Origin: a virus
Virus record (IMG/VR): IMGVR_UViG_3300010379_000026
Span: 1-33,339 of that record
Strand: one strand, 5' to 3'
Length of the DNA stretch: 33,339 bases
Part shown: positions 1-33,339 of the stretch, piece after piece
Layout of the letters: each line of letters begins with the position of its first letter
How positions within the stretch are numbered: the stretch's first letter is position 1
Position numbers and translations under genes: made by a program
Notes under the pieces: model-generated
Seen by the model: only the letters and a program-made list of their open reading frames with translations
Databases searched by the model: none
What the model was told of the DNA's origin: nothing

Positions 1-123
1 CCGAACGAACCCTGCCCTTGCGCCGCCCCAGCCGCTTTCTCGGGATTATAGGCCTGTGGATTCCCTTCGCTCTCCGCCAAGGCAATCGCCACGGCTGTGG
101 CGAGATCATCACCAGAGAAGCCA
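1..123. repeat. Terminal direct repeat, left copy (circle junction)
   Basis: These bases are identical to 33217-33339. The lytic transglycosylase frame runs without a break through this repeat and continues at 124-167, so the repeat is best read as the overlap left where a circular sequence was opened, giving a circle of 33216 bp. It is a duplicated stretch of sequence record rather than a functional repeat. Confidence 0.95.
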
Positions 124-167
124 TCACCGGCTGCGATAGCCGCGATCTGGGAGATGGTAAGAGTCAA
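1..167 (-). CDS. Lytic transglycosylase, 5' part (gene crosses the circle junction)
   Basis: This is the 5' end of the gene whose remainder lies at 32880-33339. The start is TTG at 167-165, preceded by an AGGAGG site and overlapping the TGA stop of the upstream 81-residue gene as TTGA, the coupling used throughout this arm. The joined protein has 167 residues. Its N-terminal part carries the SLT-type sequence ALAESEGNPQAYN, with the likely catalytic Glu at residue 32. Without joining the ends only a GTG start inside the domain is available, and that would remove the N-terminal helix and leave no good ribosome binding site. The product should cleave the peptidoglycan glycan strand; see the 3' part for the rest. 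Confidence 0.85.
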   Translation of the reverse strand, partial: MTLTISQIAAIAAGDGFSGDDLATAVAIALAESEGNPQAYNPEKAAGAAQGQGSF

Positions 168-409
168 CCGACCTCCTCCTCTTCCTCATCTTCAAAGTCC
201 TCCGGATCGGGCATCTCGCTCGCATCGATCTGATCCAGCTCTTCGATGACCCTTCCCTCTTGCTCGGCCGCGCGGAAATACTCGCAGGAAGAGAGGTGCT
301 CCCGGTAGTAGGTGCGGCACTCTTTCTCGGTCAGGCCCCAGAACTGGTGCGTCACCTTGATGGTGTCGTCACCGGGATCAACAATATGCACTTCGAGACA
401 AAAGGCCAT
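164..409 (-). CDS. Small acidic protein, unknown function
   Basis: The protein has 81 residues and begins MAFCLEVHIVDPGDDTIKV. It ends in a strongly acidic tail of Glu and Asp (PEDFEDEEEEEVG). The frame extends upstream to 721, but ATG at 409 has a good AAGGAA ribosome binding site 6 bases before it, and the upstream part only shadows the spike gene. The stop overlaps the TTG start of the lytic transglycosylase by 4 bases, so the two are likely translated together. I recognise no family. The acidic tail could mimic DNA or bind a basic partner, but that is a guess. Confidence 0.75.
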   Translation of the reverse strand: MAFCLEVHIVDPGDDTIKVTHQFWGLTEKECRTYYREHLSSCEYFRAAEQEGRVIEELDQIDASEMPDPEDFEDEEEEEVG

Positions 410-423
410 ATGAGTTCCTTTTT

Positions 424-1917
424 TTAGGGCGCGATGAAACCGGTCAACGTGCAACCGAACGCCGTGGCACTTCCCGGGCGACAGCAGATTGCGTTCGCTG
501 CTGTCGGAACGAGGGGAGTCGGGAATGAAGTGGAAGCATTTAAGGAGCCAGTTTCCGTTGCTCCGATAAATTCCCACTTCGCGGTCAGCGCTGTAGTACC
601 CGTCGCGCAATTCGAGCCAGTTCCAAACACGATATCGATCGATTGGGCAGTCGTCACTGCATCGGTGACTGTCGCACTGGTTACATAAGCCCGAAGCCCC
701 GCCCCTGGTGCTGCTTGGCATTGAGTCGTTACCGTCGCCGTGACCGGAACGAAGCAGCTAAATCGATTGGAATTTCCTTGCTGTACAAAGAGCACCCCCT
801 CTACCGTCGCCAGCACGCGTGCTGTATTTCCGCTCGTCACTGCAGTGGGTTGCGTTCCCTGCGAAAGAGATGCTACTCCGGGCATGAGCACATTAGCCGG
901 TAGCGCGGCATTGTTCGCCGCATCAAAGACTGCCCCAGCATTGCCCAACACATCCACCTTTCCGATGGTGTTACCGCCGGTCGGAATCGAACCGGAAGAG
1001 TAATTTACGTTGATCGCGCCCGCTGTGTTGGTGAGCGCAGTAGTGCCGGAGAACAGGGATGCGTTGACGCCAGGAACGGCCGCGGCTGCCGGAGATGTGC
1101 CGAAGTTTGTGACTGCCGTTGCCCCGAGCGCCGTACCTGCCACTTGGGTCAAATTCTGAGCCCATGGCGCCCCGCCCTGATTCGCTGTCACCGTGCCACT
1201 CACCGGTTGCGTCGCCGGGAAATTAGATACACTAATCGCTCCTGAGACGCCAACCGTGTTCGTGACGAAGGCATTCACGGCCGGTACCGCCACAGCAGCC
1301 GGTGTGGAACCGTAATTGACGATCGCGGTCGCTCCCAGACTCGTACCTGCCACTTGGGTCAAATTCTGAGCCCATGGCGCCCCGCCCTGATTCGCTGTCA
1401 CCGTGCCACTCACCGGTTGCGTCACCGGGAAATTAGATACACTCACGCTGGGTATGCCCGAGATCGAAACTGTCACCGTTCCTTGCTGCACCACCGGAAG
1501 AGGATTCGCTGTAGACACTCCGACCAAACTGCCGGCGGAGTTGTAGCCCGTATAATCGGCGCTCGCGGGCACTGGTGAGCCTGTCGGACCCGCCGCCGCG
1601 TTGCCCCCGCCGCCTGCACATCCCGAAATGCAGGTGACGTTAACCGGGCTTGAGCTTGGATTCGTGACCCGCACTGTCGTCGGCGTAATCGTCTGGCAGT
1701 GGCTCGCTATCGCCGCGATGAGAACAAATGCCAGAACGCAAGCCACTTCAAGTACCAGGCGCAGCGGAAAACGGCGCAGCTCCGGGTGATGCTCGACATT
1801 AAACATTGCCCAGTCGTGTTTCTCCGCGTCAGTCATGTGCGCGCACCTCGACTCCGCTTCAAGGCGCCATCCGTGATAGCGCCGGAACCTATCCGCATCT
1901 CGCTTACGAATCCTCAT
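424..1917 (-). CDS. Membrane-anchored spike or fibre candidate with 70-residue repeats
   Basis: The protein has about 497 residues. A basic cytoplasmic-type N-terminus is followed by one strongly hydrophobic segment (LVLEVACVLAFVLIAAIAS, about residues 54-72) and then a Ser/Thr/Gly/Ala-rich beta region. Two near-identical repeats (NFP.TQPVSGTVTANQGG) are encoded by 102-bp DNA repeats spaced 210 bp apart. NFPATQPVSGTVTANQ-type repeats are frequent in phage fibre-like proteins. The C-terminal domain has several Cys residues, including a CC pair. Start choice is uncertain: ATG at 1917 overlaps the upstream stop, while ATG at 1836 has a GAGGTG site 8 bases upstream and keeps the membrane segment. 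I infer a virion surface protein anchored in a membrane. Confidence 0.8.
   Translation of the reverse strand: MRIRKRDADRFRRYHGWRLEAESRCAHMTDAEKHDWAMFNVEHHPELRRFPLRLVLEVACVLAFVLIAAIASHCQTITPTTVRVTNPSSSPVNVTCISGCAGGGGNAAAGPTGSPVPASADYTGYNSAGSLVGVSTANPLPVVQQGTVTVSISGIPSVSVSNFPVTQPVSGTVTANQGGAPWAQNLTQVAGTSLGATAIVNYGSTPAAVAVPAVNAFVTNTVGVSGAISVSNFPATQPVSGTVTANQGGAPWAQNLTQVAGTALGATAVTNFGTSPAAAAVPGVNASLFSGTTALTNTAGAINVNYSSGSIPTGGNTIGKVDVLGNAGAVFDAANNAALPANVLMPGVASLSQGTQPTAVTSGNTARVLATVEGVLFVQQGNSNRFSCFVPVTATVTTQCQAAPGAGLRAYVTSATVTDAVTTAQSIDIVFGTGSNCATGTTALTAKWEFIGATETGSLNASTSFPTPLVPTAANAICCRPGSATAFGCTLTGFIAP
1132..1233 (-). repeat. Direct repeat in spike gene, copy 1
   Basis: This 102-bp stretch recurs at 1342-1443 with a single base difference (GTCGCC against GTCACC). 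The 210-bp spacing equals 70 codons, so the repeat keeps the reading frame and duplicates a structural module of the spike candidate. Confidence 0.95.
1342..1443 (-). repeat. Direct repeat in spike gene, copy 2
   Basis: Second copy of the 102-bp in-frame repeat. Near-identity at DNA level suggests recent duplication or gene conversion, as is common in host-range proteins. Confidence 0.95.
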
Positions 1918-2221
1918 CTTGGTCAAACGTTGTCGAGCCGGCGACCGCCTTCACGTAGCCAACAATCCATCCTGGCGGAAACCAGCTCGCCTCTGGGTTT
2001 GCCGGATTCTGACTGGCTGCGGTAAATGTATATGCGCTGCCCCCTGGGATCCGGACCGCTGTCGAACTCGATAGCGGCTTTGCGATCAGAAAATCAGTAG
2101 TGGGCCATCCGCTCACCCCGGAATTTTCCATGATCCGGACATTCTTGCAGCCCAGGGTACCCTGCACCGTCACGGCGGTGTAACCCGCCGCGTTCACCGT
2201 TATCTGACTCGTCGCAGCCAA
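1904..2221 (-). CDS. Small beta-rich protein, probable virion component
   Basis: The protein has 105 residues, starts MAATSQITVNAAGYTAVTVQ and looks all-beta, with many Thr, Val and Gly residues and one Cys. The start is TTG at 2221, just after an AAAGGGG ribosome binding site. It lies between a small zinc-binding-type protein and the spike candidate, and its end overlaps the spike gene, so a base or accessory protein for the spike is plausible. I recognise no family. Confidence 0.75.
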   Translation of the reverse strand: MAATSQITVNAAGYTAVTVQGTLGCKNVRIMENSGVSGWPTTDFLIAKPLSSSTAVRIPGGSAYTFTAASQNPANPEASWFPPGWIVGYVKAVAGSTTFDQDEDS

Positions 2222-2230
2222 ATTCCCCTT

Positions 2231-2407
2231 TCAGCCAAAGAACCTCTGTCCTTGCGCGACCGCCGCAGCCATGCCGCGCCGTCCCCAGTTATTCGCGTCC
2301 GTTTCGCAAATCCACGCGTCACACGTTGAACAGTAGAAGCATGGCTTCCGGCTCTCGTCGCCGTCGAGCAGCGCGCAAACGTCGCAAGTGTGCAGACACC
2401 AGTTCAA
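2231..2407 (-). CDS. Tiny Cys-rich zinc-ribbon-like protein
   Basis: The protein has 58 residues, MNWCLHTCDVCALLDGDESR at its start, then CFYCSTCDAWIC. The pattern C..CDVC followed by C..C..C....C resembles a zinc ribbon. The TTG start at 2407 follows a GAGGGGG site and overlaps the TGA stop of the glucosaminidase gene as TTGA, exactly like the TTG-started lytic transglycosylase. It resembles in style the 98-residue protein at 22164-22460 (CDLH..FC.YC.RTFC..C). Function is unknown; a structural metal-binding protein or regulator is possible. Confidence 0.75.
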   Translation of the reverse strand: MNWCLHTCDVCALLDGDESRKPCFYCSTCDAWICETDANNWGRRGMAAAVAQGQRFFG

Positions 2408-2877
2408 TCAGCCCCCTCTGCCGGCGGAGTGAGCGAGACGTAGGCCTGGTAGATCGCGAGGCACTTGTCCGCGCGTTTCGGATCGGTTGACCAAGTTTGC
2501 GAAACTTCCCGGACGTACGTCTCGACGTCAGTAGCATTCAGCGCCGCGGCATAGTGCGGATAGGCGTGCGACAGACGGGTCAGTGTGTTGAGCCGGTCTG
2601 CAAAGCAGCTCGCCCAGTCCGGATACTTCACCCAGTTCGCTGTGACCGCTACCCACTCTCCAGCTTCGAATTCGTGTGTGGGCAGCGACACCGTATCGTA
2701 AATGGAATGCTGGTGCTGTTTCATCCCGAAGAGATTGTTGTCTTCGGATGCCAGACCCGAGAGCCCATAGGCGGATTCCAGCGCCGCCTCCGACGAGGCC
2801 ATGCGCGGAAAGGGATGGTTAGCCTGCTGCGCTGCAAGGGTAGCCCTGTCGAGAAAATCCCGTTGTGCACCCGTCAT
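2404..2877 (-). CDS. GH73-type glucosaminidase (endolysin candidate)
   Basis: The protein has 157 residues and matches the core of the FlgJ/GH73 glucosaminidase family: AALESAYGLSGLASEDNNLF followed by GMK is the usual catalytic segment (compare LESGWG..LA...NNLFGIK), with Glu34 as the likely catalytic acid. It should hydrolyse the N-acetylglucosaminyl bond of peptidoglycan. There is no signal peptide or membrane segment, so release would need a holin-like pore or delivery from the virion. The start ATG overlaps the stop of the membrane-anchored helical gene as ATGA. Its position among small membrane proteins supports a lysis cassette, though a virion-associated role in entry is the alternative. 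Confidence 0.88.
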   Translation of the reverse strand: MTGAQRDFLDRATLAAQQANHPFPRMASSEAALESAYGLSGLASEDNNLFGMKQHQHSIYDTVSLPTHEFEAGEWVAVTANWVKYPDWASCFADRLNTLTRLSHAYPHYAAALNATDVETYVREVSQTWSTDPKRADKCLAIYQAYVSLTPPAEGAD

Positions 2878-3554
2878 TTTACAAACCCCGCCATGATATT
2901 CCCCAGTTTCGAGCCCACATCAAGCAGGGCCTTTCCCGTCCGTTCCGCAAATGATGCCGGCGTAGTTAGTTTCTTCTCGTAGTAGGCTGCGGTATGTTCT
3001 CCGCTCGCCAGGATCTTGTCCGCATGGCCGCTCGCCGAGGCCAGCTCAGCCGTGCCTTCGCGGAGATTATCGAAAATTGGGGGAAGATCACTCACACTGA
3101 AAGCGATTTGATCACTGGCATGGCCGAGCGAGGCAAAAGCTAACTGAGCCGACTGTGCGGTGAGATTTAGCTGCCGATCAACATCTGGCAGAATGGCACC
3201 GTTCAACTGCTTGTCGGTGTGATCAAGCAAGAGTGAAGCGCGGTCTACGGTGAGACGTAGCGCCTTCACGGTCTTGTCAGAGTCCGCGGAAGTCTTTTGC
3301 CAGTAGGCTCGCTGTTCGACCGAGGCCGCGTCGAGCTGCGCAACCGTCGAATCTAGATGATCGAGCACGACATTCAGTCGCGCTTCATCCGCGGCGAGGT
3401 TCACGCTCTGCACCTGGAGCACGGCATCCACATCTCTCACGGTTTTATCCGTGTCGCGCGCCAGGCGATGGGCATCGTGGGCGAGGATCGCCGTGCTCAC
3501 GCCGAGGGACAGGAGCGCGAACACGGCGGCGACCTGGAGGAGGACTTTCAGCAT
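2874..3554 (-). CDS. Membrane-anchored helical protein next to endolysin
   Basis: The protein has 226 residues with an N-terminal hydrophobic segment (VLLQVAAVFALLSLGVSTAI, residues 4-23) followed by a long, mainly helical domain rich in Leu, Asp, Gln and Ala with repeated DTDKTV / DSDKTV / DHTDKQL phrases. It looks like an anchored coiled-coil protein facing the periplasm. It overlaps the GH73 gene by ATGA, so a spanin-like role in lysis or a virion membrane role are both possible; I recognise no named family. A predicted promoter lies 56 bases upstream, suggesting a separate lysis transcript. Confidence 0.8.
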   Translation of the reverse strand: MLKVLLQVAAVFALLSLGVSTAILAHDAHRLARDTDKTVRDVDAVLQVQSVNLAADEARLNVVLDHLDSTVAQLDAASVEQRAYWQKTSADSDKTVKALRLTVDRASLLLDHTDKQLNGAILPDVDRQLNLTAQSAQLAFASLGHASDQIAFSVSDLPPIFDNLREGTAELASASGHADKILASGEHTAAYYEKKLTTPASFAERTGKALLDVGSKLGNIMAGFVK

Positions 3555-3609
3555 TTAAATACGTAAATTCAGCGAGGCCGCATCCTGTCACGGTAGCAGC
3601 CCCGCCTGT

Positions 3610-3638
3610 CATTTAAGCTGCGCTTGTTTTGTTGACAA
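3610..3638 (-). promoter_or_regulatory. Predicted promoter for the lysis genes
   Basis: On the minus strand TTGTCA (3638-3633) and TAAATG (3615-3610) are separated by exactly 17 bases, in one of the few gaps in this arm (3555-3668). Transcription would start near 3603, about 48 bases before the ATG at 3554. The -10 box matches the consensus only moderately. Confidence 0.4.
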
Positions 3639-3668
3639 TCGCCAGCCTCAACAGATGACACTCATTAG

Positions 3669-4121
3669 TCAGCCGCAGGCGCTGCCAGTTGCTGGAAGAG
3701 CCGGAGTTGGAACCGGCACTTCCGAAAGAATCGCCTCGACCTCGTTTACCACGGTATCGACGATGGCCGTGACCTTTGTTAGCGTGGCCGTGTCTTTGAT
3801 GTGGCCAGCAGCCAGCAGACTCGCCAAATTCGTCTTGACCCCATTGAGAACCGTGCCGATTTGCTGGTACGTGGTTGCACCTGACGCCGGCGTGACGCTT
3901 GTGGCCAATGCAGCCACCGCAGCCAAGTCACTCTGCACCTGGTTGACCACACTTTGGATTTCTGTCGCCTCCGGCTCTCCTGCAGTCAATGCGACAAGGG
4001 TCTCAACCAGTGGCGCAACGATCGTAATGACGCTGCCCACGGTTCGCTCCCAGTTTCCAGAGCCGAACACTTTCTCAAAGAAAGACTTGACCTTACTGAA
4101 AAAACTCCCGAGTTTGCTCAT
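3669..4121 (-). CDS. Small protein with amphipathic N-terminus, lysis or virion region
   Basis: The protein has 150 residues and begins MSKLGSFFSKVKSFFEKVFG, a basic amphipathic helix, followed by a moderately hydrophobic Val/Ala/Thr-rich region and a Pro-rich end. The start ATG at 4121 has an AGGAGTG site 9 bases upstream; the frame stays open upstream but only as a shadow of the next gene. It sits between a membrane protein and the anchored helical protein. An antiholin, pinholin or virion membrane-associated protein would fit, but nothing in the sequence decides it. Confidence 0.75.
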   Translation of the reverse strand: MSKLGSFFSKVKSFFEKVFGSGNWERTVGSVITIVAPLVETLVALTAGEPEATEIQSVVNQVQSDLAAVAALATSVTPASGATTYQQIGTVLNGVKTNLASLLAAGHIKDTATLTKVTAIVDTVVNEVEAILSEVPVPTPALPATGSACG

Positions 4122-4123
4122 AG

Positions 4124-4534
4124 TTATTTCACTCCTATAGAAGTCGTTGATGGTGGCGATGGTGGCACGATCTGCGAATTCGGGGGAGGCGCTAACTCGG
4201 CAACCTCGACTCGCAGACCTGGGATGAGACCGAAAATCTGGTAGAGCAGGCCATTCGCCGCCCAGCCGCCGATGCCAGCCGTCATGTAGCTCGTGATCGG
4301 GAAGCCTGCCGTCTGCAGTTTGATTCCAACCGTGTGCACAATAAAGCCGTAGAAAAGGCCACAGAAGAACGCACGCTGCGCCAGGTTGACCAGGTGCATT
4401 GAAAGCCACTGCTGCAAGCCAGCAATTCCCGAAGCTAGCCCATTCGTCTTGGACCGAATAGAGTTCTGCGCCTGGCCGGCCACGAAGAGCACCCAGCCCA
4501 TCAGGTACAGCGTGATGTTGACGGCGTGAATCAT
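4124..4534 (-). CDS. Small multi-pass membrane protein (holin candidate)
   Basis: The protein has 136 residues with about three hydrophobic segments: ITLYLMGWVLFVAGQ (residues 7-21), FFCGLFYGFIVHTVGI (about 56-71) and a third around ITSYMTAGIGGWAANGLLYQ (about 80-99). The end is Pro-rich and soluble. Size, membrane segments and the position two genes upstream of the anchored helical and GH73 genes fit a holin, but a virion membrane protein is equally possible. Its ATG overlaps the stop of the 64-residue gene by ATGA. Confidence 0.75.
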   Translation of the reverse strand: MIHAVNITLYLMGWVLFVAGQAQNSIRSKTNGLASGIAGLQQWLSMHLVNLAQRAFFCGLFYGFIVHTVGIKLQTAGFPITSYMTAGIGGWAANGLLYQIFGLIPGLRVEVAELAPPPNSQIVPPSPPSTTSIGVK

Positions 4535-4725
4535 TTTTTCTTCGTCAATTCCGGCTCGACCCGGTAGCCGTTGCGCTTGGCCCAGCGCCGGATCTTCTCC
4601 AGGAACTTCTCATCGGTGCTGGAGAGCACGCCGACGTTAGTCCCGTTCTTCCACAGCGAAATCACGACATTGATCCTCGAAACCGCTTCGCCAGCGCGAA
4701 TCAAATCATTTAGGCCCCGAGCCAC
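4531..4725 (-). CDS. Small basic protein, unknown function
   Basis: The protein has 64 residues, MARGLNDLIRAGEAVSRINV at the start, and ends in a Lys-rich tail (ELTKKK). The start is GTG at 4725 with AAAGGA 7 bases upstream. The middle (VVISLWKNGTNVGVLSS) has the look of a short beta hairpin followed by a helix. It is translationally coupled to the membrane protein downstream. No family recognised. Confidence 0.7.
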   Translation of the reverse strand: MARGLNDLIRAGEAVSRINVVISLWKNGTNVGVLSSTDEKFLEKIRRWAKRNGYRVEPELTKKK

Positions 4726-4743
4726 GTGCCGTCCTTTCCATTC

Positions 4744-5817
4744 TCACTGACTCGAAACCGTCACATCCATGGCAGCGGAGGCCTTCACACAAATCCCATT
4801 CAGCAGATTCACATCGAAAACGAAAGTCTGCAGCGTCGCAGCCACCGACGTGATCACTGCCACTGTGTTTGTTGCGGGCGTGCCGGTGCAGCTCGCCAGC
4901 GGCAGATCGAAGACGCTGAAAGTGCCCACCGCCCCCGTGTTCACCGAAACCGTGTGCACATAACCCAAGGTCGCCTTGATGGCCGTAGCTGTCGTGCCAG
5001 TGACGTGCGTGAACTGGTAAGCGCTGGGCGCAAGGCCTGGACTGGCGAATGTGTAATCCAAATTGAATGTGGCCGTGCTCGCACCGCCCGACGTATACGT
5101 CACAATGAAAAAGGGGCAGATACTCGGAGGAACCTGGAAAATTTGCACGAGCGATTGTGTGGTCTGAAGGCTGAATAATTCAGAGCCACCAGGCAGGAAC
5201 GCGCCATTTGCTCCACAGGCAACCTGCAGCGTCGAACCGGCAGGTCCCGCCGCGCCGGTATAAACAAATTGCAGTGTTCCGGAGGAGCTGCCAAACGGAG
5301 AACGCAGCACTGGGGCAACGAGTGAAGCATTGGCCGCAGCCAGTGTGGCGATATTTTTCACCAATTGACCGATCTGACTTGTGCCAGCCGGGACACCTGG
5401 TGTCATCGAAATGCCGGAATATTTCAAGGTGACGTTTGCGGATCCGGGAATGCACGTGTTCACGCGCACCCCGATCACCGGGTAGTATCCGGTTGCAGTG
5501 AGACCGGTGATGCCAGCCGAGTTGACGGTGTACGTCCCGTAGTCGGAGATATCAAAGAAAGTGGCGCCGTCGTAAGAGGCTTGAATCGTGTAAGCGAGAC
5601 TCGTCGGCGCTCCGCCGCTCGGAAGCATGGTGACACTGTGCGCAGCCTGGCCAATGTTCGATATCAAGACCGTGCCCGCCGCAAGTGCAGCCGTGCACGT
5701 CGAATTGCTGAACGGTACTGACGTAGTAGTCTGGGCAGAGGTGTAACCCACGAACTGCGCCTGCGCCAGACCGCCGAGCACCGCCACCAAGAGCACGAAC
5801 TGTAGAAGTCGTTTCAT
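4744..5817 (-). CDS. Secreted beta-rich surface protein
   Basis: The protein has 357 residues with a clear signal peptide (MKRLLQFVLLVAVLGGLAQA, cleavage probably before QFVGYT). The mature part is Thr/Ser/Gly/Ala-rich, predicted all-beta, and contains several Cys residues that could form disulfides. It begins downstream of the FTTVT-type protein, and both signal peptides share the KR(F/L)LQF opening. Its place among virion genes suggests an exported virion surface or attachment protein, which is unusual for a phage because virion proteins of tailed phages are rarely secreted. An AGGAGG site lies 11 bases before the ATG. Confidence 0.82.
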   Translation of the reverse strand: MKRLLQFVLLVAVLGGLAQAQFVGYTSAQTTTSVPFSNSTCTAALAAGTVLISNIGQAAHSVTMLPSGGAPTSLAYTIQASYDGATFFDISDYGTYTVNSAGITGLTATGYYPVIGVRVNTCIPGSANVTLKYSGISMTPGVPAGTSQIGQLVKNIATLAAANASLVAPVLRSPFGSSSGTLQFVYTGAAGPAGSTLQVACGANGAFLPGGSELFSLQTTQSLVQIFQVPPSICPFFIVTYTSGGASTATFNLDYTFASPGLAPSAYQFTHVTGTTATAIKATLGYVHTVSVNTGAVGTFSVFDLPLASCTGTPATNTVAVITSVAATLQTFVFDVNLLNGICVKASAAMDVTVSSQ

Positions 5818-5853
5818 AAAGGTGTCATCCTCCTAGTGCGAGAGGATAACCGA

Positions 5854-6729
5854 TCACATCTGCTCCAGCGTCGGAAAAATCTGCACCGTGGGATTCGGCG
5901 AGCATGACCCGCCCGCAGTGAAGGTCGCCGTGTACTGCACCGCCGTCCCAGGCTTGGCGGTGAACGTGTACATCGGAGTCGTAAGCACGGGCACGAGTCG
6001 GCCCAGGGCGCCGTTCGTGGTGATGGTATACGTGATCTGCGTCGTGCTCGCTGCCGAGGACTCGTTCGGATCCTGATACTTGACCGCAATGGCAACGACA
6101 GGGTTGCCGGCGCAGCTTGCCCCGATCACGGTTTCACTGGCATAGACCTGAAAGCGATAGGTCGTGCCAGTGGCTGGAATCGTCGGCGCGGTGGCCATCG
6201 TTACTGTGAAGTTATTCCCTACCGTCACGATCGTCGCCGCAGGAAGCGTGTTGAAAACCCGCGCCAGATTGACCTTCACCGTCAGTCCGAAGGCTGCCGC
6301 GTTCAATGTGGCGGAGATGTCCTGCGAACTGCCGGAGATGGTGATCGCGGCCGCGGTAAAACAATTGCCCAGGATCGGAGTAGAGATGTCCGCGGTACTC
6401 GGTGCAGAGCAGACCGTGGCCGTCCATTGCGTCGATCCCGGAGTGATCGCAGCGTTGCTCGGCAGGTTCACCGAGAATCGGCCATTGTTATCGAGGCCGA
6501 TGGGACCAATGCTCTGAGCGACCGGCGTAGGTGGCGTGGTGGGCAGAGTCGGCGCCGTCGTGAAGGGTAACGGGCCCAGCGAGAAGGTCACCAGCCCAAA
6601 AGCATAGGGAATGCCGTTCGGATCGTTCACGGTGGCGGTGACCGTCGTGAAGTTCTGCCCAAACGCGCCGACTGGCAAACCGGCCAGCAGCAGCAGAAGC
6701 GAGAATTGCAAAAAGCGTTTCAGACCCAT
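5854..6729 (-). CDS. Secreted protein with FTTVT..DPNG beta domain
   Basis: The protein has 291 residues. A signal peptide (MGLKRFLQFSLLLLLAGLPV, cleavage near GAFGQ) precedes NFTTVTATVNDPNGIPYAFG. The same opening occurs in the secreted protein at 31676-32827 (QFTTVTGTVVDPNGLAYANG), and both continue with ITISGSSQDIS / LTISGTSQNIS, so the two are paralogues over roughly the first 150 residues. This style of secreted beta domain is familiar to me from acidobacterial genomes, which is my main host hint. Function is probably virion surface or host attachment. The start overlaps the upstream 161-residue gene by 10 bases. Confidence 0.85.
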   Translation of the reverse strand: MGLKRFLQFSLLLLLAGLPVGAFGQNFTTVTATVNDPNGIPYAFGLVTFSLGPLPFTTAPTLPTTPPTPVAQSIGPIGLDNNGRFSVNLPSNAAITPGSTQWTATVCSAPSTADISTPILGNCFTAAAITISGSSQDISATLNAAAFGLTVKVNLARVFNTLPAATIVTVGNNFTVTMATAPTIPATGTTYRFQVYASETVIGASCAGNPVVAIAVKYQDPNESSAASTTQITYTITTNGALGRLVPVLTTPMYTFTAKPGTAVQYTATFTAGGSCSPNPTVQIFPTLEQM

Positions 6730-7205
6730 AAATCCTCCGACTCCAGTTCTTTCGGGTAGAGGAAACCCACCAGCCGCCCTCCCGAAAGTTGACCGGCAAC
6801 CACGATGTTCACGTTCTTGACCACAAGTGTGATCACTTGGTTTTCGAAGATTCGGAACCCTGCAATCTCAACCGGGTTTGCTGGCGATCCGAGCGAAGCC
6901 AGAATCAGATCGTAGGTTGTGGCACCAGGCGGAGGCGCACCGTCCACTAGAATCTGCCAAGTCACACCACCTTGACCCTCAACCCATCCGCCGCCGACGA
7001 AGTTGTTTGCGACTTTTTTGATCACACCATTTCGCCCAATCGGGACCTGGAAGCTGATCACGTTGAACTGCGCCCCAATCGCGGGTAGGTTCACATAGTT
7101 GATCAGGTCGAGGTTCTCCCACTGGTCGGGCGGATCAATCCAAACCGGCCGCGTAACCCGCATCGGCGTTGTCGGACTTGCGATGTCGAGATCGTCTTCG
7201 TTCAT
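6720..7205 (-). CDS. Beta-rich virion protein candidate (161 residues)
   Basis: The protein starts MNEDDLDIASPTTPMRVTRP and appears all-beta, with PIGRNGVIKKVANNFVGGGW, a W-containing dGAPPPGATTYDL stretch and the end GGRLVGFLYPKELE. It lies directly after two other beta-rich proteins of the same size and is coupled to the 174-residue gene by a 4-base overlap. A jelly-roll vertex or minor capsid protein is a reasonable inference. I cannot name a family, and a structure prediction would decide it. Confidence 0.8.
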   Translation of the reverse strand: MNEDDLDIASPTTPMRVTRPVWIDPPDQWENLDLINYVNLPAIGAQFNVISFQVPIGRNGVIKKVANNFVGGGWVEGQGGVTWQILVDGAPPPGATTYDLILASLGSPANPVEIAGFRIFENQVITLVVKNVNIVVAGQLSGGRLVGFLYPKELESEDLWV

Positions 7206-7726
7206 GGATTCGTATCACTTCCTGTGAACGGTGCCGCGACGCCATAGAGCACAAGTTGCACTGTATTTGCTGCAGGCTCCAGGTTCTGGAGGATGACCAG
7301 CGCTTGCGAGCGTGGAATGTCGAACCGGTAGGGCTCGCGCAAAAAGAACGGCGAGACCGTATTCCCACCCAGCAGTCCACGCTTAATGCCGCGGTCGCTG
7401 CCAATCCGCCGGCTCTTGGGTTGGCCGCGGTCGTCGATCCAGATGTGCGCAATGTGCGCCCGGAATCCGCCGACTGTCTCCCCTGTAGTGCTCGCGAGGA
7501 TCGCCAGCAAATGGAAGTCGCGCATCAGATCCACTTTCACCTGGATTGTCTGTTGTGCTCCGAGCACTGCATTCACGACTTCCCATCGCGGTTGATAGCC
7601 TTCGAGGCCAGGCGCAACTTCGGCGTACCGGTAGACCCGCCCCGAATCGGCGAAGGGCATCCCCAGCAAGCGCGCGAAGGGGTGCACGAACTCCGCGCGC
7701 AGCAATTTTTGATTCGCCTGTGGCAT
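7202..7726 (-). CDS. Single jelly-roll-like capsid protein candidate (174 residues)
   Basis: The protein contains NAVLGAQQTIQVKVDLMRDF, then IWIDDRGQPKSRRIG, then FFLREPYRFDIPRSQALVIL and the ending NTVQLVLYGVAA. Alternating hydrophobic beta strands with a conserved loop order suggest a single beta barrel. The neighbouring 160-residue protein shows the same pattern (NAVQQPYQLQI, DF, NTVEIAFSG), so the two look like diverged duplicates. Paired single-barrel capsid proteins of 170-300 residues are established for the P23-77 and halosphaerovirus group; membership here is inference only. Confidence 0.82.
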   Translation of the reverse strand: MPQANQKLLRAEFVHPFARLLGMPFADSGRVYRYAEVAPGLEGYQPRWEVVNAVLGAQQTIQVKVDLMRDFHLLAILASTTGETVGGFRAHIAHIWIDDRGQPKSRRIGSDRGIKRGLLGGNTVSPFFLREPYRFDIPRSQALVILQNLEPAANTVQLVLYGVAAPFTGSDTNP

Positions 7727-7738
7727 GGCCCCTTCTTT

Positions 7739-8221
7739 CTACCGTCTCAGACTGGCCGTAGACTGAGAAGCGGTTCCCGCCGCGGGCGTGGCGGTCGCTT
7801 TGTTCCACAGCTTGAAGCCGGAGAATGCGATCTCGACCGTGTTGTTACCACCCGACGTGTCGCTAAATGCCAGCGTGTAGGTGCGCGTCGCCGGCATGAC
7901 GAAGGGCACCGCAATCGGAAACGCTCCGCTGTTCGTGACCAGCCCGGCCCACAGGTCGATGTTGATGCCATTGAATGCAGCCGCGCCTGAGACCGAAGAG
8001 GCAGTTGTACCGACGAACTGCCGGCCAGTCGCCTGCTCGGTCATCAAAACCTTGAGACGTCCGTCTGTGCGCTGGGCCGCGGTCCACCACCACTCGAAAT
8101 CGGCATCGGCTAGGATCTGGAGTTGGTAGGGCTGCTGCACGGCATTCGCCAGCACGACGGCGTCGGCCACGTAGGCAAACCACTGCCGATCAAAATTGTC
8201 GTCAATTTGTGACGGGTCCAT
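7739..8221 (-). CDS. Single jelly-roll-like capsid protein candidate (160 residues)
   Basis: The protein starts MDPSQIDDNFDRQWFAYVAD and has the NAVQQPYQLQILADADFEWW segment and the ending NTVEIAFSGFKLWNK. These align by eye with the 174-residue neighbour. A GAAGGAG site lies close before the ATG at 8221. Together with the 260-, 174- and 161-residue proteins it forms a compact block that I read as the capsid genes. It could instead be a spike base or minor capsid protein. Confidence 0.82.
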   Translation of the reverse strand: MDPSQIDDNFDRQWFAYVADAVVLANAVQQPYQLQILADADFEWWWTAAQRTDGRLKVLMTEQATGRQFVGTTASSVSGAAAFNGINIDLWAGLVTNSGAFPIAVPFVMPATRTYTLAFSDTSGGNNTVEIAFSGFKLWNKATATPAAGTASQSTASLRR

Positions 8222-8291
8222 AGTGGACTCCTTCTTCCTAGAACTTGTGATTCACATCATTCACGTGATGCACGTAGTGCGAAAACATGGA

Positions 8292-8315
8292 GCCGGGCGA
8301 AGCTCGCCTCCCGGC
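8292..8315 (-). terminator. Hairpin after the 260-residue capsid candidate gene
   Basis: On the minus strand GCCGGG and CCCGGC pair across a 12-base centre that can itself fold (GGCGA with TCGCC). A TTTT run follows 5 bases after the stem, in the 135-base gap between the genes ending at 8357 and starting at 8221. It could act as a weak terminator or attenuator that makes the gene before it the most abundant product. Confidence 0.35.
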
Positions 8316-8356
8316 CCGCCCCAAAACTGCAACGGCGAGCGCGTTGGTTGACTTTC

Positions 8357-9139
8357 CTACAGCACAGCCCGCATCAGGACGCCTTCGAGGTACACGTGCG
8401 CGTTAATGCCCGTGCCCACGTACTGCGTCGCTGGAGCCGCCGCCAGAGTGGTGAACGCCGCCACACCGGAGATGGTTGGATCGAGCGTGACAAAGAAGTT
8501 CTGTTGCTGCTCGATCAACTGCCCGAGAATCGGGTCCATGGGTGGGAGTCCCGGTACTTGGGGCATATCGTCGGTGATGGTGTTCAGGTTCTGGAGTGAC
8601 GGCCAGCCGTTCGCGCCACTGGTGGCCATCGTGCCACCGCCAGCCAGGGTCTGCGTGGAGAAGTTGCTGGCGAACGAACCTACTCCTGCCGGCCACTTGC
8701 TTACCAGGGCGGTGAAGTAATCCTTCCCGCTGATCTGGAGTTGCGCAAGTGTGGTGCCGATGAACAGGTTCAGGTCCGACGTAGCAATGTCAGAGCGCAC
8801 CACGACGCCGCAGGCTTTCACCAGCAGCTTCTTGGGCGCATCCAGCATTCCTGGCTGCACCAGGTTCGTGTGATACAACGTCTTCACGAACGCGGCGCCA
8901 CCCGCCGGGGTATATGACGCCCCGATGGGCTGTGCGAACAGGCTCTGCTTGGTCACCGCCGTGGCGACTGCTACACCGTAAAAGTCATACACCGGCTGGA
9001 TCAAGTACTCCAATTGGCCGGCGATGATCGGATTTTTGCGCAGCATGTGCAGGCGCGGGCGTCCAACTTCCCGCTCCTCGATTTCGCGGCAGTGAGCAAA
9101 GCGCGATTCATAGCGTGATTGAAATCTCTTATTGACCAT
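8357..9139 (-). CDS. Major capsid protein candidate (260 residues)
   Basis: The protein begins MVNKRFQSRYESRFAHCREI and contains LRKNPIIAGQLEYLIQPVYD. Its middle reads LLVKACGVVVRSDIATSDLN and the end HVYLEGVLMRAVL, with a beta-rich composition throughout. It is the largest of the four beta-rich proteins, stands alone with the widest spacers of the arm on both sides, and has a long purine-rich leader (GGAGG 12 bases before ATG), all consistent with strong expression. The basic N-terminus could be internal or membrane-facing. Alternatives are a spike base or an internal protein. The capsid role is inferred from context. Confidence 0.82.
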   Translation of the reverse strand: MVNKRFQSRYESRFAHCREIEEREVGRPRLHMLRKNPIIAGQLEYLIQPVYDFYGVAVATAVTKQSLFAQPIGASYTPAGGAAFVKTLYHTNLVQPGMLDAPKKLLVKACGVVVRSDIATSDLNLFIGTTLAQLQISGKDYFTALVSKWPAGVGSFASNFSTQTLAGGGTMATSGANGWPSLQNLNTITDDMPQVPGLPPMDPILGQLIEQQQNFFVTLDPTISGVAAFTTLAAAPATQYVGTGINAHVYLEGVLMRAVL

Positions 9140-9203
9140 TTTCTTTTCCGCCTCCCTTCAGGTCAGAATCCTTTTTCCACAGCGTTCCTCACGGAACACT
9201 GCA

Positions 9204-9674
9204 CTAGAAACGGGTCACAAACCGCGAGCGATAGCGCGTATAGGGTGTCGCCACGCCGTAGCCCATGCCTTTGCCGGCTGGAGCTGGAGCCGGCAGCATG
9301 ATGGTCGGTGCCGTTGCGCGCCCGTAGGCGTCCGAGGTCGTGGGTGCCGAGAAGTAACTCGGTACGTATCCACTGAGTCCCGGAACGGCGATGCCGGTCT
9401 GCTTGACCGCCTTGATCAGCGCCGCCAGGATTCCGCCTTTAAACAATTCTTCGGAGGCAGCCTCCCCAGCGACAGACTTCCCGACGAAAGACAGGGCAAA
9501 GGCCACGCCCGCAGTCGCCAAGACATCCAGCCAGCCCGATTGATTCAGGAAACCCGCCCCAAAATTCGAGGCCGCCAGACCCGCCGCGTTGAACGCAACA
9601 TCTTTCACGACGGCACCACTGATCCCGAGGGGATTGTGGTGAAGCCGCTGATGATACTTGCGATGATGCGCCAT
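9204..9674 (-). CDS. Basic, partly hydrophobic virion protein candidate
   Basis: The protein has 156 residues from ATG at 9674, which follows a perfect AAGGAGGT site 9 bases upstream; an in-frame TTG at 9758 with a GAGGTGA site would add 28 residues. It opens with a His/Arg-rich stretch (MAHHRKYHQRLHHNPLGISG), has a hydrophobic helix (LDVLATAGVAFALSFVG) and ends with a Pro/Gly/Tyr/Arg-rich tail. It lies next to the capsid candidate. A minor capsid or membrane-binding virion protein is likely. No family recognised. Confidence 0.75.
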   Translation of the reverse strand: MAHHRKYHQRLHHNPLGISGAVVKDVAFNAAGLAASNFGAGFLNQSGWLDVLATAGVAFALSFVGKSVAGEAASEELFKGGILAALIKAVKQTGIAVPGLSGYVPSYFSAPTTSDAYGRATAPTIMLPAPAPAGKGMGYGVATPYTRYRSRFVTRF

Positions 9675-9780
9675 TGTGCTTGTACCTCCTTCTGACCCAC
9701 CACCCGCGAAGTAGCTTCGCGGCATGTAGGACGGATTGAACACCCGAATCCTTGCCAAGCTTCACCTCGGCCTTAACTCT

Positions 9781-10005
9781 TTACAACCGAGCCTGCAGGC
9801 GACTCTGAAAGCGCCCCGTGCTCAAATTCTTCTTCGGTTCTTCCGTCAGAACATCCTCAGGATGGATGTCCTGCAACGTGCCATCGCCCGTTTTGACACG
9901 GATGATTTTCGGAAACTCAACCACTTCCGCAACAATCTCTTCGCCTGCTGCCGTGCGAAAGGTGATCCGGTCACCAACCTTTATGTTGAGCACGATGCCC
10001 ATCAC
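9781..10005 (-). CDS. Small SH3-like beta-barrel protein, unknown function
   Basis: The protein has 74 residues. The text KVGDRITFRTAAGEEIVAEV followed by VKTGDGTLQDIHPEDVLTEE resembles a small SH3-like or KOW-like barrel (GDRITF..AAGEEI). The start is GTG at 10005, overlapping the upstream stop by GTGA, with ATG three bases later as an alternative. The C-terminus is basic (RFQSRLQARL), so nucleic acid binding is possible. I do not recognise a specific family. Confidence 0.72.
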   Translation of the reverse strand: MMGIVLNIKVGDRITFRTAAGEEIVAEVVEFPKIIRVKTGDGTLQDIHPEDVLTEEPKKNLSTGRFQSRLQARL

Positions 10006-10673
10006 GAGCCCCCTAACTGGAATCTCCCACCCACGAAGTAGCCCTGAAGCTGCTCTGGGTTGGAGTCATCAAGCAACAAACTCAGATGTGTGCCATCGCT
10101 CGCATCCACGCCGCCCCGGATGTGCGCAAAGCCGCCATGCGCACCGCCCAGCATCACGCACATATCAACCACGGGATGAATCACGCCGTACACTCGCCCA
10201 TCGCGCGCTGTGATCTTGTCGCGCACCCGGTCACCGACGACTGGGCAGCCGCAAAGTAGTTGCGGAATTCTTGGTGCGATGTCGGTTGCTTTCTTGGGCA
10301 CCCAGCGTGGATCCGGAATTGCAGGCAGCGGGGGAAGGCCGAAGGGCAAGAGCAGATCGCGCTGATCGCGGCTGATCGCAATTAGGGGCGCATTCTTGTG
10401 CGTCAACCAATCGAGCGTGATCGAAGCCCAGAGTTCCGTCTGCTTCTGCGAGAACGGTTTCATCGCATCGGTGAGGTATTTTGCCTGCGAGGAATTCTGA
10501 TAGCGCGGGCGGGACTGGGAGAGGCCGACGGTCGAGCGCTGCGCCTCGAAGAGCACAGAAGTCAGACGGCCGATGATGATGTAGGAGCGATCCCGCGCGG
10601 TGCTCTGCTGGATCTTGAGCCGGTCGGCCAGGGTGAACTTCGTGTTGCAGATCAATGAAGGTGCAGCAACCAT
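10002..10673 (-). CDS. Hypothetical protein (223 residues), virion arm
   Basis: The protein starts MVAAPSLICNTKFTLADRLK. The N-terminal half is helical and basic (RPRYQNSSQAKYLTDAMKPF); the C-terminal half is beta-rich (YGVIHPVVDMCVMLGGAHGG). Its leader closely resembles that of the capsid candidate: a GAGG core, then an A/G-rich spacer and ATGGT. That suggests shared high expression and a virion role. No membrane segment is visible and no family is recognised. Confidence 0.75.
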   Translation of the reverse strand: MVAAPSLICNTKFTLADRLKIQQSTARDRSYIIIGRLTSVLFEAQRSTVGLSQSRPRYQNSSQAKYLTDAMKPFSQKQTELWASITLDWLTHKNAPLIAISRDQRDLLLPFGLPPLPAIPDPRWVPKKATDIAPRIPQLLCGCPVVGDRVRDKITARDGRVYGVIHPVVDMCVMLGGAHGGFAHIRGGVDASDGTHLSLLLDDSNPEQLQGYFVGGRFQLGGS

Positions 10674-10749
10674 TTTCGTTTTCGCCCTCTCTTGGAGCGT
10701 CTGAACTTTGTCCGGTTGGCCGCTTGCCGCGGGTGCCGGACGTTGAAAC

Positions 10750-11991
10750 CTAATTGATGATTCCAGCCTCTTCTATGCGATAGTCGCCGCCTTCAAAAAG
10801 CAGGCGCTTCGCGTTGCTGTCGTAAAGCACGATCGGTCGGATTCCGTTTTCCTCACCCAGATCATGGCGCCAATCTTCCATCTCCGGATGTGGCACGTGT
10901 TCCTTGCGCTGCCGGTAGTCGATGCGACGGGCCTCTCCGAGTTCAAAGATGCCCGCGCCGCGATCAAGCGCGCCGAAGACAGCGAGACCACCGCTCACGT
11001 CCTGATCGCCGCCCACGAAATAGAGCTGCCGCGCGGATTCGTCCGAGACGACAGTCACACCGCGCAGATCAATGACCTGTACCTGCCCGCTGGTCCGCGG
11101 CTTCACGTACAGGTTGAGCGCCTTGCCCACCATGGCGTAATCACCCTTGGGCATATGCGGTTCGTTGTGGATGGTCACGCGATCCACTTCACGGCCAACA
11201 AACCTCTCGCGCAGTGCTTCTGCCGAGGGATTCCGGCGCATCGCATCGTTGAACATCGCCGAGAAGTCGCCGCCTTGCGCCGCACGCGCCATGCGCTTCG
11301 CCTGCGCTGGTTTGTAGCCCTGATTAACCAGAGCACTTGCCACTTCCGCGCGCAGTGTGCTCATGGGCTCGCGAGTCCCGGATCGCGTGCCCCGCGATGA
11401 GCGCCCTGCGCGCGAAATCTTGTGCACTCGGCTCTGGAAAAGACTCTGAATCAACCCGGGCGGATGGTAGCTCGCGCCCGCCGCTCGTGCTTGCGCGGAA
11501 CTGTAGTGATCTGGGTTGAGTTGCGCCGGATTGGTGCGGATGGTCACTTCCCCGCCACCGGGAAGCGGAATCTTAATCTCCTGCTGCTTCGGATGAGGAT
11601 TCGCGCCCATCACAATAAGCTCACTCGGATTGCGCGTCACGGGTTCATTGACTACAAACACCAACCAAGAACCGTCAGCTCGTTCGAGCACGTCAACCTT
11701 TCGTCCTGGATATCTGTCTCTCATTTGCTGCGCAAAGGCATAAGCCCGCCCACTTGCGTCTCTACCAGTAAACTTTTTATGCACCTTAGTGGCTGGATTC
11801 TGTTTGTGCCGCTTTGGCGGATTCGTCCGCGGGCTCATCACAATGTAGCGCCAGCCCTGATTCGTCAGCGTGTGTTTGATCCAGGCACCCTTGGTTTTAC
11901 GCTCTTTCGCCACGGCATCTTTCTTGTCCGTGAATGAGCCGTGGAGCATGTAGCCGTAGCCCTGCCCCGCGTTTTTGCGCCGCGTACTCAT
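10750..11991 (-). CDS. Basic multi-domain protein of the RRKNAG type
   Basis: The protein has 413 residues starting MSTRRKNAGQGYGYMLHGSF. The frame is open further upstream, but ATG at 11991 overlaps the stop of the 44-residue paralogous gene as ATGA. The first 50 residues are a small basic module; repeated Arg/Lys-Asn-Pro phrases (PRTNPPK, KQNPATK, RRNPSAE) mark basic linkers; the last 130 residues form a separate alpha-beta domain (QVIDLRGVTVVSDESARQLY). The high charge suggests a DNA-condensing or scaffold-like virion protein. Function is not established. Confidence 0.78.
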   Translation of the reverse strand: MSTRRKNAGQGYGYMLHGSFTDKKDAVAKERKTKGAWIKHTLTNQGWRYIVMSPRTNPPKRHKQNPATKVHKKFTGRDASGRAYAFAQQMRDRYPGRKVDVLERADGSWLVFVVNEPVTRNPSELIVMGANPHPKQQEIKIPLPGGGEVTIRTNPAQLNPDHYSSAQARAAGASYHPPGLIQSLFQSRVHKISRAGRSSRGTRSGTREPMSTLRAEVASALVNQGYKPAQAKRMARAAQGGDFSAMFNDAMRRNPSAEALRERFVGREVDRVTIHNEPHMPKGDYAMVGKALNLYVKPRTSGQVQVIDLRGVTVVSDESARQLYFVGGDQDVSGGLAVFGALDRGAGIFELGEARRIDYRQRKEHVPHPEMEDWRHDLGEENGIRPIVLYDSNAKRLLFEGGDYRIEEAGIIN

Positions 11992-12122
11992 GCTGTTGCT
12001 CTTTTGCGCCGTTGCAATTCCGTCCGGCAACAGGCGATCACAGCGCGGAGGATCTCTGAGGTGATGCCCTCTGCACGTTTCAGCGTAACTATCCAGCCCG
12101 CGTTTTTGCGTCGCTTGCTCAT
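11988..12122 (-). CDS. Tiny basic protein sharing the RRKNAG start
   Basis: The protein has 44 residues, MSKRRKNAGWIVTLKRAEGI onward, rich in Arg and Lys. The opening nearly equals that of the 413-residue protein encoded directly downstream (MSTRRKNAG). Both ends overlap neighbours by ATGA. It could be a duplicated N-terminal module acting as a small DNA-binding or virion-packing protein. Confidence 0.65.
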   Translation of the reverse strand: MSKRRKNAGWIVTLKRAEGITSEILRAVIACCRTELQRRKRATA

Positions 12123-12424
12123 GCTGACTTCGCTTTTGGTATGTCCGGCTGAGGCTTGACCTCTTCGTCGATTGTTTTCCGCACCCACTCCATATCGGGA
12201 GTCTTGAAAAAGTTCCGATCATTCTGGCCCGCACATAATTCTTGTGACACAAAGAGAATTTCGATCAAGCCACCATCTTTGTACTCGCGAACTCGCACGC
12301 TCGGAATCAACCGACGAAAGATGTGCTCGGTAAATTTCTCTGTGACGATCTTGTCGCCAGCGTCACCGAGGTACTGTGCACCTTTAGCTTTCAGGTGCGC
12401 GATGATGGCTTCGAGTCGGGTCAT
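12119..12424 (-). CDS. Hypothetical protein (101 residues)
   Basis: The protein starts MTRLEAIIAHLKAKGAQYLG at ATG 12424, which overlaps the upstream stop as ATGA; the frame extends upstream only as a shadow. It is a small alpha-beta protein with mixed charge (EHIFRRLIPSVRVREYKDGG) and no membrane segment. No family recognised. Its place in the packed virion operon suggests an accessory structural or assembly role. Confidence 0.72.
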   Translation of the reverse strand: MTRLEAIIAHLKAKGAQYLGDAGDKIVTEKFTEHIFRRLIPSVRVREYKDGGLIEILFVSQELCAGQNDRNFFKTPDMEWVRKTIDEEVKPQPDIPKAKSA

Positions 12425-13125
12425 AACAATTTCGGCAACACCACCACTCCCACAATTCCGAGCCCAATCCAAAGCGCGTTGTCCTGCAACCAGGTTGACC
12501 AGTCTTGTCCTGCCGGCGGAGGCGCAGCGCCAGCGCCCGCACCGCTGGGCAGAGACTGCACGACGGTAGATGAAGACACCGGCATCTTTCCCGTCACGGA
12601 ATAGTAGGCATGGTCAACGATTGAGCCTGCATCAGACGGTTGAGCAAAGCCGGAGCCAGTCACCAGAAGCTGCAGGCTCACGGCAAACGAAGTCAATCCG
12701 GCGCTGGCAGCAACGCCCACTTGCGCATTAACGTTCGTGACCTGCAAACCAGATTCGGCAAGAGCCGCACGAACTTTGGATATGATCGTATCGGCGCTCT
12801 GCGTTAAGGTCACAGCCCAGGTGCCCTTGTATGTCAAATAACTGCCTGTCGGCGCTCCTGCTGTTGGCTGTGCTGCTGCTCCTGTCCCTGTTCCAGTTCC
12901 GGCGGGCACCGCATTCCCATTGGCATCTACCCACACCGCGGCGCTCGGATCGCCGCACGCGACCGGGTTACTCTGCGAGTCGTAGGCCTGAACGCATCCT
13001 GAGAATGTGTTGCTGTCGCCCAGACGTCCGAGTCCACCGAGCCGCCCATGCAACCCAGAGAGTGGCCGCGGATTCGTGTACGGCCGCCATCCTTGCTCGG
13101 GCAAAATGTAGTGAACAGTCGGCAT
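12421..13125 (-). CDS. Tail-anchored virion protein candidate with partial Cys motif
   Basis: The protein has 234 residues. An N-terminal Arg/Gly/Pro-rich region precedes CVQAYDSQSNPVACGDPSA, a degenerate copy of the Cys motif found twice in the next protein. The middle is an alpha-beta domain (TWAVTLTQSADTIISKVRAA). A single hydrophobic segment closes the chain (ALWIGLGIVGVVVLPKLL), so the protein should be C-terminally membrane-anchored. It is one of six such proteins in the arm, which I take as virion membrane proteins. Confidence 0.8.
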   Translation of the reverse strand: MPTVHYILPEQGWRPYTNPRPLSGLHGRLGGLGRLGDSNTFSGCVQAYDSQSNPVACGDPSAAVWVDANGNAVPAGTGTGTGAAAQPTAGAPTGSYLTYKGTWAVTLTQSADTIISKVRAALAESGLQVTNVNAQVGVAASAGLTSFAVSLQLLVTGSGFAQPSDAGSIVDHAYYSVTGKMPVSSSTVVQSLPSGAGAGAAPPPAGQDWSTWLQDNALWIGLGIVGVVVLPKLL

Positions 13126-13568
13126 CAGTGCCGTCTCCTCTTTCCGCCGCCGCCCGAAAGCAAAAGCAACGCCGCCGCAGCAATCCCAAACACGGCGATG
13201 TTTGGAATTCCTGAAACCAGCGTGCTATTCGTCAAGAACATGCCTACAGATCCGGGAATCGAAGTACTCAGGGGAACGCTGACCACTGGCGCCGGCCGGC
13301 TTGGCAGAGAAATGCTTGTCGCCGCCTGAACGGTGGCAGGCATGATGCTTTTTTTCGCAGCCGTTGGTCCGGTGCAATCACCATACGTGCATTCCGGATC
13401 GGCGCAAGCAACTGCATTCTCGCTCTGATCGAGACAGAGCGCGCCGCTCGTAACCTGCGGTCCGCTCGCGCCACAGTCGCCGTAGGTGCAGTTTGGATCG
13501 GAGCACGAAATCGTATTCTGATTCTGATCCAAACAGATCGACGATTGTCCCAGCATCACTCGACTCAT
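13125..13568 (-). CDS. Tail-anchored protein with duplicated Cys motif
   Basis: The protein has 147 residues. Two copies of a 22-residue motif are visible: CLDQNQNTISCSDPNC..GDC and CLDQSENAVACADPEC..GDC. A Pro/Ser linker leads to a C-terminal hydrophobic segment (IAVFGIAAAALLLLSGGGG) closed by KRRRH, a positive stop-transfer end. The cysteines may form disulfides or bind metal outside the membrane. Start ATG 13568 overlaps the upstream stop by ATGA. I know no named family with this motif. Confidence 0.8.
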   Translation of the reverse strand: MSRVMLGQSSICLDQNQNTISCSDPNCTYGDCGASGPQVTSGALCLDQSENAVACADPECTYGDCTGPTAAKKSIMPATVQAATSISLPSRPAPVVSVPLSTSIPGSVGMFLTNSTLVSGIPNIAVFGIAAAALLLLSGGGGKRRRH

Positions 13569-14539
13569 CGCAGCACCAAAAATGCACCAATCGCAAGTAA
13601 CGCGATCGGCAACAAACTGCTTCCGCTACTTCCACCGGTCAGGGCGGACAGAATGCTCGCAGCACTGCCAGCGATTGAGGCAGGGCTGTAGGTGAGCGAA
13701 TAACCGGCGCGCTGCTTAACTCCGTACTTGGAACTGAAGACCGTAGGGACCTGCATTGTTCCGCCGCCCGCCTGAAACACCGCAACTGCCGCTTGTATGG
13801 CAGGGTACACATCCATGCAGCCAACGCAGCAACCTGCGGTGCATGATTTCCCGCACTGATTATGCGTCGCTTGTTTCGCGGCGAGAATCGAGCAAGTTGC
13901 GCCACCGCCAGAAGCATCTGCTTCGCCCGCTCCATGGGTATAGGGTGCCACGGCTTGCCACCAAGTGGCATAGAGCGCTTGGCACTGCTGCGCGGCTGTC
14001 GCGGGATCGAGAGCTTGTGTGGAATCGGAAGCGTTGGCCGCGCTAAAGATCGCTTTCAGGCTTTGATCGAAGGCAATTACCGCTGAATTGACGATCTGAT
14101 TTTCTGCCTTAGCTCCAGCCACGCGGGCATTGTGCGCTGACCAAAAACCAGTGATCAGTGAAGCAACACCAGCAATCACGGCACCGACCGGACCGCCAGA
14201 AGCGAAACCTTTGAAGGAAGCAGAGATCGATCCGCCGATAATACTCACAGTGCCTTGTGCTTTGCTGCTCTGTGCCGCTATCTGACTGCCTGTCTGGATG
14301 GCGCTCGTAGCGACACCCTGCCCCAATGCGCCCAGTCTTTCCGCCCCGAGTTGGTAGAGCGGAACTCTCGGCGCGACGATGAAATTTCCAAAGCGCCGCT
14401 GATGGCGGACCGGAGCATAGCCCTGCAGGTAGAGCGGATGTTCTCGCAGCAGAATTGTGTAACGGCCGCTCCCCTCAACCTGCTCCACCTGTTCGGTGTA
14501 GCGCCGCCAGCCGGGCACCGGAATGGATGCTGTGCTCAT
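13565..14539 (-). CDS. Large glycine-rich membrane-associated virion protein candidate
   Basis: The protein has 324 residues. After a soluble N-terminus it shows a long Gly/Ala/Ser-rich hydrophobic stretch (ASGGPVGAVIAGVASLITGF), then a helical domain, a dense Cys cluster (CGKSCTAGCCVGCMD, C-x3-C-x3-CC-x2-C) and a C-terminal hydrophobic anchor (LLPIALLAIGAFLVLR). The mid-chain stretch recalls membrane-penetrating proteins, and the Cys cluster suggests metal binding or disulfides. Role in membrane interaction during entry is inference. Confidence 0.8.
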   Translation of the reverse strand: MSTASIPVPGWRRYTEQVEQVEGSGRYTILLREHPLYLQGYAPVRHQRRFGNFIVAPRVPLYQLGAERLGALGQGVATSAIQTGSQIAAQSSKAQGTVSIIGGSISASFKGFASGGPVGAVIAGVASLITGFWSAHNARVAGAKAENQIVNSAVIAFDQSLKAIFSAANASDSTQALDPATAAQQCQALYATWWQAVAPYTHGAGEADASGGGATCSILAAKQATHNQCGKSCTAGCCVGCMDVYPAIQAAVAVFQAGGGTMQVPTVFSSKYGVKQRAGYSLTYSPASIAGSAASILSALTGGSSGSSLLPIALLAIGAFLVLR

Positions 14540-14715
14540 TGTAAGTTCGTCCCAAAAGCAACCTTAATTGTCAACGGCGCGAACGTCACCGTGAAAAGTT
14601 CCTTACAATTCTCACACTTGTAAGTAGTCGAAGCTGCACCACCCTCTTCTTCGTTGATTACATGGGTGAGCGCCCGATGCGTGCACACGTTCGGAGCTGG
14701 TATCGCTGCGCTCAT
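14536..14715 (-). CDS. Tiny zinc-ribbon-like protein
   Basis: The protein has 59 residues starting MSAAIPAPNVCTHRALTHVI. A C.H pair early and CENCKELF later make a plausible zinc site (Cys, His, CxxC). The start at 14715 and stop at 14536 both overlap neighbours by ATGA. Function is unknown. It lies between two tail-anchored proteins. Confidence 0.72.
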   Translation of the reverse strand: MSAAIPAPNVCTHRALTHVINEEEGGAASTTYKCENCKELFTVTFAPLTIKVAFGTNLQ

Positions 14716-15248
14716 CGCTTGCCCTTCATCAAAAAGAAAGCCCCGACCGCCGCGGCGAGGAGACCCCAATTTGGAATCCCGTTGATCAGCGTCTGCTCCG
14801 TGAACCAATCCATGATGCTCGGCGACGCCACGGTTGTACTTGCTCCTGAACTGTCAAGCGTTGTACCCGGCTGCGACAGACTGAGCGAAGTTGGCGTAGC
14901 CACGACTGGCGCCGGCGCCGGTGAAATTGTGGAGGGTTCAGTTTCCGAAACGATTTGACTGCCGCCACTCGACGGCGGAGGCTGCGTAACTGTCGAGGTC
15001 GCACCCGGAGAGTTTTGCAGAGGCAGCGCCCGCGGTAGCAGGCTCAAAAGGGGAAAAGAGGCAGGAGGAGAACTACCCCAGCGCGTGATCGGCGCCGGCC
15101 CTTCGCAGCCCCAGGCTGGACATTCGCGCATCGTCGCGAGAACACCAGACTCTGGCGCCACCGCTCCCAGCGAAATGACATTCTGCTCGCCCGATGCCGT
15201 AGCCCGTGGCTCCGGTTCTGCCGACGAACGATAAACGTAGCGGTTCAT
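14712..15248 (-). CDS. Pro/Ser/Thr-rich tail-anchored protein
   Basis: The protein has 178 residues. A low-complexity Pro/Ser/Thr region (about residues 70-140) works as a stalk. The C-terminus reads INGIPNWGLLAAAVGAFFLM and ends KGKR, one membrane segment with a positive end. The phrase GIPN followed by a hydrophobic helix is shared with the duplicated-Cys protein (SGIPNIAVFGIAAAA), suggesting a common anchor module. Probably a virion membrane protein. Confidence 0.78.
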   Translation of the reverse strand: MNRYVYRSSAEPEPRATASGEQNVISLGAVAPESGVLATMRECPAWGCEGPAPITRWGSSPPASFPLLSLLPRALPLQNSPGATSTVTQPPPSSGGSQIVSETEPSTISPAPAPVVATPTSLSLSQPGTTLDSSGASTTVASPSIMDWFTEQTLINGIPNWGLLAAAVGAFFLMKGKR

Positions 15249-16150
15249 CGCTTGGCCACCGCTAAGACCACCGCCCCAACGAGAATCCAGGGCAAGAGTG
15301 TGCTGAACAGCGAACTGCTGGCACCGGTTAAACTGTAACCAGTTGTGGATATCCCATAACCGGGAGTGTTGGGCGTCGCAAAGGAAGCGTAGGGGCTTCC
15401 CGTGGAAACCGTCGCACCAGTGGTCTTGACCGATGTCGGCTGACCCTCAGCCACGGCGATAATCTGCGGTGTTTCCACCAGGGCAGTTTGGGCGATTTGA
15501 TTCCAGTCGATACTGCTCCCATCGTCTTGACCAAGTCCGCGCAACCGTGCATAACCGGCGAGCCCGCCGATGCGCGTGCAGCCGTTCAAGTCCTGGTAGC
15601 TGTCATCGATCAGCGACCAGGCGCGTTTGCGGAAGTACATCGCCGGCGCGAGGCCGAACTGGGAACCCGGGCGCGCGGCGTCGAGTGCCACCCACGCGCC
15701 CGATCCCGGGGGAACCTCAACTTCCAGGTACACGTGCGAAAACTCATCCGGTGCATCCGGATTTGCGCTCACCGTCACCAGTTGCGCGGGATACCCATCG
15801 GCGATCGCCAGCGCGGCGAGCAGCATGGAAATATCGTCGCAGTCGCCAGCGCGGATTTTCAGGAGTTCTTGGGGAGGGTAGAGCTTCTCTTTGGTGACGG
15901 GGTCCTTCGTGAAGCGGATGTTTTGCTGTACCCAGGCGAAGAGGGCGAAAACTTCACCTGCCTCATCATGCGCGGGCACGCTGCGCACCAGGTCGATCGC
16001 GAAGCGGATGAACTGCGGATCGTGCAAGGCCTGATCAATCAGGCGTCGCATGAGTCGAACTGTCTGCGCTGTGCCCCGTTCACCGTCCAGTAATGGGACG
16101 CGATAGCCTAAAAAACTCCCGGATTGAGCACTTGGAACCGAAACACGCAC
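15245..16150 (-). CDS. Transglutaminase-like protein with C-terminal membrane anchor
   Basis: The protein has 301 residues. The transglutaminase-like (papain-fold) core is clear: LLKIRAGDCDDISMLLAALA with Cys104, then FSHVYLEV with His139, then WVALDAA with Asp157, the expected triad in order. A flexible Gly/Ser/Thr linker leads to a C-terminal hydrophobic segment (LLPWILVGAVVLAVAKR). It may cross-link, hydrolyse or process virion or cell-envelope proteins at a membrane. It is the first gene of the minus arm. The start is GTG at 16150 with GGAG 9 bases upstream; no other good start precedes the catalytic domain. Confidence 0.88.
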   Translation of the reverse strand: MRVSVPSAQSGSFLGYRVPLLDGERGTAQTVRLMRRLIDQALHDPQFIRFAIDLVRSVPAHDEAGEVFALFAWVQQNIRFTKDPVTKEKLYPPQELLKIRAGDCDDISMLLAALAIADGYPAQLVTVSANPDAPDEFSHVYLEVEVPPGSGAWVALDAARPGSQFGLAPAMYFRKRAWSLIDDSYQDLNGCTRIGGLAGYARLRGLGQDDGSSIDWNQIAQTALVETPQIIAVAEGQPTSVKTTGATVSTGSPYASFATPNTPGYGISTTGYSLTGASSSLFSTLLPWILVGAVVLAVAKR

Positions 16151-16292
16151 GGATTAAGGCTCCGAAACCGGATAAAAGGGGCACCGGTGCAGGTTCTGTG
16201 GCCGCTTTCGCAGCAGATCCGCCTCCGCACCGGTCAGATTTCGCAGATCAGCATCGAAAATGCCGCTTTTCCACAGGGAAAGCAAGGATCTT

Positions 16293-16338
16293 GGTGTTAC
16301 ACCACTGGGCAACACTAGTGTTGACACCAGGTAACACC
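16293..16338. promoter_or_regulatory. Operator-like dyad upstream of the plus-arm promoter
   Basis: Outer arms GGTGTTAC and GTAACACC are perfect inverted repeats. Their axis lies within one base of the axis of the inner palindrome AACACTAGTGTT (16311-16322). TGTTACACC and TGTTGACACC half-sites occur inside. The arrangement suits binding of a dimeric repressor controlling one or both arms; no candidate repressor was recognised. Confidence 0.45.
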
Positions 16339-16363
16339 ACCGCCACACCAACCAACACCAAAG

Positions 16364-16392
16364 TTGCGAGACTGTGGAAAACCTGCTATATA
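16364..16392 (+). promoter_or_regulatory. Predicted promoter of the plus arm
   Basis: TTGCGA (16364-16369) and TATATA (16387-16392) are exactly 17 bases apart, and TG one base before the -10 box makes an extended -10. Transcription would start near 16399, about 42 bases before the GTG start at 16441. One DnaA-box-like site lies in the spacer. Confidence 0.6.
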
Positions 16393-16440
16393 GGGGGAAG
16401 TAAGGCATGCCAACTGTGGGCGAGCCGGACAGGTGAATCT

Positions 16441-17775
16441 GTGAAACCTGCAACCGAACCGCTCGACGCTGGCCAGATCATCGAAACCACGACACGCAAG
16501 CGCGTGTTCCCTGCCGAGTCGAATTCTGGCGAACCCAAGACGCCCGACCTGTGGGAATATCTCGCTGAAGTCGAACGCAAAGGCGAGTGGGGTCGCCACA
16601 TCGTCTATATCCATCGTGTGGAGCCGAGCCCTTCGGTCCCGGTGCAGAAGTGTCAGCAGTACCTGACCACTCCGGACGGCCAGCAGGTCCCAATCTGCAA
16701 CCACGAAGAGGTGGAGTTCGCGCTGCAGCGTCACTACGGCGGAAAACTCTTCCGCCTCATGGTCAAGCGTGGCTCGCAGCTGATCACCACAGGCACCATT
16801 CCGATCGATGCCCCCGTTCGATTCATCCCTCTGCCGGCCGACGCGCCGCCGCCACTTCACGCGGGAACTGGTGGAGCACCGCTCTCGCCGATGAACGATG
16901 CTTCGGCAACTGCCCAAGTCGCCGGACGGGCAATGGATGCGCTCACAAATCAAGAGCGCCAATCTGCGGAGATCGGTTTTCGCGCGATGCAGACCGCCGC
17001 GGAAGTCATGCAGCGCTTTGGGAGTGGCTCTGGTGGCGACGATATGACGCGCCAGTTCATGGCCGCCATGATGACGCGCTTGATGCAAGATCCAATGGAG
17101 CAGTTGGTCAAACTGCTCACCGTCATGCGCGAATTGAACAACGTCGCGGGCGGAGCGCCAGGTGCAAACGGGATGCCCGCAGGAATGCTAGAGAAAATCT
17201 TCGGCGCAATGTTCGAACGCTTTATGAATCCCACGCCCACCGGTGCGCCAGTGAGCGCGATGGCTGAGGCCGTCCGCGCCGCGCCGGGTCTGATCAGCGG
17301 ATTCGCCGAAGTCGTGCGCGAACAGCGCCTGTTGAGCGATAACCAGGTCAAACTGACGGAGATGCAGCGCACCATGCCAGGCGCACGATCCATGCAGCCG
17401 AATCCGCAGATGATTCCTCCGGTGCCACTACCGCGCGCAGCCACACCGCCCCCAGGGAACGGAGGAGGCCCAACCATGGAATTCGTGATGCAGAAGATCG
17501 TGGACATTCTGCGCCAACCGGTCTCGGCCGAGCAGGCCGCGGATGACGTGCTCGCTTTCCTTGATCCGCTCGATCCAAACGCCGTCTCGGATCTTGCCAA
17601 GCTGGGCGAGACGGGGCTGGTGAGCCTATTCCAAAACCAGCCCACACTCAAACCCGCAACCAACAATATGCCGCGGCTGGTGGAATTCATCCGTGCATTC
17701 TTGAAGATGCACGCCGAAGATGTGCAGACCGCCGCGGCGGAGGCGCAAGCAAAGGCACCGCCCCTAGCGAACTGA
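16441..17775 (+). CDS. Large hypothetical protein, first gene of the plus arm
   Basis: The protein has 444 residues from GTG at 16441, which has AGGTGA 5 bases upstream. The frame stays open back to 16093, but that part crosses the control region and the opposite gene's start. The N-terminal 120 residues form a compact domain (DLWEYLAEVERKGEWGRHIV followed by YIHR). The middle is Met/Gln-rich and helical (MTRLMQDPMEQLVKLLTVMR), followed by Pro-rich linkers and a helical C-terminus. It could be a replication or assembly cofactor. I recognise no catalytic motif and no named family. Confidence 0.82.
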   Translation: MKPATEPLDAGQIIETTTRKRVFPAESNSGEPKTPDLWEYLAEVERKGEWGRHIVYIHRVEPSPSVPVQKCQQYLTTPDGQQVPICNHEEVEFALQRHYGGKLFRLMVKRGSQLITTGTIPIDAPVRFIPLPADAPPPLHAGTGGAPLSPMNDASATAQVAGRAMDALTNQERQSAEIGFRAMQTAAEVMQRFGSGSGGDDMTRQFMAAMMTRLMQDPMEQLVKLLTVMRELNNVAGGAPGANGMPAGMLEKIFGAMFERFMNPTPTGAPVSAMAEAVRAAPGLISGFAEVVREQRLLSDNQVKLTEMQRTMPGARSMQPNPQMIPPVPLPRAATPPPGNGGGPTMEFVMQKIVDILRQPVSAEQAADDVLAFLDPLDPNAVSDLAKLGETGLVSLFQNQPTLKPATNNMPRLVEFIRAFLKMHAEDVQTAAAEAQAKAPPLAN

Positions 17776-17784
17776 GGTGCACCC

Positions 17785-18075
17785 ATGAAGTACGCTCTCT
17801 CTGTCGAAGTGAAGCTCTCCGAGGTTCCCGACGATGAACCGCTGCCAACCGCGCGCCCTGGTAACGATCCCATGGCTGCGCTGGGCGGAATTGCGACAAA
17901 GATCATGAGTGTCGCCGCTCCCCGTGCATTCAACTTTGGACAGCAAGCGGGATTTGATTTCCGCAAACAGACCGAAGTTGCCGTGACGAGCTTCGACGGC
18001 CTAGCCCAGATCATTGCTCGCTTCGTCTCGCTCGTTGAGGACATCGAAGCGGAAAAATTGCAAGTAAATCCGTAG
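17785..18075 (+). CDS. Hypothetical protein (96 residues)
   Basis: The protein starts MKYALSVEVKLSEVPDDEPL and ends in a helical segment (LAQIIARFVSLVEDIEAEKL). ATG lies 9 bases after the stop of the preceding gene. There are no cysteines and no membrane segment. It may be a partner of the 444-residue protein in the same transcript. Confidence 0.75.
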   Translation: MKYALSVEVKLSEVPDDEPLPTARPGNDPMAALGGIATKIMSVAAPRAFNFGQQAGFDFRKQTEVAVTSFDGLAQIIARFVSLVEDIEAEKLQVNP

Positions 18076-18090
18076 GGAAAGCACGGTATC

Positions 18091-18285
18091 ATGGCACGTA
18101 TGGAAGCGACGCGCACTCAAAATGGCCCAGCAGATCAAACTATCGCTTGCGCCGACTGCGGCTCCGACTTCGTGTGGACAGCCGAGGAGCAGCGCTTCTA
18201 CCGGGAGAAGGGACTGCGCCACGCTCCCAGACGCTGCAAGTCCTGCCGTGTCCAGAATCGCCAGCGCCACGAGCGCCAGCGCTGA
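18091..18285 (+). CDS. Zinc-ribbon protein of the zf-trcl type
   Basis: The protein has 64 residues. ACADCGSDFVWTAEEQRFYR followed by EKGL....P.RCKSCR matches the probable zinc-ribbon family PF13451 (CxxCG.xF.(W/F)T..EQ.FY..KG....P.RC..CR). Four Cys residues should bind one zinc ion. An internal ATG nine bases downstream is an alternative start. The role of this family is unknown; nucleic acid or protein binding is usual for such ribbons. Confidence 0.82.
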   Translation: MARMEATRTQNGPADQTIACADCGSDFVWTAEEQRFYREKGLRHAPRRCKSCRVQNRQRHERQR

Positions 18286-18448
18286 GATCCAGCGCGCCCG
18301 CGACCTGCTGCGCGACCTGTTGCTGCGCGAAGACGATGCCGATGAAGACGTTTTTGTGGGCACGGTTCGCGATGGCCTAAACGAGATTATTTGCCGGCTG
18401 GACAACCTAGCCGGCACACAGACGCTCTTTGAGGTTTGGAACTCGTGA
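18248..18448 (+). CDS. Small acidic helical protein, overlapping start
   Basis: The protein has about 66 residues if started at GTG 18248, overlapping the end of the zinc-ribbon gene in another frame. Residues from about 14 on look like real protein: RARDLLRDLLLREDDADEDV then LNEIICRLDNLAGTQTLFEV. The longer open frame upstream only shadows the zinc-ribbon gene. The start is uncertain and the function unknown. Confidence 0.55.
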   Translation: MSRIASATSASAEIQRARDLLRDLLLREDDADEDVFVGTVRDGLNEIICRLDNLAGTQTLFEVWNS

Positions 18449-18520
18449 TGCGAAAGGAGGCCGCGGAGAATCGCCAGAGCCATTGCGCCGGCCAATGAGC
18501 CAGAGTCGGCAAAAAAGAAA

Positions 18521-18546
18521 GGCCTCGCGCGGGCAGCGACGAGGCC
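18521..18546 (-). terminator. Minus-strand intrinsic terminator inside the plus arm
   Basis: GGCCTCG and CGAGGCC pair (extendable to 10 pairs with a single bulge), and on the minus strand the stem is followed by TTTCTTTTTT. This is a good rho-independent terminator for leftward transcription, although all genes nearby point right. There is no T run on the plus side. It may stop antisense transcripts coming from the operator region at 18800-18856. Confidence 0.6.
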
Positions 18547-18590
18547 GGAAGTAATCCAGTCAGATTTGAGGCCATCCTAGCACACAGCAG

Positions 18591-18634
18591 TTACTTCCGT
18601 AACTTCCCTGTCGGTTACCTCCGTGCGTCATAAT
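18591..18634 (+). promoter_or_regulatory. Short direct repeats and possible promoter before the 48-residue gene
   Basis: TTACTTCCGT (18591-18600) and TTACCTCCGT (18615-18624) are direct repeats 24 bases apart, and the inverted form GGAAGTAA lies at 18547-18554. A CATAAT -10-like box follows at 18629-18634 without a convincing -35 box. The gap 18449-18647 therefore looks regulatory rather than empty. Confidence 0.35.
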
Positions 18635-18647
18635 CAGTGCAAGAGCT

Positions 18648-18794
18648 ATGATCCGCACTGCCCCATCCCCGCCCGAGAGTTTCATTGAGCGCGTGTTGCG
18701 CCTACTCACTGAGTTCGACCGCAAGAAAATCCAGCCCTATGTGGAAAACGTGAAAAAGTCGGAAAACACCATCGTAACCAGCCCTAACTCCTAA
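18648..18794 (+). CDS. Tiny hypothetical protein (48 residues)
   Basis: The frame encodes MIRTAPSPPESFIERVLRLL followed by a Lys/Glu-rich helix. It fills most of the space between the short repeats and the palindromic operator. The ribosome binding site (AAGAG, 2 bases before ATG) is poor. It may be a small regulator of the adjacent operator or may be untranslated. Confidence 0.45.
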   Translation: MIRTAPSPPESFIERVLRLLTEFDRKKIQPYVENVKKSENTIVTSPNS

Positions 18795-18800
18795 GTAAGT

Positions 18801-18810
18801 TAAGTACTTA
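18801..18810. promoter_or_regulatory. Palindromic operator, copy 1 (TAAGTACTTA)
   Basis: A perfect 10-base palindrome lies 9 bases upstream of the -35 box of the 18820-18848 promoter. The same sequence recurs at 18845-18854, centres 44 bases apart, about four helical turns, which would let two dimers bind the same face. Confidence 0.7.
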
Positions 18811-18819
18811 CGATTTTCG

Positions 18820-18848
18820 TTGACAAATCGCGGGCGTAGGTCTATAAG
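18820..18848 (+). promoter_or_regulatory. Strong predicted promoter with operator over the -10 box
   Basis: TTGACA (18820-18825), a 17-base spacer and TATAAG (18843-18848) form a near-consensus promoter. The second operator starts inside the -10 box, so a bound repressor would block polymerase. Transcription should start near 18855, only about 4 bases before the ATG at 18859, so the message would be almost leaderless. Confidence 0.75.
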
Positions 18849-18854
18849 TACTTA
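18845..18854. promoter_or_regulatory. Palindromic operator, copy 2 (TAAGTACTTA)
   Basis: This copy extends to a perfect 14-base palindrome, TATAAGTACTTATA (18843-18856), covering the -10 box and the predicted start point. Confidence 0.7.
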
Positions 18855-18858
18855 TACT

Positions 18859-19032
18859 ATGGTCAACAAGGGTGCCAAGAAAGCTAAGATCAAGTGCGCC
18901 GCGCGTGATTGCGAGGTGATGTTTATCCCGCGCGTGAAGGGGCAGAAGTTTCACTCCCGCAAGTGCAACGACCGCGAATCCCAGCGCATCTATCGTGAGC
19001 GCCATCAAGAATCAGCCGAGGTCACAGCGTGA
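18859..19032 (+). CDS. Small zinc-finger-like protein, near-leaderless
   Basis: The protein has 57 residues, MVNKGAKKAKIKCAARDCEV then FHSRKCNDRESQRIYRER. Cys and His positions (C....C, H..KC) and the basic flanks suggest a small DNA- or RNA-binding zinc finger. There is no ribosome binding site, in keeping with the predicted transcription start a few bases upstream. It overlaps the HNH gene by GTGA. As the first gene after a repressible promoter it could be an early regulator, possibly autoregulatory. Confidence 0.75.
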   Translation: MVNKGAKKAKIKCAARDCEVMFIPRVKGQKFHSRKCNDRESQRIYRERHQESAEVTA

Positions 19033-19475
19033 CCTCTCCGCTCCCACGTCCGATAAGCGTCGTATTATGTAAACTTCCGGCGGTCATCCGCCAGAAGATT
19101 TACGAGGACAACTACGGCTGCTGGCTTTGGTCCGGAACGCGGTTTACCACTGGCTATGGCCTGATTCGCCACCAAGGTAAGCTCTGGAAAGCTCATCGGC
19201 TCATCTGGACCTTCGTCAACGGCCCAATCCGTCCCCGAATCCACTGCTGCCATCATTGCGATAACCCCCTTTGTGTCAACCCCAATCACCTATTTCTCGG
19301 GACCAATCGGGACAACCAACAGGATAAAGCGCGCAAGGGGCGACACTGGCAGCAGAAGAAAACTCACTGCCCTCACGGTCACGCCTACACGCCCGAGAAC
19401 ACCTATCTTCCCCCAAGTGGTGGGCGCCACTGCTGCATCTGCAAGGGAATTTCGCCGCGAAAGGTGGTCGCATGA
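19029..19475 (+). CDS. HNH endonuclease (HNH_3 type)
   Basis: The protein has 148 residues. YGCWLWSGTRFTTGYGLIRH, then AHRLIWTFVNGPI, then CHHCDNPLCVNPNHLFLGTN is the usual layout of HNH_3 phage nucleases (conserved His, CxxxCxNP.H). A second Cys/His group (CPHGH, CCIC) follows. The start is GTG at 19029. Such enzymes are often free-standing homing endonucleases, and a DNA-processing role is the alternative. Confidence 0.88.
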   Translation: MTSPLPRPISVVLCKLPAVIRQKIYEDNYGCWLWSGTRFTTGYGLIRHQGKLWKAHRLIWTFVNGPIRPRIHCCHHCDNPLCVNPNHLFLGTNRDNQQDKARKGRHWQQKKTHCPHGHAYTPENTYLPPSGGRHCCICKGISPRKVVA

Positions 19476-20278
19476 ACGCCTCCGGCCTTTTTCTTGTTCC
19501 GAAATCCGAACAAACGCGGTCACTTTGTGCCGCATCGGCGCAACCGGCTTATAGTCCTTCCCCACAACCTTCCCCAGCGCTGCCGACCAGAGCCCTGCCA
19601 CTTCAATGGCTCCTAAACCCCAGTAAAGCGAAATTCCTCACCGACCGCATTTTGGCCCGGCTGATCTTCGCCGAAGCGCACGAGCCCAATGCCCACCTCA
19701 AAGACGATTACCGCCAGTCGCAAGTCTGTGTGATTCTCGCCGAAAAAGGCAGCCCGATCCCCTTCATGGAGTCGAGCTACATCTGTTACGGGCTGCATCC
19801 TGCCAAAGTTTGGTCCGCCATCCTGCGCAACCGCGAAGCCTGGCTCGGCACGAAAACGGAGGCTCTATGTTCCGAAAAATTAACCGATTCATTCGCAATT
19901 GGTGGGAGTGCCACATCAACAAAACCTGCACCTATTACGACCACTACCTTGTTTACGGACCGGCCGAACTCACCCACATCGGCTTCCATGGCGCCGAGCG
20001 AAAAGCTAACGCACACTTCAAGAATTGCACCTATGCCGGCGAAGGACTCTGCAGCGTCTGCTCTCGCTGGGAGGAGCGTCTCCGCGCCTAACATCCCACA
20101 AAAAGGGGCCAACGCAATTCCCGAGGCCACAGTAGGGTTTCCGCAAGTCCGCGATTCCTCAATGTCCGGCATGGTAACCGGACCCGGAGAAGCCCGAAGG
20201 GAAAGTGACGGTACAGGAGTTGGCCCCATCGCACTTCCCTCCCCTCGTAACCCTGTCCAGAAGGAGCGTGCCGCGTGA
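19472..20278 (+). CDS. Hypothetical protein with low-complexity C-terminus overlapping another gene
   Basis: The frame encodes 268 residues. The first 135 look like folded protein (AKFLTDRILARLIFAEAHEP, then SSYICYGLHPAKVWSAILRN). The rest is Ser/Thr/Pro/Ala-rich and is read through the 74-residue gene at 19867-20091 in another frame. Both ends support the full length: ATG overlaps the HNH stop by ATGA, and the stop overlaps the next GTG start by GTGA. Either this is real overprinting, or the end results from loss of an earlier stop. No family recognised. Confidence 0.65.
   Translation: MNASGLFLVPKSEQTRSLCAASAQPAYSPSPQPSPALPTRALPLQWLLNPSKAKFLTDRILARLIFAEAHEPNAHLKDDYRQSQVCVILAEKGSPIPFMESSYICYGLHPAKVWSAILRNREAWLGTKTEALCSEKLTDSFAIGGSATSTKPAPITTTTLFTDRPNSPTSASMAPSEKLTHTSRIAPMPAKDSAASALAGRSVSAPNIPQKGANAIPEATVGFPQVRDSSMSGMVTGPGEARRESDGTGVGPIALPSPRNPVQKERAA
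19867..20091 (+). CDS. Cys/His-rich small protein nested in another gene
   Basis: The protein has 74 residues, MFRKINRFIRNWWECHINKT then FKNCTYAGEGLCSVCSRWEE. A GGAGG site lies 4 bases before ATG. Codon third positions favour C and G as in other genes here, and the Cys and His spacing suggests a metal site. It lies entirely within the 268-residue gene in a different frame. Of the two frames, this one looks more protein-like over the shared stretch. Confidence 0.7.
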   Translation: MFRKINRFIRNWWECHINKTCTYYDHYLVYGPAELTHIGFHGAERKANAHFKNCTYAGEGLCSVCSRWEERLRA

Positions 20279-20580
20279 AACGTGCCCTTCTTATGCTCGT
20301 GCTGCAGTTGGGAGCGAATGGAGCAGATGCTTACTTTACTCATCGGAATCTCGCCCGCTGGAACTTCCGAGAGCAGAATCCGATCGCCCGGCCGTTCGTG
20401 CGGAACACGCCAGACTTGATCGTCAGTTCTGCGGCCGGCCTGGGCTTCACGCTCTACGCCGAACATCTTTTTCGCAAGCACGATCACCCAAAATTCGCCC
20501 GGACTTTGGAGTTCGGCAGCATCGCCGGCCACACTTTCGGAGCCATCAACAGCGCTAGACAGTACAAGGCAAAGCCATGA
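20275..20580 (+). CDS. Small membrane-associated protein (101 residues)
   Basis: The protein starts MKRALLMLVLQLGANGADAY, a hydrophobic N-terminus, and has a second hydrophobic stretch (DLIVSSAAGLGFTLYAEHLF). The GTG start at 20275 has AAGGAG 8 bases upstream and overlaps the preceding stop. It may be a small inner-membrane protein. Function unknown. Confidence 0.78.
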   Translation: MKRALLMLVLQLGANGADAYFTHRNLARWNFREQNPIARPFVRNTPDLIVSSAAGLGFTLYAEHLFRKHDHPKFARTLEFGSIAGHTFGAINSARQYKAKP

Positions 20581-20645
20581 ACGCGTGCCGCATGACAGTC
20601 CAAGACCTAATCGAACAGTTACAGAAAGAGCGCGCCCATGCCTGA
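20577..20645 (+). CDS. Very short peptide gene (22 residues)
   Basis: ATG at 20577 overlaps the previous stop as ATGA, and the frame ends inside the next gene's start. It encodes MNACRMTVQDLIEQLQKERA plus two residues. MTVQDLIEQLQK is the usual opening of a larger family of short phage proteins (M.V..LI..L...P), so this may be a truncated remnant or a coupling peptide. Confidence 0.4.
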   Translation: MNACRMTVQDLIEQLQKERAHA

Positions 20646-21144
20646 GCCCACCTACACCATCACCATCACCGAAAGCGAGCGCACCGCGCTCGCCCGCGCG
20701 CTGGGTTTGTTCGTTGCGAAACTGACCAGCGCACCAGTCTTTGTTGAGGCGTCCGCCGGCGGAACCCAGGCCGCGCGCGCCGTACTGTCTCCGCCTGCCA
20801 CGGCATCCCCCACAGCGCAACCCAGCGGCCACCTCCCACCCACTCCCATAGAAACGCGTGACCGCTGGACGCGGGACCGGAAGGGGAATGAAGTGCCGAA
20901 TCCACTCGGCTGCCACGTCGCGAGCGTTGTGTTGTGGCGAACCGAGCAGAAGAAAGGCAAGACCGGGGAATATTTAAAGGTGGCCTTCTCGGAGCCGCAC
21001 CAGGGTCACTCCGATGCTAGTTGTTTTGATGCGCAGCTTTTCCCCTGGCTGATCAAAGAAGCCCAAGAGCGACGCGGCCAACCAAGCACGGTGTACCTCA
21101 CGGAGAACGGCAAGTACCTCAACATCGTCGGAGTCCGCGCATGA
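20638..21144 (+). CDS. Hypothetical protein, possible single-strand-binding-like
   Basis: The protein has 168 residues. The N-terminus is a short helix, the middle a Pro/Ala-rich linker, and the C-terminal 75 residues alternate beta strands (VASVVLWRTEQKKGKTGEYL, then STVYLTENGKYLNIVGVRA). The strand pattern recalls OB-fold proteins, and the gene lies upstream of ERF, where single-strand-binding proteins often occur. No diagnostic motif confirms this. Confidence 0.75.
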   Translation: MPEPTYTITITESERTALARALGLFVAKLTSAPVFVEASAGGTQAARAVLSPPATASPTAQPSGHLPPTPIETRDRWTRDRKGNEVPNPLGCHVASVVLWRTEQKKGKTGEYLKVAFSEPHQGHSDASCFDAQLFPWLIKEAQERRGQPSTVYLTENGKYLNIVGVRA

Positions 21145-21296
21145 TCATCGCCATCCCCTCCGCCCTGTTCGTCGCGCTTGGTCTGTACGTCTTCGTGGCG
21201 ACTCTGCTCTGTTGCGAAATCAAACCCGAGCGTTTTCACTGGTGGTGCCCGTGCTGCCAGTTCGGCAAATGGATGGATGGAACAGACAAGGACTGA
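21141..21296 (+). CDS. Small membrane peptide with CPCC motif
   Basis: The protein has 51 residues: a single N-terminal membrane segment (SALFVALGLYVFVATLLCC) followed by HWWCPCCQFGKW. ATG overlaps the preceding stop as ATGA. The two Cys pairs may bind metal at the membrane surface. Function unknown. Confidence 0.65.
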   Translation: MIIAIPSALFVALGLYVFVATLLCCEIKPERFHWWCPCCQFGKWMDGTDKD

Positions 21297-21298
21297 TC

Positions 21299-21604
21299 AT
21301 GGGCAACCTATCCCAAGCCGAGCAGAACGCCGGCATCTCACACAAAGCGCTGGCAACGTTTCTTAAGAAGCAACCAAACGGCAACGGCAAATCCACCCCG
21401 ACCGCGATCAGCAACGGCGCCGAAGAGACTTACGTGATTGAGACGCCCTATCGCAAAGTCTCACTGCTCGAAAATCGGGACGGCGACCTGACCATCCGGG
21501 ACGTGGGATTCATCGGCAACAAAGTGGACCTGCAGATGATTCACCTGGACCGCGAGCAGGCCCGGACGCTGGCGGGCATGATCACGAAACTGCTACGCGC
21601 ATGA
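21299..21604 (+). CDS. Hypothetical protein (101 residues)
   Basis: The protein starts MGNLSQAEQNAGISHKALAT at ATG 21299, two bases after the previous stop; the frame upstream is a shadow. The N-terminus could hold a short helix-turn-helix (SHKALATFLKK). The C-terminal part is beta-rich (ENRDGDLTIRDVGFIGNKVD) and ends in a helix with DREQARTLAGMITKLLRA, a style common in small phage proteins. Function unknown. Confidence 0.75.
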   Translation: MGNLSQAEQNAGISHKALATFLKKQPNGNGKSTPTAISNGAEETYVIETPYRKVSLLENRDGDLTIRDVGFIGNKVDLQMIHLDREQARTLAGMITKLLRA

Positions 21605-21849
21605 CCACTCCATCCAAGACGCCCCGCCAGCAGCGCATCGAGGCCGCGTTCGGACGCACGACCGACCGCAAGGTTTGGCGTTTATTGAATCGCGCATGGT
21701 GGATGGAGTTTTTCAAAGACCGCGCCTCTGAGGTCGCAGACAACCGGACGATCTGCGCAAATGAGCCTTACGAGGTTCAAGGGGCGGTAGGGGCGGAGAC
21801 TATCGCGAGCTCCGCCCCGTGCACAATTTCACCGGAGAAAGCGCTATGA
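21601..21849 (+). CDS. Hypothetical protein (82 residues)
   Basis: The protein starts MTTPSKTPRQQRIEAAFGRT, basic and helical at the N-terminus (WRLLNRAWWMEFFKDRASEV), less structured later. ATG overlaps the previous stop as ATGA, and its own stop overlaps an 8-codon frame (MKKKVYSE) that leads to the next gene. No family recognised. Confidence 0.68.
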   Translation: MTTPSKTPRQQRIEAAFGRTTDRKVWRLLNRAWWMEFFKDRASEVADNRTICANEPYEVQGAVGAETIASSAPCTISPEKAL

Positions 21850-21868
21850 AGAAGAAAGTGTACTCGGA

Positions 21869-21997
21869 ATGATGGCCTGGCAAACCAACACGCCCCAGCC
21901 GATGCCGCCTGAGACCGTGGGCATCGTGATCGCTTGGAGTGTGCTGGCATTCGTGGCGATCTGTCTGATTATCGGATGGTTGAAGCCGAGAGGTTAA
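21869..21997 (+). CDS. Single-pass membrane peptide (42 residues)
   Basis: The protein reads MMAWQTNTPQPMPPETVGIV followed by a hydrophobic helix (IAWSVLAFVAICLIIGW) and KPRG. It overlaps the stop of the 8-codon frame at 21846-21872 by ATGA. The topology suggests a small membrane protein of early infection. Function unknown. Confidence 0.6.
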   Translation: MMAWQTNTPQPMPPETVGIVIAWSVLAFVAICLIIGWLKPRG

Positions 21998-21999
21998 CT

Positions 22000-22158
22000 G
22001 TGGACCGACTTTTGCTCGACCTGGAAATTGACGCGCTCTGCTGGGAATTCCTGGTCCGCCGCATCATCGCCCAGGGCGGTGCCCATCCACCCCAGCCGAT
22101 CGTTGAATTGCTCGACTCCCAGCCCGACAACGAACCCGACTTCAGAGAGGCCAGCTAA
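22000..22158 (+). CDS. Small hypothetical protein (52 residues)
   Basis: The start is GTG at 22000 with AGAGG 6 bases upstream; an ATG at 21976 would overlap the membrane peptide gene and is less well supported. The protein is acidic and helical (MDRLLLDLEIDALCWEFLVR). Function unknown. Confidence 0.6.
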   Translation: MDRLLLDLEIDALCWEFLVRRIIAQGGAHPPQPIVELLDSQPDNEPDFREAS

Positions 22159-22163
22159 AACCC

Positions 22164-22460
22164 ATGTGCGACATCATAACCCGCCAGCACGCCAACCGAA
22201 ACCTCGCCGAGTACTGCATCCGCGGCAGCCGCTTCCTGTGCGCAGCCCAGGAGAAGTGCCCGAATATCTGGGGCGACCTGGGCGCCCGCTCGACGCGGAT
22301 CTGTGATCTTCACACCTCGTTCTGCCGCTACTGCGCCCGGACGTTCTGCCCAGAGTGCATCGCCGCGCATGAAGAGACCTGCTCCATGCGGCCAAGCGAG
22401 CAGCCGGTGACACTGTACGAGCGAGTTAGGAAGGCACTGACCGAAGCGGGGATGACCTAG
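22164..22460 (+). CDS. Cys/His-rich zinc-binding protein (98 residues)
   Basis: The protein contains CDLHTSFCRYCARTFCPECI followed by HEETC, a dense set of Cys and His pairs like a B-box or cross-brace zinc module, after an N-terminal region with two more Cys. The C-terminus is a short helix (LYERVRKALTEAGMT). It may mediate protein contacts. It is the largest of the small zinc-type proteins in this genome. Confidence 0.8.
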   Translation: MCDIITRQHANRNLAEYCIRGSRFLCAAQEKCPNIWGDLGARSTRICDLHTSFCRYCARTFCPECIAAHEETCSMRPSEQPVTLYERVRKALTEAGMT

Positions 22461-22462
22461 CC

Positions 22463-23191
22463 ATGACGAGAAAATTTGGCGCGCTGGACCAATCAGTTGT
22501 TGGCAGCCATACCGAGAGCGAATGGAGTGCACTTGTTCGGGAGTGGAAATGGCGGTGCTTTTACTGTGCAAAACCGATCTGCAAGAATTCGCTCATTCCC
22601 GACGCTGAGCTAACCAAGGATCACATGCTGCCGATTTCCAGAGGTGGAAGCGATTTCATCTGGAATATCGTGCCGTCATGTCAGCACTGTAACGACCTGA
22701 AAGGAAACATGACTGTGGATGAGTTTCGTACTCAGCGCCCAGGCGCGCAGAAGCCGTCCAGTGGAAAACAAATCCACATTTCAACAGGGGTAGATACAGC
22801 CAGCACCACCGAAAATTTCCACAAGCAGGAAAACTCGGAAACTGTGAACAATGTAGACGCCCCACCCGCAACCGATATGCGAACCCTGCTCGCACAGTGG
22901 CAACACTATTGTGGGACCGCGAAATCCATGAATGACGGATACCCAGCAGATCACGATTCGAACTGGTATCAAGACCGCAAGGCGATGCTCAAAGCACAAG
23001 CGGCGGGAATGCGAAGAATCCGAGCAGAAGCCGCAGGCCAGTTAACCCTTGCCATTTTTGGAGACAACGATCTTCCCAAAAAAGTCATGGAAACAGATCC
23101 GGCCACATTGGTTGTGGCCAAAGGAATGCACGTAGCCAACCCGCCCGGAGGAAAGCATGAGCCGTCCCAAGAAAGCGCAGTCATTGCATGA
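22463..23191 (+). CDS. HNH endonuclease upstream of ERF
   Basis: The protein has 242 residues. CFYCAKPI, then LTKDHMLPISRGGSDFIWNI, then CQHCNDLKGN is a classic HNH module (CxxC, DH..P...GG....N..P.C..CN..K). The C-terminal half is helical and unassigned. It overlaps the ERF gene by 35 bases. A nuclease paired with a recombinase could serve recombination or replication, but a homing enzyme is also possible. Confidence 0.88.
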   Translation: MTRKFGALDQSVVGSHTESEWSALVREWKWRCFYCAKPICKNSLIPDAELTKDHMLPISRGGSDFIWNIVPSCQHCNDLKGNMTVDEFRTQRPGAQKPSSGKQIHISTGVDTASTTENFHKQENSETVNNVDAPPATDMRTLLAQWQHYCGTAKSMNDGYPADHDSNWYQDRKAMLKAQAAGMRRIRAEAAGQLTLAIFGDNDLPKKVMETDPATLVVAKGMHVANPPGGKHEPSQESAVIA

Positions 23192-23939
23192 GAAAGTCTG
23201 TGAAGCCTGCAAGGCCGTGGGCATCGTGCCGAAGCGCGGATGCAACGAGAAGTACCGCTATCAAAAAGCCTCTGACGTGGCAGCGGTCTTTCGCCAGCAA
23301 CTTTTCACCCGTGGTGTGATCCTCCGGCAGAATGAGCAGGAGCCGAAATTCCAAACCATTGAAACCAATGGCAGAGTGCCGATCCTGCATTGCTCTATAG
23401 GAGTCGAATTCACGCTCACCGATGGCAAGGAGACTATTGGCCCAGACGTTAAGCATGGTGAAGGCTGGGACTCCGAAGGGAAATCCGTCTACAAAGCCCA
23501 GACCGGCGCGACAAAGTACTACCTCCGCGGGCTCGGCCTGATCCCGGACGAAACCGATGACCCCGAGTACGACGGTGAACACCAAGACGCCGGCGAGCAA
23601 CCTACCAAACGCACCCGTAAAACCGACCAGCCTATCCGAGAATTCGAGGTCAACGCTTTTCAGGAAGCATGCGCCGCAACAGGAAAGACTCTCGCGGACG
23701 TAGGGAATATGCTTCTCCAAAATTTTCACATTAGCTTCATCGCTGAACTCAAACGCAAACACTTCAAAACTGCAATTCGCTGGGCAATGCACGACTTTGG
23801 AACACCCAGCCCAAAACCTCAGGCGGCCCCGGCATTTCAGGCAAGTCTGCCGCTCCCGAAGCCGGCGCCGCCGTTTGAGATGAAGATCGGGGGAAAGACT
23901 GAGACCGTGCAGCCCAAGACGGGGAGCTATGCGCTGTGA
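23157..23939 (+). CDS. ERF-family single-strand annealing protein
   Basis: The protein has 260 residues. SLHEKVCEACKAVGIVPKRG, KYRYQKASDVAAVFRQQL and the diagnostic GATKYYLRGLGLIPDETDDP place it in the ERF recombinase superfamily, which anneals complementary single strands during phage recombination and genome circularisation. The C-terminus is a Pro-rich tail after a helical domain. ATG at 23157 has GGAGG upstream. It is the clearest DNA-metabolism enzyme of the arm. Confidence 0.88.
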   Translation: MSRPKKAQSLHEKVCEACKAVGIVPKRGCNEKYRYQKASDVAAVFRQQLFTRGVILRQNEQEPKFQTIETNGRVPILHCSIGVEFTLTDGKETIGPDVKHGEGWDSEGKSVYKAQTGATKYYLRGLGLIPDETDDPEYDGEHQDAGEQPTKRTRKTDQPIREFEVNAFQEACAATGKTLADVGNMLLQNFHISFIAELKRKHFKTAIRWAMHDFGTPSPKPQAAPAFQASLPLPKPAPPFEMKIGGKTETVQPKTGSYAL

Positions 23940-24202
23940 CCAAACTTTCGCAACGTAAGACTCGACTGCAATTCACTACCGACGCAGAGGTGCGCTACCG
24001 CGGCAAGCTGCGCGCCGTCGTCGTGGAAGTCGAAAACGGATTCACTGCCACAGTGCGCTTGGCTGGCACGCGTCAGCGCTATCCCTTCTCGTGGCACGGT
24101 TTGCACGATTGGGCAGCCGATCTATTCGCGCGCCAGGAGCGCGAACGCCGCAAAAAAGAACGCGCTGAGCACAAACGAGTTTCCGGGACGGGGCGCAGTT
24201 AG
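23936..24202 (+). CDS. Small basic protein (88 residues)
   Basis: The start is GTG at 23936, overlapping the ERF stop by GTGA. The protein has a beta-rich core (EVRYRGKLRAVVVEVENGFT, then RYPFSWHGLHDW) and a highly basic helical tail (RERRKKERAEHKR). It may bind nucleic acid together with ERF. No family recognised. The 86-base gap after it (24203-24288) holds only a weak GC hairpin. Confidence 0.75.
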   Translation: MTKLSQRKTRLQFTTDAEVRYRGKLRAVVVEVENGFTATVRLAGTRQRYPFSWHGLHDWAADLFARQERERRKKERAEHKRVSGTGRS

Positions 24203-24288
24203 CCCAGAAAGCAGGAGCATTTCAGGCTGGGAATTGAACCGCGAGCGGGCAACAAGCGCCCGCCCGGAAAGTATCGCACGGAGAAACG

Positions 24289-24492
24289 ATGTCGAAAAGT
24301 TGCTGGACGCACACGATGGAATGTGACGGTGATTGTGGCGCGCAGATTGAGATCAGACTGCGCGAGTCAAAACGAGACATGACACTCCGCGCCTCCGCCG
24401 CGATTGGTTGGAAGGCAGTGAAAACCGGACGCAGTTACGAGTTTTTCTGCCCGTTCTGTCAGGCCCGAGCGAAACGGATGGTGAGAGCATGA
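24289..24492 (+). CDS. Small zinc-ribbon-like protein (67 residues)
   Basis: The protein has C..H...CDGDCG in the N-terminal third and FFCPFCQARA at the end, two knuckles that could hold one zinc ion. It overlaps the Gp37/Gp68 gene by ATGA. GGAG lies just before the ATG. Function unknown. Confidence 0.75.
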   Translation: MSKSCWTHTMECDGDCGAQIEIRLRESKRDMTLRASAAIGWKAVKTGRSYEFFCPFCQARAKRMVRA

Positions 24493-25442
24493 ACAAGACT
24501 TCAATCGAATGGACGCACAGACCTGAGACGCGAGGCGCGGCGGGCGGGATGACCTGGAATCCGATCAGGGCCAGACTTAAGGGCGCATCCTCCAAGGCGC
24601 GCTCAGGCACGTTCTGTACCAGGATCAGCCCAGGCTGCCAGCACTGCTACGCCTCAACTATCAACAAGCGCTTCGGCAACGGGCTGGAATTCACCGTGCC
24701 CAACCTGGAGAAGATCTCCTTCTTTATGGACGAGCGCATCCTGCAGGAGCCGCTGCAACAGAAGAAGTCGTGCACCATCTTTGTGGGAGATATGTTCGAT
24801 CTCTGGCACGAGGCCATCCCGATCGAGTTCATAAAGCAGGTCTGGGACGTGATGCGTCGCGCGGACTGGCACACGTTCCAAGTTCTAACGAAGCGCGCCC
24901 AGCGCATGCATGATGAGTTGCACTGCAAATTTCCAATCTGGAATATCTGGCTGGGCGTCTCCATCGAAGACCAGCAGCGCCACGATGAACGCGCACCGCT
25001 CCTACAGGACACGCCTGCGACTGTGCGCTTCCTCAGCATCGAACCGCAGCTTGAGAATATCTGCTTGGCTATCGACACGCCGGAAGTGGGTGAAATCTCT
25101 ACCCTGCGAGGTTTTGATGGTTGTGGTTGCGACCCGCCGATTCCAGGCATCGACTGGGTGATCTGTGGCGGCGAATCTGGTCCCGGCGCCCGCCCATTCA
25201 ATCTCGCCTGGGCGGAATCGCTGCTCGCTCAGTGTCGGGCTGCTGGCGTCCCGTTCTTTATGAAGCAGACAGGCAGCCGGCCACAGGTACATTCTTGCCG
25301 AGACGAAAGCTGCACGCACCCCGATTGCGGAATGGAGGACATTCGCCAGCATGACCGCAAGGGCGGAGATCCCGCCGAGTGGCCCGAGCACCTGCGCGTG
25401 CGCGAGTTCCCTAGCCAGAAAGTCAACAGCGTGAGCGCATGA
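24489..25442 (+). CDS. Phage Gp37/Gp68 (DUF5131) family protein
   Basis: The protein has 317 residues from ATG 24489; a longer upstream frame overlaps another gene. TSIEWTHRPETRG..GMTWNP, the three-Cys stretch FCTRISPGCQHCYAS (Cys43, 50, 53), NIWLGVSIEDQQR, LSIEPQL and WVICGGESGPGARPF are the conserved blocks of PF07505. The family is common in phages and some bacterial loci and has no settled biochemical role; the C-x6-C-x2-C stretch suggests a metal or Fe-S site. It overlaps the HerA-like ATPase gene by 4 bases. Confidence 0.92.
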   Translation: MNKTSIEWTHRPETRGAAGGMTWNPIRARLKGASSKARSGTFCTRISPGCQHCYASTINKRFGNGLEFTVPNLEKISFFMDERILQEPLQQKKSCTIFVGDMFDLWHEAIPIEFIKQVWDVMRRADWHTFQVLTKRAQRMHDELHCKFPIWNIWLGVSIEDQQRHDERAPLLQDTPATVRFLSIEPQLENICLAIDTPEVGEISTLRGFDGCGCDPPIPGIDWVICGGESGPGARPFNLAWAESLLAQCRAAGVPFFMKQTGSRPQVHSCRDESCTHPDCGMEDIRQHDRKGGDPAEWPEHLRVREFPSQKVNSVSA

Positions 25443-27238
25443 GCAAGATCACCATCGGCGACGCAGCCGGCAAGCCGCTCAAGATTGACCTGGACTTGCT
25501 CATCCCGAGCCGCCTCCTCATTCAGGCCAACTCGGGAGGCGGAAAGTCTTGGTTGCTGCGTCGCCTAGCCGAGCAGTTCTGCGGCCACGTGCAGACCATC
25601 ATCGTGGATCCGGAAGGTGAGTTTTATACCCTCCGCGAGAAGTTCCCTTACGTGCTGGTAGGCGAAGGCGGAGAGACGCCCTGCGATATCCGCTCAGCCG
25701 TGATGCTCGCCGAGCGCTTTCTCCAGCTGAAAGCCTCTGCGATCTGTGACCTGTATGAAGCCTTCCGCTCCCGACCGATGGACCGCCGGCAGTGGGTCCG
25801 GCAATTCTTAAACGCGCTTCTGGATGCGCCGCGCTCGCTCTGGCATCCCCTTGTCGTGATCGTGGACGAGGCACACAAATTCTGCCCGCAAGAGACCCCG
25901 AAAGCCGCAAGTATGATCGAGCGCGAAATCATTGGCGGGTGCAAGGAAGCCATGATCGGGCTTTCCACGACCGGTCGCAAGCGTGGATTCTGCCCGATCT
26001 GGGCCACGCAGCGCCTGGCGAAGCTGGACAAAGACGCAAGCGCTGAGTTTTTCAATCGCCTGGTGGGCATGACGATCGAAGACGTGGACGTGGACCGCGC
26101 CGCGGACCTGATGAGTGTATCGCGCGAAGACAAGCAAGATTTCCGCACGTCGCTCCGGATGTTGAACCCCGGTCAGTTCTACGCCTTCGGCCGCGCCATC
26201 ACCACCGAGCGAACCCTCGTGATGGTGGGTGATGTGCAAACCAAGCACCCGGAGAGCGGAAAGGCCGCAAAGAATGAAACAGCCCCGCCCATGCCGGCAG
26301 AAGTCGCGAAGTTCCTGCCCCAACTCTCCGACCTGCCCAAAGAGGCGGAGAACAAAGCGCGCAGCATCGCCGACCTGGAAAAGACGGTGCGCGATCTACG
26401 TAAAGAATTGAAGGCTAGTCAGACCGGAATAAAAACTATTCCAACCACGGCAACCAAGGTTATGGCTGATCCGCGGGCGCTCGTCGAGCGCGCCGTGAAA
26501 ACAGCAACAGAGCCACTGCTAAAGCAACTCACGAACCTAAAGCAGCGCCTTAATCGCCTCATCGGGAAAGCAATTGGCGACCTCGTTACCGTGGGAAATA
26601 CTTTACAGGTCGGACTGCAGGAGATCGGCGAAATTCCCATAGCCACAAATGTTGCTATCACGACACCACGCGATCTGCCACCCGTGCCCGCGACACCGCC
26701 GCGCCGCCCGACGGCGTTAGTTTCGCCAGACCTTTTCACGCCAAAGAATGGCGACGCCGACGTGAGTCGCGCCGAGTTGCGCATCGTGAACCGGTTGGCG
26801 GAATTGATCGCCTGCACAGGCAGTGAAAATATCCGCAAAGAGCAGCTCGCCGCATGGTCCGAGTTGGCGCCGACTTCTGGCGGATACCGGAATTATCTCG
26901 GAGCGCTGCGCACCGCCGGCCTAATCCACTATCCACAGCCAGGACTTGTCGCGCTCACCAATGCCGGACGAGCTGCGGCACAGCCAGGCGACATGCCTAC
27001 CACATCCCGAGAGATGCTCGAACGTGCCAAGCGAGTGCTTGGAGGTACAGAGGCGCGCATGCTGGACGAGTTGCACCGAAGTCGCGATGCAATGGAAAAG
27101 GATTTTCTGGCAAATCAGATCGGGCTCGAGCCCACCTCTGGCGGATTCCGTAACTATCTCGGAAGAATGCGCACGCTGGGATTCGTGGAGTACCCGCAGC
27201 CCGGCCAGGTGAAGTGCGCGGATTGGCTCTTTCTATGA
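25439..27238 (+). CDS. HerA/FtsK-type ATPase with tandem winged-helix tail
   Basis: The protein has 599 residues. Walker A is QANSGGGKSW (29-38), Walker B LVVIVDEAHKF (138-148), and ST(T)GRKRGFCPIWATQR (about 175-192) is the conserved HerA-type arginine/sensor block. A coiled-coil linker (about 300-390) leads to two repeats of a winged-helix-like module, each with PTSGG(Y/F)RNYLG followed by YPQPG. HerA/FtsK ATPases translocate DNA; in tailless viruses related ATPases package the genome into the capsid. This is one of two candidates here. The tandem tail may bind DNA sites. Confidence 0.9.
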   Translation: MSKITIGDAAGKPLKIDLDLLIPSRLLIQANSGGGKSWLLRRLAEQFCGHVQTIIVDPEGEFYTLREKFPYVLVGEGGETPCDIRSAVMLAERFLQLKASAICDLYEAFRSRPMDRRQWVRQFLNALLDAPRSLWHPLVVIVDEAHKFCPQETPKAASMIEREIIGGCKEAMIGLSTTGRKRGFCPIWATQRLAKLDKDASAEFFNRLVGMTIEDVDVDRAADLMSVSREDKQDFRTSLRMLNPGQFYAFGRAITTERTLVMVGDVQTKHPESGKAAKNETAPPMPAEVAKFLPQLSDLPKEAENKARSIADLEKTVRDLRKELKASQTGIKTIPTTATKVMADPRALVERAVKTATEPLLKQLTNLKQRLNRLIGKAIGDLVTVGNTLQVGLQEIGEIPIATNVAITTPRDLPPVPATPPRRPTALVSPDLFTPKNGDADVSRAELRIVNRLAELIACTGSENIRKEQLAAWSELAPTSGGYRNYLGALRTAGLIHYPQPGLVALTNAGRAAAQPGDMPTTSREMLERAKRVLGGTEARMLDELHRSRDAMEKDFLANQIGLEPTSGGFRNYLGRMRTLGFVEYPQPGQVKCADWLFL

Positions 27239-27462
27239 AAATCGAAAAAAACATCCCGCCGCCACGCGACCTCCGACCAAAGGCAAAAGCAAGTAAATGG
27301 CCCTTCCAGGACATGGAAGTAGGAGACAGTTTCTTAGTTGAGGGATTGGAGGCTAATAAGGTTTTCGCAGCCAAGCAAAGTTATATGACGACCCATCCAG
27401 GGACACGATTCATCTGCAGAAGCATAAGTGATACCGAAGTGAGGTGCTGGCGAATTCAATGA
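27235..27462 (+). CDS. Small conserved-type phage protein (75 residues)
   Basis: The protein has the pattern MKIEKNIPPPRDLRPKAKAS, then WPFQDMEVGDSFLV, then RFICRSISDTEVRCWRI, a layout seen in many phage and plasmid small proteins (M.ie..I..P......(Y/W)PF..M..GDSF....R.WR). Function is unknown. ATG 27235 overlaps the ATPase stop by ATGA. Confidence 0.8.
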   Translation: MKIEKNIPPPRDLRPKAKASKWPFQDMEVGDSFLVEGLEANKVFAAKQSYMTTHPGTRFICRSISDTEVRCWRIQ

Positions 27463-27872
27463 AGCCCCGCCGCCCACTCCGTCGCTCCTGGCTGAACCGC
27501 CACGCCAAGCCGCGCGAGCACCGCGACCAGGGCCATGGATTCAAGGATCCGCGCAGTCGCGTGCTCTGGAGAACCGGCCGCGTGATCTTGAAGGGCGCCG
27601 ACAAGACCGACTTGCGCCGGCAAGTCTACAACCGGGCGGAGGGACGCTGTGAAGAAGAAAGAAACGGGAAGCGATGCGGATGGTTTGCACCGTGGGACGG
27701 AATCGGACACGGAGAACTTTCGCACGTCAACCACGGAGCCAACCGCGACGACACCGAGGCGGGAACAATCTGGAGTTGCTCAGAATGCCATGCCCGACGT
27801 CATCCCGGCCTGCAATTTTCTAACCGAGTCCGAGCAGAAGAAGCTGGCGCGGATTCGCAAGGACCGACGTAA
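27459..27872 (+). CDS. HNH-like nuclease (137 residues)
   Basis: The N-terminus is very basic (MKPRRPLRRSWLNRHAKPRE). LRRQVYNRAEGRCEEERNG followed by HGELSHVNHGANRDDTEAGT and CSECHARRHPG is an HNH layout (Cys pair, H..H, CxxCH..RH). It is the third HNH protein of the genome. ATG 27459 overlaps the previous stop. Its 3' end overlaps the next gene by 83 bases in another frame. Confidence 0.8.
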   Translation: MKPRRPLRRSWLNRHAKPREHRDQGHGFKDPRSRVLWRTGRVILKGADKTDLRRQVYNRAEGRCEEERNGKRCGWFAPWDGIGHGELSHVNHGANRDDTEAGTIWSCSECHARRHPGLQFSNRVRAEEAGADSQGPT

Positions 27873-27936
27873 CGGATTCATGGTCAGTACACGCGACGTG
27901 GATTTTCTACTCGAAGTGATCAGGAGGGCAGTATGA
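27790..27936 (+). CDS. Small helical protein (48 residues)
   Basis: The protein starts MPDVIPACNFLTESEQKKLA and continues with RNGFMVSTRDVDFLLEVIRR. A helix-turn-helix-like arrangement is possible. The longer frame upstream is a shadow of the HNH gene. It overlaps the next gene by ATGA, which supports its stop; the start is less certain. Confidence 0.6.
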   Translation: MPDVIPACNFLTESEQKKLARIRKDRRNGFMVSTRDVDFLLEVIRRAV

Positions 27937-28163
27937 AAGTTAGAGACATAAAAGGCACAACAGCAGACCGCATCATTGCGCAACATGGGCGAGTCTTACC
28001 GCAAACACTTCACGCCAAGTATGAATGGAACAACACCGATGATCCGTGGCTCGAAGCGCACGAACACATCGAAGTCTTAGCCGAAAAAGGCGAGACGGTC
28101 TATGTCGGCGAATACCGACTGGTGAAGGTTCACAAGGTCAGTCTTGATCTGAAAGTCACGTGA
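27933..28163 (+). CDS. Hypothetical protein (76 residues)
   Basis: The protein starts MKVRDIKGTTADRIIAQHGR and contains a beta hairpin at the end (VYVGEYRLVKVHKVSLDLKV). ATG has GGAGG 6 bases upstream and overlaps the previous stop by ATGA. No family recognised. Confidence 0.72.
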   Translation: MKVRDIKGTTADRIIAQHGRVLPQTLHAKYEWNNTDDPWLEAHEHIEVLAEKGETVYVGEYRLVKVHKVSLDLKVT

Positions 28164-28336
28164 ACCTTCCCCTCAAAGTCGCCGATTGGCCAGCCCTGTG
28201 GCGCGAGCGCTTTGAGGAGCGGGCCGGAATCATTGAATTCATGGGGAACCTGTCCCGGCAGACAGCCGAGTACCGAGCCGAGCAGGACGTTCGCAAACAA
28301 GCCGCAATCGAGCCGCGAAAGGAGCGCACCGCATGA
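28160..28336 (+). CDS. Small helical protein (58 residues)
   Basis: GTG at 28160 overlaps the previous stop by GTGA, and TGA overlaps the metallopeptidase ATG by ATGA. The protein reads MNLPLKVADWPALWRERFEE and continues as a charged helix ending EPRKERTA. The coupling at both ends is the main support. Function unknown. Confidence 0.65.
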   Translation: MNLPLKVADWPALWRERFEERAGIIEFMGNLSRQTAEYRAEQDVRKQAAIEPRKERTA

Positions 28337-29112
28337 AAGGACTGAAGCCGCCAAAGCCCAAACCCATCAACTTCGAACTAATTCCGCCCATGGACGGCAC
28401 GCACGAGCCCGAGCCCTACCGGATCTTGCGCACGATCCGCGAGGCGCACCATCCCGATCTGGCGAAGGCCCGCATCGCGCTCGCCTGGCGCAAGAAATTG
28501 AAGCGCGACCGCGACGGCCACCTTGTGCTGGGCAAATGCGTGAAGATCACCGACCTGCAGCGGGAATTCCATGAGTTTGATTACGTGATCCTGCTCAACC
28601 GCGAGGTTTGGCTTGACGACGCATTCACACCCGAGAAAAAGCACGCGCTGATAGACCATGAACTCTGCCACGCCGACGCTGCGCGAGATAAAGACGGATT
28701 CCCGAAGCGCGATGAGCGCGATCGCTTCGTCTGGCGCACCCGGAAGCATGACATTGAGGAATTCCGCGACGTCGTACGCCGGCATGGATGCTACAAGGCC
28801 GACCTGGAGGAATTCGCCCAAGCGCTACTCGTAAAGCGCAGCGCACCCCTCTTTGCGCAGCCGGCGGTATCTGACGAAACAATCGCCACAGTTTGCCAGT
28901 CCGCGGTTGACCAGGTGAACGCTGGCGCGCTCGATCGAGCGGGGATTAAGGTCACGGCTTCAGTTGTAGCCGAAACCTCCACCGAGGAGCGCGCGCGGAC
29001 CCATCACGTGCGCCGCACCAAGAAAGCGCTGGCCAGCCAGGCTGCCATCCTGCCGGACAAGCGCACCGCTTTCCCGCACGGCCACAACGGAGCTGGACCG
29101 GTGCAGCCGTGA
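28333..29112 (+). CDS. Putative phage metallopeptidase
   Basis: The protein has 259 residues. ALIDHELCHADAARD carries an HExxH zinc motif (His109, Glu110, His113), preceded by FDYVILLNREVWL, the arrangement of the putative phage metallopeptidase family. Downstream FVWRTRKHDIEEFRDVVRRH adds a conserved-looking HDIEEF stretch. The C-terminal 80 residues are basic and probably disordered. The substrate is unknown; a role in protein turnover or counter-defence is possible. Confidence 0.85.
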   Translation: MKGLKPPKPKPINFELIPPMDGTHEPEPYRILRTIREAHHPDLAKARIALAWRKKLKRDRDGHLVLGKCVKITDLQREFHEFDYVILLNREVWLDDAFTPEKKHALIDHELCHADAARDKDGFPKRDERDRFVWRTRKHDIEEFRDVVRRHGCYKADLEEFAQALLVKRSAPLFAQPAVSDETIATVCQSAVDQVNAGALDRAGIKVTASVVAETSTEERARTHHVRRTKKALASQAAILPDKRTAFPHGHNGAGPVQP

Positions 29113-29333
29113 ACTGGGCCTCGGGTGGTCTCGCAACCCGTTCCATGCCACATGCGCAGCCGCATCCGACTGCCTTTGAACAGCTCGTTGCCGAGGTGGG
29201 CCTGCCCAACCGCCCCGACCTGTGGCCTTACAACGACAAGCTACGCAACTTCGCCAAGCGCCAGCGCAAGCACAAGTACATCCCGGAGGAATACCTGGCG
29301 GCCCTGGGGCTCGATCCAGAGGTGGAACTGTGA
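29109..29333 (+). CDS. Small hypothetical protein (74 residues)
   Basis: GTG at 29109 overlaps the metallopeptidase stop by GTGA, and the stop overlaps the recombinase GTG by GTGA. The protein includes QLVAEVGLPNRPDLWPYNDK and a basic helix (LRNFAKRQRKHKYIPEEYLA). It may be a small DNA-binding partner. No family recognised. Confidence 0.72.
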   Translation: MNWASGGLATRSMPHAQPHPTAFEQLVAEVGLPNRPDLWPYNDKLRNFAKRQRKHKYIPEEYLAALGLDPEVEL

Positions 29334-29944
29334 AGGCCTTTCTCTATGCCCGCGTCAGTACAGGCGAACAGGATACCGGAATGCAGTTGCGCGAGATGCG
29401 CGAAGCCGCCGAGCATCGAAATTGGGGTTACGAGCTTTTCACCGACTCAATCAGTGGCGCGAAACAGAAGCGGCCCGGGCTCGATCGCATGATGGACCTG
29501 GTGCGCCGCGGCCAATGCGACGTGGTGATGGTCTATCGCTTTGATCGGTTCGCGCGATCTGTTCGGCACCTGGTGGATGCCCTAACCGAGTTTCAAGCGG
29601 CCGGCGTGCAGTTTATATCGCTCCACGAGGCGATCGACACCACGACGCCCATGGGAAAATTCGCCTTCCACATCTTCGCGGCACTCGCGGAGTTTGAGCG
29701 TGAACTGATCCGCGAGCGCGTGCGGTCCGGAGTGGCCAATGCTCGCGCCAAAGGCGTCAGGCTGGGACGGCCGCGGCGCATCGCTGACAGCTCCAAAATC
29801 CTATCGCAGCGACGCGCAGGAGCCCGCTGGAGCGCCATTGCGAAGGCCCATGGGGTTTCGGTATCAACCGCCAAGCGCCTCGCCAGATTGGCGGGAGTCC
29901 AAAAACCTGTGCAAAAAACAGTGGAAAACGAGCCTGCACAATAA
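29330..29944 (+). CDS. Serine recombinase (resolvase/invertase)
   Basis: The protein has 204 residues from GTG 29330; the frame extends upstream as a shadow. AFLYARVSTGEQDTGMQLRE holds the catalytic Ser10. DSISGAKQKRPGLDRMMDLV, VYRFDRFARS and TPMGKFAFHIFAALAEFERE are the standard resolvase blocks, and WSAIAKAHGVSVSTAKRLAR is the C-terminal helix-turn-helix. It could resolve genome multimers after replication, invert a segment or act in lysogeny; with no large serine integrase domain, dimer resolution is the likeliest. Confidence 0.93.
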   Translation: MKAFLYARVSTGEQDTGMQLREMREAAEHRNWGYELFTDSISGAKQKRPGLDRMMDLVRRGQCDVVMVYRFDRFARSVRHLVDALTEFQAAGVQFISLHEAIDTTTPMGKFAFHIFAALAEFERELIRERVRSGVANARAKGVRLGRPRRIADSSKILSQRRAGARWSAIAKAHGVSVSTAKRLARLAGVQKPVQKTVENEPAQ

Positions 29945-29993
29945 GGAGTTAACCGAGCGGGGAAACTAGCTCAGAAGGCGTGCATTCTAAACC

Positions 29994-30386
29994 ATGGGAA
30001 TATCAGCTTACGAAGAGTTTCTCCGGTCCAAGATGGTCACGGCGCCAGAGCGCGGCATTGCAATCGAGGCCAGCGCTATCAATCCACTTCTGAAGCCTCA
30101 CCAGGCCGGCACCGTCCGCTGGGCAGTGCACCGCGGTTGCGCCGGCATCTTCGAAGCCTTTGGACTCGGAAAGACCTTCATTCAGCTTGAAATCGCTCGG
30201 TTGATTCGCCAGCACATGGGCCGAGGCCTTGGAGTTGAACTCTCGCCACAATATTTTCGGGATGCGTGCTTTTACTGCGAAGCGATGGAACGCCAGATGG
30301 CCACACCAAACCTCTTTGATCTTTTAGGAGACGACCTTGCCGATCCTGCCCCTGTGGTGTCAGACCAGACCGTGGAGGCTTCGTGA
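29994..30386 (+). pseudogene. Collapsed helicase-methyltransferase fusion, internal deletion
   Basis: The 130-residue frame starts like an SNF2-type phage helicase: LLKPHQAGTVRWAVHRGCAG then IFEAFGLGKTFIQLEIARL, with Walker A (FGLGKT, 56-61). Right after it the sequence switches to GRGLGVELSPQYFRDACFYC, which resembles the final motif of the DNA methyltransferase domain fused to the end of such helicases. The helicase motor and methylase core (several hundred residues) are missing. The frame is intact, so a short protein may still be made. Whether it has a function is unknown. Confidence 0.7.
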
Positions 30387-31447
30387 TCCCCCTCGGCTTC
30401 GAGATCGGATCAGGTGCCCAAGTCCGGATCCCCGCGGGCCACATGGTAATTGTCGGGCAAACGCAAAGAGCCGGAAAGACAACTGCCCTGGAGGCCTGTG
30501 CCGTCCGCTCCGGAATGAAGTGCGTCGCCTTCCTCACCAAGCGCGGTGAGGGTGCCTTCCGTTTCGCGCATGAGCTCCAGCCCTACTACGAAGATCACAT
30601 TGACTGGCGAACCGTGCGCTCGCTCTGCGAAGCGCTCACCGAAGAGAAGTGGGACAAGTTCCAGCGCCAGTGCTTGCGCTCGGTGTGCCGTGCTGGGCAG
30701 TCCGGCCGTGGCAAGAGTTTCGTCGAGTGGCCCAAGCCAGAAACGATTGACGATGTTTTGAAGAATATCGGCCTGGCGCTCACCAAGGCCAGTGGCCAGC
30801 GCGAGTTGATCTTTGGCGAGATCCAGGACGATCTCCAGACCGCGATCGAGGAAATCGCCAAGCTGAAGACTCGGTCCGGCTCGATTGAACTGGAACGCGG
30901 CTTGAACGTGATCGACCTGGAGCGCTACGAGTTCCACATCAAATCACTGATCATCCGCTCGGTGATTCGCTGGGTGCACCAGCAGGGCGAAAAAACGGTC
31001 GTTGCACTGCCAGAGGCTTGGATGTTTGCACCGGCACAGCGCCGCTCACCCGTGCGCGACGCCGCGGAGGAGTACATTCGCCAGGGCGCCGCGCTCGAAA
31101 ACTTCCTCTGGATTGACTCGCAAAACATTTCCGGGATCAGTGCTGTGCTGCTGAGTCAGATTCGGGTGTGGCTCTTTGGCGTGCAGCGCCTCCGGTCGGA
31201 GATTGAAAAAACACTCGACGCCATCCCGGACAACATCTATCCCCGACCGCGCGCGGCCGACATCGCCACGCTGGGCAAGGGAGAATTCATCGCCTGCTTC
31301 GATCAGGAGATGTACCACACCTACGTGCAGCCGGCATGGATGACCTCGGCGGTGCACGCTCAGGCAATCGCCCGTGGCGAAGAATCAGTAGACAGCGCGC
31401 GGGAGATTGTGCGAGAGTTCGACCAAGAGCATGAGCACTCCGAATAA
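30383..31447 (+). CDS. Second FtsK/HerA-like ATPase with altered Walker B
   Basis: The protein has 354 residues from GTG 30383, which overlaps the previous stop by GTGA. Walker A is VGQTQRAGKTTA (24-35). The position expected for Walker B reads KTVVALPEAWMF (204-215), with Pro where the usual Asp stands and the catalytic Glu kept. FLWIDSQNISGISAVLLSQI (241-260) corresponds to the sensor segment with Gln. Size and motif order fit packaging ATPases of tailless viruses better than the longer HerA-like protein does. It sits near the end of the plus arm, as late genes might. Confidence 0.85.
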   Translation: MIPLGFEIGSGAQVRIPAGHMVIVGQTQRAGKTTALEACAVRSGMKCVAFLTKRGEGAFRFAHELQPYYEDHIDWRTVRSLCEALTEEKWDKFQRQCLRSVCRAGQSGRGKSFVEWPKPETIDDVLKNIGLALTKASGQRELIFGEIQDDLQTAIEEIAKLKTRSGSIELERGLNVIDLERYEFHIKSLIIRSVIRWVHQQGEKTVVALPEAWMFAPAQRRSPVRDAAEEYIRQGAALENFLWIDSQNISGISAVLLSQIRVWLFGVQRLRSEIEKTLDAIPDNIYPRPRAADIATLGKGEFIACFDQEMYHTYVQPAWMTSAVHAQAIARGEESVDSAREIVREFDQEHEHSE

Positions 31448-31670
31448 ATACCAGCCCGCAACCAACGTGCAGCCGCCCCGCTGCCCGCACTGTGACCAGG
31501 ATCTGCTCGAAGTGGGTGCCTACCAGTGGAGCAAGCAGGTCTCGGTCGGCATCGCCATCACGCTCTGCATCTACTGTCCCAATCTGGAGTGCCGCAAGGT
31601 GCTCGGCACGAACACGCTCGTCGTGCCCCACGCAATCGAGGACCCCAGCCGAATCGTGCCACCGCACTAG
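31431..31670 (+). CDS. Zinc-ribbon protein, last gene of the plus arm
   Basis: The protein has 79 residues from ATG 31431, overlapping the ATPase gene end by 17 bases. PRCPHCDQDLLEVGAYQWSK followed by CIYCPNLECRKVLG gives CxxC...CxxC....C, a zinc ribbon. The stop lies 5 bases from the stop of the converging minus-strand gene. Function unknown. Confidence 0.78.
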   Translation: MSTPNKYQPATNVQPPRCPHCDQDLLEVGAYQWSKQVSVGIAITLCIYCPNLECRKVLGTNTLVVPHAIEDPSRIVPPH

Positions 31671-31675
31671 CCGCG

Positions 31676-32827
31676 TTAGTTCGTGGTTAACTGCTCTACG
31701 ACAATGGACGCATCGTAGTTGGGGCTGTTGGCTATGGCGATAGCCCATGTGATGTTGGTGCCGTTTTTGACGCGCACGTTGGGCAGGCTGATAATTTGCT
31801 GCGAGGCTGCTCCGAGCGTTGTACAGAGCGCTCCGCTACCCGTACTAACTATAGCCGTATTCGACGATGCTGTGTAAGTCACCGTGAGCGTTGCGGTCGC
31901 CGTGCTTACCGTGGTATCGCAAAAGACATTGGCGGAGATACGATAGCTGGCCGTCGCGGAGCCGGTAGTGAATGCCGTTGTGGTGGGCAAGGCGGTGGTT
32001 TTGCCGCTGAAAGTTACCGCAGCCACGGTTACCGGAACTCCCAAGCCAGGAGCGACGCCAGTGGTGACGCCGCTGATGCTTGGTTGCGCGCTAAAAATGG
32101 AATCAGGCGCGTTCTCGGTTAAGTTGAGAATGAACACGCCGTTGCTGGCCTTAACAATGGTTTGCAGCTGACTGTTGATCACAACGACGCCAGCAGTCGA
32201 TAGTATCGCCCCTTGTGATAGGAAAGAGCAGGCGGTGCCATTCACCATGCACAGCGTGCCAGCATTGCCGATGTCGAAGATGTTGAAATCAGCTCCGGTA
32301 AAATCTCCGATACTGATTCCATTGGCGCCGCTGAACTGCAACGTGTTGCCCGATGTGTCTTGAATGGTTGCCACAGGAGTCAAGGTGAGAGTAGGGCAAC
32401 TTACGTTCCCATTGGCGGCTATGCAACCGCCGCTCAGCAGCCCGGCACCTGCATTGAGTTGAGAGGAGATATTTTGCGAAGTACCGGAGATGGTGAGACC
32501 GGAAACCGTAAAACAGACTGGTCCTTTTCCGCCCGCCGGCTGCACGGTGCCTGCGGCTGAACACACCAGGAAGTTCCACGTGGTGCCGCCGGGCAGCAAG
32601 ACGGTGTTGTCGGCGAGCCGCATAGTAAACGATCCGGCAAGATTCAGGCCTACAGGTTGCGTGGGTGGAGTGTACGCAAGTCCGTTCAGGGTTGGAGAGG
32701 CCGTAGTGACGAGACTCGGGGTGATGGTGCCATTCGCATAGGCCAGACCATTCGGATCGACGACTGTGCCCGTGACGGTGGTGAACTGCGCCCAGGCACT
32801 GCTCGCGAACAGGAGGATCGCGGCCAA
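31676..32827 (-). CDS. Secreted protein, paralogue of the FTTVT..DPNG protein
   Basis: The frame gives 383 residues from TTG 32827. The mature part begins QFTTVTGTVVDPNGLAYANG and is paralogous to the protein at 5854-6729 (shared FTTVT.TV.DPNG and TISG(S/T)SQ(D/N)IS). The remainder is a Thr/Ser/Gly-rich beta protein. The TTG start truncates the signal peptide. An AAGGAG site lies further up, and the frame from ACG at 32851 would read RHTKLFLLAAILLFASSAWA, a complete signal peptide, so translation may start at ACG (391 residues). It is the last gene of the minus arm. Confidence 0.8.
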   Translation of the reverse strand: MAAILLFASSAWAQFTTVTGTVVDPNGLAYANGTITPSLVTTASPTLNGLAYTPPTQPVGLNLAGSFTMRLADNTVLLPGGTTWNFLVCSAAGTVQPAGGKGPVCFTVSGLTISGTSQNISSQLNAGAGLLSGGCIAANGNVSCPTLTLTPVATIQDTSGNTLQFSGANGISIGDFTGADFNIFDIGNAGTLCMVNGTACSFLSQGAILSTAGVVVINSQLQTIVKASNGVFILNLTENAPDSIFSAQPSISGVTTGVAPGLGVPVTVAAVTFSGKTTALPTTTAFTTGSATASYRISANVFCDTTVSTATATLTVTYTASSNTAIVSTGSGALCTTLGAASQQIISLPNVRVKNGTNITWAIAIANSPNYDASIVVEQLTTN

Positions 32828-32879
32828 GAGAAACAGTTTCGTGTGTCGCGTAAATCTCCTTCTCTTACGGAAGTCAGTA

Positions 32880-33339
32880 CTATCCGTTGAAAACCCGCAT
32901 CAGAAGCCAAAGCGCAAGCGCCCCGCCCGCCATCAGCAACACAAGCTGCCCTGTATCTGGTGCAATCATCGGCGCACTTTGATCACTCGTGCTCATATCG
33001 GCCGGGGTCACATCCGGCGCGGATGTGCTCGCATTCAAAAAACTCGTGACTGCACCCATGTACGTCAGGTAGGCGTGGTTAGTGTAAGTAGCCCAGGGGC
33101 GAAATGAGTTACCGGCACCGGAGTAGATCGCGAAAGCTGCTCCCGCATTCGTCTGCGGATCGAGCAGGTCGAGCGCTGAAAATTCGGGATGCTTGCTCAG
33201 ATAGATTTGCCACAAACCGAACGAACCCTGCCCTTGCGCCGCCCCAGCCGCTTTCTCGGGATTATAGGCCTGTGGATTCCCTTCGCTCTCCGCCAAGGCA
33301 ATCGCCACGGCTGTGGCGAGATCATCACCAGAGAAGCCA
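32880..33339 (-). CDS. Lytic transglycosylase with C-terminal membrane anchor, 3' part
   Basis: Joined to 124-167 this gives 167 residues. ALAESEGNPQAYNPEKAAGA and then QGSFGLWQIYLS match the SLT core (catalytic Glu, then GL.QI). NAGAAFAIYSG is the third conserved block. The C-terminus is a single hydrophobic helix (LVLLMAGGALALWLLMRVF). A short transglycosylase fixed to a membrane fits a virion enzyme that opens the cell wall during entry, as known for P7 of phage PRD1; that role is inferred. It lies 28 bases before the first codon of the last secreted protein. Confidence 0.88.
   Translation of the reverse strand, partial: GFSGDDLATAVAIALAESEGNPQAYNPEKAAGAAQGQGSFGLWQIYLSKHPEFSALDLLDPQTNAGAAFAIYSGAGNSFRPWATYTNHAYLTYMGAVTSFLNASTSAPDVTPADMSTSDQSAPMIAPDTGQLVLLMAGGALALWLLMRVFNG
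33217..33339. repeat. Terminal direct repeat, right copy (circle junction)
   Basis: Identical to bases 1-123; it is the same stretch of the circular genome shown twice. Confidence 0.95.

Follow-up and report, generated by a model that had tools for sequence, protein, structure and literature searches.

Phages that carry a lipid membrane readily escape the usual isolation procedures because of chloroform treatment and buoyant density (PMC6356626), and therefore their recognition from genomes matters. One such system, SSIP-1, has an internal membrane and two types of major capsid protein (PMC6260650, PMC6356626, PMC5332951), and its genome has been reported to show hardly any similarity to database sequences (PMC6356626). 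It is unclassified, has T=49 and a circular double-stranded DNA genome of 43.8 kb. Among other membrane phages, VP10 and VP13 of HCIV-1 have C-terminal transmembrane helices (PMC6414509), and P3 and P8 of PM2 as well as VP10 and VP13 of SH1 are known or inferred virion membrane proteins (PMC6414509, PMC6356626).

The DNA analysed here, called the window, is the whole stretch of 33,339 nucleotides of the IMG/VR record IMGVR_UViG_3300010379_000026. Its ends carry a direct repeat, so that the genome is either circular or terminally redundant, with 33,216 bp (33.2 kb), and the window covers it completely. At least 25 IMG/VR contigs make up the undescribed soil lineage to which it belongs. Two scans of genome contigs, with the capsid protein and the ATPase as queries, gave neither a provirus nor a host. 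The window also encodes several exported proteins that have signal peptides. With a probability of roughly three in four, the genome is that of a tailless, probably icosahedral double-stranded DNA phage with an internal lipid membrane, in which five neighbouring proteins and a lytic transglycosylase (LT) are the C-tail-anchored proteins of the virion membrane; a distant relationship of the soil lineage to SSIP-1 is part of this explanation.

Table 1. Features of the window.
Feature	Position	Strand	Evidence and remarks
Terminal direct repeat, left copy	1..123	.	identical to 33217-33339
161-aa protein, end of conserved capsid-type cluster	6720..7205	-	conservation in relatives
174-aa protein (c174), eight-stranded jelly roll	7202..7726	-	AF2, pLDDT 71
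160-aa capsid-type protein (c160)	7739..8221	-	hhalign 89.5 over 98 columns versus the 174-aa jelly roll
260-aa protein (c260), most conserved structural-type protein, candidate major capsid protein	8357..9139	-	conservation
Protein after the anchored run, no helix	10750..12252	-	synteny conserved in relatives
234-aa protein	12421..13125	-	conserved W(L/F)xxNAxWIG and helix ending at last residues
Duplicated-Cys protein, 147 aa	13125..13568	-	two CLDQxxNxxxCxDPxCTYGDC units; GIPN, helix, GGGGKRRRH
Cys-cluster protein, 324 aa	13565..14539	-	helix 305-323; tip R; hydropathy and relatives
Small ORF, uncertain gene	14536..14808	-	59 aa from internal ATG; CxxC pair; zinc-ribbon-like; without helix
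Pro-rich protein, 178 aa	14712..15248	-	C-terminal GIPNW, helix, KGKR; kept in relatives
Transglutaminase-like protein (TGase), 301 aa	15245..16150	-	PF01841 E 1.1e-11; Cys104-His139-Asp157; helix 281-299; tip KR
HerA/FtsK-family ATPase	25439..27238	+	PF01935 E 2.6e-10; part of lineage only
Second P-loop protein	30383..31447	+	in nearly all relatives covering the region
Lytic transglycosylase (LT, SLT), C-terminal helix	32880..33339	-	PF18896 E 3.7e-20, PF01464

The anchored proteins and their conservation

Helices were called by hydropathy only, with a cut-off of 1.4 and the segment at most 15 residues from the C-terminus, over the 54 genes of the window. Exactly six of these genes have such a segment, namely those of the TGase, of the proteins of 178, 324, 147 and 234 residues, and of the LT. 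The original prediction had named just these, five neighbours and the LT, as ending in one hydrophobic helix, and the transmembrane check on all proteins suggested with it picked the same six at the level of hydropathy. The five were also said to lie in a row; all five have the helix, but a small ORF without a helix intervenes between the 178- and 324-residue genes, and the run is one of five in six genes. The start of this ORF is probably internal, and no relatives of it were found at E<0.05. The tails read ...LLPWILVGAVVLAVAKR in the TGase, ...GIPNWGLLAAAVGAFFLMKGKR in the 178-residue, ...LLPIALLAIGAFLVLR in the 324-residue, ...GIPNIAVFGIAAAALLLLSGGGGKRRRH in the 147-residue and ...NALWIGLGIVGVVVLPKLL in the 234-residue protein, and ...GQLVLLMAGGALALWLLMRVFNG in the LT. 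The 178-residue protein has the weakest helix of the six (best KD-19 1.41, KD-17 1.65); its C-terminus is paralogous to that of the 147-residue protein (profile comparison, probability 98.6). An additional borderline hydrophobic segment is present in the 324-residue protein (237-255). The LT gene lies away from the run and spans the terminal-repeat junction, its 5' end being reached at about position 160 when the genome is read as a circle.

In itself a count of six is unremarkable. Composition shuffles average 2.9 (P=116/2000, about 0.06), for which reason the raw count was dropped as evidence, and 11 of 162 shadow ORFs have a C-terminal hydrophobic segment. Clustering and conservation of the helices far exceed chance, and conservation is the decisive evidence. 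Five anchored proteins among six consecutive genes have a permutation P of 0.0008. In 13 genomes the helix is kept in 54 of 56 family-assigned homologues of the arm proteins, as the proteins of the run are called here, at pairwise identities down to 29-40%, compared with 6/83 in the adjacent capsid module; the two homologues below the cut of 1.4 miss it narrowly (1.39 and 1.34). Five further, more distant genomes have the same C-terminal helix pattern. The C-terminal flank is net positive in 51/56 homologues, as expected from the claim that Lys or Arg often closes the helix, and the preceding 15 residues are positive in one; an N-terminal signal or helix was found in none of the 56. When applied to known phages the same simple test detects P3 and P8 of PM2 and VP10 and VP13 of SH1, against 1 of 52 proteins in lambda and 0 of 42 in HK97.

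Relation to SSIP-1 and other membrane phages

The catalytic residues of the TGase are invariant in 13 aligned sequences. A comparison with 50,697 phage records gave SSIP-1 gp34 as its closest relative (profile match with probability 98.9, E 3e-17, 201 columns), a protein annotated as structural which has a C-terminal helix of its own (...LPYLLLGGGILLGGGYLIAQSSK). In both genomes the TGase-like gene heads a C-anchored run before a block of structural or, in the window, capsid-type genes; in SSIP-1 the run consists of gp34, 35, 36, 39, 41 and 42, ahead of the structural gp43-48. Taken alone the SSIP-1 run is not significant by permutation (P=0.10), whereas the structural half as a whole has C-anchors in 11/21 versus 3/36 (P=4e-4). 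Both are circular double-stranded DNAs of the same size class with no recognised tail genes, and at the gene and profile level both have a TGase-like protein with a C-terminal anchor, in the window a putative virion protein. The TGase, however, is alone in being detectably homologous. The other arm and capsid families have no profile similarity to SSIP-1, nor to P23-77, SH1, PM2, PRD1 or FLiP, the best capsid comparison with SSIP-1 being c160 versus gp47 (probability 12-14); gp43 (2319 aa) has no counterpart in the window, and the SSIP-1 tails are less consistently basic. SSIP-1 is hypersaline, whereas the lineage of the window comes from soil metagenomes, and the hosts differ. A scan with gp34 returned SSIP-1 alone and hence no bridging genome, and no relatives of the TGase were found in plasmids.

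The best relatives of the LT include entry lysozymes of the tectiviruses WheeHeim, Toil and P19, a function that the annotation gives as putative for Toil and P19. All three, as well as PRD1 P7 and the FLiP lytic protein, have a helix in their C-terminal part, and in the Tectiviridae (WheeHeim gp26, Toil gp23, PRD1 P7) a single one follows an SLT-type domain as in the window. About 20-40 residues come after the helix in the tectivirus lysozymes, whereas that of the window LT ends at most 2 residues from the C-terminus. Similarity to the double-jelly-roll major capsid protein of Tectiviridae was not detected in the window. P3 and P8 of PM2 (Corticoviridae) have a single C-terminal helix with a basic tip, and the P3 tail, GVPQKTLLLGFGGLLVLGLVMRGNK, is closely like those of the window; they are, however, small structural proteins without enzymatic domains, and no homology to the window was detected (hhalign probability at most 5).

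With the Helvetiavirae (Singelaviria; Matsushitaviridae P23-77 and IN93, Sphaerolipoviridae SH1 and HCIV-1) the window has in common a HerA-type ATPase, which matches the packaging ATPases of P23-77, IN93 and SH1 (hhalign 97.9, E 4e-13) in a superfamily that takes in HerA helicases generally, adjacent small jelly-roll-type proteins, in the window candidate capsid proteins, and C-terminal anchors like those of the membrane proteins VP10 and VP13 of SH1 and HCIV-1. It differs in that neither sequence nor profile similarity to VP16/VP17 or VP4/VP7 was found, in that part of its lineage is without a detected HerA protein, and in that a second P-loop protein of no known family (no Pfam or PHROG hit), possibly a morphogenesis or packaging ATPase, is near-universal.

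The adjacent c174, a jelly roll in the AF2 model, and its homologue c160 are a candidate single-jelly-roll capsid pair, possibly but not necessarily the major capsid proteins. The AF2 model of c260 (14 homologues) was too poor for a structure search (pLDDT 37.6), and its profile did not match PRD1 P3, PM2 P2 or the FLiP major capsid protein; its alignment by now comprises 31 sequences, with identities as low as about 40%. No profile similarity was found between the capsid families and VP16/VP17, VP4/VP7/VP9, P2, P3, the FLiP major capsid protein or SSIP-1 gp44-48, and in the 50,697 phage records tblastn searches with c260, c160, the 178-residue protein and the ATPase returned nothing. As far as sequence comparison reaches, the lineage is tied to known membrane phages by the TGase only, plus a distant, superfamily-level homology of the LT and HerA proteins. 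The shared membrane-anchoring scheme and lipid-containing particle of the original prediction are nevertheless supported, by gp34 and the anchored run of SSIP-1, by the control of PM2 and SH1 versus lambda and HK97, and by the kinship of the LT with tectivirus lysozymes.

Alternative explanations

C-terminal helices alone mean membrane targeting and are no proof of virion localisation. The proteins might stay in the cytoplasmic membrane of the host, outside the virion, as an assembly platform or in lysis or superinfection, and membrane phages do encode assembly factors too, P10, P17 and P33 of PRD1 being annotated in this way. This is unlikely: the SSIP-1 homologue of the TGase is annotated as structural, those of the LT in Toil and P19 as putative entry lysozymes, and the anchored genes directly precede the capsid-type genes in an order conserved in relatives.

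A lipid particle with an outer envelope, or a pleomorphic vesicle, in place of an icosahedral particle with an internal membrane appears improbable. A TGase-like protein occurs in Geoglobus acetivorans pleomorphic virus 1, and the exported proteins mentioned above would suit such a particle, but the TGase-like protein of that virus is without a C-terminal helix, and the adjacent jelly-roll-type proteins with a packaging-type HerA ATPase favour an icosahedral shell. Even less probable are cleavable sorting signals of the PEP-CTERM or GlyGly-CTERM kind, processed by a host exosortase. The tripartite layout of (I/V)PNW motif, helix and Lys/Arg tip is the same, but the motif is missing from the LT and TGase tails; PEP-CTERM-type sorting was rejected on the grounds that no CTERM model matches and that the N-terminal signal or helix needed by such substrates is missing in all 56 homologues.

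Caudoviricetes are marked by an HK97-type capsid, a portal, a terminase and tail genes. No portal or tail-structure family occurs among the best 25 of 61 PHROG families; the sole terminase label belongs to the HerA ATPase (phrog_2666, 'terminase large subunit', E 1.6e-11) and the sole tail label to a glucosaminidase. That the tails arose by chance in a tailed or other ordinary phage whose genome is Ala/Leu-rich, as the barely elevated count of six and this terminase label might suggest, is hardly credible, the chance part being already refuted because the helix is conserved in relatives at such low identity, with the clustering and the lack of portal, tail tube and tape-measure families among those best 25 of 61 also against it.

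Proposed role of the anchored proteins

In the internal-membrane phage favoured here the proteins would span the membrane once and be made without a signal peptide, and their last 20 or so residues would insert post-translationally into the cytoplasmic membrane of the host. Jelly-roll capsid proteins would then assemble on the membrane patch and carry the anchored proteins into the particle. Their N-terminal domains, which differ from protein to protein (TGase-like cysteine enzyme, Cys-rich, Pro-rich, SLT), would be exposed on one side of the membrane and the short basic tips on the opposite side. By analogy, the N-terminal domain is favoured to face the capsid side, although the positive-inside rule points the other way. 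The basic tips contradict the N-in orientation expected of tail-anchored proteins. The TGase and the LT would most likely act on the cell wall, opening it in membrane-assisted genome entry, and the remaining anchored proteins would most likely link capsid and membrane or help to place the capsomers, as has been proposed for VP10 and VP13 of HCIV-1 and P3 and P6 of PM2.

A bolder proposal, tentative and short of even odds, is that the contigs represent an undescribed family-level lineage of tailless internal-membrane soil phages of about 33-39 kb, in which a C-terminal module ((I/V)PN(W) or LPW, a helix of 17-22 residues, a Lys/Arg tip), joined again and again to unrelated domains (transglutaminase-like enzyme, transglycosylase, Cys-rich, Pro-rich, extra inserted genes), might serve as sorting signal for the virion membrane, a membrane-tethered TGase-like entry enzyme included. 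The common anchor leads to a testable prediction of which proteins sit in the particle. If at least 25 contigs from soil share with SSIP-1 a TGase-led run of C-anchored proteins, the SSIP-1 morphotype would extend to ordinary soil, and comparison within the lineage would help to learn how virion membrane proteins are selected.

Anchored proteins of the arm and their conservation

It had been predicted that five proteins encoded in a row (the arm: a transglutaminase-like protein and the 178-, 324-, 147- and 234-residue proteins) and the lytic transglycosylase end with one hydrophobic helix, often closed by lysine or arginine. Hydropathy on the window gene set confirmed these helices and restricted the C-terminal anchor to these six. 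By number alone this falls short of significance (mean of 2.9 in composition shuffles, P=0.058); the anchored genes do cluster, five of them lying within a run of six consecutive genes (permutation P=0.0008). In relatives the helix is kept in 54 of 56 family-assigned arm proteins, the other two falling short of the cut by 0.01 and 0.06, and it persists as identity to the window proteins drops to 29-40%. In the capsid module, the genes following the arm, it passes in 6/83 proteins; three of the six come from additional genes inserted in distant relatives and have a tail of the same type (Table). The basic closing also holds: net charge beyond the helix is positive in 51/56 proteins (mean +2.2), and over the 15 residues ahead of it in 1/56; none of the 56 homologues has an N-terminal helix.

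The helix starts with (G/S)(I/V/M)PN(W) in both the 178- and 147-residue families, which are paralogous over their C-terminal ~80 columns (hhalign 98.6). The corresponding motifs are W(L/F)xxNAxWIG in the 234-residue family and LPW in the transglutaminase-like proteins, and the remaining arm families gave no mutual alignment. The shared scheme is therefore in part one duplicated domain and in part a common design carried by unrelated proteins. Relatives keep the order transglutaminase-178-324-147-234-g500-g223-g184-c260-c160-c174-c161 (c260, candidate major capsid protein; c160, c174 and c161, capsid-type proteins), with the 324 and 147 types absent or multiplied in some. A small zinc-ribbon-like CxxC reading frame sits between the 178- and 324-residue genes; a search for its relatives gave none.

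Coordinates of features in the window and in related loci
Feature	Position	Strand	Remark
Extra anchored genes, capsid module of distant relatives	L006:15185-16249, L007:19023-19985, L054:15115-16179		tail e.g. SGDWLPIAALVIGGIFLLRGL
Small CxxC reading frame	14536-14808	-
Sec-type signal-peptide protein 1	4744-5817	-	signal peptide ends AQA-Q
Sec-type signal-peptide protein 2	5854-6729	-	signal peptide ends AFG-Q
Sec-type signal-peptide protein 3	31676-32827	-	signal peptide ends AWA-Q
P-loop protein	30383-31447	+	in nearly all relatives with sequence covering it
MCE-like protein	2874-3554	-	adjoins glucosaminidase (2404-2877)
Terminal direct repeat	1-123, 33217-33339		123 bp, exact
Duplicated jelly-roll gene	L013:17049-18240
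Transglutaminase-like protein of Geoglobus acetivorans pleomorphic virus 1	L074:4685-5722

Relation to phages with a membrane

The top phage-database match of the transglutaminase-like protein is gp34 (E 5e-9; profile match 98.9 across 201 columns) of SSIP-1, a phage that has an internal membrane, a circular dsDNA genome, T=49 geometry and two types of major capsid protein (PMC6260650, PMC6356626, PMC5332951). The active-site cysteine and aspartate align, and the histidine is readable as DHVY in gp34 versus SHVY in the window. One arm member is, as judged by sequence, shown to be homologous to a protein annotated as structural (GenBank) in a membrane phage. The gp34 C-terminus FFSTQNLPYLLLGGGILLGGGYLIAQSSK resembles that of the window protein, LFSTLLPWILVGAVVLAVAKR; gp35, 36, 39, 41 and 42 are C-anchored too and precede structural gp43-48, and anchored genes make up 11/21 in gp34-54 versus 3/36 elsewhere (P=4e-4). 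The transglutaminase-like protein of Geoglobus acetivorans pleomorphic virus 1, a lipid virus of archaea, has no C-terminal helix.

The same hydropathy test run on known phages found 1/52 anchored proteins in lambda, 0/42 in HK97, 3/20 in PM2 (including P3 and P8), 6/42 in SH1 (including VP10 and VP13), 4/16 in FLiP, 4/32 in P23-77 and 1/31 in PRD1. C-terminal transmembrane helices are reported for VP10 and VP13 of HCIV-1, with VP10 proposed to lie beneath capsomers and VP13 beneath the penton (PMC6414509), and PM2 P3 and P6 are proposed templates for capsomers on the membrane (PMC6356626). The best relatives of the lytic transglycosylase are tectivirus proteins, two annotated 'putative entry lysozyme', with a helix in their C-terminal part.

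Genome, ATPases and capsid proteins

The exact terminal repeat makes the genome circular or terminally redundant (33,216 bp), and the lytic transglycosylase gene crosses the junction. Pfam and PHROGs assigned transglutaminase, SLT, glucosaminidase, HerA, ERF, HNH, resolvase, DUF5131 and phage metallopeptidase families, and no portal or tail-structure family among the matches listed (best 25 of 61 PHROG families). The MCE-like protein has an N-terminal helix and a weak family match (TIGR00996, E 1.2e-4). The window HerA protein is similar to packaging ATPases from P23-77, IN93 and SH1 (97.9, E 4e-13), and HerA was detected in part of the lineage only. The second ATPase, the P-loop protein, has no Pfam or PHROG family; in one branch (loci L007-L009, L037), where HerA was not found, it has 584-638 residues with a C-terminal extension. 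The predicted fold of c174 has eight strands (pLDDT 71) and jelly rolls as Foldseek neighbours (nucleoplasmin, IBDV VP2, FBNSV capsid, PHM) at modest TM-scores; the adjoining c160 is its profile homologue (89.5). The c174 gene is tandemly duplicated in some relatives.

Signal-peptide proteins 2 and 3 have an N-terminal domain in common, and relatives' versions are variable and far longer (up to 1261 residues). Such exported, adhesin-like proteins are odd beside a capsid assembled in the cytoplasm.

Relatives came solely from IMG/VR (8 via the transglutaminase, 9 via the ATPase, 25 loci via the candidate capsid protein; near-complete contigs ~32-39 kb), genome contigs yielding none with the latter two queries. 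Our impression is of a soil lineage, from the contig sources, and of an acidobacterial host, from the style of the signal peptides.

A probably membrane-containing lineage

The anchored proteins have conserved tail anchors with basic tips and no signal peptide, and their genes are syntenic with capsid-type genes. The proteins would be inserted post-translationally into the host membrane, then taken up into an internal virion membrane, and may act in tethering or entry. If HCIV-1 is a guide, the N-terminal domains would point towards the capsid and the basic tips towards the lumen and DNA; the opposite orientation is expected from the positive-inside rule. The transglutaminase-like active site is intact, and one may guess at a cell-wall or protein cross-link as its chemistry.

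The original prediction of a lipid-containing particle is very probably right for this lineage, known here from its genes. The lineage is new, with SSIP-1 as its closest characterised relative. Its modular anchor, membrane-tethered transglutaminase and lytic transglycosylase, own jelly rolls and two ATPases make it a variation on the known kind, beyond plain membership.
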